Origin: an uncultured SAR116 cluster alpha proteobacterium
GTDB lineage: Bacteria > Pseudomonadota > Alphaproteobacteria > Puniceispirillales > Marisalimonadaceae
Length of the DNA: 64,000 bases
Direction: 5' to 3'
Assembly (NCBI GenBank): GCA_902537945.1
Contig: CACBDG010000001.1
Span: 215,899-279,898 of the forward strand
Below the pieces are notes generated by a model. It was not told where the DNA came from. It worked only from the letters and a program-made list of their open reading frames with translations, and made no database searches. The translations under genes were made by a program, and so were the position numbers. Below are positions 1-64,000 of this stretch, in pieces (position 1 is the first letter of the stretch; the number at the start of each line of letters is the position of its first letter).

Positions 1-441
1 AATCACGTTTATATTTGGCTGTAAACTATAATACCCTAATTCAAACCTAACCTGATCATTACCTTTGCCAGTAGCTCCATGTGATACAGCATCGGACCCA
101 GTTTTATTAGCAATTTCAATTTGTCTCTTTGCTATAAGAGGCCTTGCTATAGATGTACCTAGCAAATATACGCCCTCATATAAAGCATTTGCTCTAAACA
201 TTGGAAAAACAAAGTCTTTAACAAATTCCTCTTTTAAATCATCAATAAAAATTTCTTTTACACCCAACAATTCTGCATTTTTTCTGGCAGGCTCAACCTC
301 TTCACCTTGTCCAATGTCAGCTGTAAAAGTTACTACTTCGCATTGATAATTGTCTTGCAACCATTTTAAAATTACAGATGTGTCAAGCCCCCCCGAATAA
401 GCTAAAACTATTTTTTTGATTTTAGAATTTTTATTTAGCAT
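1..441 (-). CDS. argG: Argininosuccinate synthase, N-terminal part (truncated by window edge)
   Basis: Reverse-strand translation from ATG at 441 reads [53 protein letters not shown]..., with the characteristic [10 protein letters not shown]-loop. The ORF at 65-346 (+) is antisense to it. Confidence 0.93.
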
Positions 442-674
442 TCTTTTTCCTTAATTAAGTAAAATTATCAAAGATCATGACTTTATGTATAACCTCAAAT
501 TATAATTTTGTAATTATGTTAAATAATCTTTTTAAAATTCTCACCAAAGTAAACTTCTTTATTAAAAGGTTGTCACTATTTATAAATATAGTATGTTATG
601 AATAATAAGTTTACTAAGAATAACTATTTATTTCTTTAACAATAAATCAATATGGTCATAGATTTGCATTAATT

Positions 675-1214
675 GTGATTATATTAAAGAGATTTGAGAT
701 AATGATTATTAATTTTTACAAATATTTTATTTTTATATCTCTATTATTTTTTTTTATAAACCCAGCTTTAAGTGAAACAAAATTGTTGGGAACTGAAAAA
801 TATTGGAAAGCCTATTCAACTAAATCAGATAAAATTAAAACTTGTTTTATAACTTCTGAACCAATAAAAACTGAAGGTAAATTTAAAAAAAATAATAGAG
901 GGAAACCCTACGTTTTTGTTACAAATATTAAAAATGGAACACATCATGAAGTGTCTATTAAAGCTGGATTTAATTTTAAAAAAAATAAAGATGTAATTTT
1001 TGACATTGATGGAAAGAAAACAAAATTATTTCCAGTTGATGACAGGGCTTGGTCAGAAAGTTCAAAAATTGACAGATACTTAGTTCAATCTATGAGGAAG
1101 GGACAAAAATTATTTGTTACTGGTACTTCAACTCCTGGCAATAAAATTACTGATACTTATTCATTGTCGGGTTTTACAAAAGCACTTCGATTAATTGACA
1201 AAAGTTGTTCTTAA
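675..1214 (+). CDS. IalB-like (invasion-associated locus B family) secreted protein
   Basis: N-terminal signal peptide, about 180 aa, IalB-like pattern (SVKAGFxF / WSESSKIDRYLVQSMRKGQKLFVTGTS). The true start may be ATG 702. Confidence 0.6.
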   Translation: MIILKRFEIMIINFYKYFIFISLLFFFINPALSETKLLGTEKYWKAYSTKSDKIKTCFITSEPIKTEGKFKKNNRGKPYVFVTNIKNGTHHEVSIKAGFNFKKNKDVIFDIDGKKTKLFPVDDRAWSESSKIDRYLVQSMRKGQKLFVTGTSTPGNKITDTYSLSGFTKALRLIDKSCS

Positions 1215-1242
1215 TTAAAAACAATAAACTGAGAAAGTTAAA

Positions 1243-2340
1243 ATGATTAAACAAGATCTTTTAGATTTTAGTTTTGATGAATTACAAGATTTTTGCAGAG
1301 ATAATAATATTCCAAAATTTAGAGCATCTCAAATTTGGAGTTGGATGTATTGTTTTGGACTTAAATCTTTTGAAAATATGAATAATGTATCAAAAATATC
1401 TAGAGAATTCTTTAATAATATTTCTTTTATTTCAAGACCAGAAATATCCGAAATGCAGAAAAGTAAAGATGGTACAATAAAATGGTTATTAAAATTAAAT
1501 GATAATTCTGAGGTTGAAACTGTTTACATACCACAAGATGATAGAGGAACAGTTTGTTTGTCTAGCCAAGTCGGCTGTACTCTAAACTGTTCATTTTGTC
1601 ACACTGGAACACAAACACTAGTAAGAAATCTTACTTCTGGTGAAATTGTTGGACAGTTGATGATTGTTATGGACCATTTAAATGATTGGCCCTCTGGAAA
1701 AAATAATAGAAAAGTAACTAATATTGTTATGATGGGTATGGGTGAACCATTACTTAATTATGATCAAGTTTGTAAAGCAATTAAGATTATGATGTCTGAA
1801 GATGGTATTGCTATTTCAAGAAGAAGAATTACTTTATCAACATCAGGAATTATTCCAAACATTGAAAAAACTGGAATTGACCTAGGTGTTAATTTAGCTA
1901 TCTCGCTACATGCAGTTAATGATGAATTGAGAAACAAATTGGTTCCAATTAATAAAAAGTATAATTTAGAAAATTTGATAAACTCTTGTAAAAATTATCC
2001 TAAATTATCTAATTCCAGAAGAATTACATGGGAATATGTAATGTTAAAAGATGTGAACGACAATTCAGAAGATGCCATTAATTTGATAAAGTTAATACGT
2101 GGCATTCCATCAAAAATTAATTTAATTCCTTTCAATCCTTGGCCAGGTTCTTTTTTTGAGGCATCAACTCAGAAAAAAATTGATAACTTTGCAAAAATTT
2201 TGATGTGTGCAGGATTTGCCTCTCCAATAAGAAAGCCAAGGGGACAAGATATTTATGCTGCTTGTGGACAGTTAAAGTCAAATAGTGAAAAAATAAGAAA
2301 ATCACAAATTAATAAGCTTGTGCCAATTCATAATTTTTAA
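1243..2340 (+). CDS. rlmN: 23S rRNA/tRNA (adenine-C2) methyltransferase RlmN
   Basis: Radical SAM CxxxCxxC motif (CTLNCSFCHTGTQ), MMGMGEPLLNYD, GQDIYAACGQL. Confidence 0.95.
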   Translation: MIKQDLLDFSFDELQDFCRDNNIPKFRASQIWSWMYCFGLKSFENMNNVSKISREFFNNISFISRPEISEMQKSKDGTIKWLLKLNDNSEVETVYIPQDDRGTVCLSSQVGCTLNCSFCHTGTQTLVRNLTSGEIVGQLMIVMDHLNDWPSGKNNRKVTNIVMMGMGEPLLNYDQVCKAIKIMMSEDGIAISRRRITLSTSGIIPNIEKTGIDLGVNLAISLHAVNDELRNKLVPINKKYNLENLINSCKNYPKLSNSRRITWEYVMLKDVNDNSEDAINLIKLIRGIPSKINLIPFNPWPGSFFEASTQKKIDNFAKILMCAGFASPIRKPRGQDIYAACGQLKSNSEKIRKSQINKLVPIHNF

Positions 2341-2433
2341 AATATTAAATTTTTGTCAAACTATTGCTTTAGGTCACATTAAGTATTACATTATAAATAA
2401 CTTAAATTAATTATTTAAAAGGATAATATTTTC

Positions 2434-3162
2434 ATGAATGATAATCGTTTTATGTCAAGCTCAAATGCTCAAGCTACCCAAATTGATTTGGGACTAAGAT
2501 CATATATGCTTGGTGTTTATAATCATATGACAACTGCCCTAGCTTTGACAGGATTAATGGCTATGGGATTAAATTTTCTTGCCATTTCAAATGGTGCATT
2601 AACACCCATTGGTGAATTATTTTTCTTAAGTCCACTGAAGTGGGTTGTTATGTTAGCACCTTTAGGGATGGTATTCTACATTTCAGCAAAGTTAAATAGT
2701 ATTTCTGCTGAAAAGGCTAGGAATTTATTTTATATTTATGCTGGTCTAATGGGTCTATCATTATCATCATTGTTGCTAATTTATACTGGTGCGTCAGTAG
2801 TTAAAGCTTTCTTTGTTACAGCTGCGGCTTTTGCAGCATTGTCTATCTATGGTTATACGACTAAAAAATCTCTTTCTGGATTAGGTTCATTCCTTATGAT
2901 GGGTGTGTTTGGACTAATAATAGCGCAGATAGTCAATATTTTTATGGCCTCAACACAATTAGATTTTATGATATCTATTGTCGGAGTATTAATATTTGCT
3001 GGCTTAACTGCTTATGATACCCAAAAAATTAAAAATATGTATTTAGCTGGTGATAATAATGAAGTAGCTGGAAAAAAGTCTGTATTAGGTGCTTTAACTT
3101 TATACTTAGATTTTATCTTAATGTTTCAGTTTTTATTAGCTTTTTTAGGAAACAGAGAATAA
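2434..3162 (+). CDS. Bax inhibitor-1/YccA family membrane protein
   Basis: Seven hydrophobic segments, TAYDTQKIK motif typical of BI-1/YccA. Confidence 0.9.
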   Translation: MNDNRFMSSSNAQATQIDLGLRSYMLGVYNHMTTALALTGLMAMGLNFLAISNGALTPIGELFFLSPLKWVVMLAPLGMVFYISAKLNSISAEKARNLFYIYAGLMGLSLSSLLLIYTGASVVKAFFVTAAAFAALSIYGYTTKKSLSGLGSFLMMGVFGLIIAQIVNIFMASTQLDFMISIVGVLIFAGLTAYDTQKIKNMYLAGDNNEVAGKKSVLGALTLYLDFILMFQFLLAFLGNRE

Positions 3163-3180
3163 ATTCTACAAATCAATTCA

Positions 3181-3208
3181 AAAAAAACCATCGAAAGATG
3201 GTTTTTTT
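3181..3208. terminator. Bidirectional intrinsic terminator between convergent genes
   Basis: Perfect inverted repeat AAAAAAACCATC-GAAA-GATGGTTTTTTT with an A-tract and T-tract on the two sides; lies between convergent stops at 3162 and 3207. Confidence 0.9.
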
Positions 3209-3749
3209 ATTGTAATATTACTTTATCAATTTCTTTTGTAATTTTATTCGAACTTGGCTGTGTTGTACTGGCAAACCATTTTACTAATAAACCTTCTTTA
3301 TTAATAAGATATTTATAGAAATTCCATTTTGGAAAAGCTAAAAATCCAGCTTCTTTTTTTATCCATTTAAAAAAGGGGTGTCCTTTCTCCCCTTTTATAT
3401 CAGTAATTTCAGTAAGCAAAAAAGAAACGTCAAAATTTATGGTACAAAATTCTTTGACCTTTTGATTTGATGATAACTCTTGATTTCCAAAATTATTAGA
3501 AGGTATACCAAGAACAATTAGTCCATCTTTCTTATATTTCTGATGAAGAGATTCTAAATCGCTGTATTGATAAGTAAAGCCGCAAAGCGAAGCTGTATTA
3601 ACAATGAAAATAGGTCTGCCTTTGAAATCATTCAAATTAATGTTTTTTCCATCTATTGAATTAAAACTAAATTGATAAACATCTGCTTCAACGTTAGAAG
3701 TCATTGATACACCTATAATTGTTATTATAAAGATTAAAATTTTATTCAT
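3207..3749 (-). CDS. Glutathione peroxidase family protein (secreted)
   Basis: Signal peptide, then NTASLCGFTYQYSDLESLHQKYKKDGLIVLGIPSNNFGNQE (GPx signature). Confidence 0.9.
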   Translation of the reverse strand: MNKILIFIITIIGVSMTSNVEADVYQFSFNSIDGKNINLNDFKGRPIFIVNTASLCGFTYQYSDLESLHQKYKKDGLIVLGIPSNNFGNQELSSNQKVKEFCTINFDVSFLLTEITDIKGEKGHPFFKWIKKEAGFLAFPKWNFYKYLINKEGLLVKWFASTTQPSSNKITKEIDKVILQ

Positions 3750-4857
3750 AACTCTCTGTTGTCCAAATAGGACTCAAAATTTTATTCAATAAATTATTCC
3801 CATTTAACTTCAAGCTATAATCTCTAAAATATTTTGCAATATTTTTTGCATTAAGTATCTCACCAACCATTTTTGAATTTTTAGCCAACATATCTTTTTT
3901 TGTATATTTTTCTTTAACAAACATACTTACAATTTCATAAAAGTCATAATTTTCGTTCAATAATTTCTTGATGTAAACAGCATCTTCTAATATTTGATTG
4001 CCTGCTTGGGCAGTATGTGGAGGGATTGCAAAAGCAGCATCTCCAAATAGAAATAATCCGTTCTTATAAATTGAAGTTTTTTCTCCATCATTAAATGAGG
4101 CATATGTAATTCTCCAATCTAAATTTTCAGGAATAAGATAATTCAAAATCTTATTCTTTAAGATTGGAGGTTTAGTCTCATTATTTTGTGGAACAAAAAT
4201 ATAATTTGTTGTTTTTTTATTATTAATAATTGTGGGATAAATTACATAATAACCATTTTCATGAATTAAAACCTGTAAAATTGTTTTTGATAAATTGTAG
4301 GCACTGTTATTAAATGAGACTGCTCTAAAAATTTTTTTCTTTTTCGTATAACTATTTGTTCCAACTACAAACTTTCTACTAACTCCTTCAATACCATCAG
4401 AACCAATCATTAAACTAGCTTTGTATATGTTGCCTTCATCGTCAATTAATTCTTTACAATTATTACTAGAAATTATGTTTGTCACATTTGAATTATGTAT
4501 TTTTATAGTATTGTTTTTAAGGGCATGATTTTTGAAAAAACTAATTATTCTTTTTCTTTCAATAGAACCATAATTGTAATTATGTTGTAATAAGTTATGA
4601 TGGTATAAAAGTTCTAAATTATTTTTTGAATTTAATTTTTTTATGTAAATATTATAAAATGGTTCCAAATATTTTTGAATATTTTTGAATTCTATAAGAT
4701 TTGATAAAGCTTCCCAGCCATTGGGAGTAATCTGTTGGGATCCAAAACTTTCGTTTCTTCCTTCAAAGATATCTATGGAGTAACCGCTGTTAGCAAAAAC
4801 ACTTGCAGCTATCCAAGAAGAAAATCCTCCACCAATTATAGTTAAATGCTTTTTCAT
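3742..4857 (-). CDS. FAD-dependent monooxygenase (UbiH/PHBH-like)
   Basis: GGGFSSWIAASVFANSGYSIDIFE dinucleotide motif, GSDGIEGVSR, LFGDAAFAIPPHTAQAGNQILEDA. Overlaps the downstream GPx gene. Confidence 0.85.
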   Translation of the reverse strand: MKKHLTIIGGGFSSWIAASVFANSGYSIDIFEGRNESFGSQQITPNGWEALSNLIEFKNIQKYLEPFYNIYIKKLNSKNNLELLYHHNLLQHNYNYGSIERKRIISFFKNHALKNNTIKIHNSNVTNIISSNNCKELIDDEGNIYKASLMIGSDGIEGVSRKFVVGTNSYTKKKKIFRAVSFNNSAYNLSKTILQVLIHENGYYVIYPTIINNKKTTNYIFVPQNNETKPPILKNKILNYLIPENLDWRITYASFNDGEKTSIYKNGLFLFGDAAFAIPPHTAQAGNQILEDAVYIKKLLNENYDFYEIVSMFVKEKYTKKDMLAKNSKMVGEILNAKNIAKYFRDYSLKLNGNNLLNKILSPIWTTESYE

Positions 4858-5064
4858 CTATTTATAAAATATTTTTAATATAATAAGAATAAAACCTTGA
4901 AATCAAATAGTAAAATAGTATATGGCTAATATATTAGAAAAAACTAATAATTTACATCATTTTTTTGATTTTTTTAATATAACTTTATTAATTATAATTA
5001 ACTTGAACTTTAATCAAAAATACTAAACATTAATTTACACGCATAATTAAATTTTGAGAATTTT

Positions 5065-6681
5065 ATGAATACAAAAGTGCAAAAACAATTATCTGACATT
5101 GGAATAAATAATATTTCTGAAATAGTTTATAATCCATCTTATGATCTTCTTTATGATGAAGAAAATTCTAAAAGATTAACAGGTTTTGAAAAAGTGCAGA
5201 ATACTGAATTTGGAGCTGTTAATGTAATGACGGGCATTTATACTGGCAGATCCCCAAAAGATAAGTATATTTTAAAAGATGAAACAACTAAAGATAATTT
5301 ATGGTGGACTTCAGAAACTTCTAAAAATGATAATAAACCAATTGATAAAAAAATATGGAAAGATCTATACGATATAGTTAGTAAACAGCTTTCAAATAAA
5401 AAACTGTATGTAGTTGATGCATTGTGTGGAGCTAATAATGAAAGTTGCCTTAGAGTAAGATTTGTGATGGAAGTTGCTTGGCAAGCGCATTTTGTAAAAA
5501 ACATGTTTATCAGACCATCTGAAGAAGAACTCAAAGATTTTGAACCAGATTTTCACGTTTTAAATGGGTCTAAATCAATTAATAAAAACTTTAAAGAACA
5601 AGGTTTAAATTCTGAAACATTCATAGCTTTTAATTTAACCGAAAAAATTCAGATAATAGGTGGTACTTGGTACGGCGGTGAAATGAAAAAGGGAATGTTT
5701 TCTGTGATGAATTATCTTTTACCACAAAAAAATATAGCATCAATGCATTGTTCTGCTAATAAAGGTCGTGACGGGTCTGTGGCATTATTTTTTGGTCTCT
5801 CAGGCACAGGAAAAACAACTTTATCTACAGACCCAAAGAGGCAATTAATTGGTGATGATGAACATGGCTGGGATAATGAGGGTGTATTTAATTTTGAAGG
5901 TGGTTGTTATGCAAAAACTATCAACCTTGATAAAGATAAAGAACCAGATATTTTTAAAGCAGTTAGAAGGGACGCTCTTCTTGAAAACGTTACTGTTAAC
6001 GAAAATGGGATTGTTGATTACAATGATACTTCGGTTACTCAAAACACTAGAGTTTCATACCCAATTCATCACATTGAAAATATTGTTAAGCCTATCTCAA
6101 AAGGGAAACATGCCTCTAAAATTATTTTTTTAACGGCTGATGCTTTTGGAGTTCTTCCACCAGTATCAAAATTATCATATGATCAAGCTGAATATCATTT
6201 TCTATCAGGATTTACAGCAAAATTAGCTGGTACAGAAAGAGGTGTGACGGAACCTCAGCCTGCTTTTTCAGCATGTTATGGAGCGGCTTTTTTAATGTTA
6301 CATCCAACAAAATATTCAAATGTTTTGTCCAAAAAAATGAAAGCTTCAAATTCAAAAGTTTTTTTAGTTAATACAGGTTGGAATGGTAAAGGTGATAGAA
6401 TTTCTTTGAAGGATACAAGATTAATCATAGATGCTATATTAAATGATGAATTAAATAACATAGAAACTGAAGTTATACCTTATTTTAACTTAGCAATCCC
6501 TAAAAGTTTAAAGAGTATTTCGCCAAATGTAATTGATCCAAGAAAATCTTGGAATACAAATGTTGAATGGGAAATAAAGGCGAAGGAATTAGCTAAATTA
6601 TTTATCAATAATTTCCAAAAATTTTGTGATAACGATCATGGGAAAAAACTACAAGTTTCTGGCCCCCAAATTTTAGAATAA
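5065..6681 (+). CDS. pckA: Phosphoenolpyruvate carboxykinase (ATP)
   Basis: [28 protein letters not shown] motifs; 538 aa. Confidence 0.97.
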
Positions 6682-6685
6682 TATT

Positions 6686-7816
6686 TTGTTTTTATATATG
6701 GAAAAAATGAAAATTTTATTTGCTATATTAGTTAATCTATCAATTTTTATTTCATTTCCTTTATTTGCTCAATCTTCTTTAAAGAACAAGGGTAAAAGAG
6801 TATCTTTAGTTAATGTAAATAAAGTTCAATATTTTGATCAAGCAGAAAAAACTGAATCTATAGGTATATTAGTAGCTACTAATCCAACTATTATTTCGTC
6901 TAAGATTAATCAAGAAATTTTAAAAATTCACTTCAACATTGGGGATAATGTTAAGAAAAATGATGTTTTATTCACTCTTGATTCAAAAGATATTTTGAGA
7001 AATATTGAACAAATTTATGCTGAAATGAAATATGAAAGACAGATACTTGATATTTTAGAAAAAAAACTATCATTAAGACTTTCAAAGGTTGAAAATGCTA
7101 AAAATTTAAAAAAACAAAATATAATTACTCAAGATAACTTAGATGGGATTAATATTTTACTTCTTGAAAATCAACAACAAATTACTCAAAGAAAATATAA
7201 TATTAAAAGACTTGAAATCTTACTCAGAGAAAATACAGAAAATTTAAGTTTCTCTAAGGTCTTATCACCAGTTAATGGAAATATTGTCAATATAGATGTA
7301 CAAGTTGGAGCTTTGGCATCCAAAGGAAAAGTTTTAGCATCTATCCTTAACAATAAATCATATGAAATAGAAACTGATTTAAGATCTGATTTGGTCTCTA
7401 AGGTTAAACTTGGATCAAATGTTGATATATTAAAAGATAATCAAATCTTTTTAGGAAAAGTTAGAGGTATTGTTAATCTTGAAAATATAAGAACTGGAAC
7501 AAGGAAAATACGAATTAGTTTAAATGACATCTTGCCAAATAACCTAAACGCATCTGGTACTAGATTTACATTATATATTTCAGTTGGAGATAAAATTCCA
7601 AGACTACTTATACCAAAAGACGCGTTAATACCTATTGGTAATAAAAAAATTGTATATGTAGTTGATAAAGGTTTAGCACAAAAAAAGTTTATTGAAACTG
7701 GGGTGTCTGTTGGAGATAAAATAGAGATTTTAAAAGGGGTGGAAGAGGGACAATTAGTCGTTACAAAGGGAAACGAAAATTTAAGACCCAACCAAGAAGT
7801 TAAAATAAAAAGATAG
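6686..7816 (+). CDS. RND efflux periplasmic adaptor subunit (membrane fusion protein)
   Basis: Signal peptide, biotinyl-lipoyl-like and hairpin regions, directly upstream of an RND pump. Confidence 0.88.
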   Translation: MFLYMEKMKILFAILVNLSIFISFPLFAQSSLKNKGKRVSLVNVNKVQYFDQAEKTESIGILVATNPTIISSKINQEILKIHFNIGDNVKKNDVLFTLDSKDILRNIEQIYAEMKYERQILDILEKKLSLRLSKVENAKNLKKQNIITQDNLDGINILLLENQQQITQRKYNIKRLEILLRENTENLSFSKVLSPVNGNIVNIDVQVGALASKGKVLASILNNKSYEIETDLRSDLVSKVKLGSNVDILKDNQIFLGKVRGIVNLENIRTGTRKIRISLNDILPNNLNASGTRFTLYISVGDKIPRLLIPKDALIPIGNKKIVYVVDKGLAQKKFIETGVSVGDKIEILKGVEEGQLVVTKGNENLRPNQEVKIKR

Positions 7817-7846
7817 AAAAAACAATTTTAGATTTAGCTACATGAT

Positions 7847-10800
7847 ATGGATAACTTAATCAAATTTGCAATTAAACAGCCTATAGCCATTGTTGCAATG
7901 GTAATTTTAATTTTTGCTTTTGGTTTTATTTCTTTACAAAAAATACCAATACAAATGACACCTGATATAGATAAACCCATTTTACAAGTGAGAGTTTTAT
8001 GGCCCGGTGCATCACCAAAAGACGTAGAAAGGGAAGTAGTTACTAGAGTTGAATTAGCAGTTAGTTCACTTATAGGTGTTGAAAACGTTGAATCAGATAG
8101 TCGCTTTGGATCAGCAAAAGTAACACTTACATATTCTCTTGGCCAAGATATGGATGTAGCACTTGTTAAGCTTCTTAATAAAGTCTCCTCAATTGATGGT
8201 TTGCCCCTTGATGCAAAACGACCCACTGTTAGAACCTCTAATTCAGAGGATAGCCCAATCTCTTATCTAGCAATGATTAAATTACCAGAATCTAAAATAA
8301 AAGATTTATGGAGATTAGGTGACTTTGTTGAATATGAAATAATTGAAAAATTGTCTAAAATTGAAGGTATCTCAGAGATATCATCTCGTGGGGGACAAAG
8401 AAAAGAGTTAAAGGTTTCATTAGATATTCAAAAATTATCCAAATATTCAATTTCAATTCCAACAGTTTTGAATGCGTTAAAAGCTAGTTCTGCGCAAGTG
8501 ACTGTGGGTGAAATAATTGAAGGAAAAAGAACATATTCTGTAAGAGCAGAAGCTATATCATATACACCTTCAAGTGCTAAAAACATTATTTTGAGATCTG
8601 AGATTGGATCAGATGGCATTCCAGTAAACATTAGACTTAAAGATGTAGCAAAAATTTATATGTCTTACAAAAAACCAACTAGTTTCAGAAGAATGAATGG
8701 ACAAGATGCTATTACTTTTAGAGTTATTAGAGAAGCAAACTCAAATGTAGTAAAAATAATTGAAAATTTAAAAGCAGAAGTTGAAAAACTAAATAAAGGT
8801 ATTCTTGCAAAAAATGGACTTGACCTAAAAATTGTTTATGACGAAACCGTATATATTAATGCAGCTATTAAACTGGTTCAACAAAATATTATAATTGGTG
8901 GAATTTTGGCTGTTTGTATGTTGATGCTTTTCTTAAGAAATTTCAGGCCCACATTTATAATAATGTTGGCTATTCCTATTTCGATCATTGGAACCTTTGT
9001 AGTAATTTCGTGGTTAGGTCTATCTGTAAATGTTATTTCACTTGCTGGATTAGCATTTGTAGTAGGAATGGTTGTTGATGCTTCAATAGTAAGTCAAGAG
9101 AATATCTTTAGATTGAAACAGGCCGGGATGTCTTCCACTTTAGCATCTTACAATGGTTCAAGACAAGTTTGGGCTCCTATATTAGGATCAGCTCTTACTA
9201 CTGTTGTGGTGTTTATTCCAATTTTATTATTAAATTTACCAATTGGACAATTATTTAGAGATATTGGCATAGCAATCTCGGTATCAGTTTTAATTTCAGT
9301 ATTAATTTCTATAACATTAATACCTTCAGTTTCTGCAAGAATATTAAGTGATTCCTCTAAAAAACAATCTAAAAAATTTTCTATTAAATATATAGATAAT
9401 TTCGCAAGTAAATTTGCTTCAGTAATACTGAAATATGCTTCTTGGTCAACTAGCTCCATAAAAGCTGGTTTGGTAGTTGTTTTTGGATTAATAGTAACCT
9501 CTATAATAATAATAATATCTCTTCTTCCTCCACTTGATTACTTACCAGATGGTAATAGAAACTTTGTCTTTGCGCGTATATCAGTCCCACCAGGTTATAA
9601 TAAAGAAGCAACTCTTGAAATATCTAAAGCAATGGAAAGAGCAGCAAAACCACTTTGGGAAGCAGAAATCGACGACCCTAATGACAAACCAAAGATTGCA
9701 CGTTTCTTCTTCATAGCTTACTCTGGCGGGGCATTTGCAGGAGCTGCTGCTGAAAATCCACAAAGAGTGAGAGAAATTTTACCTGTATTGACAAAACCAA
9801 TTAGAACTCAACCAGGAGCAAGAGCTTTTGCTCAACAAGCTTCATTATTTGGAAGATCTGTTGGTGGATCAAGAGTGATAAAATTAGAAATTACAGGACC
9901 TTCTTTGGATTTGATTCAACCTATTGCACAGAAAATTTTAATCAATATTAAAAGTGAGTTTCCTCAAAAAAATGGACATCAAGTACGGGCAGTACCTCAA
10001 ATGGGAACAGGGTCTCCACAGGTTATAATAAGACCAATTACTGAAAGGTTAGCTGATGTTGGAATATCGGCTAGAGAGTTAGCGCAAACTTTGGATGTTT
10101 ATAATGATGGGATTAGGGTTATTGAGATACCTTTTGAAGGTAGGTTAATAGAACTAGTTTTAACCTCTAATAAGGCTGAGACAAATAAAATTGATGATCT
10201 AAAAAATTTACCTTTAATCCTTCAAACTGGTGAATTAGTAAGATTGTCGCAAGTTGCTGATATTAATTTGATTGGGGCTCCTGAACAGATTAAAAGATTA
10301 TTTGGAAAAAGAGTAATAACTCTACAACTTCGACCACATGAAAGTGTTTCTTTAGAAAATGCTGTTTTAAAATTACAAACTTTAGTCATTAAACCTTTAG
10401 TGAAAGAAATACCTAATAATATTTCAATTAATTTATCTGGTGCAGCTAGTGAATTAGAACGCACATGGATGTCAATGAAAAATAATGTAATGATTGCATT
10501 TGTTGTTATTTTTTTATTACTAACTGTTTTAATGAAATCGTTTATACTTCCTTTTGTTATAGTTATAACTGTTCCAATAGCTGGCGCAGGAGGAGTATTG
10601 GGGCTAGTAATTTTAAATCAATTTAGTGCTCAATCAATGGATATGCTAACTATGTTAGGTTTTATAATTTTAACTGGAATTGTTGTTAACAATTCTATTT
10701 TAATGGTAGAACAAACTCTTTGGCATTTAAGACACGAAACCAAGAAGATTTCTGATGCTATTACAGAGGCTACTAGGAATAGGATAAGACCGATCTTTAT

Positions 10801-11014
10801 GTCAACTTTAACAAGTCTGTTTGGATTGATACCGCTTGTAGTTTTCCCAGGTTCTGGATCAGAATTGTATAGAGGTATAGGTATAGTAGTTTTTGGCGGT
10901 TTATCTACTTCTGCTGTTTTAACTTTGCTTATGGTTCCACCATTACTGGCATTAGCATTGAAATTTGAAAAAATAAATCCAATGTCTCAAGTGAAGCAAG
11001 AAGAAATTTTATAA
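7847..11014 (+). CDS. RND efflux transporter permease subunit (AcrB/MexB-type)
   Basis: 1055 aa; starts MDNLIKFAIKQPIAIVAMVILIFAFG; RND motifs VVGMVVDASIV, LTGIVVNNSILMVEQ. Confidence 0.95.
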   Translation: MDNLIKFAIKQPIAIVAMVILIFAFGFISLQKIPIQMTPDIDKPILQVRVLWPGASPKDVEREVVTRVELAVSSLIGVENVESDSRFGSAKVTLTYSLGQDMDVALVKLLNKVSSIDGLPLDAKRPTVRTSNSEDSPISYLAMIKLPESKIKDLWRLGDFVEYEIIEKLSKIEGISEISSRGGQRKELKVSLDIQKLSKYSISIPTVLNALKASSAQVTVGEIIEGKRTYSVRAEAISYTPSSAKNIILRSEIGSDGIPVNIRLKDVAKIYMSYKKPTSFRRMNGQDAITFRVIREANSNVVKIIENLKAEVEKLNKGILAKNGLDLKIVYDETVYINAAIKLVQQNIIIGGILAVCMLMLFLRNFRPTFIIMLAIPISIIGTFVVISWLGLSVNVISLAGLAFVVGMVVDASIVSQENIFRLKQAGMSSTLASYNGSRQVWAPILGSALTTVVVFIPILLLNLPIGQLFRDIGIAISVSVLISVLISITLIPSVSARILSDSSKKQSKKFSIKYIDNFASKFASVILKYASWSTSSIKAGLVVVFGLIVTSIIIIISLLPPLDYLPDGNRNFVFARISVPPGYNKEATLEISKAMERAAKPLWEAEIDDPNDKPKIARFFFIAYSGGAFAGAAAENPQRVREILPVLTKPIRTQPGARAFAQQASLFGRSVGGSRVIKLEITGPSLDLIQPIAQKILINIKSEFPQKNGHQVRAVPQMGTGSPQVIIRPITERLADVGISARELAQTLDVYNDGIRVIEIPFEGRLIELVLTSNKAETNKIDDLKNLPLILQTGELVRLSQVADINLIGAPEQIKRLFGKRVITLQLRPHESVSLENAVLKLQTLVIKPLVKEIPNNISINLSGAASELERTWMSMKNNVMIAFVVIFLLLTVLMKSFILPFVIVITVPIAGAGGVLGLVILNQFSAQSMDMLTMLGFIILTGIVVNNSILMVEQTLWHLRHETKKISDAITEATRNRIRPIFMSTLTSLFGLIPLVVFPGSGSELYRGIGIVVFGGLSTSAVLTLLMVPPLLALALKFEKINPMSQVKQEEIL

Positions 11015-11121
11015 TTTAAATAAAATTTTCAAATCTTTGTTTTTTATTTAGTGACAAAAGACTTAATAAAAAGCTATATAAGCATCATTTTATAATATCG
11101 TTTAAAAATTGAAGATAAAAA

Positions 11122-12966
11122 ATGAAAAAAAATAATTCTGCTGAAGAAAAAATAAAATTAATTAGAAATATAGCAATAGTTGCACACGTGGATCATGGCA
11201 AAACAACTTTGGTTGATACTCTATTGCAACAATCAGGTACGTTTGCTGCGCATACAGAATTAGTTGAAAGAGTAATGGACTCAAATGATTTAGAAAAAGA
11301 ACGTGGTATTACTATTTTATCCAAAAACACAGGATTAAGATGGAAAGATTGGAGGATTAATATTGTAGATACCCCAGGACATGCAGACTTTGGAGGAGAG
11401 GTCGAAAGAGTGCTCTCAATGGTAGACTCCGTGTTATTATTAGTCGACGCTGTAGAGGGTCCTATGCCACAAACGAGTTTTGTAACTAAAAAGGCCCTCG
11501 AAGCAGGTCTTTGTCCTATAGTGGTAATAAATAAAATTGATAGAGACGGTGCTAGACCAGATTGGGTATTAAATCAAACATTTGATCTTTTTGATAAATT
11601 AGGCGCAGATGAAAATCAACTTGATTTTCCTATTGTTTACACTTCTGCAATTCAAGGTTGGGCAACTAATGATTTGATAGATAAAAAAAATAATATGGAT
11701 GTAATTTTTGATACAATTATAAATAACGTCCCTTACCCCAACGTAGATCCAAATGGAAATCTTCAAATACAAATATCTGCTTTGAGTTACTCTAATTATG
11801 TTGGTTTGATTGGAACTGGAAGAATTAGAAGAGGACAAATAAAAAAAGGTCAAAATGTTTCTGTTGGAGATGAAAATGGTAATATGCGCCAGGGAAAAAT
11901 TTTACAAATAATGAATTTTCATGGCTTAGAACAGAAAGAAGTTGATGAAGCTAATGCAGGAGACATAGTAGCAATAAGTGGCCTTGGTGACTTAAAAATT
12001 TCAGATACTATTTGTGAGATTGGAAAATTTGAAGCATTGGAAAAACTTTCAGTTGATGAGCCTACAATTAGTATGATGATACAAGTAAATGATAGTCCAT
12101 TTGCTGGCCAAGAAGGAAAATTAGTTACAAGTAGATCAATTCGTGAACGATTGCATCAAGAATTAAAAACCAATGTTGCTCTTAGAGTTGAAGACACAGA
12201 CAATCCAGATAAATTTAGAATTTCTGGTCGTGGTGAACTCCATTTATCAATTCTCATTGAAAATATGCGAAGAGAAGGTTTTGAATTGGGTGTTTCTTCT
12301 CCAGAGGTTATTACAAAAATTATAGACAACTTAAAAAGTGAACCATTTGAAAACTTAACCATCGACATAGAAGAAATTCATCAGGGCAAAATAATGGAAA
12401 AATTGGGTGAAAGAAAAGCCCAATTAATGGATATGGTACCTGACAGCAATGGAAGAGTGCGCATGGATTATAGCATTGCTAGTAGAGGCTTAATAGGTTT
12501 TAGAACAGAATTTTTGACGTTTACCTCAGGTTCAGGTCTTATGTATCATACTTTTGACAAGTATAGACCTATTATAGAAGGGTTAAAGACTGGAAGAAGA
12601 AATGGAGCTTTAATTTCAATTGGTCAAGGAAAAGCTCTTCCATATGCTTTATTTAATCTTCAAGAAAGAGGTAAAATGATAATAAAAAATGGTGTTGAAG
12701 TTTATGAGGGGATGATAATTGGTATACATAGCAGAAATAATGATCTTGTTGTAAATCCTCTCAAAGGTAAACAACTTACAAATGTTAGGGCTTCAGGTAG
12801 TGATGATGCTGTTTTATTAACAACTCCTATAAATGTTACCTTAGAATTTGCATTGCAATTTATTAACGAAGATGAGCTTATTGAAGTAACCCCAAGTAGT
12901 CTTAGGATTAGAAAGAAATTTTTAAAAGAACACGAGAGAAAAAAGGCTGCAAGGACTGCATCTTAG
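11122..12966 (+). CDS. typA: Translational GTPase TypA/BipA
   Basis: NIAIVAHVDHGKTTLVDTLLQQSGTF, ERGITI, DTPGHADFGGEVER, NKIDR. Confidence 0.97.
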   Translation: MKKNNSAEEKIKLIRNIAIVAHVDHGKTTLVDTLLQQSGTFAAHTELVERVMDSNDLEKERGITILSKNTGLRWKDWRINIVDTPGHADFGGEVERVLSMVDSVLLLVDAVEGPMPQTSFVTKKALEAGLCPIVVINKIDRDGARPDWVLNQTFDLFDKLGADENQLDFPIVYTSAIQGWATNDLIDKKNNMDVIFDTIINNVPYPNVDPNGNLQIQISALSYSNYVGLIGTGRIRRGQIKKGQNVSVGDENGNMRQGKILQIMNFHGLEQKEVDEANAGDIVAISGLGDLKISDTICEIGKFEALEKLSVDEPTISMMIQVNDSPFAGQEGKLVTSRSIRERLHQELKTNVALRVEDTDNPDKFRISGRGELHLSILIENMRREGFELGVSSPEVITKIIDNLKSEPFENLTIDIEEIHQGKIMEKLGERKAQLMDMVPDSNGRVRMDYSIASRGLIGFRTEFLTFTSGSGLMYHTFDKYRPIIEGLKTGRRNGALISIGQGKALPYALFNLQERGKMIIKNGVEVYEGMIIGIHSRNNDLVVNPLKGKQLTNVRASGSDDAVLLTTPINVTLEFALQFINEDELIEVTPSSLRIRKKFLKEHERKKAARTAS

Positions 12967-13577
12967 ATTAAAAGTTTGTTTTTGTTTACTAGCTCGTCTC
13001 TTGTGTCAATGTCAATAATTGTTCCAACACCAGTGTTAAAAGTAATTATATCTTTGTCTCTAATTAGTGACTTTGCACCAAAGTCATCTTTGAGGCTTTT
13101 TAAAGTGTTAAAATAAATTCTTGGAAGTATAACAGGATTACCAGTTCTTGAATTATGTTGAGGTATAATAACTTTTTCACAGTTGTATTCGAAAAACTTT
13201 TTTTGCAAATTAATTAGATCTATAGAAGTTATGTATGGCATATCTGCTGGTATAATCATTGCTCCTTTAATATCTGTTTCTAAATTTTTAATTGCTAATG
13301 AAATTGAAGTTCCAACACCTCTTTTATAGTTAACATTTTCTAAAATTTTAATTTTTTCATTATTAATTAAATTTTTAATTGTTTTTTGCTCATATCCTAC
13401 AACTATTATTAATTCTGAAGGGTCAAATATTTTTAATAATGTGTCTAAAATATTATTTATTATAGGTTTGCCATTTAAAATTACTGAAAGTTTATTTTTC
13501 TTTCCAAAACGGTTACTTCTACCAGCGGCTAGTAAAATTTTTTTAATTACTTGATTATCTTTTTTTTTATTTGTCAT
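12963..13577 (-). CDS. MobA-like NTP (molybdenum cofactor cytidylyl-) transferase
   Basis: LLAAGRSNRFGKKNKL nucleotidyltransferase signature; paired with xdhC-like gene. Stop overlaps typA stop (TTAG). Confidence 0.85.
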   Translation of the reverse strand: MTNKKKDNQVIKKILLAAGRSNRFGKKNKLSVILNGKPIINNILDTLLKIFDPSELIIVVGYEQKTIKNLINNEKIKILENVNYKRGVGTSISLAIKNLETDIKGAMIIPADMPYITSIDLINLQKKFFEYNCEKVIIPQHNSRTGNPVILPRIYFNTLKSLKDDFGAKSLIRDKDIITFNTGVGTIIDIDTRDELVNKNKLLI

Positions 13578-14520
13578 AATAAGATCGTCTATAATATATT
13601 ATCTCTGCTAATATTGATGTAGCAATCTCACAAGGTGTTTTTGCATTTATATTTAGGCCAACTGGGCCATGAATTTTGGCTAATTCATTTTGTTTGAAGC
13701 CTTTTTGAATTAATCTTTCACATCTTTTATGGTGTGTTTTTTTACTACCCAATGATCCTACGTATCCAAGATTCTTTTTTATACAATACATTAAGGCTAA
13801 GTCATCAATTTTAGGGTCATGAGTAAGAGTTACTAGATGTGAGGATTTGTCTAGATCAAAATTTAAGAGTGCTTCATCTGGCCACTCATTAATTATTTTA
13901 CAGTTTGGAAACCTATCTTTCGTTGCAAAATGTTCTCTGGGATCAATCAATATTATTTCATAATCGGCCACATTAGCTAATTTAACAAGTTCTTGGGCAA
14001 TATGTACAGCTCCAACAATAAATAATCTAGGTTTAGGGTCAATAATATGAATGAATTCATTCTTTGATTTATCAAAATAACTTATCTGTTTATCTATTGT
14101 GTTATCTATTTTCCTATTCCCAGTTGCACAATCAATTCTTAATTTAACAGTTTTTCTTTTTTCTATACTCTTTACTATTGAATAAACAATATTATCTTCC
14201 AGATCTAAAGGTTGGATAAGTACTTTTAGTTCACCACCACATGCTAATCCAACCTCCCAAGCCATATTATTTGAGATACCGTAATCTTTTATTATTGATT
14301 TACCGTTTTGAATAGAATTAATACCCTCAGAAATTACTGCTCCTTCAATGCAGCCACCAGAAACAGAACCTATTATCTCACCATTTTCATCAATTGCCAT
14401 TTGTCCACCTACAGGCCTTGGTGAGCTTCCCCATGTTGATATTACAGTAGCCAGGGCAATTCGTCTTTTTTGTTTCAACCAAATACTTGTAGGTGTAAGA
14501 ATGTCATCGACATTATTCAT
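13567..14520 (-). CDS. XdhC/CoxI family protein
   Basis: STWGSSPRPVGGQMAIDENGEIIGSVSGGCIEGAV, IIDPREHFATKDRFP, YVGSLGSKKTHHKR. Confidence 0.93.
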   Translation of the reverse strand: MNNVDDILTPTSIWLKQKRRIALATVISTWGSSPRPVGGQMAIDENGEIIGSVSGGCIEGAVISEGINSIQNGKSIIKDYGISNNMAWEVGLACGGELKVLIQPLDLEDNIVYSIVKSIEKRKTVKLRIDCATGNRKIDNTIDKQISYFDKSKNEFIHIIDPKPRLFIVGAVHIAQELVKLANVADYEIILIDPREHFATKDRFPNCKIINEWPDEALLNFDLDKSSHLVTLTHDPKIDDLALMYCIKKNLGYVGSLGSKKTHHKRCERLIQKGFKQNELAKIHGPVGLNINAKTPCEIATSILAEIIYYRRSYYDK

Positions 14521-14626
14521 TTTATAACCCCATAAAATATAATTTTTATAAAAAAATTATTTATGATATATACACATATTATATTAATATTAATAAGTTA
14601 ATCTTTATTTTAAAAGGGATTTTGTT

Positions 14627-15211
14627 ATGAATGACATCAAAATATCAAGAGTAAGTTGGTTAGAGAGTTTTGTCTTAAAAACGAAAACTAAAGAAAATTT
14701 TTCCCAACTCACGACTTTTGTAACTATTGTTATTTGTAGTTTTTTATTAATATTATCTGCAAAAATTAAAGTAGACTTGTACCCGGTTCCAATGACTTTG
14801 CAACCTTTAGCTGTTCTTATGATATCAATGTTATGTGGTAGAAATATATCTGTTGCTGCAGTGAGTTTATATTTATTTCAAGGGATGATTGGTATCCCAG
14901 TATTTGCTTATGGTGGAGGATTGCCATATTTACTGGGACCAACAGGTGGCTTTTTGTTTGGCTTTTTATTTTCTTCAATCATAATAGGAGAATTTGCAGA
15001 TAGAGGATGGGGAAAAACTTTACATAAATCTATCTTTGCAATGTTAATTGGAATGTTAGTAATTTATTGTTGCGGTATACTTCAATTAAGCATTCTAAAA
15101 GGTTTTGATTTTGCCATTATAAATGGTTTACAACCTTTCATAATTGGTGACTTCTACAAGCTTATTTTAGCTGCTCTTCTATTACCACAAATTTGGAAAT
15201 TTGCTAAATAA
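14627..15211 (+). CDS. bioY: Biotin transporter BioY
   Basis: PVPMTLQPLAVLMISMLCGRN, LLGPTGGFLFGFLFSSIIIG. Confidence 0.93.
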   Translation: MNDIKISRVSWLESFVLKTKTKENFSQLTTFVTIVICSFLLILSAKIKVDLYPVPMTLQPLAVLMISMLCGRNISVAAVSLYLFQGMIGIPVFAYGGGLPYLLGPTGGFLFGFLFSSIIIGEFADRGWGKTLHKSIFAMLIGMLVIYCCGILQLSILKGFDFAIINGLQPFIIGDFYKLILAALLLPQIWKFAK

Positions 15212-15265
15212 GTTAAGTAAAGTAATTCAAAATTAAATTTTTAATAAAATACTAAAGCAATTTAT

Positions 15266-15541
15266 TTAAGCATCATTTAACGCACTATTTTGAGCATCCA
15301 GAGATGTAAGTCCTGCGTAGTTATTATCAAGTGCATCTTCAAAAGCTAGCATCTCAATTTTTTCGATTGCTTCAATTTCATTAATAAAAAAATCCTCAGG
15401 AGTAATATCTGATGGGTGTTCAATTTTTATTGCAATTATAGCTGCTATTGTTGATGAAACTCTCTTTATTTTCTTATCTTTATAATTTTCAAAAAAAATT
15501 ACCTTACACGGTGTTTTATCAGCACCAGGTTTCTGCTTCAT
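15266..15541 (-). CDS. Hypothetical protein, 91 aa
   Basis: Intact ORF directly downstream of the repeat-containing secreted protein on the same strand; no family recognised. Confidence 0.5.
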   Translation of the reverse strand: MKQKPGADKTPCKVIFFENYKDKKIKRVSSTIAAIIAIKIEHPSDITPEDFFINEIEAIEKIEMLAFEDALDNNYAGLTSLDAQNSALNDA

Positions 15542-15574
15542 GAAATATACTCCATAAAATATATATTTTTTTTA

Positions 15575-16744
15575 CTATTGGCCAACTCTTCTAATAACGA
15601 TTCTACCTGATGGCTTGTTATTTACGTTTTCAACTGTTCTAGTAGCTTGACTATATAAATTTGTTTCTATACCAAAATTATCAACAACTGCTACTCTAGC
15701 TCTTACTTGAGAACCTACCAATGTTTGAGTCAAAGGAAGAATAGGTCCACTAAGGCTGTTCAAACCAATCCAATTTCTACCATCTTTTGATGTTTCCCAG
15801 CTAATAGATATTGAGGCAATTCCATCTTCATCTGAGAGAGAACCAGATAGAGCTCTGAGAGTTACACCTTCTTTTGGTTCACCAATAATACTGACTTCTC
15901 CCTGCACAGGATCATCTAAGTTATCAATTGTTTCTGAGGGGCTCGTATAAAGAACTTCTCTTGTACCATGTGAATCAATATATGAAACAACTGCTCTGTA
16001 CGAATATCCTACTTGACTTTGTGTTAGTCTTAACACTTCATTTTGGCCAGCTGGATATGCTTCCCAAGAAGATTTTGAAGATGACCTTTGCCATGTAATA
16101 TCAAAACCACCAATTCCATCCTCATCTGCTATACTTGAGGTATCTACTACTAAGGCACTATCTTCGACAGCAGAACCAATTAGCCTTGCTGATCCAGTAG
16201 GTTTATCATTAACATTTCTTACAGGAGTAGATGGCGGACTAGTAAGTGGTTCTAGATTGCCTTGACCATCAACGTAAGAAATCGAAACACGTAATCTGCT
16301 TCCAACATGGATTTCTCTTGGGGTGAATGATTGATTGGTTGCACCACTAATATTCGTCCATTTTTTATTATCATTTGAAATTTGCCATTGTACACTTACT
16401 GAACCCATTCCATCTGAGTCAGTTACTGATGAAAGATCTATAATCAAGGGAACGTCTTCAATAGCGGCAAATCCAGCTGTTTCTACATTTTCACTTTTTT
16501 CTAAATTTTTGGAAGAATCAGATTTATTAATTTCATTTTTCTTATTGGGGGAAGATAATTTTTTTTGTTTATCAACGTAAAGCTTACTGTGATCATGCTG
16601 TTTGATGTTACTTTTAAACTTTTTAACTTTACTATCCTTTACTGAGGGATCTCCACCTGCTAAAACATCTTTGGAATCAAGCGTTGCAATACCAACTACC
16701 ACACACAATGTTAATAGTAAGAGATTGTCTTTTATTAAACGCAT
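15575..16744 (-). CDS. Secreted protein with three Ig-like (about 95 aa) tandem repeats
   Basis: Signal peptide; repeated pattern [SA]xxxDxDG[IM]GxxxxxWxxSxDxxxW...[VL]GxxxRxxVSYxDxxG...N.[ND]P.G three times. Confidence 0.75.
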   Translation of the reverse strand: MRLIKDNLLLLTLCVVVGIATLDSKDVLAGGDPSVKDSKVKKFKSNIKQHDHSKLYVDKQKKLSSPNKKNEINKSDSSKNLEKSENVETAGFAAIEDVPLIIDLSSVTDSDGMGSVSVQWQISNDNKKWTNISGATNQSFTPREIHVGSRLRVSISYVDGQGNLEPLTSPPSTPVRNVNDKPTGSARLIGSAVEDSALVVDTSSIADEDGIGGFDITWQRSSSKSSWEAYPAGQNEVLRLTQSQVGYSYRAVVSYIDSHGTREVLYTSPSETIDNLDDPVQGEVSIIGEPKEGVTLRALSGSLSDEDGIASISISWETSKDGRNWIGLNSLSGPILPLTQTLVGSQVRARVAVVDNFGIETNLYSQATRTVENVNNKPSGRIVIRRVGQ

Positions 16745-16884
16745 TTAAGCCTCCACTAACTTAATTACTAGCACTCAATATATATCACACAACTAAAAAA
16801 GAAACAGTTTTTTTAACACTTACACTTCATTTAATAAGATAAATTAAAAAACTAATAAAAAAACAACTTTTTTAAATTAAAATT

Positions 16885-17184
16885 TTATTTAATTTTTAAC
16901 AATATTTCTCTAAGTAAATTTTCTTGGTTAGATATTGTAGATTTTAATAATTTTAATTCATTTTTAATCTCATTTAAGGCATCATTATTATAAATCTCAT
17001 CTTCTTTTGGTACAATTTTTGTTAATGTAAGAGTATTATTCAAATTACTTTTAAAATCGACTGGATCCTTGTCTGCAGAAATTTCTAAATTATTATTTGA
17101 TACTAAAACATTTTTTATTTCCTCAATTTCGGATTTAATTGAATTTAGTTTTTTCTCTCTTATTTTGCTCAATTTTATTCCCAA
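16885..17184 (-). CDS. Hypothetical coiled-coil-like protein, 99 aa
   Basis: ORF rich in Lys/Glu/Leu heptad-like stretches; no family recognised. Confidence 0.4.
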   Translation of the reverse strand: MGIKLSKIREKKLNSIKSEIEEIKNVLVSNNNLEISADKDPVDFKSNLNNTLTLTKIVPKEDEIYNNDALNEIKNELKLLKSTISNQENLLREILLKIK

Positions 17185-17302
17185 TTCTTATTTCATTAAA
17201 TTTATTCTATAAAGAAATATATTCTTATATTATAACATTTTTTTGAATTCATGCTATAATATATTAATTTTAATTATTTCATATTAAATCTACAGGAAAA
17301 AA

Positions 17303-18028
17303 ATGAACATTCTTGATTCTATCAAATCGTCTATTTTAACTCCAATACACCCGGCTGGTATACCTTTTATCGCAATTTTTTTCATTTTGACTATCATCAT
17401 AGGTTGGATTTGGAGCCCTTTATATTTTGTTGGTATTACGTTGACACTATGGTGTGTATATTTCTTTAGGAATCCTAGAAGAATTACTCCAATTTTGTCT
17501 GGTTCAAACAAAAATAATCTTATAATTTCACCTGCAGATGGAAAAGTAATAGAAATTTCAAATATAATCCCATCTGAAGAAATAGGTTTGCCTAAGGGAA
17601 GTTGGACAAGAGTATGTGTTTTTATGAATGTATTTGATGTTCACGTAAATCGATCACCCATGACAGGACAAATTTCATATAAAAAATATTTTCCAGGTTC
17701 TTTTTTAAACGCAAGCTTAGATAAAGCATCAGATGAAAACGAGAGGCTTATCCTTAATATGGATACTGAAAATGGAAAAAGAATAGCTTTTGTTCAAATT
17801 GCAGGCTTAGTTGCTAGAAGAATTATTTGTGATGTTGATATTGGGAATTCACTAAAAGCTGGGGAAATATTTGGTCTAATTAGATTTGGAAGTAGAGTTG
17901 ATATTTATTTTCCATCTGAGGTCTCTATTATGGTTTTGAAAGGACAAAAAATGATAGCTGGCGAAACAATAATTGGTGATTTTAGTAAAAATGCAAAGTC
18001 TGTAAAGGAAAATTCAGATGAAAAATAA
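17303..18028 (+). CDS. psd: Phosphatidylserine decarboxylase
   Basis: ISPADGKVIEI, FMNVFDVHVNRSP, C-terminal RFGSRVDIYFP (the GS cleavage motif). Confidence 0.95.
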   Translation: MNILDSIKSSILTPIHPAGIPFIAIFFILTIIIGWIWSPLYFVGITLTLWCVYFFRNPRRITPILSGSNKNNLIISPADGKVIEISNIIPSEEIGLPKGSWTRVCVFMNVFDVHVNRSPMTGQISYKKYFPGSFLNASLDKASDENERLILNMDTENGKRIAFVQIAGLVARRIICDVDIGNSLKAGEIFGLIRFGSRVDIYFPSEVSIMVLKGQKMIAGETIIGDFSKNAKSVKENSDEK

Positions 18029-18809
18029 AGGCATTAAACTTGCCAAAAAAGCATTTCAATCAAGACCCAGACGTTTTTCAGTTATTTGGATGCTTCCAAA
18101 TTTTCTTACAGTATGTGCTTTAATTTTTGGATTGCAAGCTATGTATCAGGCAATTTTCAATAATTGGGATAATGTTATTATAATGATAATTATTGCGTCT
18201 GTTTTTGATATGTTGGATGGGAGAGTTGCAAGGTTATTAAAATCTACAAGTGAATTTGGTATGCACCTTGACTCTCTCTCTGATTTTGTTGTTTTTGGAG
18301 CTGTTCCAGCATTTTCAATATATTTATGGATGGAAAAGCCACAGGGGAATTTTTTTTGGATTATAATCGTTTTATATGTAATCTGTTCTGCACTTAGATT
18401 GGCAAGGTTTAACTCTGAACTATCTGATAGACCAAATTATGCTAAAAATTATTTTACTGGAGTTCCTACGCCTGCTGCAGCTTTTTTAATGTTGTTTCCT
18501 ATTGCTATAAATGATTTTTTAATTTTTCACGATTTAAAATCATTTGATATAATTGGGTTTTGGATTGGGTTTATTTCGATTGCAATGGTTAGTAATTTAC
18601 CCACTTTTTCTGGGAAAGTTTTTCAAATTCCAAAATCTTTTGTTATACCTTTATTGATAATTTTAGCCATTTTGAGCAACGCAATAATTAGTAATCCAAT
18701 AAAAGGTTTTATTATCTTAGTATTATCATATTTGGTAAGTATTCCTTTTGCATCGATTTTTTATTTGCGTTTAAAGAAGAAAGCAGAGGCTTTGAATCAA
18801 AAAGCTTAA
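18018..18809 (+). CDS. pssA: CDP-diacylglycerol--serine O-phosphatidyltransferase
   Basis: CDP-alcohol transferase motif DMLDGRVARLLKSTSEFGMHLDSLSD; overlaps psd. Confidence 0.95.
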   Translation: MKNKGIKLAKKAFQSRPRRFSVIWMLPNFLTVCALIFGLQAMYQAIFNNWDNVIIMIIIASVFDMLDGRVARLLKSTSEFGMHLDSLSDFVVFGAVPAFSIYLWMEKPQGNFFWIIIVLYVICSALRLARFNSELSDRPNYAKNYFTGVPTPAAAFLMLFPIAINDFLIFHDLKSFDIIGFWIGFISIAMVSNLPTFSGKVFQIPKSFVIPLLIILAILSNAIISNPIKGFIILVLSYLVSIPFASIFYLRLKKKAEALNQKA

Positions 18810-18819
18810 AAAATTAATT

Positions 18820-19875
18820 TTACAAAAATAAGTTTTTCCATCCAGGTTTAGAGGCCCCAATTGATTCAGCTTCATAGATAGCTCTATTGCAAGCTCTAGC
18901 AACGCAATCACTTGCTCTAGCACCTAAAGCTAGTATATCTGTATTTTCTAATACTTGTTCTTTGATATCCTGATATGTTGTTATTGAAAAAATTGTGTCT
19001 CCATCCATCGGTGTATGGGAAGGACTTAATGATCTTGCTATGCCATCATGTGCCATAATAGACAATCTTTTTAAATTTGAACGAGTTAGTGGTGCATCCG
19101 TAGCTACCACACCAATAACTGTATTACTTGAAATATCATTAAAAATTTCTGTTTGACCTATAGATGATGGTAACCTTTTTGCCCTTAAAACATTATCATA
19201 AAGATCATTAGAAACACCATATCCACCATATTCATTACCAAATTCTAGGTTAGCAGATAAGAAGTGGGGTCCATTATTAAGCAATGGATTTCCTACAGCA
19301 TTATTTACTACAATTGCTCCAACTGTATATTTTTCTCCATTGGAAAAAGTTTGGGTCCAGGATGTTGAGCCTTGCCCTCCTTTAAGGGTGGCAGTTGTTG
19401 CACCACATCCAGCTCCAAAAGAACCTAAAAGAAAATCTGTGTTAGCTGATTTATATGCTTTATTAGCCAGTTTTCTCCATGGGGAATGTTCTCCGATAAT
19501 GTTTATGTGTGGATTGTCATTTATATTTAGATCAAAAATTACTGCTCCAGGAACAAGAGGAACAACTGCCTTGCCTACTTTATACCCCTTATTATCTTGT
19601 CTTAACAAATCTTGAACTTCTGAGCAAGCATCTAGCCCAAATGCAGAACCACCTGAAAGCACAATTGCATCAGCACGTCCAATTGAGTTTTCTAAACTTA
19701 ACATATCTGTTTCTCTGGTACCTGGCCCTCCCCCTCTTACATCTACAGCGGCTGAAAAAGGTTTGTCTCCAGTTATGACTGTTACACCAGTACCAATTTT
19801 GTTATCTTCAGCATGACCAACTTGAATTCCTAGAATATCTGTAATAAGGTTTTTATTTCCGGGGGCAGGATCCAT
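18820..19875 (-). CDS. P1/DmpA-type (S58) peptidase family protein
   Basis: ITDILGIQVGHAED, GVTVI, RGGGPGTRETD, VLSGGSAFGLDA. Confidence 0.88.
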   Translation of the reverse strand: MDPAPGNKNLITDILGIQVGHAEDNKIGTGVTVITGDKPFSAAVDVRGGGPGTRETDMLSLENSIGRADAIVLSGGSAFGLDACSEVQDLLRQDNKGYKVGKAVVPLVPGAVIFDLNINDNPHINIIGEHSPWRKLANKAYKSANTDFLLGSFGAGCGATTATLKGGQGSTSWTQTFSNGEKYTVGAIVVNNAVGNPLLNNGPHFLSANLEFGNEYGGYGVSNDLYDNVLRAKRLPSSIGQTEIFNDISSNTVIGVVATDAPLTRSNLKRLSIMAHDGIARSLSPSHTPMDGDTIFSITTYQDIKEQVLENTDILALGARASDCVARACNRAIYEAESIGASKPGWKNLFL

Positions 19876-19957
19876 TATAGACCTTTCTTCATCACTGTTT
19901 ATTAAGAATGACTATTAAATGAAGTTAATATTATCTACTTATAAAGACAACAAGTAG

Positions 19958-21130
19958 TTGGAAATTGATAAAAGAAATATTTTAGTTCTTTCAGTTGCAC
20001 AAGGCTTATCTATTACTACCACGAATATTAACATGATTAATACTGGTTTAGTTGGGTCTGTGTTAGCAACAGATCCATCTTATGCAACACTTCCATTGTC
20101 ACTTCAATTTTTGACAATAGCTTTAACTCTTATACCTGTTTCATTATTAATGGGCAAAATAGGAAGAAGGCCAATGTTCTTAATTGGGGCATTGGCAGCT
20201 TTAATTGGTTGCTTGATAATAGCTTGTTCAATTTTATATAAGGTCTTTTCCTTATTTATAATTGGATCAATTTTATTAGGTTTTTCTCAAGCAAATCAAC
20301 AGTTTTATCGCTATGCTGCAGCTGACAACATCACTATAAAACTAAAAAGTAAAGCTATATCCTTAGTTTTAGCAGGAGGGCTAATCGCTGCTATAATAGG
20401 ACCAGAGATTTCCAAATACTCTTTTGATTTTTTTCAGGATTATATATATTTAGCAACTTATTTATGTGCTGCTCTTATACAAATATTCAATTTTGTAATT
20501 TTAATCTTTGTTAAAATAAAAAAACCAAAGCTAATAAAAATTTCAATTAGACCATTAAGTAAAATTTTAATGCGCAGAACTGTCATTATAGCAATTTTAG
20601 CTGCTTCAGTTGGATATTCTTTAATGAGTTTTATTATGACTGCAACTCCCCTTCAGATTGTAAATGTTTGTAAATTAGGAGATAGCGCAAGTGCAACTGT
20701 AATTCAGTGGCATGTCATTGCTATGTTTGCACCTTCATTTTTTACAGGATCAATTATTAATTTTTTGGGTAGTCGTAAAGTTATGATGATGGGAGTTATC
20801 TTATACATAATGTCAATTTGTTTTGGTGTTAAGGGTCAAATCATTGAATACTTCTGGATATCACTGTTTTTATGTGGTTTAGGTTGGAATTTTCTTTATG
20901 TAGGAGGAAGTGACATAATAGCAAAATCTGCTTTACCTGAAGAAAGAGCTAAAGTACAGGGTGTTACGGATTTCATTATCTTTATATTTGTTGCCTCGGG
21001 ATCTTTTTTAGCAGGTAGTTTACATAATACACTCGGTTGGGAAGTAATGTTATTTTATACGTCAATACCCATATCACTTTTATTTTTAAGTATAGTGTTT
21101 ATTAACCCCAGAGAAATAAAGGCATCTTAG
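19958..21130 (+). CDS. MFS transporter
   Basis: About 12 hydrophobic segments, MGKIGRRPMFLIGAL loop motif. Confidence 0.88.
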   Translation: MEIDKRNILVLSVAQGLSITTTNINMINTGLVGSVLATDPSYATLPLSLQFLTIALTLIPVSLLMGKIGRRPMFLIGALAALIGCLIIACSILYKVFSLFIIGSILLGFSQANQQFYRYAAADNITIKLKSKAISLVLAGGLIAAIIGPEISKYSFDFFQDYIYLATYLCAALIQIFNFVILIFVKIKKPKLIKISIRPLSKILMRRTVIIAILAASVGYSLMSFIMTATPLQIVNVCKLGDSASATVIQWHVIAMFAPSFFTGSIINFLGSRKVMMMGVILYIMSICFGVKGQIIEYFWISLFLCGLGWNFLYVGGSDIIAKSALPEERAKVQGVTDFIIFIFVASGSFLAGSLHNTLGWEVMLFYTSIPISLLFLSIVFINPREIKAS

Positions 21131-21132
21131 AG

Positions 21133-22149
21133 TTATCCCCCTGTCAAGGACATATGTCTATTCACAGATATATTTGGTGACTGACGTGAAATTTCAAAAT
21201 CATGTCCTTTTGGTTTTCTTTCAATTGCTTTTCTAATGGAATCTTCAAGCGCGTTTAAACCTTTTTCTCTTAATACAGTTTTTAAATCAGCGTTATCATC
21301 TTGACCAAGACACATATAAAGAATTCCAGTGCAAGTAAGCCTTACTCTGTTACAACTTTCACAAAAGTTATGAGTTAAGGGGGTAATAAATCCTAGTTTG
21401 TTGTTAGTTTCTTTTACATAAACATATCTTGCAGGCCCGCTTGTTTTTTCTGGAATATCTTTTAGTGTGAAATTTCTTTCAAGTTGTTTTCTTACCTGAG
21501 ATAAAGGTAGATACTGTCCATATCGTTTATCACCACCTATATCGCCCATTGGCATTACTTCAATTATTGTCATGTCAAAATTTTCTTCTCCACACCATGT
21601 CAATATATCGGGTAAATGATTCTCATTGAAATTACTTATAGCAACTGTATTGATTTTAATTTTAAGACCAATCTCGCGAGCTTTTTTAAGTCCTTTTTTA
21701 ACTTTTTCTAAGTCTCCCCATCTGGTTATTTCTCTAAACTTTTCTGGATCAAGATGGTCTAACGATACGTTAATTCGTCTAACTCCAGCATTATATAATT
21801 CTTCAGCTTTTGCTTCTAGTTGGCTACCGTTTGTTGTAATTGTTAATTCATCTAGAGAACTTCCTACTTCATTACCAAGATTATTAATAACTTGCATTAT
21901 ACCTTTTCTTACCAAAGGTTCGCCACCTGTTAATCTTATTTTTCTTGTTCCAAGTTTCATAAAAACCCTGCAGACATCCTCAATTTCCTCAAGGCTTAAA
22001 ATATCTTTTTTAGGTAAGAACTGCATATCTTCAGCCATACAATAGGTACATCTGAAATCACACCTGTCAGTCACAGATACTCTTAAATAATCCACCGTTC
22101 TTCCGAAGGGATCCACTAATTTATTTGTATTTTTGATTATTTCATTCAT
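21133..22149 (-). CDS. moaA: GTP 3',8-cyclase MoaA
   Basis: [26 protein letters not shown]-terminal [20 protein letters not shown]; terminal GG. Confidence 0.97.
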
Positions 22150-22280
22150 AGAAATCTTTCTTACATATCTCCCAAAGAGTGTGTATTATACTCTAATTTT
22201 TTAAATTTAAGTAACAATTTTTTTTGAAGCATATATAATGCGTCTGGTAATGTGTTTGAAAACAATAATCTTAGGTAAAA

Positions 22281-22937
22281 ATGGATAATTATAAAATTTA
22301 TAGACAAAATCCAGCTGCTGGGGGAAATGCAAATAAGTTAGTAGTTTTTCTTCATGGGTATGGCGCAGATGGAAAAGATTTAATTGACTTAGCCAATCCT
22401 TTTGGAATGGCTTTGCCAAATGCAGCTTTTATATCCCCAGATGCTCCTTATGAATGCGCAATGTCTCCTCAAGGTAGGCAATGGTTCCCAATAGAGGAAA
22501 TTCCAAAAGGTGCTATCAAAGCGTCAATAGATTTACTTGATTTAATCAAAAATGAAGCAAAAAAATTAAATCTTACTTTCAAAGACGTAATATTAATTGG
22601 GTTTTCACAAGGTGCTATGATGAGTATGCAGTGTTTATTAATTAATCACACACAACTTGGGGCAATTATTGGTTATTCTGGTGCATTGAGAGAGGAAAAT
22701 ATAGAGGCTGCAAATGATCAAATTTTAAATGGTAAACATAATTTTTCAGATACCCCAATATTACTTATTCACGGAGAAGAAGACGAAATTGTACCATTTC
22801 AATCATTAGAAAGATCAAAAAATCTCCTAAATAACATTGGGTTCAATGTTCAGACTTTATCTAGAAAAAACCTTGGTCATGGAATCGATCCCGAAGGAGT
22901 AAGCAAAGGGATGGAATTTTTAAAATCACTAAATTAA
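22281..22937 (+). CDS. Phospholipase/carboxylesterase (alpha/beta hydrolase)
   Basis: LHGYGADGKDLIDLA, GFSQGAMMSM, LLIHGEEDEIVP, LGHGI. Confidence 0.9.
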   Translation: MDNYKIYRQNPAAGGNANKLVVFLHGYGADGKDLIDLANPFGMALPNAAFISPDAPYECAMSPQGRQWFPIEEIPKGAIKASIDLLDLIKNEAKKLNLTFKDVILIGFSQGAMMSMQCLLINHTQLGAIIGYSGALREENIEAANDQILNGKHNFSDTPILLIHGEEDEIVPFQSLERSKNLLNNIGFNVQTLSRKNLGHGIDPEGVSKGMEFLKSLN

Positions 22938-23022
22938 TCCATATAAAAAAAAATTTTGTTTAATTAAATTTTAATATTGTTTAAGGTATAAATATTAAAC
23001 TAGTATTAAACAATAAATTTTT

Positions 23023-23580
23023 ATGACTGCTTTTTCATTTTCTCCTACTTTAGTTTTAAATGCTGACTATCAACCCTTAAGTTATTTCCCATTATCATTG
23101 TGGTCATGGCAGGATACAATAAAAGCTGTTTTTCTTGATAGGGTAAACATAGTATCTGAGTATGATGAAATTGTAAGATCACCAGGGTTTTATATGAAAG
23201 TGCCAAGTGTTATCTCTCTAAAAGAATATGTAAAAAATCAAAAATCACCTGTTTTTACAAGATTTAATGTTTTTTTAAGAGATAAATTCTCTTGTCAGTA
23301 TTGCGGCGTAGTTAAACAGTCACATGATTTAACTTTTGATCATGTAATACCTAGATCTAAGGGTGGAAAAACAAATTGGACTAATGTGGTAGCTGCGTGT
23401 AGGCCTTGTAATTTCAAAAAAGGAAGTAAAAATGCCAAGGAAATAAATATGTTTCCAATAATTAAACCCGAAGCTCCAACAACTAATTTGCTAAAAAGAA
23501 ATGGGAGACATTTTCCTCCAAATTATTTACATGAATCTTGGCGAGATTTTTTGTATTGGGATACTGAATTAGAAAGTTAA
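23023..23580 (+). CDS. HNH endonuclease family protein
   Basis: CQYCGVVKQSHDLTFDHVIPRSKGGKTNWTNVVAACRPCN. Confidence 0.92.
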   Translation: MTAFSFSPTLVLNADYQPLSYFPLSLWSWQDTIKAVFLDRVNIVSEYDEIVRSPGFYMKVPSVISLKEYVKNQKSPVFTRFNVFLRDKFSCQYCGVVKQSHDLTFDHVIPRSKGGKTNWTNVVAACRPCNFKKGSKNAKEINMFPIIKPEAPTTNLLKRNGRHFPPNYLHESWRDFLYWDTELES

Positions 23581-23597
23581 GTTAAGTTTATTTTCAA

Positions 23598-24122
23598 TTA
23601 TATTTTTTCTGAAATCTTTATAGCAGTCCTACAGCCAAGTTGAACAATAGCTTTCATTATTCCATAACCAGGTGCGTTTTTCCCATCATGTTCTACACCT
23701 GTTTCTAGATGATCTAACTCATCATCTCTGAATTTCATTAATGTTGATTTAAGTTCTTTATGATCATCATTTAAGGTTTCTGCTTGCTGCGCATAATGCT
23801 CCCCAATGACTTCTTCTACTGCAATAGTACAAGCCATAGCTGCTTTTTCTCCCATTACAGCACTGGCAACTCCAAGGCCAAAGCCCATGATATTCCAGAG
23901 TGGAAGTAATGCCGTGGGTCTGGTATCATTTTCAAATAGTAGTTTATTGAATGTATCTAGATGTTCTTGTTCTTGGTCTTTCATATGTTGAATTGTTGGA
24001 CCAACAGGAGTGTTTTTTAATATTGCTAATTGACCATCATATATTTTAGCAGCTGCAGTTTCTCCAGCGTGATCTACTCTTAAAATAGAATCAATATGAT
24101 TTTTGTTTAATTTTTTGTTCAT
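23598..24122 (-). CDS. coq7: 2-nonaprenyl-3-methyl-6-methoxy-1,4-benzoquinol hydroxylase (Coq7)
   Basis: RVDHAGETAAAKIYDGQ, EQEHLDTF, AVEEVIGEHY di-iron motifs. Confidence 0.93.
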   Translation of the reverse strand: MNKKLNKNHIDSILRVDHAGETAAAKIYDGQLAILKNTPVGPTIQHMKDQEQEHLDTFNKLLFENDTRPTALLPLWNIMGFGLGVASAVMGEKAAMACTIAVEEVIGEHYAQQAETLNDDHKELKSTLMKFRDDELDHLETGVEHDGKNAPGYGIMKAIVQLGCRTAIKISEKI

Positions 24123-24601
24123 ATTTTCATTAACCTTTTGTTTAATAATAAAATATTAATTAATAAGAATATAGAAAATGAAACTAGCGCGTTCCAACCA
24201 GCAAGAGATAACCCAAATATTTCAAACATTACTTCGTCACACTTCAAAGGAGACTTGTTAAGTAAATATGTAAGTATATCTTTTGAAAAATCAATATTTG
24301 ATGAACACCCATCAGGACCTGTCCAAAAATTCATCTCTATTCCAAAATGGTATAATCCTGCTGAAGAGCTTGAAAGCCATAGAATAGCGCCACCTAATAG
24401 TAGAAGTTTTTTAGAAATTATAGTTTTGTTAATAATAAAAATAATTATGAAACTATAAGCAATGATTGCACCATGAAACCATCTTTGTGTTATACAAAGA
24501 TCGCATGGCAAAGCTCCATGAAAATATTCTAAATAAAAGGCTGAGATTAGCATTAAAGAGGATATAAGAAATGAAATTTTAAAAATATTATATATGAGCA
24601 T
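24119..24601 (-). CDS. dsbB: Disulfide bond formation protein B
   Basis: CDLCITQRWFH, four TM segments, periplasmic Cys pair. Confidence 0.88.
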   Translation of the reverse strand: MLIYNIFKISFLISSLMLISAFYLEYFHGALPCDLCITQRWFHGAIIAYSFIIIFIINKTIISKKLLLLGGAILWLSSSSAGLYHFGIEMNFWTGPDGCSSNIDFSKDILTYLLNKSPLKCDEVMFEIFGLSLAGWNALVSFSIFLLINILLLNKRLMKI

Positions 24602-25201
24602 TTAAAAAATATAAATCGAAATCATGATAATTGCTATTCCTAAAATGCTAGAAGATAAAAGAAGATGTTTCTGAAAAAATTGTAGAGCAGGCATGCCAAA
24701 AAATTTTGTTACATATGCAACTATGAAAAACCTTATACCCCTACCAACAAGAGACATTAATATAAAGCCAATTATGTTTATTCCAGCCATGCCACTTGTA
24801 ATAGTTATGATTTTGAATGGTAGTGGGGTAAATGCTCCTAAAAAAATTATAAGCATACCATTTTCATTATAAGCTAATTTTACTGCATTAAATTTTTCTT
24901 CAGTAAACCAAGGTATATTCAATAGTATATTCTCAATTGAGGGTCCTACAAAATATCCAAGAAACCATCCAATAACTCCCCCAATTACAGAACCAACTGT
25001 ACAAAATAATGCAAATTTAAATACTTTTTTTGGGGCAGCTAACGTCAATCCAGCAAGCAATGGGTCAACTGGTATAGGAAAAATTATTGATTCTATCAAA
25101 GAAATAAATCCAATAATTTTTTGTGCTACAGGTTTCGTAGCATTATGCTTTGCTTTTTCAATTAAACGATTAATCTTAGTTTTTACATTTAAGAATTTCA
25201 T
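24602..25201 (-). CDS. DedA/YqaA-family membrane protein
   Basis: SLIESIIFPIPVDPLLAGLTLAAPKKVFKFALFCTVGSVIGGVIGWFLG. Confidence 0.85.
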   Translation of the reverse strand: MKFLNVKTKINRLIEKAKHNATKPVAQKIIGFISLIESIIFPIPVDPLLAGLTLAAPKKVFKFALFCTVGSVIGGVIGWFLGYFVGPSIENILLNIPWFTEEKFNAVKLAYNENGMLIIFLGAFTPLPFKIITITSGMAGINIIGFILMSLVGRGIRFFIVAYVTKFFGMPALQFFQKHLLLSSSILGIAIIMISIYIF

Positions 25202-25291
25202 GTTGCTTCTTATACATGAAAAAAATTATATTGATATTTTAAATTTAATAACATTGTTATATGTATTAAAAGTCAATAAATATAATAATGC

Positions 25292-25376
25292 GGGGATATG
25301 GTGAAATAGGTAAACACGCTGGTCTCAAAAACCAGTGCCGCAAGGCTTCCCGGTTCGATTCCGGGTATCCCTACCA
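25292..25376 (+). tRNA. tRNA-Leu (anticodon CAA)
   Basis: Acceptor GGGGATA/TATCCCT, anticodon arm CTGGT-CTCAAAA-ACCAG (anticodon CAA), long variable arm GTGCCGCAAGGCTT, T-arm CCCGG-TTCGATT-CCGGG, encoded CCA. Confidence 0.95.
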
Positions 25377-25411
25377 AACTTCACAAATTTATGTAGGTAA
25401 GGATTTTAGAA
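25326..25411 (+). repeat. Proximal attachment-site-like repeat (tRNA 3' half plus about 35 nt downstream)
   Basis: Pairs without gaps with 29715-29800 at a constant offset of 4389 nt. First 51 nt match 48/51; next 35 nt about 22/35 by eye. Confidence 0.85.
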
Positions 25412-25451
25412 GATTATTCGTGATTTCGAATTCAACCAACATTCTTAAAAT

Positions 25452-26825
25452 TTAACTTTTAGAAAACGCTAACTCTTCTGATCGCGCTCGGTGCCATAGC
25501 GCAGCGGCTGCAGTTTCTGCAGCTTCTAGAACAGCCGATTTGTCCACTCGCAGTGGCTCTCCACCAGAAACAACTACTTCCCCTTCCACAATGACTGTAT
25601 CTACGTCTCGACCCTGTCCTGTGTGTACAAGTGTTCCCAATACGTTTGTAAGCGGTCTCAAATGTGGGCGCCTAAAGTCAAACATTACTAAATCAGCGCG
25701 TTTACCAACTGTTAAAGAACCAACCTCGTCTTCCAGACCAAGCGCCCGCGCACCTCCAATTGTAGCAGCCTCAAATACATTGGCAGGTTGCCAATCGTTA
25801 GTAATTTTACCATCTTGTAAACGACCCGAAGCTAAAGCCCATCTCATCAATTCCACCATATCAGCATGCATGTTGTCGGTTGAAAGTGTCAAATTCATAC
25901 CCGCGCGACGCAGAGCACTGGTCGGCGCCACATGACCGTGTGTTTGATTGCCCTTAGCTATATGAGCCAGATGTGCGCCTGCGCGTCCAAGACGCTCTAT
26001 ATCTGTTTTCGAGACGTGTATACAATGCGCACCAATTAAACGATCATCTAGAAGTCCGACATCTTCCAATAATTCAGGTGGACTCATCTTGTCACGTTCT
26101 CGAATGAAGTCAACCTCAACTTGACTTTGTGAAACATGAGTATTGATCCGCAACCCTTTGTCATCGCGCATATTACGTACTTGTCGCAATAGATCTGGCG
26201 AACAAGTGTCTGGCGCGTGAGGTGCTAGGACCACCCCAGTGCGTAGACTAATTGGATCGTGGTTTTCTTCAATCAGCTCCGAGGCTTCCCTGAGAGTCTG
26301 CTCTCCTATTTCTGTGTTATAGGTCCACTCACCGAGATGTACGCGTGTAAAATCAACATCGTGGATTCTTCCACAGCCCCATGCTCTGATCCCCGTTTCA
26401 GCCATCGCTGGAAGTGCAATATTCTGGTGTGTAAAGCTATCGTTTATTATCGTTGATCCGAAGAGGAGTGCTTCTAAACCGCCCAGCTGAGCCATAGCAT
26501 ATGCTTCTTCTGGGTTTGGATCATGTCCATGAGGCACACCAATGGTATAAGCCGGCGCAAACCCCATGTCTTCTGCCACTCCGCGAACCATACTAAGGAT
26601 AGCATGGGTGTGGACGTTAACGAACCCAGGTGTAATGACAAACCCCTTCGCATCAATTACTTTTGTTGCCGGGTTAATCCTGTCCGGCTTTTCGTCTTGA
26701 ATTGACTGTATTCGGCCGTTATCGATAACTACCCAACCTTCTTGGACGTAAGGTTTACTGGGATCTGAGGTAAGCAGAGTGCCACCTGCTACGATCATAT
26801 CTGGTATTGCAAGAGCCTCACTCAT
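25452..26825 (-). CDS. Amidohydrolase family protein (metallo-dependent hydrolase, TRZ/ATZ/SsnA-like deaminase)
   Basis: [20 protein letters not shown] (HxH), [31 protein letters not shown]. Confidence 0.9.
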
Positions 26826-27564
26826 GGGTTAAATGCCTAAGAAACCGCTGTGCACCAGGCGATTTTGGTTTTCTGAACAGAATTTCTGGTGGACCCTCCT
26901 CAGCAATCCTTCCATTCTCCATATAAATTACGCGGTCTGCAACTTCACGCGCGAAATTCATTTCATGGGTAACTACTACCATAGTCATACCTCCGTTTGC
27001 TAATTCTTTCATTACATCTAGTACCTCTTGAACCAATTCAGGATCCAGAGCCGAAGTTGGTTCATCAAACAGCATAACTCTAGGCTTCATTGCTAGTGCT
27101 CGTGCTATTGCTACTCTTTGCTGTTGCCCGCCAGATAGTTGTACTGGACGCTTCATTGCGTGATCAGACATATGAACCCGTTTAAGTTCAGCTCCAGCGA
27201 GAGCTCTTGCATCCGACTTAGACATCCCACGAACCTTTTCAGGCCCGATAGCTACATTATCGAGGGCAGAAAAATGCGGAAATAGATTGAACCTTTGGAA
27301 AACAAAGCCAAATTGACTGCGTTGGTCTGCGATTTGTTTTTCAGAACCACTATTCACCACTGGGTTTCCATCTAACCGTACAATACCAGCGCTAGGCTCT
27401 TCCAACCTATTCAGGCAGCGTAGAAAGGTGGTCTTACCTGAACCAGAGGCTCCAATTATTACAACAGTTTCACCAGTAGCTACATCCATAGATACACTAC
27501 GTAACACAGAATTATCCCCAAAGCTTTTGTTAAGGTCTTGCACCTGGATTACCGGAGTTACCAT
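26818..27564 (-). CDS. Polar amino acid-type ABC transporter ATP-binding protein
   Basis: [20 protein letters not shown] Walker [20 protein letters not shown] signature, [16 protein letters not shown] Walker B. Confidence 0.96.
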
Positions 27565-28211
27565 GTTGGAAGCCTCTGTTCAAGTCGACCCGACAACCAG
27601 CTTAATACTTTAATAAGAACATAATAATACAGCGCCAGCAGAGTATAAATCTCAAATGGCACAAAGTGCACTGAGATTATCGCCTGACCTGCTCTTGTTA
27701 GTTCATAAACTGATATTACTGAGAGCAAAGATGAATTTTTTACTAAGCTTATTAGCTCGTTTGTAAGTGGCGGAACCATTTGTCTATAAGCTTGTGGAAG
27801 TAAAATATATACAAGGATTTGTCTATGTCGCATGCCTACGGCAGTGGCTGCTTCGGATTGGCCCCGCTCAATAGACCCAACGCCACCACGCACAACTTCT
27901 GCTACGAATGCTGCAGAGTTCAAAGAAAGTGCAACTACACCGGCCCAAAATTCATCAAATCGAATACCAAGCGCAGGGAGTGCAAAAAAAACTAGAAAAA
28001 TTTGAATCAGCAACGGTGTACCGCGTATAAAATCAACATAACCTGCAACAATCCAACGAAGGGGCCTGCTATGCGACAGTGAGCACAAACCTAAAGCTAC
28101 ACCGAGCGCCAAACCTAAGACAGATGCTAGCGCTGAGACTTGCAACGTTACCACTACACCATGACCAAGGAGTGGCATGCTTTTTAATATAATGCCCCAA
28201 TCAATAGTCAT
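27558..28211 (-). CDS. Polar amino acid-type ABC transporter permease (HisM/GlnP-like)
   Basis: [67 protein letters not shown]. Confidence 0.96.
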
Positions 28212-28227
28212 ATAAACACCTTTTCAA

Positions 28228-28258
28228 CCTTGTCCCCTAAGCTATTAAAGGGACAAGG
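28228..28258 (-). other. Intercistronic RNA hairpin between binding-protein and permease genes
   Basis: Perfect 9-bp inverted repeat CCTTGTCCC / GGGACAAGG with 13-nt loop, 64 nt from neither start nor stop but within the 28211-28275 gap. Confidence 0.6.
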
Positions 28259-28274
28259 TAAGTTAAACTAGTAA

Positions 28275-29129
28275 TCACGCAAACGACGGAATTGTGTCGG
28301 ACAGTTCCATTTTGAACCCAAACCACTTTTCTTGCAACTCGTAAATCTCTCCGCTATCTTTCAGCCTTGTCAGTTCAGCATCCATCCAATTGACAATTTC
28401 TGTATCTTCTTTACGCGCCGCTATCCCTGCCCAATTCAACTTTCCGACTGGGCGTACCAATGCGTATGCACCTGGACGGTCCTTCATCACTTTTCCTAAT
28501 GTTGGCAGAGTGTTAAGCACACCATCAACTGTTCCTTGACTGAGCGCAAGGTAAGCAGAAGGATGATCATCATAAATTTTTACGTCAGAAAATCCAGTTC
28601 CTTTGGCGGCTACGATTTCTTTTTCAAGAGCTGGCTTCATCATTTCACCAGGTGATCCAAGTTTAACTCCAAGTACTTTCCCAGAAAGATCCTTCACTGA
28701 CATAATTTTTGATGCATCATCTGCTCGAATAAGCATAGCTTGGCTTGCTTCAGCATACGGAATAGAAAAAGCAACTTTTTCTAAACGCTCTTTACGGTAA
28801 CTCATAGACGACATAATCACATCGAACCTTCCAGCGTAGAGCGCTGGAATTACACCTGACCATTGCGTGTCAATAAATTCTGGCTTAACTCCCAATGAAG
28901 AACACATCAAAGCTGCTAAGTCCACATCATAGCCCACTATCTTACCTGCGTCCCGAAAAGTAAAAGGCGGATACGTTGCTTCACATCCTATTTGCAATAC
29001 TCCCGACGCTTTCACATCAGACAAAGTTTTACTCCCTGCTCGAGCTAAACTAGGTGTCAACATTGATACTGCCAAACCCGAGGCAGCAGTTACTAAAACT
29101 TGACGACGTGTAAATTTAGTTGTTTTCAT
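28275..29129 (-). CDS. Amino-acid-type ABC transporter substrate-binding protein
   Basis: Tat-like N-terminus MKTTKFTRRQVLVTAASGLAVS; GCEATYPPFTFRDAGKIVGYDVDLA (SBP family 3). ORF track extends to 29204, but ATG at 29129 fits the signal peptide. Confidence 0.93.
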   Translation of the reverse strand: MKTTKFTRRQVLVTAASGLAVSMLTPSLARAGSKTLSDVKASGVLQIGCEATYPPFTFRDAGKIVGYDVDLAALMCSSLGVKPEFIDTQWSGVIPALYAGRFDVIMSSMSYRKERLEKVAFSIPYAEASQAMLIRADDASKIMSVKDLSGKVLGVKLGSPGEMMKPALEKEIVAAKGTGFSDVKIYDDHPSAYLALSQGTVDGVLNTLPTLGKVMKDRPGAYALVRPVGKLNWAGIAARKEDTEIVNWMDAELTRLKDSGEIYELQEKWFGFKMELSDTIPSFA

Positions 29130-29714
29130 ATTACTACATACTCCTATATTTGCTTTTTCATTAAATAATTGTCGGAAGGTATTGTTTTGAGTTATATAGT
29201 ACAATTTTTATCCGGCTTTTTTGTACTGAAAACACGGGGTGCTAAAAAATTAAGCTAAATCAGCAATCATTTTAATCAATGTTTAATAAAACAGCATAAA
29301 TCGAATTTACTTATATATCGAAAATACAAACTCAATTTAAGCATTTTAGTACAATCACTTTACAACTTGAATCTCAAAACTTATTGGATATTTGAAATCC
29401 TCTTAATGTTAAATCTAGTTGTGTCATTCGTATATTGACACCTATTTATCAACAAAATGACGTGACAGTCCAATGTGAATAAAGCAATTAAATAGAAAAT
29501 TTAAAGTAATTATCAATATCGCTAAAGCTATAATGATGAGTGCCGTCAAGTTATTCTCCATAACTGTTTAATAAGTGTGACGATAAATGATACAAAAATC
29601 AAATAAACTGGCTTGACTGTGTTTACAATACAGAATAACAATTGACCTATAATTGTGGGAATACCTAGAATTACTTGACTATATTGGTTATACATAAGTT
29701 GTAATCAGGTAACC

Positions 29715-29765
29715 CAAAAACCAGTGCCGAAAGGCTTCCCGGTTTGATTCTGGGTATCCCTACCA
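29715..29765 (+). pseudogene. Partial tRNA-Leu 3' end (distal att-like repeat)
   Basis: CAAAAACCAGTGCCGAAAGGCTTCCCGGTTTGATTCTGGGTATCCCTACCA matches 25326-25376 at 48/51. T-loop C is lost and the T-stem carries a GU pair; the 5' half does not align convincingly. Confidence 0.9.
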
Positions 29766-29799
29766 CAATTCCTAATTAAGTGTAGGCAGAAATTTTAAA

Positions 29800-30264
29800 A
29801 TGGAACTTAATGATGAGGTCAAAATACCAGCAAAATTAGAATACGTTTACAATTGTTTGAACGATCTTGAAGTTTTACAAAAATGTATTCCAGGATGCGA
29901 AGAATTATTAGAAGATACAGATGGTTCTTTGTCAGCTAGGGTAGTTTTAAAAATTGGACCAATAAAAGCAAATTTTAAAGGGAAAATTGTGTTAGATTTA
30001 TCAAATGGCCCTGAAAAGTATTCGCTAAATGGTGAAGGGGATGGTGGCATGGCAGGTTTTGCAAAAGGAGGTGCTGATGTCGAACTAATTGCAGATGGTA
30101 ATGAGACAATTTTAAAATACGTTGCTAAGAGTTCTGTAACAGGTAAGATTGCTCAACTTGGAAGTCGCTTAATTTTAAACACAGCTAAAAAATTATCTAA
30201 AACTTTTTTTGAAAATTTCAGAGAATATATCCACAATGAAAAAAATGAAAATGTTCAAGTATAA
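29800..30264 (+). CDS. CoxG/SRPBCC family protein (carbon monoxide dehydrogenase subunit G-like), copy 1
   Basis: MELNDEVKIPAKLEYVYNCLNDLEVLQKCIPGCEEL... CoxG-like pattern. Confidence 0.87.
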   Translation: MELNDEVKIPAKLEYVYNCLNDLEVLQKCIPGCEELLEDTDGSLSARVVLKIGPIKANFKGKIVLDLSNGPEKYSLNGEGDGGMAGFAKGGADVELIADGNETILKYVAKSSVTGKIAQLGSRLILNTAKKLSKTFFENFREYIHNEKNENVQV

Positions 30265-30488
30265 CTAATTGTAATTATTGTTTTCAATGTTAGATCTATA
30301 CAATCAATAAATTCTTAAAATCTTAATAACACTTAGCTTGATATTTTGTAAGTTAATGTGCTAAAGAATTTTACAATAATTAGGTAATTGATCTACATTT
30401 AAGCTATGTAAAATAAGTCTTAATTGTTTACATGTGTGATTAAATTTTTAAACCCTAATATAAGGATTTCAAAAAGAGAAGTAAATCT

Positions 30489-30941
30489 ATGGAATTGAAT
30501 GACGAAATAAGAATCCCTGCAAAATTAGATTTTGTTTATAAATCTTTAAATGACTTACATATATTGCAGACTTGTATTCCTGGGTGCGAAGAATTAATAG
30601 AAGGTCAAGATGGCACATTGAGTGCTAAAGTTATTTTAAAAATTGGCCCTATAAAAGCTGGCTTTAAAGGTAAAATAAACTTAGATCTTTCAAAAGGTCC
30701 TTCAAGATACTCGCTAACTGGTCAAGGTGATGGAGGTGTGGCAGGCTCAGCTTCTGGCGGTGCTGATGTTGAGTTGATAGAAGATGGTAATGAAACAATT
30801 TTGAAATATGTCGCTACAAGTAATGTTAAAGGAAAAATTGCTCAATTGGGTAGTAGATTGGTTTTGAGCACTGCTAAAAAGCTTTCAAGAGCATTTTTTG
30901 AAAATTTTAAGAATTATGTTACAGAAGAACAAAAAAATTAG
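30489..30941 (+). CDS. CoxG/SRPBCC family protein, copy 2
   Basis: Aligns end to end without gaps to copy 1 over about 145 aa, with most residues identical. Confidence 0.87.
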   Translation: MELNDEIRIPAKLDFVYKSLNDLHILQTCIPGCEELIEGQDGTLSAKVILKIGPIKAGFKGKINLDLSKGPSRYSLTGQGDGGVAGSASGGADVELIEDGNETILKYVATSNVKGKIAQLGSRLVLSTAKKLSRAFFENFKNYVTEEQKN

Positions 30942-30959
30942 ATAAATATAAAAATTTCA

Positions 30960-31499
30960 TTGTTGATAAACCTTAAAATGGATCATCACTTAAAACTTCC
31001 AATATCATCTAATCAACTATTAAAACAATTAGATGATTGGAAAATCATTTATAAACACTTTACCCATAAACCATTGATTTCAGTGAATGAATCTAAATTA
31101 ATTCAAGAAAAACTTTTTGGTAATAATAAAGAAAATGGTCATATAAAGAATCTTTATCTAAGAGATAAAAAGAAAAAAAATATATTATTTGTAGCTCATC
31201 AAGATGCAGTTATCGACTTAAAGCTACTTGCAGAAAAAATGAACATGGGTCGTTTAAGTTTTGGTTCTAAAGAAAGATTAATGGAAAATTTAGGTGTATT
31301 ACCAGGAGCTGTCTCTCCATTCGCCATGATTAATGGAGTTAAAAATAACGTTACTATTTTTTTAGACACAAAGCTTAAATCTTATAAAAGGATTTTTGCA
31401 CATCCACTGGAAAATAATCAAACTCTTGAAATAAAATTTGATCAACTTGAAAAATTTTTTAAGAAAATATTTGTGACAACTTATTGGATTGATTTATAG
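30960..31499 (+). CDS. Prolyl-tRNA deacylase / YbaK-EbsC domain protein
   Basis: LFVAHQDAVIDLKLLAEKMNMGRLSFGSKERLMENLGVLPGAVSPFAMING. Confidence 0.9.
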   Translation: MLINLKMDHHLKLPISSNQLLKQLDDWKIIYKHFTHKPLISVNESKLIQEKLFGNNKENGHIKNLYLRDKKKKNILFVAHQDAVIDLKLLAEKMNMGRLSFGSKERLMENLGVLPGAVSPFAMINGVKNNVTIFLDTKLKSYKRIFAHPLENNQTLEIKFDQLEKFFKKIFVTTYWIDL

Positions 31500-31569
31500 A
31501 TATAGTTTTATTGATTTTGAATCATAACTTTATTTATTAATTATCCCAAAAATATATTATAGTAAAACA

Positions 31570-31944
31570 ATGTTCTATAAATTAATAAAAATGTATTTTA
31601 AGTTCATTATTTTTATTATTTTTGTATTTAATTTAACAGTAAGTTCTTGTTACGCGAAAGATAATTCTCTGTTGTTGATGATAACTGATAAGACATGTTT
31701 AATTTGTATGGTATGGGAAAAGCAAATAGGTAAAATATATCCCAAAACTGAAATTGCTAATAAATTTCCTCTTTCAAGAATTGAAATGAAAGATTTTGTG
31801 AATTACTCTAAACATAAAATAAAAAAAACAAATATAACCCCAACATTTATTTTTATAAAAAATAATAATGAGCAGGGTCGATTTGAAGGATACACAAGTC
31901 CTGAAATGTTTTGGTGGCAAGTTGACGAAATAATTGGTGACTAA
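31570..31944 (+). CDS. Thioredoxin-fold SoxS/SoxW-like protein
   Basis: Signal peptide; CLICMVW redox-like motif; TPTFIFIK; immediately upstream of soxYZ. Confidence 0.7.
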   Translation: MFYKLIKMYFKFIIFIIFVFNLTVSSCYAKDNSLLLMITDKTCLICMVWEKQIGKIYPKTEIANKFPLSRIEMKDFVNYSKHKIKKTNITPTFIFIKNNNEQGRFEGYTSPEMFWWQVDEIIGD

Positions 31945-31980
31945 TATAATATAATAAGTAATTATTAAACTATTAATTTT

Positions 31981-32454
31981 TTGGAGATTTCTATGAAACG
32001 TCAAAAAATGATTATGATTTCAAGAAGAAATATTATGTATCTATTAGGCGGGGTTGCAAGTACTGCATTATTTTCAAATTATGCATTAGCTAAACCCAAC
32101 TTAGCTCTTAAAAGAATCAAAGAAATAAGTAAAAACAATGTTGAAGAAATTGATTTATTTTTAGATGTTCCTGAAATTGCTGAAAATGGAAATCAAGTAA
32201 AAGTTAGCTTTGATATTGATAGTCCTATGACTAATGATGATTTTGTTAAAACAGTTTATTTATTAGCAGATGGTAATCCAGCTCCTAATGTAGCAAAATT
32301 TTCTTTTAGCACAGATATGGGAGCATGCTCAGCAACAACTAGAATGAGATTATCTAAAACACAAAATGTTTATCTTTTAGCAGAATATAATAATGGTAAA
32401 TTTGCCATGACAAAATCAAAAGTAAAAGTAACAATTGGTGGTTGTGGCGGTTAG
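31981..32454 (+). CDS. soxY: Thiosulfate oxidation carrier protein SoxY
   Basis: RR-containing signal peptide; C-terminal VKVTIGGCGG carrier motif. Confidence 0.95.
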   Translation: MEISMKRQKMIMISRRNIMYLLGGVASTALFSNYALAKPNLALKRIKEISKNNVEEIDLFLDVPEIAENGNQVKVSFDIDSPMTNDDFVKTVYLLADGNPAPNVAKFSFSTDMGACSATTRMRLSKTQNVYLLAEYNNGKFAMTKSKVKVTIGGCGG

Positions 32455-32469
32455 AAGGAGAGATACGTT

Positions 32470-32796
32470 ATGTCTAAAATTAAACCAAGAGGAAAAGTAC
32501 CAAAAAAAGCCTCTGTTGATGAAATAATAGAGATAAAAACACTTATTAGGCATCCAATGCATAGTGGACGTATGAAAGATAAAAATGGTAAAAACATCCC
32601 AAAACGTATAATTAACAAATTTTTAGTCAAGTTTAATGGCAAACAGGTTTTTGTGATGAATTTAGAACCTTCCATATCAACAAATCCATATATTGCATTC
32701 CCTTATAAGGCAAAAGAAACAGGAACTTTTGACTTCGAGTGGACTGATGATAATGGTGAGAAATATACAATGTCCAGAAAAATGACAGTATCCTAA
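32470..32796 (+). CDS. soxZ: Thiosulfate oxidation carrier complex protein SoxZ
   Basis: IKTLIRHPMHSGRMKDKNGKNIPKRIINKF; directly after soxY. Confidence 0.95.
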   Translation: MSKIKPRGKVPKKASVDEIIEIKTLIRHPMHSGRMKDKNGKNIPKRIINKFLVKFNGKQVFVMNLEPSISTNPYIAFPYKAKETGTFDFEWTDDNGEKYTMSRKMTVS

Positions 32797-32809
32797 ATAA
32801 GGTTTTACA

Positions 32810-34087
32810 TTGAAAAAAAACAAAAAGAAAAAAATAAAGATAAATCGCAGAGAATTGCTTGCAGGTACTGCCTCATTCGGTGCTATCGCTCTTACAACAA
32901 AGGTAGTTAATTCTCAAGAAGCAAACCCCAATAATTTACCACCTAATGTTCCGGAGTGGACTGCTGAATTAGGAGCTGGGGTTGACGCTAATCCTTATGG
33001 AATGCCATCTGAATTTGAAAAAAATGTTATTCGAAGAAATGTAGAATGGTTAACAGCTAGTACTGAGTCCTCTGTTAATTTTACTCCTATACAAGATTTA
33101 GAAGGAATTATAACACCTAATGGTTTATGTTTTGAAAGACATCATGGTGGAGTATCTATAATAAACCCTAAAGATTATCGACTAATGATTAATGGTTTGG
33201 TTGATAGAGAAATGATCTTCACATTAGATGATTTGAAAAGATTTCCACAAACTAATAAATTTTATTTTTTAGAATGTGCTGCTAATGGAGGCATGGAATG
33301 GAAAGGATCACAACTTAATGGTTGTCAATATACTTTTGGTATGGTCCATAATGTCCAATATACTGGAGTAAAATTATCAGATTTAATTCTTGAAACTGGT
33401 CTAAAACCCAAAGCTAAGTGGGTCCTTGCAGAAGGTAGCGATTCATCAGGTATGACAAGGTCAATTCCTATTGAAAAAATTCTTGATGACTGCATGATTG
33501 CGTGGGCCATGAATGGTGAGGCATTAAGATCTGAACAGGGATATCCTGCTAGGTTAGTTGTTCCAGGTTGGGAAGGAAATATGTGGGTAAAGTGGTTAAG
33601 AAGGCTAGAATTTGGCGATATGCCTTATATGACAAGAGAAGAGACTTCAAAATACACAGATTTACTACCTGACGGAAAAGCAAGAATGTTCACTTGGGTT
33701 ATGGATGCTAAATCTGTAGTTACCTCTCCAAGTCCAGAAAAGGCAATTTTTAAAAAAGGAGTTCATCAATTAAGGGGGCTTGCATGGTCTGGCAGAGGTA
33801 AGATCAAAAGGGTTGATGTTTCTTTAGATGGTGGAAAAAACTGGGAAACTGCAAAATTACATGATCCTGTATTGAGTAAAAGCTTAGCCCGATTTACCTT
33901 ACCATTTGAGTGGAATGGTCAAGAGCTTTTGGTTCAATCAAGAGCTATTGACGAAACAAATTATGTACAACCAACTATTCAAGAACTTCAAAAATTGAGA
34001 GGTGTTAATTCAATTTATCATAATAATTCCATTGCAACTTGGAAAGTTAACAAAGATGGAACAGTAGACAATGTTCGACTTGGTTAG
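32810..34087 (+). CDS. soxC: Sulfite dehydrogenase SoxC (molybdopterin oxidoreductase)
   Basis: TPNGLCFERHHGG, FLECAANGGMEWKG, GYPARLVVPGWEGNMWVKWL. Confidence 0.95.
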   Translation: MKKNKKKKIKINRRELLAGTASFGAIALTTKVVNSQEANPNNLPPNVPEWTAELGAGVDANPYGMPSEFEKNVIRRNVEWLTASTESSVNFTPIQDLEGIITPNGLCFERHHGGVSIINPKDYRLMINGLVDREMIFTLDDLKRFPQTNKFYFLECAANGGMEWKGSQLNGCQYTFGMVHNVQYTGVKLSDLILETGLKPKAKWVLAEGSDSSGMTRSIPIEKILDDCMIAWAMNGEALRSEQGYPARLVVPGWEGNMWVKWLRRLEFGDMPYMTREETSKYTDLLPDGKARMFTWVMDAKSVVTSPSPEKAIFKKGVHQLRGLAWSGRGKIKRVDVSLDGGKNWETAKLHDPVLSKSLARFTLPFEWNGQELLVQSRAIDETNYVQPTIQELQKLRGVNSIYHNNSIATWKVNKDGTVDNVRLG

Positions 34088-34715
34088 AAAACTAACAATA
34101 TTTTTTATAATGATAGCTATACCTATAATCCTTCATGCTAGTGAAAGAAAATTTAATTTAGGTAAAATTGCAACTAAAACTGAAATCGCTGGGTGGGATA
34201 TCGATGTTAGACCTGACGGAGTGGGTGCACCAATAGGTAGCGGTAATGCAATAGACGGTGAAGAAATATATGCAGAACAATGCGCATCTTGTCATGGAGA
34301 TTTTGGCGAAGGTCTTGATAGATGGCCAGAATTAGTTGGTGGCGAAGACAGTTTAGATACTCATGATCCAGTAAAAACAACCGGAAGTTATTGGCCATAC
34401 GCATCAACTATGTATGATTATATATATCGCGCAATGCCTTTTGGTGTAGCTCAATCATTAACACACGATGAAACATATAGTGTCGTTGCTTATCTTTTAA
34501 ATATGAACGAGATAATTGAAGAAGATTTTGTATTGAATGATAAAAATATTGGCAAGATAAAGATGCCAAATGTAGAAGGTTTTCTTTTACCAGATCCAAG
34601 ACCAGATATTTCAAACTTAAATGGTAAACCATGTATGAAAAATTGTGTTTCGCCAACTAAAATTATTGGAAAAGCCCGTGATATAGACGTAACACCTGAG
34701 GACGAAAAATCGTAA
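34071..34715 (+). CDS. soxD: Cytochrome c SoxD-like (short, one CxxCH)
   Basis: EEIYAEQCASCHGDFGEGLDRWPELVGG; overlaps soxC; C-terminal CMKNC-containing tail. Confidence 0.85.
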   Translation: MFDLVRKLTIFFIMIAIPIILHASERKFNLGKIATKTEIAGWDIDVRPDGVGAPIGSGNAIDGEEIYAEQCASCHGDFGEGLDRWPELVGGEDSLDTHDPVKTTGSYWPYASTMYDYIYRAMPFGVAQSLTHDETYSVVAYLLNMNEIIEEDFVLNDKNIGKIKMPNVEGFLLPDPRPDISNLNGKPCMKNCVSPTKIIGKARDIDVTPEDEKS

Positions 34716-34730
34716 ACAAAGGGAAAGTTC

Positions 34731-36419
34731 ATGCGTTCTAGACGTGAATTTATTCAACTGGCATCTATTTCAGCTATGTTGCTGGCAACCAAACCTTGGA
34801 ACTCTATTGCCGCAAAACAAAATTTAAAAATTGAAGATCTTTTGGAGTTTGACACAAAAGGTCAAGTTACACTATTACATTTAACAGATTTACATGGTCA
34901 GTTAAAACCTGTTTACTTTAGACCACCATCAGAAAATTTTGGAGTAGGAAAATACGAGGGTATACCTCCACACTTAGTTGGAAAGGCATTCTTGAAACAT
35001 TTTGGTATCTCGCCAAAAACACCACTCGCATACGCTCATACTATGGTTGATTATATTCCATTGGCCATGGAATATGGTAAATTAGGAGGTCTAGACCATA
35101 CCTCTACATTAATAAATAAAATTCGTGCTGACAGAGGTGATGATAAGGTTTTACTTTTGGATGGTGGCGATACTTGGCAAGGTTCTTACACTTCACTAAA
35201 AACTCAAGGTGAAGACATGGTTGAACTTATGAAAGCAATAGGAACCGAAGCAATGGTTGGTCATTGGGAATTTACTCTTGGTAAAGAAAGAGTTAAAGAA
35301 TTAATACAAAAGATGGAATATCCATTTTTAGGAGGAAATGTATTTGACACTGAATGGGATGAACCAGTATTTGAAAGTACAGCTTTTTTTGAAAAAGGTG
35401 GAGTGAATATTGCCGTTATAGGTCAACATTTTCCATATACCCCTATTGCGAATCCAAGTTATCTAGTTAAAGGATGGTCTTTTGGAATTAGGCCAGAGGT
35501 TATACAAAAAAATGTTAATAAAGCACGAAAAAGAGGTGCAGAAATAGTTGTGCTTCTATCCCATAACGGATTCGATGTAGATCAAAAGTTAGCAACAATG
35601 ATAGAGGGTATAGACGTGATTTTAACTGGTCATACACATGACGCTATACCTAAAGCAATAAGAATAAATGGAACTATTCTTTTATCATCTGGTTCGCATG
35701 GTAAATATTTAGGTAGAATAGATTTAAAGGTCAATAATGGTAAAGTTATAGAAACATCTTCAAATTTAATTCCAATTTTTTCAGATGTAATTCCACCAGA
35801 TCCAGAGATTTCAAATTTAATAAATAAAGTAAGAGGTCCTTTTGAACAGGAGTGCAATCGCATTGTTGGTGAAACAGAAACACTTTTATATAGAAGAGGT
35901 AATTTTAATGGGAGTTGGGATGACATTATTTGTGACTCTATTATTCAAGAGAGGGATGCAGAAATATCTTTAAGTCCTGGATTTAGATGGGGAACTACAA
36001 TTTTACCAGGACAAAAAATTACAATTGATGATATTTATTCACAAACTGCAATGAACTATCCTGAAGTTTATAGAGTAGAAATGTCTGGGAAAATGATAAA
36101 AGAAATTCTTGAAGATGTTTGTGACAATATTTTTAATCCTGATCCTTTTTTTCAACAAGGAGGAGATATGGTTCGAGTTGGAGGAATTAAGTACACTTGT
36201 AGTCCAAAAAATGAAATGGGAAAAAGAATAAGTAACTTAAGAATAGCTTCTACAGATCAACCTCTAGAGGCTAGTAAAAAATACATAGTAGGTGGCTGGG
36301 GATCAGTTAATCCAGATGTCAATGGGCCACCTATATATTCACTTTTAGAAAAATATATATCAGAAAAAAAAGTTATAAATTCAAAAAAATCTGAAATTGT
36401 TGAAGTTCTTGGAATGTAA
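34731..36419 (+). CDS. soxB: Thiosulfohydrolase SoxB
   Basis: LLHLTDLHGQLKPVYFRPPSENFGVG, GGDTWQGSYTSL, GHWEFTLG, LTGHTHDA. Confidence 0.96.
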   Translation: MRSRREFIQLASISAMLLATKPWNSIAAKQNLKIEDLLEFDTKGQVTLLHLTDLHGQLKPVYFRPPSENFGVGKYEGIPPHLVGKAFLKHFGISPKTPLAYAHTMVDYIPLAMEYGKLGGLDHTSTLINKIRADRGDDKVLLLDGGDTWQGSYTSLKTQGEDMVELMKAIGTEAMVGHWEFTLGKERVKELIQKMEYPFLGGNVFDTEWDEPVFESTAFFEKGGVNIAVIGQHFPYTPIANPSYLVKGWSFGIRPEVIQKNVNKARKRGAEIVVLLSHNGFDVDQKLATMIEGIDVILTGHTHDAIPKAIRINGTILLSSGSHGKYLGRIDLKVNNGKVIETSSNLIPIFSDVIPPDPEISNLINKVRGPFEQECNRIVGETETLLYRRGNFNGSWDDIICDSIIQERDAEISLSPGFRWGTTILPGQKITIDDIYSQTAMNYPEVYRVEMSGKMIKEILEDVCDNIFNPDPFFQQGGDMVRVGGIKYTCSPKNEMGKRISNLRIASTDQPLEASKKYIVGGWGSVNPDVNGPPIYSLLEKYISEKKVINSKKSEIVEVLGM

Positions 36420-36421
36420 AT

Positions 36422-36457
36422 AACAGAAGGTAACCTATGAAATGATTACCTTCTGTT
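36422..36457. terminator. Hairpin terminator between convergent soxB and soxF-like genes
   Basis: Perfect 12-bp inverted repeat AACAGAAGGTAA...TTACCTTCTGTT followed by GGTTTTT on + strand; lies between stops at 36419 and 36468. Confidence 0.85.
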
Positions 36458-36467
36458 GGTTTTTAAA

Positions 36468-37733
36468 TTATGAAAACATGTCGGATGTAATTCCTGAGTA
36501 CCATCCGATTGATTCTTCATAGGTTGCTTTTCTTAAGTTACTGTCTTCACCAGTCTTAGAAATAAACCCACTGGTTTTATCAATTTTTTCTGCTGTGGCT
36601 TTGTAGTTTGCTCCAACTTTAATACCATCATTGGTTGCTACAAGTGACCAACAAGTATTAGCAAAACGCGGAGTAAATACTTTACTACCTGTTAAACTTC
36701 CTCTGATATGGTTTGCAGCAACTTTGGCTTGACTGTTAGCAGAGAAACCAGACTTAGGCATTGACTTAGCAATTGAAGCGTCACCTAAAACATAAATATT
36801 TTCATCAGCTTGAGCTTGCATAGATGCAGGAACGATTGGACACCAATCACCTTTGTTTACACCAGCGTTCATTGCTATACGTCCAGCTCTTTGAGCAGGA
36901 ACAACACTTGCTGCATCTGCTTTGAAAGTGTCTAAATCAGTTTCAAACTCCATGGTTGCAGCATTAATTTTTTTGATACCGCCATGAGTTTCTGCGCTTA
37001 TCCATTCAATCATCCCTGGATAATGCTTCTGCCAACCTTCCATAAATAAGCCTTGTTTAGAAAACTTATTTTTAGGATCTAAAATTACAATTTTAGCTGT
37101 AGGATTAGATTTTTTAAATTGATGAGCAATCATTGAAACTCTCTCATAAGGTCCAGGTGGGCAACGATATGGGTTTGGTGGAGGTACCATTACAAATGTT
37201 CCACCTTTCTTCATACCTTTAACCTGATTCTTTAACAATTGAACTTGTGTACCAGATTTCCATGCGTGTGGCATTTTAGATTGCGCTTCTGCAGAATATC
37301 CGTTTACACTTTCGAACTTAAGATCAATTCCAGGCGAAATTACGAGTTTATCATATGAAATACTTTCGCCAGAACCTAGATTGACCTTTTTTGCAGCATT
37401 ATTAACGGATAAAGCCCATTCATGAACCATATTCACACCATGATTTACTGCTAATCCGTAATAATTATGACCTATAGAACCATAAGCCCTAAAGTCTCCT
37501 AAATAAAGATTTGAGAAGAAACACGTATAATATCTTTTTGATGCTTCAACTAAAGTAACATCAATAGCTCCTTTTGAGTCTTTAGCAATATACTTTGCTG
37601 CGGTCGCTCCACCTGCTCCACCGCCAATTACAACTACTCTTGGCAGTGCCCCAAAAGCAATTGAAGGCATTGAAAGTGCCGTTGTTGTGGCTGCTGCAAG
37701 CCCAACAAAAGTTCGTCTTTTTATTTTTGTCAT
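36468..37733 (-). CDS. Flavocytochrome c sulfide dehydrogenase flavoprotein (SoxF/FccB-like)
   Basis: RR signal peptide; PRVVVIGGGAGGATAAKYIAKDSKGAIDVTLVEASKRYYTCFFSNLYLG; C-terminal NTCWSLVATNDGIKVGANY. Confidence 0.93.
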   Translation of the reverse strand: MTKIKRRTFVGLAAATTTALSMPSIAFGALPRVVVIGGGAGGATAAKYIAKDSKGAIDVTLVEASKRYYTCFFSNLYLGDFRAYGSIGHNYYGLAVNHGVNMVHEWALSVNNAAKKVNLGSGESISYDKLVISPGIDLKFESVNGYSAEAQSKMPHAWKSGTQVQLLKNQVKGMKKGGTFVMVPPPNPYRCPPGPYERVSMIAHQFKKSNPTAKIVILDPKNKFSKQGLFMEGWQKHYPGMIEWISAETHGGIKKINAATMEFETDLDTFKADAASVVPAQRAGRIAMNAGVNKGDWCPIVPASMQAQADENIYVLGDASIAKSMPKSGFSANSQAKVAANHIRGSLTGSKVFTPRFANTCWSLVATNDGIKVGANYKATAEKIDKTSGFISKTGEDSNLRKATYEESIGWYSGITSDMFS

Positions 37734-37804
37734 TTAATCCTCCTCCAGAAGTTAATAACTAATATAAATGTTATAGTTTTTTCATCTTAAGTAAAATTTT
37801 ATTT

Positions 37805-38125
37805 TTATTTCAACTTGCTTAGGTAAAGAGCAAGTGAGTTTATTTCTTCTTCTCCAAGTCTTTCTGCAACCATTTGCATAACTGCATTTTCTTTTTCTTT
37901 TGATTTGTAAGCCAAAATTTTGGTTATAAATTGATTCGTCTTCATTCCAGTTATTTTTGGTATACCTTGTCCTAATCCAGTTGAATTATGGCAAGTAACA
38001 CATTCACCAAATAGATGTTCACCATAATCAGCATCTGCGCCAACCAGTTGCTTTTGGTCAGCAAATATGCTGTTAGTAAAAATTAATGAAAATACAATTG
38101 ATAAAAGTACTAATTTGGACTTCAT
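37805..38125 (-). CDS. Class I cytochrome c (SoxE/FccA-like)
   Basis: Signal peptide; single CVTCH heme motif; upstream of the soxF-like gene on the same strand. Confidence 0.85.
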   Translation of the reverse strand: MKSKLVLLSIVFSLIFTNSIFADQKQLVGADADYGEHLFGECVTCHNSTGLGQGIPKITGMKTNQFITKILAYKSKEKENAVMQMVAERLGEEEINSLALYLSKLK

Positions 38126-38309
38126 AACCTCCCCCAGGCTTGAAAGTATATTAATTTTACTTTTAATAATTTAATTATTTCCAATTTATTTTTTTTATCA
38201 AGAGATAATTATAATTCACAAAATTTTGTTGTTATGATTTTAGTTTACAAGTAAATTATCTAAAATATTCAAAGAATTTATTATAGCATCTTAATTATAT
38301 TTTTAATTT

Positions 38310-41114
38310 GTGGGAAAGATTATGAGTTTATATACCAATTATTTGTCAGAAATAGAAACTAGAAAAAAAGAAGGTTTGAAGCCCAAGCCAATTGAAGATG
38401 GTAAGTTATTAAAAGAAATAATTTCACAAATTAAAGATACTAATAATAATTACAGAAAGGAATCTATCAATTTCTTAATTTATAATACTATACCTGGAAC
38501 AACCTCAGCTGCTCTTGAAAAATCTAAATTTCTAAAAGAGATAATTTTAGAAAATATTAAAGTTGATGAAATAAAACCATCATTTGCTTTTGAATTATTG
38601 TCACATATGAAAGGTGGTCCATCTATCGAAGTTCTTCTTGATTTAGCACTTAGCGATGACAAATCTTTAGCAATAGATGCCGCAGAAGTTTTAAAAACCC
38701 AAGTTTTTTTGTATGAGGCGGACACTTCTAGATTAGAAAATGCTTACAAAGATGGAAACAAAATTGCTGAAGACATTCTAAAAAGTTATTCTAATGCTGA
38801 ATTTTTTACAAAACTTCCAGAAATTGAAGAAGAGGTAAAAGTTGTAACTTACGTTGCCGCAGAGGGTGATATTTCAACGGATTTGTTATCACCTGGAAAT
38901 CAAGCACACTCTAGATCTGATCGAGAGTTACATGGTAAATGTATGATTTCAGAAAAAGCCCAATTGGAAATTACTGAATTAAAAAAGCAACATCCTGATA
39001 AGCGTGTGATGTTAATCGCAGAAAAGGGCACTATGGGTGTTGGATCATCACGAATGTCTGGTGTTAATAATGTTGCCTTATGGACTGGAAAACAAGCAAG
39101 TCCCTATGTGCCATTTGTAAATATTGCACCTATTGTTGCTGGTACAAATGGTATCTCTCCAATATTTTTAACTACTGTAGGAGTTACAGGAGGAATAGGT
39201 ATAGACCTAAAAAATTGGGTAAAAAAACTTGATTCAGATGGTAATCCAATAATTAACAACGATGATAATCCGGTTCTTGAACAAAAATATAGTGTTGATA
39301 CTGGTACAGTATTGAAAATTAACACAAAAAAGAAAAAACTTTTTGATGAAACAGGAGAGAAAGAATTAGTTGATTTATCATCTTCCTTTTCACCTCAAAA
39401 ACAAGAATTTATGAAAGCAGGTGGATCCTATGCAATTGTCTTCGGAAAAAAATTGCAGAGTTTTGCCTGTAAGGTTCTAAATGTTGAATTAAAGTCTGCT
39501 TTTGCACCTTCAAAACAAATCTATAATGAAGGGCAAGGATTTACAGCTGTTGAAAAGATATTTAATGCAAATGCAGTTGGTGTAGAAGAGGATGTGCTTT
39601 TACACGCAGGCTCTGATGTGAGGGTTAAAGTAAATATTGTTGGATCACAAGATACTACAGGTTTAATGACGTCTCAAGAATTAGAGGCAATGGCAGCAAC
39701 TGTAATTTCGCCGACTGTAGATGGTGCTTATCAATCAGGTTGTCATACAGCCTCAGTTTGGGATTTTAAAGCTCAGGAAAACACTCCAAGACTGATGAAA
39801 TTTATGCATAAATTTGGTCTTATTACTGCGCGTGACCCAAAAGATTCTTATCATTCAATGACTGACGTTATCCATAAAGTATTGAATGATATAACTGTTG
39901 ATGATTGGTCAATTATTATTGGTGGTGACTCTCATACTAGAATGTCAAAAGGTGTAGCATTCGGGGCAGACTCTGGAACTGTTGCTTTAGCTTTAGCAAC
40001 TGGTGAAGCAACAATGCCAATACCAGAGTCAGTGAAAGTAACTTTTAAGGGTAAAATGGGCGATCATATGGACTTCAGAGATGTAGTTCACGCTACACAA
40101 GCCCAGATGCTTAAGCAGTTTGGCGATAATGTATTTCAAGGGAAAATTATCGAAGTTCATCTTGGAACTCTTCTTGCTGACCAAGCTTTTACGTTTACCG
40201 ATTGGACTGCTGAGATGAAGGCAAAGGCATCAATATGTATTTCAGAAGATGCAACATTAATTAAGTCATTAGAAATTGCTAAGGACAGAATTCAAGTCAT
40301 GATAGACAAGGGAATGGAAAACGAAAATAAAATGCTTAATAAGTTAATAGGGATTGCTGAAAAAAGAATTTCAGAGATCAAATCTGGTAAAAAACCAGCC
40401 TTAAGACCTGATAAAAATGCAAAGTATTCAGCTGAAGTAGAAGTTGATCTAGACTTAATAGATGAACCAATGATTGCTGATCCAGATGTTAATAATTCAG
40501 ACGTGTCAAAGAGATATACACATGATACAATTAGACCAATTTCTTATTACAATGCTGAAAAAAAGGTAGATTTAGGTTTTGTCGGCTCTTGTATGGTACA
40601 TAAAGGCGATGTAAAAATTGTCGCACAAATGCTTCGTAATCTTGAAAAAGCTTCGGGTCAGGTAAGGTTTAAGGCACCTTTAGTTTTAGCAGCTCCAACT
40701 TATAATATAATTGATGAACTTAAGGATGAAGGTGACTGGAGTATATTACAAAAATATTCTGGTTTTGAATTTGATGATAAAAATCCTAAGAAATCAGCTC
40801 GTCTAGAATATGAAAATATTCTTTACCTTGAAAGGCCAGGATGTAATCTTTGCATGGGCAACCAAGAAAAAGCAGCAAAGGGTGACACAGTGTTAGCCAC
40901 TTCAACTAGACTATTTCAAGGAAGAGTGGTTGAAGACTCCCAAGAAAAAAAAGGTGAGTCACTGCTTGCATCAACACCAGTTGTTGTTCTTTCAGCGATT
41001 TTGGGAAGAACCCCAACTATTGACGAGTATAAAATAGCTGTTGAAGGTATTGATCTTACTAAATTTGCACCACCAATAGAAAAAAATCAAAATAGTTTAT
41101 CAGCACATTTTTAA
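38310..41114 (+). CDS. acnB: Aconitate hydratase B
   Basis: 934 aa; N-terminal HEAT-like domain; GTMGVGSSRMSG; GGDSHTRMSKGVAFGADSGTVALALATGEATMPIPESVKV; CNLCMGNQ. Confidence 0.95.
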   Translation: MGKIMSLYTNYLSEIETRKKEGLKPKPIEDGKLLKEIISQIKDTNNNYRKESINFLIYNTIPGTTSAALEKSKFLKEIILENIKVDEIKPSFAFELLSHMKGGPSIEVLLDLALSDDKSLAIDAAEVLKTQVFLYEADTSRLENAYKDGNKIAEDILKSYSNAEFFTKLPEIEEEVKVVTYVAAEGDISTDLLSPGNQAHSRSDRELHGKCMISEKAQLEITELKKQHPDKRVMLIAEKGTMGVGSSRMSGVNNVALWTGKQASPYVPFVNIAPIVAGTNGISPIFLTTVGVTGGIGIDLKNWVKKLDSDGNPIINNDDNPVLEQKYSVDTGTVLKINTKKKKLFDETGEKELVDLSSSFSPQKQEFMKAGGSYAIVFGKKLQSFACKVLNVELKSAFAPSKQIYNEGQGFTAVEKIFNANAVGVEEDVLLHAGSDVRVKVNIVGSQDTTGLMTSQELEAMAATVISPTVDGAYQSGCHTASVWDFKAQENTPRLMKFMHKFGLITARDPKDSYHSMTDVIHKVLNDITVDDWSIIIGGDSHTRMSKGVAFGADSGTVALALATGEATMPIPESVKVTFKGKMGDHMDFRDVVHATQAQMLKQFGDNVFQGKIIEVHLGTLLADQAFTFTDWTAEMKAKASICISEDATLIKSLEIAKDRIQVMIDKGMENENKMLNKLIGIAEKRISEIKSGKKPALRPDKNAKYSAEVEVDLDLIDEPMIADPDVNNSDVSKRYTHDTIRPISYYNAEKKVDLGFVGSCMVHKGDVKIVAQMLRNLEKASGQVRFKAPLVLAAPTYNIIDELKDEGDWSILQKYSGFEFDDKNPKKSARLEYENILYLERPGCNLCMGNQEKAAKGDTVLATSTRLFQGRVVEDSQEKKGESLLASTPVVVLSAILGRTPTIDEYKIAVEGIDLTKFAPPIEKNQNSLSAHF

Positions 41115-41166
41115 TTTAGGTTCAAATTATTAGATTAACAGAAAAATTCTTGTTTAACTTAATTGA

Positions 41167-43341
41167 TTGGTTAATTGTGTGAAACAAAAAGTAAAAATTT
41201 ATTCTTTACTATTTTTTTTAAGCATTTTTTTAATAAATTTTGAAAGAGTTTTTGCCGCTTCAAATACTAAATTTACTCCCTACTACATTTTAGATTTAAA
41301 TACTTTTGATACAATTCCAAAAAGATATTTAGAATTTGCTGAGGGATTTGATGAAAATGTTTCTTTTAAAACTCTATCTGACTTAGAGTGGAAAAAGACT
41401 TTAGATGATGATCAATCATTTGTTAACGGTTATTGGGTTCGTTTTAGTATCTTAAATAATACTAAAAAAGATAGTATTGGAATTAACTATAGTTACAATA
41501 ATGAAAAAAAAGTTTTTATTCACAATATTAATGGAATTATTGAATACCCTTACTGGAGAGAGAAATTTGACAATTGGATTGATGATAAAAGGATAAGAAC
41601 AAGTTATAAACTTTCTATTAAATCGAATGAAATTGCTCAAGTTTATAGTTTTTTTAGAAAAAAACCATTTGATAGATATATGGGTAGAGATAGCTTACAT
41701 CGAATGACCGTAAGTACTTGGGAAAATATTCGAACCCATCAATTTGTTAAAATTGCAGCAAATATTGCAACATTTGCAATAGCAATAACTTTTGCTATTT
41801 ATTATTTATTCATTTTTATTGTTTCTAAGGGAAATTATTTATGGCTGTCACTTAGCCTCTTTCAAATTTCTTTTCTTTCCATTACAAATTTAGTAGTTGG
41901 AAGGATTATTGGTATAACTTCGTGGTTATATGCAAGTGAATTTTCTTTAAGTTTAATTTCCTTTTTATTTTTGTTGTTACTTCAATTTTTTAGACAGTCT
42001 CTAAACTTAAAATTGAATTACCCATTGCTTAACAAAATATTTCTATTAGTCATAATTTTCTATATTTTAATGTTTGTTTTAAATCTTTATTCGTCTTTAT
42101 TTTGGCCAAGTGTTCCTTATCTTGATTTAAATCTTTATCCGCCTGACATGAATGGGCCGGGTCTAGTTAAGCCAAAATATTTATTTATACCTTTTATCAT
42201 ATTATTACTAACTTCAGCTGTTGTATCATTTCATCTGTGGAAAAAAGGGAGTAAGTATGCAAAATATTTATGTATATCCTTTGCACTTCCTTTCTTGTCG
42301 GCACCAATTTCGGGTATAGCTTATTTGTTTTATGATTTTAATTGGATCACTTGGTTAATAATAAATTCTGCTGTTGGAATTTTATTTCTAGGGATGTTTA
42401 TAACTTTTGGTTTTGCTGTTGCACAGCAACTAAATGATATGAAATTATTAGCACTTCAACAACAAGTTAAATTAACTGAAGCTTACCAAAGATTTGTTCC
42501 ATCTGAATTACTCAAAAATCTTGGGAAAAATAGTATTTTAGACGTCTCATTAGGTGATCAAGTAAACGTAAAAATGAGTATATTATTTTCAGATATAAGA
42601 TCCTTTACATCCATATCTGAGAAAATGACGCCTAAGGAGAATTTTTCTTTTTTAAATTCCTATTTAAATCAAATGAGCCCAATTATAAGAGAAAATAAAG
42701 GATACATTGATAAATTTATGGGCGATGGTGTTATGGCTCTGTTTAAGAATTCTGCAAACGACGCTGTAAAAGCAGCAATAGAAATGCAAAAATATTTGAT
42801 TCAATATAATGCTAGTTCTTTTAAAAATAAAACTCATAAAATTAATATTGGAATAGGTATTAATACCGGAGAAATGATGTTAGGCACACTAGGTGAAATA
42901 AATAGAATGGAAGGATCAGTAATCAGTGATGCTGTCAATTTAGCCTCACGACTAGAAGGGTTAACAAAAAATTATAAAGCTGGCATTATTATTTCAGAAG
43001 AAACTTATAAAAATATTAATAAAGATTTATTCGCCATTAGATTTATAGATCTTGTAGCCGTAAAAGGAAAAAATAAAGCTATAAAAATTTTTGAAGTTTT
43101 TGATGCAGATCTTGAAAAATTAAAACAACTAAAAATTGAAACTTTAAATGATTTTAAAAAAGCCATCAAAGGCTATTTTGAACATAATTTTGAAAATTCA
43201 CTAAAATTATTTTCAAAAATAAATAAGATTAATCCTGATGATAAGGTAACAGAAATATTTATTAATAGATGTAAAAAAATCATAAAAGAAGGTTGGAATC
43301 CTAATTTATGGGATGGTGTTAATCGTTTAAGCAATAAATAA
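41167..43341 (+). CDS. Class III adenylate/guanylate cyclase with 7TM-type sensory region
   Basis: N-terminal extracellular and 7-TM region; C-terminal MSILFSDIRSFTSISEKM...FMGDGVMALF...GIGINTGEMMLGTLGEINRMEGSVISDAVNLASRLEGLTK. Confidence 0.9.
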   Translation: MVNCVKQKVKIYSLLFFLSIFLINFERVFAASNTKFTPYYILDLNTFDTIPKRYLEFAEGFDENVSFKTLSDLEWKKTLDDDQSFVNGYWVRFSILNNTKKDSIGINYSYNNEKKVFIHNINGIIEYPYWREKFDNWIDDKRIRTSYKLSIKSNEIAQVYSFFRKKPFDRYMGRDSLHRMTVSTWENIRTHQFVKIAANIATFAIAITFAIYYLFIFIVSKGNYLWLSLSLFQISFLSITNLVVGRIIGITSWLYASEFSLSLISFLFLLLLQFFRQSLNLKLNYPLLNKIFLLVIIFYILMFVLNLYSSLFWPSVPYLDLNLYPPDMNGPGLVKPKYLFIPFIILLLTSAVVSFHLWKKGSKYAKYLCISFALPFLSAPISGIAYLFYDFNWITWLIINSAVGILFLGMFITFGFAVAQQLNDMKLLALQQQVKLTEAYQRFVPSELLKNLGKNSILDVSLGDQVNVKMSILFSDIRSFTSISEKMTPKENFSFLNSYLNQMSPIIRENKGYIDKFMGDGVMALFKNSANDAVKAAIEMQKYLIQYNASSFKNKTHKINIGIGINTGEMMLGTLGEINRMEGSVISDAVNLASRLEGLTKNYKAGIIISEETYKNINKDLFAIRFIDLVAVKGKNKAIKIFEVFDADLEKLKQLKIETLNDFKKAIKGYFEHNFENSLKLFSKINKINPDDKVTEIFINRCKKIIKEGWNPNLWDGVNRLSNK

Positions 43342-43356
43342 TGAACTGGTAAAACA

Positions 43357-44517
43357 TTGACAAAATCAAGTACTTTAAAAAATAAACTTAAATTTAGTTT
43401 ATGTGTAATAATAATGATTTTACAATTTTCTGGTTGTGATCAATTTGGATCAATACCTAAAGATGATGATTACTTTAGAATGAAAAAATCGTCTAATTAT
43501 AATATTCCAGAAGATAAGTTTGTAAATCAAAACCCAGACGTTATGGAAAATGTGAAAAAAAATAGTGGATTTTGGGCAAATCCTAGAAAAAATATGGCTA
43601 ACAATTATTTCTTTAATTCCAACAAGACAGAACCAGAAACAATGTTACCAGAAGATAAAACTTCATTAAATGAAAATTTTGTAAAAAGTAGTAATAATAT
43701 TAAATTTGCTTGGTTAGGTCATTCCAGTATTTTGATGTCTATAAATAACAAGATTATTTTAATTGACCCTATATTTTCATCATCTGCGTCACCATTTAGT
43801 TGGCTTATTAAAAGGTATCAACCACCTGTATTTAAATTGAAGGAATTACCAAAAGTTGATTTTATACTTATTTCGCATGATCATTATGATCATTTAGACA
43901 TGAAAACAATAAAGTTTTTTAACAACAACAAAGATATTTCATTTGTTGTACCATTAGGAGTAGGATCTCATTTAAAAAAATGGGGAGTTGAAAATTCAAG
44001 AATAACAGAGATGGATTGGTGGGATACTAAAATAATTAAAGGCATTAAATTTATTTGTACTCCTGCACAACATTTTTCTGGAAGAAAAGCTTTTATAGAA
44101 ACACAAAAATCATTGTGGGCATCGTGGCTTGTTAAATCAGGAGAGAGAAGTTTTTATTTTAGTGGTGATTCAGGTTATGCAAAACACTATAAGGAAATTG
44201 GAGATAAATATGGTCCTATGGAGGTCGTATTCATGGATAGTGGGCAATATAATACTCGATGGAGAGAAGTGCATAACATGCCTGAAGAAGTTATCAAGGG
44301 CTTCATTGATTTAAAAGGTGAAAATCTTATACCCATTCATTGGGGTATGTTTACTTTAGCAATGCATAACTGGTTTGATCCTCCAGTTGAAATTAAAAAA
44401 AGAGCAGAAGAAAAAAGTATATCTCTAATTACTCCTATAATTGGTCAGGTAATAGATATGAAAAATTTAATTGATACTGAGAGCTGGTGGGAAAAATTTA
44501 TAAATGTAATTAAATAA
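43357..44517 (+). CDS. MBL-fold metallohydrolase (NAPE-PLD/UlaG-like), lipoprotein-like N-terminus
   Basis: FAWLGHSSILMSINNKIILIDPIFS, LISHDHYDHLDMKTI, YFSGDSGYAKHY. Confidence 0.88.
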   Translation: MTKSSTLKNKLKFSLCVIIMILQFSGCDQFGSIPKDDDYFRMKKSSNYNIPEDKFVNQNPDVMENVKKNSGFWANPRKNMANNYFFNSNKTEPETMLPEDKTSLNENFVKSSNNIKFAWLGHSSILMSINNKIILIDPIFSSSASPFSWLIKRYQPPVFKLKELPKVDFILISHDHYDHLDMKTIKFFNNNKDISFVVPLGVGSHLKKWGVENSRITEMDWWDTKIIKGIKFICTPAQHFSGRKAFIETQKSLWASWLVKSGERSFYFSGDSGYAKHYKEIGDKYGPMEVVFMDSGQYNTRWREVHNMPEEVIKGFIDLKGENLIPIHWGMFTLAMHNWFDPPVEIKKRAEEKSISLITPIIGQVIDMKNLIDTESWWEKFINVIK

Positions 44518-44540
44518 AAAAATCAAATATTTTTAATAAA

Positions 44541-45692
44541 ATGAGATTAAATATGAAAATAAACAATTTAAATGAACTTAATACTCCTTGTTTGATTTTA
44601 GATAAAAAACTTTTAGAAAAAAATTGTAGTAAAGCTAGAAAAAGATGTGATGAATTTAAAACAATATTAAGACCACACGTTAAAACTCCTAAAAGTATTG
44701 AAGTTGCTAAAGTTGCTCTTGGAAAAGATGTCGGTCCTATTACTGTTTCAACCCTCGAAGAAGCTGAGTATTTTGCAATTTCAGGTTTCAAAGATATTAC
44801 TTATGCTGTTTGTATAATTCCTGCAAAACTTAAAAGATTAAATTATATTCAGTTAAAGTATAACTGCATAATACGTATGGTTATAGACTCAGTTATTGTT
44901 GCTAAAGAAATTGTCAATTATAGTAAATTACATAGTGCAAATTTTGAAATTCTGATTGAAATTGACTGCGGTGAAGGAAGAAGCGGTTTAGCTTATCAAG
45001 ATGAAAAAATTAGAGAAATATCTAAAGTTTTTAAAATAAATCATTATACAAAGTTGTTGGGAGTTTTAGCCCATGCTGGTCATAGTTATTCAACCAACAA
45101 TAAAAAAGAAATTATATCAATTAGTAACATTGAACGTGAACAAGCTATTGCGTCTTTAAAGAATTTTGTAAATACCAAAAATAATCCTCCTATTATAAGT
45201 ATAGGATCAACTCCTACAATGTATTATGCTGAACATTTAAAAGGTATCACTGAAGTAAGAGCAGGGATTTATATGTTTTGGGATTTAGCTCAGGCTTCAA
45301 GGGGTATTTGTGAAATAGATGAAATAGCTTTAACCGTTTTATCAAGTGTAATTGGTCATAATCAACAAAAAGGAAAAATATTAATTGATGCTGGTGCATT
45401 AGCTTTATCAAAAGATGTTAGTGCAAATAATTTTATGCCTGAAGCTGGGTACGGATTAGTTTGTGATCCTAACACAGTACTACCCTACGAAGGACTCAAC
45501 ATTTCTGAAGTTCATCAAGAGCATGGATCAATCAATATAGATAACACAAGCTGGTACGATAAATTACCTATAGGAAGTTTAGTACGCATATTACCAAATC
45601 ATGCGTGTTTAACTTGCGCAGCTTACAGTAATTATAATATTTTAGAAAACGGAACAATTGTCGACAGTTGGTCAAGAACCAATGGTTGGTGA
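44541..45692 (+). CDS. DSD1-type PLP-dependent alanine racemase-fold enzyme (D-threonine aldolase/D-serine dehydratase-like)
   Basis: NTPCLILDKKLLEKNC, LRPHVKTPKSIEVAK, EIDCGEGRSGL, SIGSTPT, ILPNHACLTCAAY. Confidence 0.9.
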   Translation: MRLNMKINNLNELNTPCLILDKKLLEKNCSKARKRCDEFKTILRPHVKTPKSIEVAKVALGKDVGPITVSTLEEAEYFAISGFKDITYAVCIIPAKLKRLNYIQLKYNCIIRMVIDSVIVAKEIVNYSKLHSANFEILIEIDCGEGRSGLAYQDEKIREISKVFKINHYTKLLGVLAHAGHSYSTNNKKEIISISNIEREQAIASLKNFVNTKNNPPIISIGSTPTMYYAEHLKGITEVRAGIYMFWDLAQASRGICEIDEIALTVLSSVIGHNQQKGKILIDAGALALSKDVSANNFMPEAGYGLVCDPNTVLPYEGLNISEVHQEHGSINIDNTSWYDKLPIGSLVRILPNHACLTCAAYSNYNILENGTIVDSWSRTNGW

Positions 45693-45704
45693 TTCTATAG
45701 AAAT

Positions 45705-46136
45705 TTAAACCAAAATGGATGGTACCCAACAAAATCCATTATTATCAAGTATGTAACATTCTCTCATACCGTGAGGTTTATTCATTGAATTAGATAAAAT
45801 AATATAATTTTCGTTTCTTGCTCTTTCTTCTGCTCTATCAGGATCACAACCTATAACTCTTAATTCTATTCCTAACCCTTTTAGTTTAGAACTTTTTATA
45901 ATATTAATATACGGGTGATTATTATAAGTATGGTATGAATGGATACACCATCTACTTCCAAACCCTTCTATTGCTGCAAAATCAGGATCTTGATATATAA
46001 TTTTAGCATTAATAATTTTTTGTAAAAAATGTATTGAATGTTTAATGTCCTCGACTAATAAATTTATTGTTAAACCAGATAAATCTTTAGAGTATTCACT
46101 GGCAGATTTCCAAGGATCTTTTTTTCTTAATTTCAT
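45705..46136 (-). CDS. VOC/glyoxalase-fold protein
   Basis: LTINLLVEDIKHSIHFLQKIINAKIIYQDPDFAAI ... DNNGFCWVPS. Confidence 0.75.
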   Translation of the reverse strand: MKLRKKDPWKSASEYSKDLSGLTINLLVEDIKHSIHFLQKIINAKIIYQDPDFAAIEGFGSRWCIHSYHTYNNHPYINIIKSSKLKGLGIELRVIGCDPDRAEERARNENYIILSNSMNKPHGMRECYILDNNGFCWVPSILV

Positions 46137-46233
46137 AACTATTCCAATTCAAATAATAGGTTTAATGCTTTATTATTTATTTTTAGTAATTATATGTAAA
46201 ATATAAATCCGTTATAACTTTGAGAATTAAATC

Positions 46234-46959
46234 ATGTCAATTTGGGGAAGTTTATTAGGTGGTGTTATTGGTTTTTCTTTAGGTGGTCCCTTTGGAGCTT
46301 TGCTTGGATCATTTTTAGGAGGAAAAATTTCAAATATTAGCTCATCAAATACTCTTGGAAGCCAACAAAATTCACAACAAATTTTTGCTTTATCGTTAAT
46401 AATTCTCTCTGCAAAACTAAGCAAAGCTGATGGAAGAGTTAGTAAAGAAGAATTAATTGCAGTAAAAGAGAAACTTCGAATACCAGATAGTGAAATTGAT
46501 CAGGTAGCCAAGATTTTTAATAAGGCTAAAGATGAAAGCACTGGGTATGAACCTTATGCAAAACAAATTGCAGAAATTTTTAAGGGCAATCAAAATGTTT
46601 TAGAAGAAGTCATAAATATTCTTTTTTACATTGCAGAGGCTGATGGACATGTAAGTAATGAAGAAGAATCTATGATAGCTAACATTGCTTTTATTTTTGG
46701 TCTTAGTCAAAACCAATACGAAAGTATTAAAGAATCTAGAAAATCGTCAGACAAACTAAATCCTTATATAGTTTTAGAAAGTCAACCAACTGATGATTTA
46801 AAATCAATTAGGAAAAAATATATAAAGCTTTCTAAAGAACACCATCCAGATCTTTTGATTAGCAAAGGTGTGCCTATTGAAGTCATAAATGAGAGTAAAA
46901 ATAAAATGAGAGCGATAAATGCTGCTTGGGATCAAATACAAAAATTGAAAAGTAGCTAA
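46234..46959 (+). CDS. TerB plus DnaJ domain protein (DjlA-like)
   Basis: Glycine-rich TM start; SKADGRVSKEEL and AEADGHVSNEEE; C-terminal IRKKYIKLSKEHHPDLL. Confidence 0.85.
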   Translation: MSIWGSLLGGVIGFSLGGPFGALLGSFLGGKISNISSSNTLGSQQNSQQIFALSLIILSAKLSKADGRVSKEELIAVKEKLRIPDSEIDQVAKIFNKAKDESTGYEPYAKQIAEIFKGNQNVLEEVINILFYIAEADGHVSNEEESMIANIAFIFGLSQNQYESIKESRKSSDKLNPYIVLESQPTDDLKSIRKKYIKLSKEHHPDLLISKGVPIEVINESKNKMRAINAAWDQIQKLKSS

Positions 46960-46972
46960 ATTTCAACTTAAC

Positions 46973-47794
46973 TCACTTAACACCATTTAAATCAAATTCA
47001 TTTTCAAAAAATTTTTTCATGTCATTTTTATACCAATCATCGTAATCCCATGGCTCTGACGAAATAAGATTGGCTTTAGGTAAATAGATTTGAGCATCTA
47101 AAATATTATTCTTTGTATTAACTTGAATAAATTGTCTAAAGTAATTTTCACCTTCAAATTTATCTAATTTCATTAATTCGTTGTATGTTAAATTTTTTGC
47201 TATTATTCCCTCAACGATGTCGTTTTTGTTGTTAGTATATTTTATCAAAGGATAATGAGTGTCTTTAACTTTAAATACTTTATATTTTTGTAAAGTAGCA
47301 GTATCAATAATGTTTTCTCTTATATCTTTGCCAAGGACTGCCGTTCTTACTTCTGATGATCTTAATGTGCCATAAAAAAACACTGCATATTGAATATTAT
47401 ATTTTTTAAGTTCATCTCTAATTCTTTTTTCATAAGAAAAACAATTATTATTTTTATTAAATTTCTTAAAATATTCTTCTGTGTTTCCATCTAATTCATG
47501 ATTAATGTAATCTGCACAGCTTTTAATATAATTGTTAATTAAAGTAGCAATTTCATGATTGTAATTTTTAATATCAAACAAATTTGTAATAGAAATTAAA
47601 TGCTTTAATTCGTTCATATCAAAATCTCTGAAAACAAAACTTAACTGTAAATATGTATCTTCAAACCTATAATCATGTGGAAATTCTTCATTCCATAAAT
47701 CAGTATCAAGGTTCCAGTTTTGTTTAAGATTTCTACTTAAAATCTCTAATTTTAATATTTTTACATCATCATTTATATTTGGTTGTTCTGCCAT
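46973..47794 (-). CDS. Gamma-glutamylcyclotransferase-fold protein with novel N-terminal region
   Basis: C-terminal half VFFYGTLRSSEVRTAVLGK ... MKLDKFEGENYFR; about 130-aa N-terminal region not recognised. Confidence 0.65.
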   Translation of the reverse strand: MAEQPNINDDVKILKLEILSRNLKQNWNLDTDLWNEEFPHDYRFEDTYLQLSFVFRDFDMNELKHLISITNLFDIKNYNHEIATLINNYIKSCADYINHELDGNTEEYFKKFNKNNNCFSYEKRIRDELKKYNIQYAVFFYGTLRSSEVRTAVLGKDIRENIIDTATLQKYKVFKVKDTHYPLIKYTNNKNDIVEGIIAKNLTYNELMKLDKFEGENYFRQFIQVNTKNNILDAQIYLPKANLISSEPWDYDDWYKNDMKKFFENEFDLNGVK

Positions 47795-47859
47795 TTTTTT
47801 ATTATTTATTTATTGATTATTTATTTATTATAATAACCTTTCTAATAAAATTAAAACTA

Positions 47860-48339
47860 ATGTTGAAGATAAATATGAGAAATACAAAGAAAGAAATTTT
47901 TAAATCATTTGACAAAGATTTGATTTATAAAGAAATGGTAAAAACAATATCCTTACATGAAATAAAAATCTATCAAGCTAGAGTTGATAGAACGAATACA
48001 AGAATGCAAAGATATTTTAATTCAACACCTCTAAGAAACGTTTTTGCCAGAATTTGTAACTATGCGTATACTGTAAACCAATTTTATACAATTTCATATG
48101 TTACCAAAGAGCTTAGAAGTACTAGGCAGGCGATATCCTTAATTGTGGATGAATGTGAAAATGAAGGATGGTTAAATATTCATAGAAGAGCAAACAAAGT
48201 TGAGTTCCAAGCCTCTGAAGAGCTTTATGAATCATGGAGAGATTATGTTTATGCAAGGACTAATATAATGACTAGTGATGAACGTAATGATTGGATTAGC
48301 ATGCTGACTTTGTATAAAAATCTAAAAGAAAAATATTAA
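47860..48339 (+). CDS. MarR/winged-helix-type transcriptional regulator
   Basis: ISYVTKELRSTRQAISLIVDECENEGWLNIHRRANKVEFQASEELYESW. Start at ATG 47860 preferred over the TTG at 47779. Confidence 0.65.
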   Translation: MLKINMRNTKKEIFKSFDKDLIYKEMVKTISLHEIKIYQARVDRTNTRMQRYFNSTPLRNVFARICNYAYTVNQFYTISYVTKELRSTRQAISLIVDECENEGWLNIHRRANKVEFQASEELYESWRDYVYARTNIMTSDERNDWISMLTLYKNLKEKY

Positions 48340-48425
48340 AAATAGTGTAAAGTTACTTTGTATTGATCATTTAGGTTAGATTTTTAAAATAAAATTATAT
48401 TTATAAATTTTAGGGAGGTCTAAAA

Positions 48426-49280
48426 GTGATTACATCCAAACTTGGTGATGCTATTGGCTTAGAAATTAATGATCTAGATGTTACAAAGATTTCAGATAAA
48501 GAAACTATTAATAAAATATCAGATCTCTTATCAGAATTTTCTGTAGTTGTTATTAGAAATCAAAATATCACAGATGATGACCACATAAAATTTAGTGAAA
48601 ATTTTGGTACTCTTGAACTGACAAAAGTTGGTACAGATGGATCTGGTTCAAAACTTATTATTCTTCGTAACTTTGATGAAAATGGAAACATTGTTTCACC
48701 CACAGATAGACAAAGATTAAATAATTTAGCCAACCAAGAATGGCATAGTGATAGTTCATTTAAAAAAATTCCATCTAAAATGTCAATTTTATCAGCTAAA
48801 ATGATCCCGTCACTTGGAGGAAATACAGAATTTTTGTCAATGAGAGCTAGCTATAATGCTTTGCCTCGGGAATTAAAATTAAAGATTGATGATAAAATTT
48901 GTTGGCATGATTATTCTCATGGGAGATCAAAAATTGATCCAAACTTAGTTACCCCTGAAGAAAAACAAGCTCTTCCTCCAGTTAAACAAAAATTAGTTTT
49001 GAGTGATAATAAGCATGGAAAATCTCTTTATTTGGGTGCACATTGCAGAAATGTAGATGGGATGTCAGAAAATGACAGTTATGCTCTCTTATCTGAAATT
49101 AACTCTTACATTGACAAAGAAAAATTTATTTATTCTCATGTTTGGGAACCATTTGATTTAATTATGTGGGATAATAGAGCTGTATTACATAGAGCTACCC
49201 CAATAAAAGGAAAAATAGAAAAAAGGTTAATGGTTAGAACAACGGTAGCTGGCCAAACATCAACTATAAATGAATATTAA
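48426..49280 (+). CDS. TauD/TfdA family Fe(II)/2-oxoglutarate dioxygenase
   Basis: QEWHSDSSFKKIPSKMSILSAKMIPSLGGNTEFLSMRAS; distal WDNRAVLHRATP. Confidence 0.93.
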   Translation: MITSKLGDAIGLEINDLDVTKISDKETINKISDLLSEFSVVVIRNQNITDDDHIKFSENFGTLELTKVGTDGSGSKLIILRNFDENGNIVSPTDRQRLNNLANQEWHSDSSFKKIPSKMSILSAKMIPSLGGNTEFLSMRASYNALPRELKLKIDDKICWHDYSHGRSKIDPNLVTPEEKQALPPVKQKLVLSDNKHGKSLYLGAHCRNVDGMSENDSYALLSEINSYIDKEKFIYSHVWEPFDLIMWDNRAVLHRATPIKGKIEKRLMVRTTVAGQTSTINEY

Positions 49281-49290
49281 AGAAAATATT

Positions 49291-50883
49291 ATGGAAAACT
49301 TTGATTATGTAGTAGTTGGGGCTGGGTCGTCTGGTTCGGTCATAGCTAACAGGTTATCAGAAAATAACAAAATAAAAATTTGTGTTATTGAAGCTGGAGG
49401 AAGTAATCAGCATCCATATGTAAAGATGCCAGCTGGTTTTATTAAAACAATTAATGATAAAAGGTTTAATTGGTGTTTTAAAACCGAAGGAAGTGATTAT
49501 GTAAATAATCGAGAAATATTATTTCCAAGAGGAAAAGGGTATGGAGGTTCTAGCGCCATTAATGGTCATCTATATGTTAGAGGCCAACCAGATGACTATA
49601 ATCAATGGGCACAACTAGGTAATTTGGGCTGGTCATATGACGATGTGCTTCCATATTTTAAAAAATCAGAATACAAAGAAAATGGAGATGATGCTACTCG
49701 CGGAAAACAAGGTCCTTTGTATGTATCTGATATTGTTGAAAAACATCCTCTATGTGAAGAATTTATTAGAGGCTCCAGTGAATTAGGTATACAAGTCCAA
49801 AACGATTATAATTCAGGTCAACAAGAGGGTATTTTTTACTATCAACGTACCATTAAAAATGGCACTAGATTTAGTGCTTATGACGCTTTTTTAAAACCAG
49901 CTTTAAAAAGAGAAAATATAAATATTAAAAAGAATACAACAGTTTTAAAAATTATATTTAAAAATAAAAAAGCAGTTGGCTTATTGTGCAAGAAAAATAA
50001 TAAAACATTTGAAATTTTTCCAAATAAAGAAATTATTTTGTGTGCTGGTGCAATTGGCACTCCACATTTGCTCCAAGTTTCAGGAATAGGAGACGCTAAA
50101 TATTTAAAATCTATAGGTATTGAACCATCATTTGAAATTAAAAACGTTGGTGAAGATTTGCAAGATCATTATGCTGTTAGGGTAGCTAATAGAATAACTG
50201 AACCTATTTCATTAAACGAGAAAGCACGTGGATTAAATCTTGTATTAGAGATAATAAAATGGTTTACGTCCAAAAAAGGTTTGATTTCATATAGTCCAGC
50301 ACATATTGGAGCATTTTTAAAATCATCTCCCAAAATAGACTCTCCTGATTTACAATTTGTTTTTACTCCAGCCTCTTATACCGAGGGAATGATAGGCAAG
50401 CTTCAAAATTTTCCTGGAATGACATGTGGCGTGTGGCAATCTAGACCTCAAAGTAGAGGTTATGTAAGAGCCTCTACAAATAAGATAACTGACCCACCAA
50501 TAATTCAGCCAAATTATTTGAAAGAAAAAATAGACCAAGATGCTTTGGTTGAAGGTGTAAAAATTTGTAGGTCACTTTTGAGTACTTCCACAATGAAAAA
50601 AATTTCTGTTTGTGAAACTCTTCCTGGAGACAGTATAAAATCTGACGAAGAAATTTTTAATTTTATTAGGAATAAGGGTGCAACTGTATATCATGCAATA
50701 GGTAGTTGTAGAATGGGTGTTGATAATAAAGCAGTTGTTTCTCCATCTCTTAAAATAAATGGAATTAGCAATATTAGAATTGCAGATGCTTCTATAATGC
50801 CAACTATGCCATCGGGAAACACAAATGCCGCAACTTTAATGATTGCTGAAAAAGCATCTGATCTCATCAAAAAAGATTTATAA
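49291..50883 (+). CDS. GMC family oxidoreductase (choline dehydrogenase-like)
   Basis: FDYVVVGAGSSGSVIANRLSE, PRGKGYGGSSAINGHLYVRGQPDDY, AIGSCRMG, DASIMPTMPSGNTNAATLMIAEKASDLI. Confidence 0.95.
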   Translation: MENFDYVVVGAGSSGSVIANRLSENNKIKICVIEAGGSNQHPYVKMPAGFIKTINDKRFNWCFKTEGSDYVNNREILFPRGKGYGGSSAINGHLYVRGQPDDYNQWAQLGNLGWSYDDVLPYFKKSEYKENGDDATRGKQGPLYVSDIVEKHPLCEEFIRGSSELGIQVQNDYNSGQQEGIFYYQRTIKNGTRFSAYDAFLKPALKRENINIKKNTTVLKIIFKNKKAVGLLCKKNNKTFEIFPNKEIILCAGAIGTPHLLQVSGIGDAKYLKSIGIEPSFEIKNVGEDLQDHYAVRVANRITEPISLNEKARGLNLVLEIIKWFTSKKGLISYSPAHIGAFLKSSPKIDSPDLQFVFTPASYTEGMIGKLQNFPGMTCGVWQSRPQSRGYVRASTNKITDPPIIQPNYLKEKIDQDALVEGVKICRSLLSTSTMKKISVCETLPGDSIKSDEEIFNFIRNKGATVYHAIGSCRMGVDNKAVVSPSLKINGISNIRIADASIMPTMPSGNTNAATLMIAEKASDLIKKDL

Positions 50884-50886
50884 AGA

Positions 50887-51576
50887 CTACTTATTTTTTA
50901 AATGTAGAGATATCGCTCTCATTTCTTTATCAATTATATTTAACTCTTCGAGACTTTCTAAAGTGTATTCAAAATACTCCTTGCAAGTACCCAAAAATCC
51001 ATTCGCTTTTGAAATCATTCTAGCTTTAACGGAGGTATTTTTTTCACTAAAATAATTTTTATGTTTTTTATCTACTGTAAAGGCTAGTGACAAAACCATT
51101 TCATCGTTATCTAACTTTGTTTTAAGTAATTTTGGTTTGTAAGCTCCTGTTACCATTTCTCTTTTAAATAAGATGTCTATGTTTTTAATTGCATCATCTC
51201 TATCAAGTTTATAAGCAGATCCTCTGCATGATCCTCCTTTATCTAATCCTAGCATGAGACCAGGATTTCTAAATGATCCTCTTCCTAAATGAGTTTTCAT
51301 ACAGAAACTTCTATGAAAGCCGTAAATTTTTGCTAAATGTTGGGTTACATAATTTATTGTAGGGTTCCATAAAAGAGAGCCATATCCAAAAATATAAATA
51401 TCTTCTCCAATACCATCGTCAGGTATTATTTTTCTTCTTTCCTTAATTAATTCATTTTTGGTAAGAACTTTATCGCTTCCACTTATACTTTTAATCTTCT
51501 TACCTAGGCGCCCCTCATTAATATTTTCCTTTGTAAGTTTAACTATCCCTTTATTTAATTTTTTTGTAGTAGACAT
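50887..51576 (-). CDS. ChaC-like gamma-glutamylcyclotransferase
   Basis: IFGYGSLLWNPTINY, GFHRSFCMKTHLGRGSFRNPGLMLGLDKGGSCRGSAY. Confidence 0.93.
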   Translation of the reverse strand: MSTTKKLNKGIVKLTKENINEGRLGKKIKSISGSDKVLTKNELIKERRKIIPDDGIGEDIYIFGYGSLLWNPTINYVTQHLAKIYGFHRSFCMKTHLGRGSFRNPGLMLGLDKGGSCRGSAYKLDRDDAIKNIDILFKREMVTGAYKPKLLKTKLDNDEMVLSLAFTVDKKHKNYFSEKNTSVKARMISKANGFLGTCKEYFEYTLESLEELNIIDKEMRAISLHLKNK

Positions 51577-52418
51577 TAAACTAAATTTTTTGAGTTAATT
51601 ATTCTATGTGGATATGGTATTTCTATTCCTGCATGATCTAGCGCGGGTTTTAATTTACGCATCAAATCTGTGTAAAGAGCATACCAGTCTTTTGTATGTG
51701 AATATAATCTTAATCTTACAACTATAGCGCTATCATCATACTTCATAACTAAGAATTGTGGTTTTTTAGGTTTATTTAATACTCTTTCATCTTCTGCTAA
51801 TTTTAATAAAGTCTTGGACGCTAAATCTAAATCAGTGTCATAATGTATTCCTATATCAACATCTATTCTTCTAGTTTCATAATGTGAATGATTAGTAATG
51901 GTACTATTCCATATGCTTGAATTAGGTATTGAAACATAAACATTGTCAAAGGTATCAATAATAGTTGTGAAAAGACCTACCTCTTTAATGGTTCCGGAAA
52001 CATTTCCTGTTTCTACCCAATCACCGGTATTAAAGGGCCTTAATAATAATAACATTACTCCAGCTGCTACATTTGATAAAGTTCCTTGGAGTGCTAATCC
52101 AATTGCTAAACCAGCAGCACCTAGGACAGCAATGATTGAAGTTGTTTGAACACCAAATTGTCCCAAAACAGCTATAATTGTAACAATAATTATTCCATAT
52201 CTAATTATATTTCCAATTATTGGTACTATGAGGGGATCAATTTTTTTTAAACGACTTAGATTTTTCCTCGCAACTTTACTCAGTTTCCCAGCAAAATAGA
52301 AACCAAGAATAAGTATAATTGTGGCCCCTAAAACTTGGCCAGCGTATGTAACAAAAATTTGAACTGAGCTATTTACAAGGTTTGAAATAATTTCAAAATT
52401 GATATTCATTTTATCCAT
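51576..52418 (-). CDS. Small-conductance mechanosensitive channel (MscS family)
   Basis: QTTSIIAVLGAAGLAIGLALQGTLSNVAAGVMLLLLRPFNTGDWVE. Confidence 0.96.
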   Translation of the reverse strand: MDKMNINFEIISNLVNSSVQIFVTYAGQVLGATIILILGFYFAGKLSKVARKNLSRLKKIDPLIVPIIGNIIRYGIIIVTIIAVLGQFGVQTTSIIAVLGAAGLAIGLALQGTLSNVAAGVMLLLLRPFNTGDWVETGNVSGTIKEVGLFTTIIDTFDNVYVSIPNSSIWNSTITNHSHYETRRIDVDIGIHYDTDLDLASKTLLKLAEDERVLNKPKKPQFLVMKYDDSAIVVRLRLYSHTKDWYALYTDLMRKLKPALDHAGIEIPYPHRIINSKNLV

Positions 52419-52573
52419 TTAAAATTGAGCTCCATTAACTCTATTTAAAGCTTTTTTCTACTAAATACTATTCCATATAATTAAGCTTTATATAACAAAA
52501 ATAATTACAAAGAGTATGAAATTGTTTATATATCATCTTGAGTTAAAAAAATTAATATGTTTATAACATTCCT

Positions 52574-53572
52574 ATGAAGATTATTAAATGGAAAATTGGT
52601 GATAATACACCTCATATTGAAAAACAATTAGCCGTTGCCATTGGAAATTTTGATGGCATTCATCAAGGGCATGTTAAACTTTTAAATGAATGTAAATTGC
52701 AAGCACAAGAAAGCAACCTAGCTTTTGGTGTTGTAACATTTGATCCTCATCCAAGAGATTTTTTCAATCCAAAAAATCCTTCTTTTAAGTTGTTAGATTC
52801 TCACGAAAAAGAAATATTATTGCGCGAAATTGGTGTTGAATTTCTAATAATTATTGAATTCAATGAACAATTGAAAAACTGTCATGCAGAGAAATTCCTA
52901 TCAGAAATTTTAAAACAAAACTTCAACATTTTAAAAATGTTTGCAGGTTCAAACTTCAAATTTGGGAAAAACAGAGAAGGAAGTATTGAAAACACAGAAA
53001 GTTTTGCAAAAAGTATTGGATTAGATGTTATTTCTATAAACTTAAAACAAACTAAGTCTATAAGAGAAAAAGAAAATGAAATAATCAGCTCCCAAAAAAT
53101 AAGAATGTTGATTCAAAATGGTCAATTAGAAATAGCTAATGATTTGCTTGGCAGAAATTGGTATATAACAGGTACAGTGGAAAAAGGAAAACAGCAGGGA
53201 AGAAAGATTAGTTTTCCTACTGCAAATTTAAGTTTGAAAAAATTCTTAAAGCCACCATTAGGTGTCTATGTCTCTAGATTAAAAATAGTTAGTAGTAAAA
53301 ACCCTGAGATATGCAATGATTGGTTGCCATCTATCTCAAATATAGGTACAAGACCTACGGTTTCTGGTGATACTATAAATTTAGAAACTCATATAATTGA
53401 CTTTAAAGAAAAAATTTTTGATACGAACTTATATGGAAAAAGAATAAATGTTGAACTTATTGAATTTTTAAGACCTGAAAAAAAATTCAATTCTCTATCT
53501 GAACTTCAAAAGCAAATCGAGGTTGATACAAGAAGGGCATATGAATTTCACGAATTACGAGATAAAAATTAA
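52574..53572 (+). CDS. ribF: Bifunctional riboflavin kinase/FAD synthetase
   Basis: IGNFDGIHQGHVKLL, VVTFDPHPRDFF, GRKISFPTANL, NIGTRPT. Confidence 0.96.
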   Translation: MKIIKWKIGDNTPHIEKQLAVAIGNFDGIHQGHVKLLNECKLQAQESNLAFGVVTFDPHPRDFFNPKNPSFKLLDSHEKEILLREIGVEFLIIIEFNEQLKNCHAEKFLSEILKQNFNILKMFAGSNFKFGKNREGSIENTESFAKSIGLDVISINLKQTKSIREKENEIISSQKIRMLIQNGQLEIANDLLGRNWYITGTVEKGKQQGRKISFPTANLSLKKFLKPPLGVYVSRLKIVSSKNPEICNDWLPSISNIGTRPTVSGDTINLETHIIDFKEKIFDTNLYGKRINVELIEFLRPEKKFNSLSELQKQIEVDTRRAYEFHELRDKN

Positions 53573-53599
53573 TAATTTGATTTATATAGAGACAATTTA

Positions 53600-56371
53600 A
53601 TGACTGATTACAAAGATACCGTTTATTTACCTAGAACTGATTTTTCGATGAGAGCTGGACTTCCAACTAAAGAACCACAAATATTGAAATTATGGGAAGA
53701 AACACAATTATTTAAAAAGTTAAGAGAACAAAGAAAAAATTCTCAGCCTTTTATACTTCATGATGGTCCACCATATGCTAATGGTAATTTACATATTGGT
53801 CATGCTCTAAATAAAATTATTAAGGACGTAATAAATAGATCCCAATCCATGCTTGGCAAGAATGCAAACTATGTTCCTGGGTGGGATTGTCATGGATTAC
53901 CAATTGAATGGAAAATAGAGGAAAATTATAGAAAAAAGAAAAAAAATAAAGATGAGGTTCCAATTATAGAATTTAGAAAAGAATGCAGGGATTTTGCTGA
54001 AAAATGGATGGGCGTTCAATCTGAAGAATTCCAAAGACTAGGTGTATATGGTGATTGGGAAGATCCATATTCGACTATGAAGTATGAATCTGAGGCCATT
54101 ATAATGTCTGAAATAGGAAAATTTCTTATGAATGGTAGTCTATATAGAGGAATTAAGCCCGTAATGTGGTCTCCTGTTGAAAAAACTGCTTTAGCAGAAG
54201 CTGAAATTGAATATCATGATCACATAAGCACTACTATTTATGCAAAATTCCCAGTTATAAAAACATCATTGGATATAATAAGAAACTTCGACATTATAAT
54301 TTGGACAACTACTCCTTGGACTATGCCTGGTAACAGAGCGGTAGCATATGGAAAGGATATTGATTATTCACTAATAGAAATTACTAATGTAAATGAGAAT
54401 TCTCTAGCAAAAATTGGTGATAAAATTATTGTAGCAAAAAAATTGGTACAAGAGGTGATGAAAGAAATTTCTGTCTTAAGTTTTAATTCTACTAAAACTC
54501 TTAAGGGAAGCGATTTAGAAGGAACAATTTTAGCACATCCACTAAATAATAAAGGTTATGAACATGAGGTTTTACTTCTAGAAGCTGACTTTGTAACAAT
54601 TGATCAAGGTACTGGTTTTGTTCATATTGCTCCTGGTCATGGTGCAGATGATTTTGAACTTGGAAGACAAAATAATTTACAAATACCTGAAACTGTTTCA
54701 GATAATGGAATACTAAATAATGATTTACCGTTATTAGGAGGGCTTCGAGTCTTAAAGGATAATGAGATAATTGCTGATATTATGTCTGAACATAATGCCT
54801 TAATTGGAAGAGGAAAATTAAATCACTCATATCCACACAGTTGGAGATCAAAAGCTCCACTTGTTTTTAGAACAACACCTCAATGGTTTATTTCAATGAC
54901 ATCTAATAAATTAAGAGATACTTCACTTAAAGCATTGTCAAAAACAACTTTTTATCCTCCTCAAGGTCAAAATCGTCTAACAAAAATGATAGAAGACAGG
55001 CCTGACTGGTGCATATCTAGACAAAGAGCGTGGGGGGTTCCTCTTGCGATATTTGTTAATAAAAAAACTCAAGAGCCATTAAGAGATCAAGAAGTAATCG
55101 ATAGAATTGTAGATGCTTTTAAAACTGAAGGAGCAGATGCATGGTTTGAAAAACCTTCTTCTTATTTTCTTGGATCAAAATATAATCCGAACGACTATGA
55201 GGCAGTAACAGATATAGCAGATGTTTGGTTTGATTCTGGCTCTACTCATTCATTTGTCTTAGAGGAAAGGGATGATTTATTTTGGCCAGCTTCATTATAT
55301 CTTGAAGGAACAGATCAACATAGAGGATGGTTTCACTCTTCTTTACTAGAAAGTTGTGGCACAAGGGGACGTGCTCCATATGATGCGGTTTTAACTCATG
55401 GTTTTGTTTTAGATCAACAGGGTAGGAAGATGTCAAAATCTCTTGGCAATATAACTGCACCCCAAAAAGTTATTAATGAGTTTGGTGCTGATATTCTTCG
55501 ACTCTGGGTGGTTGGATCAGATTATTATGATGATCTTAGAATTGGAAAAGAAATTTTAATAAGACATTCTGATCACTATAGAAGACTTAGAAATACACTA
55601 AGATATCTGTTAGGTGCATTAAACGAATTTAATGAAAAAGAAGAAGTAAAATTTACTGAAATGCCTGAATTGGAACAATGGGTTCTCCATAGAGTTTTTG
55701 AATTAAGTGATAAAATACGTAAGAATACTGAAAAGTTTAATCTTCATGATATTTACTTGGACATTCATAATTTTTGTACTATTGATTTGTCAGCATTTTA
55801 CTTTGATATCAGAAAAGATACATTGTACTGTGAAGATCCAAATAGTGTTGAACGAAAATCTTGTAGAACTGTAATGGATATTTTATTTCAATCATTGACT
55901 ACATGGCTTGCTCCAATAATTTGCTTTACCGCAGAAGAGGCATGGCAGAGCAGATATAAAGACAAAGATAACTCAGTTCATATGCAAACTTATTTTCTAG
56001 CTAAAAAAGATTGGGAAAACGCTTCGATTGGTAAAAAATGGTCTGAAATAAGAGAGTTAAGATCAGTCGTTACTTCATCTATTGAAGAGAAAAGAAAAGA
56101 GGGAATTTTGGGCTCCAGCCTTCAAGCTAAAGTTTTAATAGAGGCAAATGAGGAATCTTATAAGCTGCTCAAAAATATAAATCTACCAGAGATTTTTATT
56201 TGTTCTGATGTAAAAATGGATTTAAACCAAAATTTGTCTGAAACAAAAATTAAGGTAAATGTTGAGTTGGCATCTGGTGGAAAATGTTTGAGATGCTGGA
56301 AAATAGTCCCAGAAGTTAAAAATAACATTGAACTTTGCAATAGGTGTACTAACGTACTTAAATTTAATTAA
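53600..56371 (+). CDS. ileS: Isoleucyl-tRNA synthetase
   Basis: LHDGPPYANGNLHIGHALNKIIKD (HIGH), GRKMSKSLGN (KMSKS); 923 aa. Confidence 0.98.
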   Translation: MTDYKDTVYLPRTDFSMRAGLPTKEPQILKLWEETQLFKKLREQRKNSQPFILHDGPPYANGNLHIGHALNKIIKDVINRSQSMLGKNANYVPGWDCHGLPIEWKIEENYRKKKKNKDEVPIIEFRKECRDFAEKWMGVQSEEFQRLGVYGDWEDPYSTMKYESEAIIMSEIGKFLMNGSLYRGIKPVMWSPVEKTALAEAEIEYHDHISTTIYAKFPVIKTSLDIIRNFDIIIWTTTPWTMPGNRAVAYGKDIDYSLIEITNVNENSLAKIGDKIIVAKKLVQEVMKEISVLSFNSTKTLKGSDLEGTILAHPLNNKGYEHEVLLLEADFVTIDQGTGFVHIAPGHGADDFELGRQNNLQIPETVSDNGILNNDLPLLGGLRVLKDNEIIADIMSEHNALIGRGKLNHSYPHSWRSKAPLVFRTTPQWFISMTSNKLRDTSLKALSKTTFYPPQGQNRLTKMIEDRPDWCISRQRAWGVPLAIFVNKKTQEPLRDQEVIDRIVDAFKTEGADAWFEKPSSYFLGSKYNPNDYEAVTDIADVWFDSGSTHSFVLEERDDLFWPASLYLEGTDQHRGWFHSSLLESCGTRGRAPYDAVLTHGFVLDQQGRKMSKSLGNITAPQKVINEFGADILRLWVVGSDYYDDLRIGKEILIRHSDHYRRLRNTLRYLLGALNEFNEKEEVKFTEMPELEQWVLHRVFELSDKIRKNTEKFNLHDIYLDIHNFCTIDLSAFYFDIRKDTLYCEDPNSVERKSCRTVMDILFQSLTTWLAPIICFTAEEAWQSRYKDKDNSVHMQTYFLAKKDWENASIGKKWSEIRELRSVVTSSIEEKRKEGILGSSLQAKVLIEANEESYKLLKNINLPEIFICSDVKMDLNQNLSETKIKVNVELASGGKCLRCWKIVPEVKNNIELCNRCTNVLKFN

Positions 56372-56860
56372 ATGAAAAAAAATTTTGGTGTTTTTAATCT
56401 TCTTTTAATTTTTATAGTTTTTATATATTTTGACTATGCTTTAAAATTATGGGCTATTGAAAATCTCTTTATTAAATATCAATCCATTGAATTGACATCG
56501 TTTTTATCTATGACACCAGTGTGGAATAGTGGAATTTCTTTTGGCTTTTTTCAAGATTCTGGTGAGATAGGTAGATATGGTTTCACTATTTTTGCTTTTT
56601 TAGTAAGTGTTTGGCTAATTTTTTCTTCTTTCAAGTTACCTAGATATTCATCCCTTGGATTTACTCTTATTGCTAGTGGAGCGATTGGTAATGCAATTGA
56701 TAGAATAATTTATGGTAAAGTTGTAGATTTCATAGATTTTCATATTGAAGATTTGCACTGGCCAGCATTCAATCTTGCTGATACAATAATATTTATTGGT
56801 GCAGGTTTATTTCTTTATAATCAATTTTTTACTATTGAAAGTACTTACTATGAAAAATAA
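56372..56860 (+). CDS. lspA: Lipoprotein signal peptidase
   Basis: VWNSGISFGFF, SGAIGNAIDRIIYGKVVDFIDFH, FNLADTIIFIG. Confidence 0.94.
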   Translation: MKKNFGVFNLLLIFIVFIYFDYALKLWAIENLFIKYQSIELTSFLSMTPVWNSGISFGFFQDSGEIGRYGFTIFAFLVSVWLIFSSFKLPRYSSLGFTLIASGAIGNAIDRIIYGKVVDFIDFHIEDLHWPAFNLADTIIFIGAGLFLYNQFFTIESTYYEK

Positions 56861-57368
56861 ATTCCTAAAAATATCTGTTCTAGGACTCCTTTTGTGGACA
56901 TTATCAAGTTGTTCTGATTTTAGGAAAGCTGTTGGAAAAGAAAAAGTAATTCCAGATGAATTTTCAATTGCCTTAAGCCCCTCTTTGTTAATTCCACCAG
57001 GATATAAAATTGACCCTAAATCAATTAAAAATAATGATTTGAAAAAAGAGGAAAACGAATTCTCTTTTATTAAGGAAATAAAATTTAAGGATAATAAAGA
57101 AGCAAATAGCTTTAATGAGTTATTTAGTTCAAAAAATATTCCTAAAGATATAAGAAATATAGTTGATGAAGAAACTTTAGGCGTCTCCTTGAGTAATAGA
57201 AGTGGTTTAGATGTTCTATTTGGTAATATTCCTAAAACAGGAGTAGTAATTGATAATAAAAAAGAAGCACTAAGAATTAAAAAAAACAAGTTATTAAAAC
57301 AAAAAATTAATTCTAATCCATCTCCTGCGATTGATATTAATTCAAGAAAGCCAGTACTTATAAAATAA
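56850..57368 (+). CDS. DUF3035-like lipoprotein
   Basis: Lipobox LWTLSSCSDF; PDEFSIALSPSLLIPPGYKI. Start ATG 56850 overlaps lspA. Confidence 0.75.
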   Translation: MKNKFLKISVLGLLLWTLSSCSDFRKAVGKEKVIPDEFSIALSPSLLIPPGYKIDPKSIKNNDLKKEENEFSFIKEIKFKDNKEANSFNELFSSKNIPKDIRNIVDEETLGVSLSNRSGLDVLFGNIPKTGVVIDNKKEALRIKKNKLLKQKINSNPSPAIDINSRKPVLIK

Positions 57369-57382
57369 TAGGGTGACTAATT

Positions 57383-59179
57383 ATGGAAATTAGGAGACTC
57401 CCTCAAAATCTTATAAATCAAATAGCTGCTGGAGAAGTTGTAGAAAGACCATCCTCAGCTTTAAAAGAATTAATCGAAAATTCTTTAGACGCCAATGCAA
57501 CCCAAATAAATGTTCTGCTTGAAAATGGCGGAAAAAATTTAATTTCAGTATCCGACAACGGTATAGGAATTCAAAAAGATCAGATTCCTTTGGCTATTGA
57601 AAGGCACGCAACTTCAAAATTACCTGATAATAATCTTGACAAAATTAAATATTTGGGTTTTAGAGGTGAAGCTCTACCTTCAATTGCTGCTATAAGCGAA
57701 TTAAATCTGCAATCAAAATTTATTGACTCAAACCAGGCGTGGTCATTAGATGTTATTTCAGGAAGTTTCAACGAGGTTTACCCTTCATCAAGAGAAATTG
57801 GAACAAAATTATCAATTAAAAATTTATTTTTTGCAACTCCAGCAAGATTAAAGTTTTTGAAATCTTCACGAGTAGAAAGAAGTTATTGTCATCAAGTTAT
57901 CCAAAAGATGGCTTTGGTAAATCCATTTGTTGGTTTCAATTTTAAAGCTGATGGCCGTGAATTACTAAACATTAAACCTGAAAGTAAATCTGGTGATTTT
58001 TTTTTAAATAGAATTAGAAACGTAATGGGTACAAGTTTTTCAGATGAAGCAATAAAAATTGAAAATTCAAAAAGAATAACAGATACAAAATTTGCGAAAA
58101 TATATGGTTTAATTGGTCTTCCAACTTTAAATAAATCAAATTATAACCTTCAAAATTTATTCATTAATGGAAGGCCTATTCAAGACAGAAATCTTTCAGG
58201 TGCAATTAAATCAGCATATAGAGACACTCTTCCAAAAGGACGATTCCCAGTTTTTTGTATATATATTGATGTACCAACAGATTTTATTGATGTGAATGTT
58301 CATCCTGGAAAAACAGAGGTTAGGTTTCAAGATAACGCATTAATAAGAAGTTTATTGGTTGGTTCAATTAGTAGAGAATTAAATTCAAGTTTTTTTCAAA
58401 CAACAAATGAAGTTTCTAAGGATGCTATTAACAGATTTTCTGAAAATGAAATATTTAACACTGCCAAAGCTAATATAATTTATGATAATCAAGACATAAA
58501 ACAATCACTTTTCAATAAAATTGAAGCTAAACCTCTAAAAAAACCTATAAAACAAAATGATTTTGAAAATAATATAATTCAGAATATTGATAAAGAGAGC
58601 TTCCCTTTAGGTGCCGCATTAGGACAATTTAATAAAAATTATATTATATCACAAAATTCTAATGGTATAGTGATAATTGATCAACATGCTGCACATGAGA
58701 GATTAACTTTAGAAAAAATGAAATTTGCAAGACAGAATAAATCAATCGAAAGACAAATTTTATTGCTTCCAGAAGTTATTAATCTTCAACCTGTTCCACT
58801 AGAAATAATAAAAGAGAATATTGAATTGTTAGCAGAAATTGGTTTTGTGATAGAACCCTTTGGTGAAGGTGCGGTTGTTTTAAGAGAAATCCCTGCTTTG
58901 TTAGGAGATACTGACATTAAACAAATAATTATTGATTTAGGAGATGATCTATCAGAAATGGGTCTTCCATCTTCTTATCTTGCCAAAAGTGATCTTATAT
59001 TAGGAAATATTGCGTGTCATAGATCAGTAAGATCAGGGCGTAGTTTAAATGAAACTGAAATGAATCAATTACTGAGAGAAATGGAAAAAACACCAAATTC
59101 TGGGCAATGTAATCATGGAAGACCTACCTCAATTAGTTTATCACTTAAAGATATTGAGAAATTATTCAATAGAACTTGA
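57383..59179 (+). CDS. mutL: DNA mismatch repair protein MutL
   Basis: IRRLPQNLINQIAAGEVVERPSSALKELIENSLDA; GFRGEALPSIA; DQHAAHERL. Confidence 0.97.
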   Translation: MEIRRLPQNLINQIAAGEVVERPSSALKELIENSLDANATQINVLLENGGKNLISVSDNGIGIQKDQIPLAIERHATSKLPDNNLDKIKYLGFRGEALPSIAAISELNLQSKFIDSNQAWSLDVISGSFNEVYPSSREIGTKLSIKNLFFATPARLKFLKSSRVERSYCHQVIQKMALVNPFVGFNFKADGRELLNIKPESKSGDFFLNRIRNVMGTSFSDEAIKIENSKRITDTKFAKIYGLIGLPTLNKSNYNLQNLFINGRPIQDRNLSGAIKSAYRDTLPKGRFPVFCIYIDVPTDFIDVNVHPGKTEVRFQDNALIRSLLVGSISRELNSSFFQTTNEVSKDAINRFSENEIFNTAKANIIYDNQDIKQSLFNKIEAKPLKKPIKQNDFENNIIQNIDKESFPLGAALGQFNKNYIISQNSNGIVIIDQHAAHERLTLEKMKFARQNKSIERQILLLPEVINLQPVPLEIIKENIELLAEIGFVIEPFGEGAVVLREIPALLGDTDIKQIIIDLGDDLSEMGLPSSYLAKSDLILGNIACHRSVRSGRSLNETEMNQLLREMEKTPNSGQCNHGRPTSISLSLKDIEKLFNRT

Positions 59180-59743
59180 AGTTGATAATTTTAATATAGT
59201 TAATTTCGAATTTCCGTATATTTTTATGTCAACAATTTGATAACCATCATAATTGAAAGCTTTGGTTTTACTACTCTCTGCAAAAATATAACTATCTTGA
59301 TTTATTAAATTAAATTCTTTTAATTTAAATAAACATTTCTCTATGATATCTGAATTGTATGGTGGATCTATTAAAACTATTTGAAAATTTTTCTTAATAT
59401 TTTTTAATACTTTTGTTGCCTCACCTTTAATAATTTTAATATTTTTTTCTATTTGTTCATTAATCTTTAATTTTGAGATGTTTTTATGAACTAATTTTAT
59501 TGATATATGATCTTTATCAATAAAATAAACTGAAACTGCACCCCTTGAAAAAGCCTCAATCCCTAATGATCCAGTCCCACTACATATGTCAAGAACGTTA
59601 CAACTATTAATATTTATATTATATTTATTTGAAGTAATAATTGAAAAAAGAGATTCTTTTAGTCTATCAGAAGTAGGTCTAATTTTAAAACCATCTGCTG
59701 GTAGAAGTTTTGAACCTTTGTATTTGCCACCTATTACTCTCAT
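59162..59743 (-). CDS. rsmD: 16S rRNA (guanine(966)-N(2))-methyltransferase RsmD
   Basis: MRVIGGKYKGSKL...RPTSDRLKESLFSII, VLDICSGTGSLGIEAFSRGA, LIDPPYN. Confidence 0.93.
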   Translation of the reverse strand: MRVIGGKYKGSKLLPADGFKIRPTSDRLKESLFSIITSNKYNININSCNVLDICSGTGSLGIEAFSRGAVSVYFIDKDHISIKLVHKNISKLKINEQIEKNIKIIKGEATKVLKNIKKNFQIVLIDPPYNSDIIEKCLFKLKEFNLINQDSYIFAESSKTKAFNYDGYQIVDIKIYGNSKLTILKLSTSSSIE

Positions 59744-59752
59744 AATAAAATC

Positions 59753-60535
59753 TTAATTTTTAAAATTATTTTCTATTTTATTCGTGGTCTTTGAAAATCC
59801 TAATTGGTCATTGAGGATTTTGTTTTTTACTTCCTCTATCTCTCCAGAAGAAAGATTTTTAATTTGAAAGGGTCCAAATGATATTCTAATCAAACGATTA
59901 ACATTATATCCAAGATAGTTCATTACTCTTCTAACTTCTCTATTTTTCCCTTCTCTTATACCTAAAGTAAGCCATGCATTACTACCTTGTTGTTTATCTA
60001 ATTTAGCGTCTATTTTACCATATTTAATCCCATCTATTGTGACACCATTTTTCAGTAATTCTAAATCTTTTTTTATTACATAACCATGTACTCTAACTCT
60101 ATATTTTCGAAGCCATCCAGTCGAAGGTAATTCAAGTTTTCTTGCTAAATCACCATCATTAGTAAGTAATAACAGACCTTCTGAGTCCATATCTAATCGG
60201 CCAACTGAAATAAACCTAGTGTCTAATTTCTTCTTTAATTTATCAAAAATTGTAGGTCTTCCCTCTGGATCATTGTTTGTCACTAAATATCCTCTTTGCT
60301 TATTGTAAAGCCACAACTTAGTTGCAACCTTTTTCGGTAAAGGCTGATTATTTACTTCGATCTGATCTTTTGAAGTTACATTTACACCACATTCTAATAA
60401 TATTTTATTATTAACTTTTACTTTACCGTTTGTGATCAAGCGTTCAGCTTCTCTTCTAGAACATAAGCCTGATCTTGCAATAACCTTAGCTATTCTATTG
60501 GTCTTTGTATTATTTGAGCTTATTCCTAATTTCAT
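59753..60535 (-). CDS. RluB/RsuA-family pseudouridine synthase
   Basis: S4 domain RIAKVIARSGLCSRREAERLI; VGRLDMDSEGLLLLTNDGDLA; EGKNREVRRVM. Confidence 0.94.
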   Translation of the reverse strand: MKLGISSNNTKTNRIAKVIARSGLCSRREAERLITNGKVKVNNKILLECGVNVTSKDQIEVNNQPLPKKVATKLWLYNKQRGYLVTNNDPEGRPTIFDKLKKKLDTRFISVGRLDMDSEGLLLLTNDGDLARKLELPSTGWLRKYRVRVHGYVIKKDLELLKNGVTIDGIKYGKIDAKLDKQQGSNAWLTLGIREGKNREVRRVMNYLGYNVNRLIRISFGPFQIKNLSSGEIEEVKNKILNDQLGFSKTTNKIENNFKN

Positions 60536-60640
60536 ATTTTAATATAGTTTTGGATTAATTTTTTTGTGAGTAATTCCCATAATTCTGTATTATAGCTTTT
60601 TATAAGTATTAGCAACATTGCTGAGAAAAAGGGGAAAAAT

Positions 60641-61093
60641 TTGGTTTGTCAAATGAATTATATGGAACTAGCTATTAAAGAAGCAATTAAAGCAAGAAAA
60701 AAACAAGAAGTACCTGTTGGTGCTATTATAGTAGATAAAAATGGTAACGTTATAGCTAAAGCACATAACTTAGTAGAAACTAGAAATGATGCAACAAGCC
60801 ACGCAGAAAAACTAGTAATAGAAAAAGCTCTAAAAATCACAGGAAATAGATATTTAAATAATTATGATATTTGGGTGACATTAGAACCTTGCATAATGTG
60901 TGCAAGTATAATTAAGCAAACAAGAATAAGACGTTTATATTATGGTGCAGAAGATAAAAAAGGTGGGGCTATAGATAATGGAGTCAGAATTTTTTCAAAT
61001 TGTAGATCTAAAACCAAATTAGAAATTTACTCAGGATTTTCTGCCTATAAATCTGAGAAATTACTTAAAGAGTTTTTCAAAGAAATAAGATAA
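60641..61093 (+). CDS. tadA: tRNA adenosine deaminase TadA-like
   Basis: VPVGAIIVDKNGNVIAKAHN, HAEKLVIEKA, TLEPCIMCASIIKQTRIRRLYYGA. Confidence 0.9.
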   Translation: MVCQMNYMELAIKEAIKARKKQEVPVGAIIVDKNGNVIAKAHNLVETRNDATSHAEKLVIEKALKITGNRYLNNYDIWVTLEPCIMCASIIKQTRIRRLYYGAEDKKGGAIDNGVRIFSNCRSKTKLEIYSGFSAYKSEKLLKEFFKEIR

Positions 61094-61095
61094 TT

Positions 61096-62358
61096 TTATA
61101 CTTTACCTATATCTTTTCTATAAAAACCTTGTTTCCAATTTATAGCCCTTACAACGCTATAAGCTTTTTGCCTACATTCTTCAATGTTATTTCCAATAGA
61201 TGTTATTGATAAAACTCTTCCCCCATTCGAAACTAGGTTTCCACTCTTATCTCTGGAGGTGCCTGAATGGAACACAGATATTTCAGTTTCGTCATCAAAC
61301 TTTTTGAATGACGGCAATAAAACTCCTTTATCAAATTCTTCAGGATAACCATTACTTGCTATAACTATAGTAATTGCATTTTGGGGGATAAAATCAATAG
61401 TTACATCTTTAAGGGATTTTGAAATTGTTTTTTGAATGATATCAACTAAATCAGTATTCAAGCGTGGGAGTATAACCTGAGTTTCTGGATCACCAAATCT
61501 ACAATTAAACTCAATTACTTTAGGTCCTTTATTTGTGATCATGACACCAGCATATAAAACACCCTCATAAGAATATCCTTCTAATTTCATGCCGTTAATT
61601 GTAGGAATAATAATATTCTTAAATATTTCTTCAATTAAATTTTGGTTTAACGCAGGTGCAGGAGAAACAGCTCCCATACCACCAGTATTAGGACCTTGAT
61701 CATTATCGTAAGCTCTTTTATGGTCTTGAGCTGTTCCAATTAAAATTGCAGTTTCTCCATCTGACACTGCAAATACACTTGCTTCAATACCATTTATTCT
61801 TTCCTCAATTAAGATTGATTTTCCTGCGTTACCAAATTTATTTTTTTCTAACATCTCTGTTGATGCAATCAGAGCTTGATCAACTGTGTCACATACAACA
61901 ACGCCTTTGCCAGCTGCAAGTCCATCTGCTTTGACAACGCAATAGCCATTTAAAAGTTCTATTTGTTTTCTTGCAGTTGCGATATCAGTACAGTATTTGA
62001 ATTCTGGTTGTGGAATATTATGTCTTTGACAAAAATTTCTAGAAAAAGTTTTCGAACCCTCTAATTTTGCAGCATTTTTAGATGGTCCAAAGGCATTAAT
62101 TCCTAATTTTAGTAATTCATCTTTTAAGCCTAAAACCAATGGTATTTCGGGGCCTATAAAAACAAAATCTGCTTTAATTTCTCTTGCTAACTGGCATTGT
62201 CCAGGGATATCATCTGCAGCTATTGGGTAACATTCAGCAAATGTTTCAATTCCAGGATTTCCTGGAGCAACAACTAGTTTTGTTGTTAAGGGTGACTTAG
62301 ATAATGATTCAGCAATAGCGTGCTCTCTACCTCCTCCACCAACTACTAAGATATTCAT
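61096..62358 (-). CDS. purD: Phosphoribosylamine--glycine ligase
   Basis: MNILVVGGGGREHAIAESL, VKADGLAAGKGVVVC, GPNTGGMGAVSPAP, EFNCRFGDPETQ. Confidence 0.97.
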   Translation of the reverse strand: MNILVVGGGGREHAIAESLSKSPLTTKLVVAPGNPGIETFAECYPIAADDIPGQCQLAREIKADFVFIGPEIPLVLGLKDELLKLGINAFGPSKNAAKLEGSKTFSRNFCQRHNIPQPEFKYCTDIATARKQIELLNGYCVVKADGLAAGKGVVVCDTVDQALIASTEMLEKNKFGNAGKSILIEERINGIEASVFAVSDGETAILIGTAQDHKRAYDNDQGPNTGGMGAVSPAPALNQNLIEEIFKNIIIPTINGMKLEGYSYEGVLYAGVMITNKGPKVIEFNCRFGDPETQVILPRLNTDLVDIIQKTISKSLKDVTIDFIPQNAITIVIASNGYPEEFDKGVLLPSFKKFDDETEISVFHSGTSRDKSGNLVSNGGRVLSITSIGNNIEECRQKAYSVVRAINWKQGFYRKDIGKV

Positions 62359-62443
62359 AAATTATTTACTCCAAAGGGCTTTAGATTTTATTGAATATGC
62401 CATACTATCTTTTCATGATAAATAAAAATATTAATGAAATTTA

Positions 62444-63778
62444 ATGGATGCCAGCACCAATAATCCTGTCTATTCTGTAGGTGAATTTTCGCACGTAATT
62501 AAAAAGTTAGTTGAGACAAATTTTAGTTATGTTCGTATTAGAGGTGAGATATCTCGTCCTTCATTTCCAGGATCAGGACATGTTTATTTTACTCTAAAAG
62601 ATACAGATGGCACAATTGCTGCAATCATTTGGAAATATAATCTACAGAGGTTATCAATAAAACCTGAAGAGGGTATGGAAGTCATTTGCACTGGAAAAGT
62701 AACTACTTTTGCAGGACAATCTAAATATCAAATTATTGTAGAAAGAATGGAAGTGGCTGGAGAGGGTGCGCTTCTAAAAATGCTTGAAGATAGAAGAAAA
62801 AAACTTCTTCAAGAAGGATTGTTTAATCAAGAACACAAAAAGCCTATACCTTATCTTCCCGAAAGAATAGGCGTAATTACTAGCCCATCTGGTGCTGTCA
62901 TAAAAGATATACTTCATCGTTTGTCTGATCGCTTCCCGTCGCAAGTTTATTTATGGCCAGTTGCTGTTCAAGGTGATGGATCTGCACAACAGATTTCAAA
63001 TGCAATCAACAAATTTAATCAATTAACAGAGAAAACAAATATTAAAAAGCCAGACTTGCTTATAGTTGCAAGAGGTGGCGGAAGTATAGAAGATTTGTGG
63101 TCATTTAATGAGGAGATTGTTGTTAGATCAGTATTTAAAAGCTCTATACCTGTAATATCGGCCGTTGGTCATGAAACTGATACAACATTGATTGATTTTG
63201 TATCTGACTTAAGAGCACCAACACCAACAGCAGCTGCAGAAAAAGCAGTTCCAGTAAGAGATGAGTTAATAGCAAGAATTTATGAAATAAATTTAAGGTT
63301 TAGAAAGTCATTCAATAATAAATTAAATAACAACAAAGACAGACTTAACAGTTTAATAAGACTCTTAGGGAAACCTGACCAGATTTTTGAAAATAAAATT
63401 CAAAAGTTAGATGTCATATTTAAGGACATCGAAAATTTATTTAAGGATATTTTTGTAGAGAAAAAAAATAAAATTACTCGACATTCACAAAGTTTGTTAC
63501 CCCCAAAAGTTTTAATAAGTAATTTAATTTCAAAACAACAATTTTTAGAAACAAAATTCAAAAATAATCTAGAAAATATATTAAATAGCAAAGAAACAAA
63601 ATTAAATTCACTTAACCAACTTCTTGAATCATCTAGCTTTAATAGAGTTCTTGATAGAGGTTTTACACTTGTAATGGATTTGGATGATAAACCTATTAAA
63701 CTAAGCAGTGAAGCCCCTGAAAATGCTTATGTAAAAATCAAATTTTCTGACAGAGTAAGAACTGCAAAGCTAGATTAA
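62444..63778 (+). CDS. xseA: Exodeoxyribonuclease VII large subunit
   Basis: YSVGEFSHVIKKLVETNFSYVRIRGEIS, GVITSPSGAVIKDI, ARGGGSIEDLWSFNEEIVVR, AVGHETDTTLIDFVSD. Confidence 0.96.
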   Translation: MDASTNNPVYSVGEFSHVIKKLVETNFSYVRIRGEISRPSFPGSGHVYFTLKDTDGTIAAIIWKYNLQRLSIKPEEGMEVICTGKVTTFAGQSKYQIIVERMEVAGEGALLKMLEDRRKKLLQEGLFNQEHKKPIPYLPERIGVITSPSGAVIKDILHRLSDRFPSQVYLWPVAVQGDGSAQQISNAINKFNQLTEKTNIKKPDLLIVARGGGSIEDLWSFNEEIVVRSVFKSSIPVISAVGHETDTTLIDFVSDLRAPTPTAAAEKAVPVRDELIARIYEINLRFRKSFNNKLNNNKDRLNSLIRLLGKPDQIFENKIQKLDVIFKDIENLFKDIFVEKKNKITRHSQSLLPPKVLISNLISKQQFLETKFKNNLENILNSKETKLNSLNQLLESSSFNRVLDRGFTLVMDLDDKPIKLSSEAPENAYVKIKFSDRVRTAKLD

Positions 63779-64000
63779 CAAAAAGATTTATTAACTTATA
63801 AAAGTAATTTGTTTTGATAATATTAAATTGGATTTGTAAGTTGTAAAAAAATTAATTTTCTTAAATTAAATATATGACTTTTATCTTCTCTAGTATGATT
63901 ATTAATTAAGCTAGTTAAGTGTTTATTTGCAGAAAAGAGAAATGAAAGTGAATTTCTACAGTTTGATAAAAACAAAATCAATGTTTTTTCTGATTTGAAA

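Follow-up and report, generated by a model that had tools for sequence, protein, structure and literature searches.

Gene cassettes of integrons are stackable units of cargo, each with a recombination site, that are mobilized by a tyrosine recombinase encoded elsewhere. The ssrA islands of Dehalococcoides are arranged in tandem behind a single RNA gene and have direct copies of the 3' end of this gene at their borders, with conserved bases adjoining the repeat. Their cargo is adaptive; some carry an integrase next to attL, about half have none, and old islands are thought to have been deleted or ameliorated at the far end (PMC3146451). By definition, CIMEs are ICEs or IMEs that have decayed; they have kept attL and attR, contain no genes for integration or transfer, and are found in tandem with integrase-bearing elements (PMC5704250). 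Tycheposons, as they are described in an article on Methylophilaceae (PMC10872708), are elements of marine streamlined bacteria, 4 kb and up in size, with a tRNA border, a tyrosine recombinase and cargo for nutrient use.

We analyzed a 64,000-nt stretch of DNA (the window) from an uncultured SAR116 cluster alphaproteobacterium (contig CACBDG010000001.1, positions 215,899 to 279,898), in which a 4.4-kb element lies behind a tRNA-Leu(CAA) gene. Our reading is that this element is a cargo-only member of a family of integrase-targeted elements at tRNA-Leu(CAA), and that the short spacer in front of the coxG gene on its far side is probably the scar of an older element; we would assign this model as a whole a probability of roughly 0.75. 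An initial annotation, made from the window sequence alone, had described the repeats at the two ends of the element. That annotation did not include the cassette family and its horizontal transfer, nor the integrase of sister elements or the presence of coxMSLDEF between the tRNA and coxG in other genomes. A literature search found no paper on the SAR116 tRNA-Leu cassette site.

The SAR116 cassettes resemble the ssrA islands of Dehalococcoides in their tandem units, their repeats of an RNA 3' end, the many members without integration genes and the decay at the far end. The Dehalococcoides islands differ in that they use tmRNA, a T-loop crossover and serine recombinases, while the SAR116 cassettes use tRNA-Leu(CAA), a tyrosine integrase and, putatively, an anticodon-loop crossover; the two also occur in different phyla and have different cargo. 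The window element is a CIME-like, integrase-less, tRNA-targeted cassette. It appears to have retained attL and attR, it has no integration or transfer genes, and units of its family are found in tandem with integrase-bearing elements. Unlike CIMEs, the SAR116 cassettes seem made to carry cargo and do not have the look of decayed elements, and no conjugation genes were found among the annotated family members, though integrase-bearing members exist. As far as tycheposons of Prochlorococcus are characterized in that article, the window element shares with them the setting in a streamlined marine bacterium, cargo of the nutrient-use kind, the tRNA border and, with 4.4 kb at tRNA-Leu, a size of at least 4 kb; but it has no tyrosine recombinase, which is present in sister elements of two genomes (G024 and G017), and for this reason we did not class it as a tycheposon. 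Finally, the SAR116 cassettes are like integron cassettes in being stackable cargo with a recombination site on which, in our reconstruction, an outside tyrosine recombinase would act, but their site is a duplicated tRNA 3' end and not a folded attC. The SAR116 integrase scored 27.6 bits against the integron integrase model, for which the cut-off is 265, and the locus is not classed as an integron.

Boundaries of the element and the empty site

A repeat search of the window identified an 86-nt direct repeat (25326-25411 and 29715-29800) with an offset of 4389 nt and 81% identity between the copies. The first copy begins inside the sole tRNA called in the window by ARAGORN, an intact tRNA-Leu(CAA) on the plus strand (25292-25376), and the same tRNA precedes a variable region in more than 20 genomes of the genus. 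The distal copy was not called as a tRNA by ARAGORN. Identity between the two begins at base 1 of the 7-nt anticodon loop, which reads CTCAAAA in the tRNA and CCCAAAA in the distal copy. Counted from this base to the CCA, the left att core occupies 25324-25376 and the right att core (attR) 29713-29765, both on the plus strand, and the right core agrees with the tRNA at 49 of 53 positions. These 4 differences and the loss of the T-loop C (TTCGATTCC to TTTGATTCT) support the view of the initial annotation that the distal copy is a decaying 3' end of tRNA-Leu. The intact gene would be the integration target, rebuilt at the left junction (attL). Since the right end of the element and the 5' half of the tRNA differ before the loop and agree from CTCAAAA onward, we infer that the crossover took place in the anticodon loop.

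The homology had also been described as running past the CCA at the same offset of 4389 up to the start of coxG. We found that 25377-25411 and 29766-29800 are indeed identical at 22 of 35 positions without gaps, with the TGTAGG and ATTTTA blocks in register. The coxG ATG does start at 29800; the end of the alignment had to be refined, as the last aligned base is the A of this ATG and the spacer proper is 34 nt long (29766-29799).

The initial annotation had further proposed that the tRNA lay about 35 nt upstream of coxG until an island was inserted between them, and had suggested a comparison of the region upstream of coxG in relatives free of the island. In three genomes of the genus (G014, G019 and G051) coxG adjoins an intact tRNA-Leu(CAA), which ends 33 nt upstream of the gene, so that both the insertion and the approximate distance were borne out. 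The genes before the tRNA, which for convenience we call moaA, estA, HNH, coq7, dsbB and yqaA, are kept in the same order in these three genomes. Since the empty-site relatives have the same left-flank gene order, coxG in the window most likely lay directly behind the tRNA before the insertion. The stretch 25324-29765 is a 4.4-kb element integrated in tRNA-Leu(CAA) with displacement of coxG, as the empty-site relatives confirm. With an intact tRNA at one end, a displaced 3' copy at the other and relatives in which the site is empty, it qualifies as a genomic island.

Cargo of the element and its transfer between species

Between the repeats there are only four cargo genes, all on the minus strand. 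The first codes for a 457-aa amidohydrolase of the TRZ/ATZ-deaminase type (25452-26825), which matched Pfam Amidohydro_1 (2.9e-49) and no NCBIfam model over its cut-off. Next to it lie the genes for a 248-aa GlnQ-like ABC transporter ATPase (26818-27564; Pfam ABC_tran, best NCBIfam model GlnQ, below cut-off), a 217-aa polar amino acid ABC permease (27558-28211; Pfam BPD_transp_1, TIGR01726 over cut-off) and a family 3 solute-binding protein (Pfam SBP_bac_3, 6.9e-40). The open reading frame of the last is listed as 28275-29204, and its real start is likely to be at 29129 because orthologues in several loci begin about 25 aa further in. From these assignments, the cargo genes look like a set for the uptake and breakdown of a nitrogen compound. 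The GC content of the cargo was 45%, as compared to 31% for the window, and the closest amidohydrolases outside SAR116 were from Rhodobacteraceae (up to 83%).

The same four-gene cargo was present in nine other genomes of the genus, at tRNA-Leu or in an array behind it. In six of these (G017, G023, G003, G012, G022 and G021) most genes were 95-98% identical to those of the window at the amino acid level; the others were G052, G002 and G006. The pS of the cargo relative to the window was 0.09-0.21, while that of the left-flank genes was 0.17-0.46 in window-like genomes and 0.62-0.71 in G022. In G023, G003, G012 and G052 the cargo was closer to that of the window than the genes on both of its sides, and in G022 it was closer by a wide margin than either the left-flank genes or coxG. 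Since the pS of the cargo is below that of the left flank, these comparisons indicate that the cargo moved horizontally between species.

The right flank gave a different picture for one pair. In a comparison of 29800-31499 with locus L031 of G017, the pS was 0.08 for coxG and 0.04 for p4, as against 0.17-0.44 for the left-flank genes. Because coxG and p4 are nearly identical to those of G017 despite the diverged left flank, a recent exchange of the right flank by recombination is probable, and for this pair a homologous exchange of the whole region would be as good an explanation of the shared cargo. The low pS in the right flank, and the failure to find an integrase in G000, would also fit a broader alternative in which the elements spread by homologous recombination between conserved flanks, no active integrase is involved and the repeats are left over from an insertion long past. 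We consider this improbable as a general explanation, since the cargo of the five genomes compared above is closer to that of the window than are their flanking genes, the same termini are kept by cassettes with different cargo, and several att cores of the family are intact at 53 of 53 positions.

A family of cassettes with common termini

We searched 40 genomes of the genus with a junction query composed of the right end of the element, the tRNA 3' part and the left end. Matches were obtained in 31 of the 40 genomes, some of them to the tRNA alone. The element has a conserved right terminus of about 138 nt on the plus strand (29575-29712), which was 75-91% identical to the right ends of cassettes with other cargo. 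In most pairs the alignments, counted backward from the CCA, covered about 175-220 nt. The homology stops about 138 nt beyond the att core and continues past this point only where the cargo is the same. When a 131-nt piece of the right terminus was used in the search (E <= 0.001), it matched in 19 of the 40 genomes at places corresponding to known right ends, and it had no match in the three empty-site genomes (G014, G019 and G051) or in G007, G010, G013, G042, G048 and G055. The left terminus that the cassettes have in common is shorter, about 30-45 nt. In the window it lies at 25377-25421 on the plus strand (AACTTCACAAATTTATGTAGGTAAGGATTTTAGAAGATTATTCGT); it is found in cassettes with different cargo, is strongest over the first 30 nt and is conserved to about +45. 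Judged by these alignments, a family of cassettes resides at tRNA-Leu(CAA) in which unrelated cargoes are combined with a common right terminus, tRNA 3' part and left terminus.

Arrays of two or three elements were detected in G017, G003, G021, G041, G006 and G024. The cargo of other units included an amidase with a branched-chain-type transporter, hydantoinase A and B, a Bmp-type binding protein, TPR/methyltransferase proteins, McrBC and helicases. By annotation, several cassettes have sets of enzymes, with or without a transporter, that look suited to the use of organic nitrogen. One cassette of G003 (L036, 5530-9355) encodes proteins of 744 and 459 aa, neither of which has a Pfam match.

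The right terminus of the window element contains a 24-nt imperfect direct repeat on the plus strand (29612-29635 and 29674-29697), with the second copy 62 nt from the first and 19 of 24 positions alike in the family consensus. Our guess is that these repeats are candidate arm sites for an integrase.

The integrase and the proposed mechanism of insertion

No integrase gene was found in the element of the window, and there was no Phage_integrase match at this locus in G000. A 370-aa tyrosine integrase (Phage_integrase, 6.8e-25) is encoded directly inside the left end of an element in G024 (L109) and in G017 (L116), with the gene pointing toward the tRNA in both. The integrase is truncated in G006 and reduced to a fragment in G041, and in these two genomes integrase-bearing remnants and integrase-less units stand side by side in one array. 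The copies in G024 and G017 are the only intact ones among the 40 genus genomes, which are incomplete, so that absence counts for little; the rest of the 40, including the 75% complete G000, gave no integrase at E <= 1e-20.

The integrase-bearing element of G024 (L109, oriented 3377-13779) is 10.4 kb long, carries McrBC restriction genes and is a candidate helper. Its other products include an AAA protein and a helix-turn-helix protein whose matches, of the replication type, are weak. A phage helper was not indicated, as neither the integrase nor the junction was found in the viral contigs searched and phage records gave only integrases less than 60% identical.

An element without an integrase needs either the integrase of a relative or homologous recombination in order to move, and we infer that the integrase-less element was mobilized in trans. 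In the proposed mechanism, the tyrosine integrase of the larger family members would recombine the tRNA gene, within its 7-nt anticodon loop, with the element site, which would consist of the right terminus, the tRNA 3' part and the left terminus. The tRNA would keep its own 5' half and gain a new 3' part from the element, and would thereby stay intact. The old tRNA 3' end, together with the downstream DNA, would be moved to the far (right) side of the element, before coxG. A cargo-only element such as the one in the window could be moved in this way by the integrase of a relative, or by homologous recombination.

Origin of the spacer upstream of coxG

The initial annotation had read the similarity beyond the CCA as ordinary chromosomal flank that predated the insertion, and had left room for its being no better than that of shuffled AT-rich sequence. 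Dinucleotide shuffles of the 35-nt stretches gave a mean of 11.3 identities (sd 2.65), so that the observed 22 had a P of 1.5e-4, and a score of 22 against either copy was reached at fewer than 1 in 12,000 positions of the window. We also built a profile from the 35 nt after the CCA of 24 element left ends and scored chromosomal post-CCA sequences against it with one gap allowed. An ungapped profile misses G014, G019 and G051, where the spacer is one base shorter, and one gap restores the match. The 34-nt spacer of the window (plus strand) was found to resemble the left terminus with a z of 4.8 (P <= 0.00033). The profile fitted all 11 coxG-adjacent sites in the clade of the window (P <= 0.0013), although these sites are related by descent and are not 11 independent tests. 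It also fitted both sites before gltB (G007 and G024) and none of the 8 sites before a cox operon (P >= 0.24). It was not matched in G055 and G046, where coxG lies 22-23 nt behind the tRNA or an att copy.

A chance resemblance, which the AT-rich composition of both stretches might suggest, was rejected on the basis of the shuffles and of the profile, though the genomes behind the latter are related and not independent, and we give it practically no weight. Nor is it at all probable that the similarity reflects a common function, such as processing of the tRNA trailer or ribosome binding, instead of common descent. An AGGTAG or AGGCAG about 10-13 nt upstream of the coxG ATG could serve as a ribosome-binding site, but the trailers at tRNA-Leu sites before cox operons are quite different, and the left end of the element itself has no gene start, its cargo being on the opposite strand. 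The reading as ordinary old flank was corrected as well, since the stretch matches the left terminus of the cassettes and is missing before cox operons. The coxG spacer is probably an element remnant, or else the arm of the element was derived from such a site.

As a remnant, the spacer would go back to an older element that once stood behind the tRNA and was deleted up to the start of coxG, with its left end remaining. In the arrays, what follows a displaced tRNA end is always a left end, namely that of the next older element. We lean toward this reading of the spacer as a scar, on the evidence of 34 nt for which the reverse direction is also conceivable. In that reverse direction, the spacer would be original chromosome and the family would have captured its left terminus there by imprecise excision. 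The homology would then be explained with no extra insertion and deletion, the spacer is present in the three empty-site genomes, and the left ends of cassettes from the window clade have ATGTAGGTAG in common with it. Such a capture is nevertheless rather unlikely, given that the left end of the element is conserved to about +45, past the end of the similarity to the coxG side, that the same element-like sequence occurs before gltB in G007 and G024, and that the tRNA-coxG sites of G055 and G046 have no element-like sequence.

In G007 (L117) and G024 (L109), gltB and its neighbors come directly after tRNA-Leu, with an element-like left end in between; in G024 they follow an array. The gltB group is possibly old cargo that is now fixed.

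A wider proposal, which we hold only tentatively, is that the tRNA-Leu gene of SAR116 serves as a platform for the exchange of metabolic cassettes. These small recombinase-less units, for which the right terminus of about 138 nt, the tRNA 3' part and the short left terminus would be the sole defining features, would be moved by an integrase that rarer sister elements encode. The locus would in that case work like an integron without attC, and every old cassette would leave a left-end scar that could turn into the leader of a following core gene, coxG being an example. In SAR116, a marine group of high abundance, the site shows nutrient genes being gained and lost as small units that pass between species. 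Empty, single and stacked states occur at the locus, some with an integrase and some without one, and it lends itself to direct tests of movement in trans, of how att copies age and decay and of what displacement does to the gene. The putative scar is also a warning that a site which looks 'empty' behind a tRNA may itself bear the trace of an older insertion.

coxG, the cox operon and transcription

The displaced coxG (copy 1; 29800-30264, plus strand) encodes 154 aa and matched Pfam COXG at 2.6e-26, with 92.5 bits against a cut-off of 22.2. Copy 2 (30489-30941, plus strand; 150 aa, COXG 1.1e-25) is a tandem paralogue with 72% nucleotide identity to copy 1. The tandem duplication was seen in the window, G017 and G019, and the other relatives have a single copy. 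The dN/dS of the displaced coxG relative to other genomes was about 0.04-0.17, indicating purifying selection, and on this ground the gene is presumably still expressed.

In G013, G022, G042, G021 and others, coxM, S, L, D, E and F lie between tRNA-Leu and coxG. Genomes that have the coxG spacer, among them the 99% complete G014, lack a CoxL of the coxMSLDEF type. In the outgroup, coxG genes are solitary and CoxL is at most 40% identical; in the tree of the left-flank genes few branches are supported and the outgroup is very distant.

Cotranscription of coxG with tRNA-Leu, and separation of the gene from its promoter by the island, had been suggested as possibilities in the initial annotation. 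We found no intrinsic terminator or significant hairpin in the tRNA-coxG spacer of the empty site, which makes read-through from the tRNA into coxG, and thus cotranscription, plausible in the empty sites. On the plus strand of the window, a search for terminator-like sites gave none. A promoter-like TTGACC-18-TAGAAT directed toward coxG (29642-29671, plus strand; 10 of 12 matching) lies inside the right terminus, and an equivalent match of 9-10 of 12 occurs at the same position in 9 of 22 right ends. It is a weak candidate only, as a scan of the region gave 12 promoter-like sites against 7.8 +/- 3.0 expected from shuffles, which is hardly above expectation.

Downstream of coxG, a YbaK-like gene is followed by a sox-like (sulfur oxidation) cluster (30960-36419), and the order of the YbaK-like gene and the gene next to it is kept in relatives.
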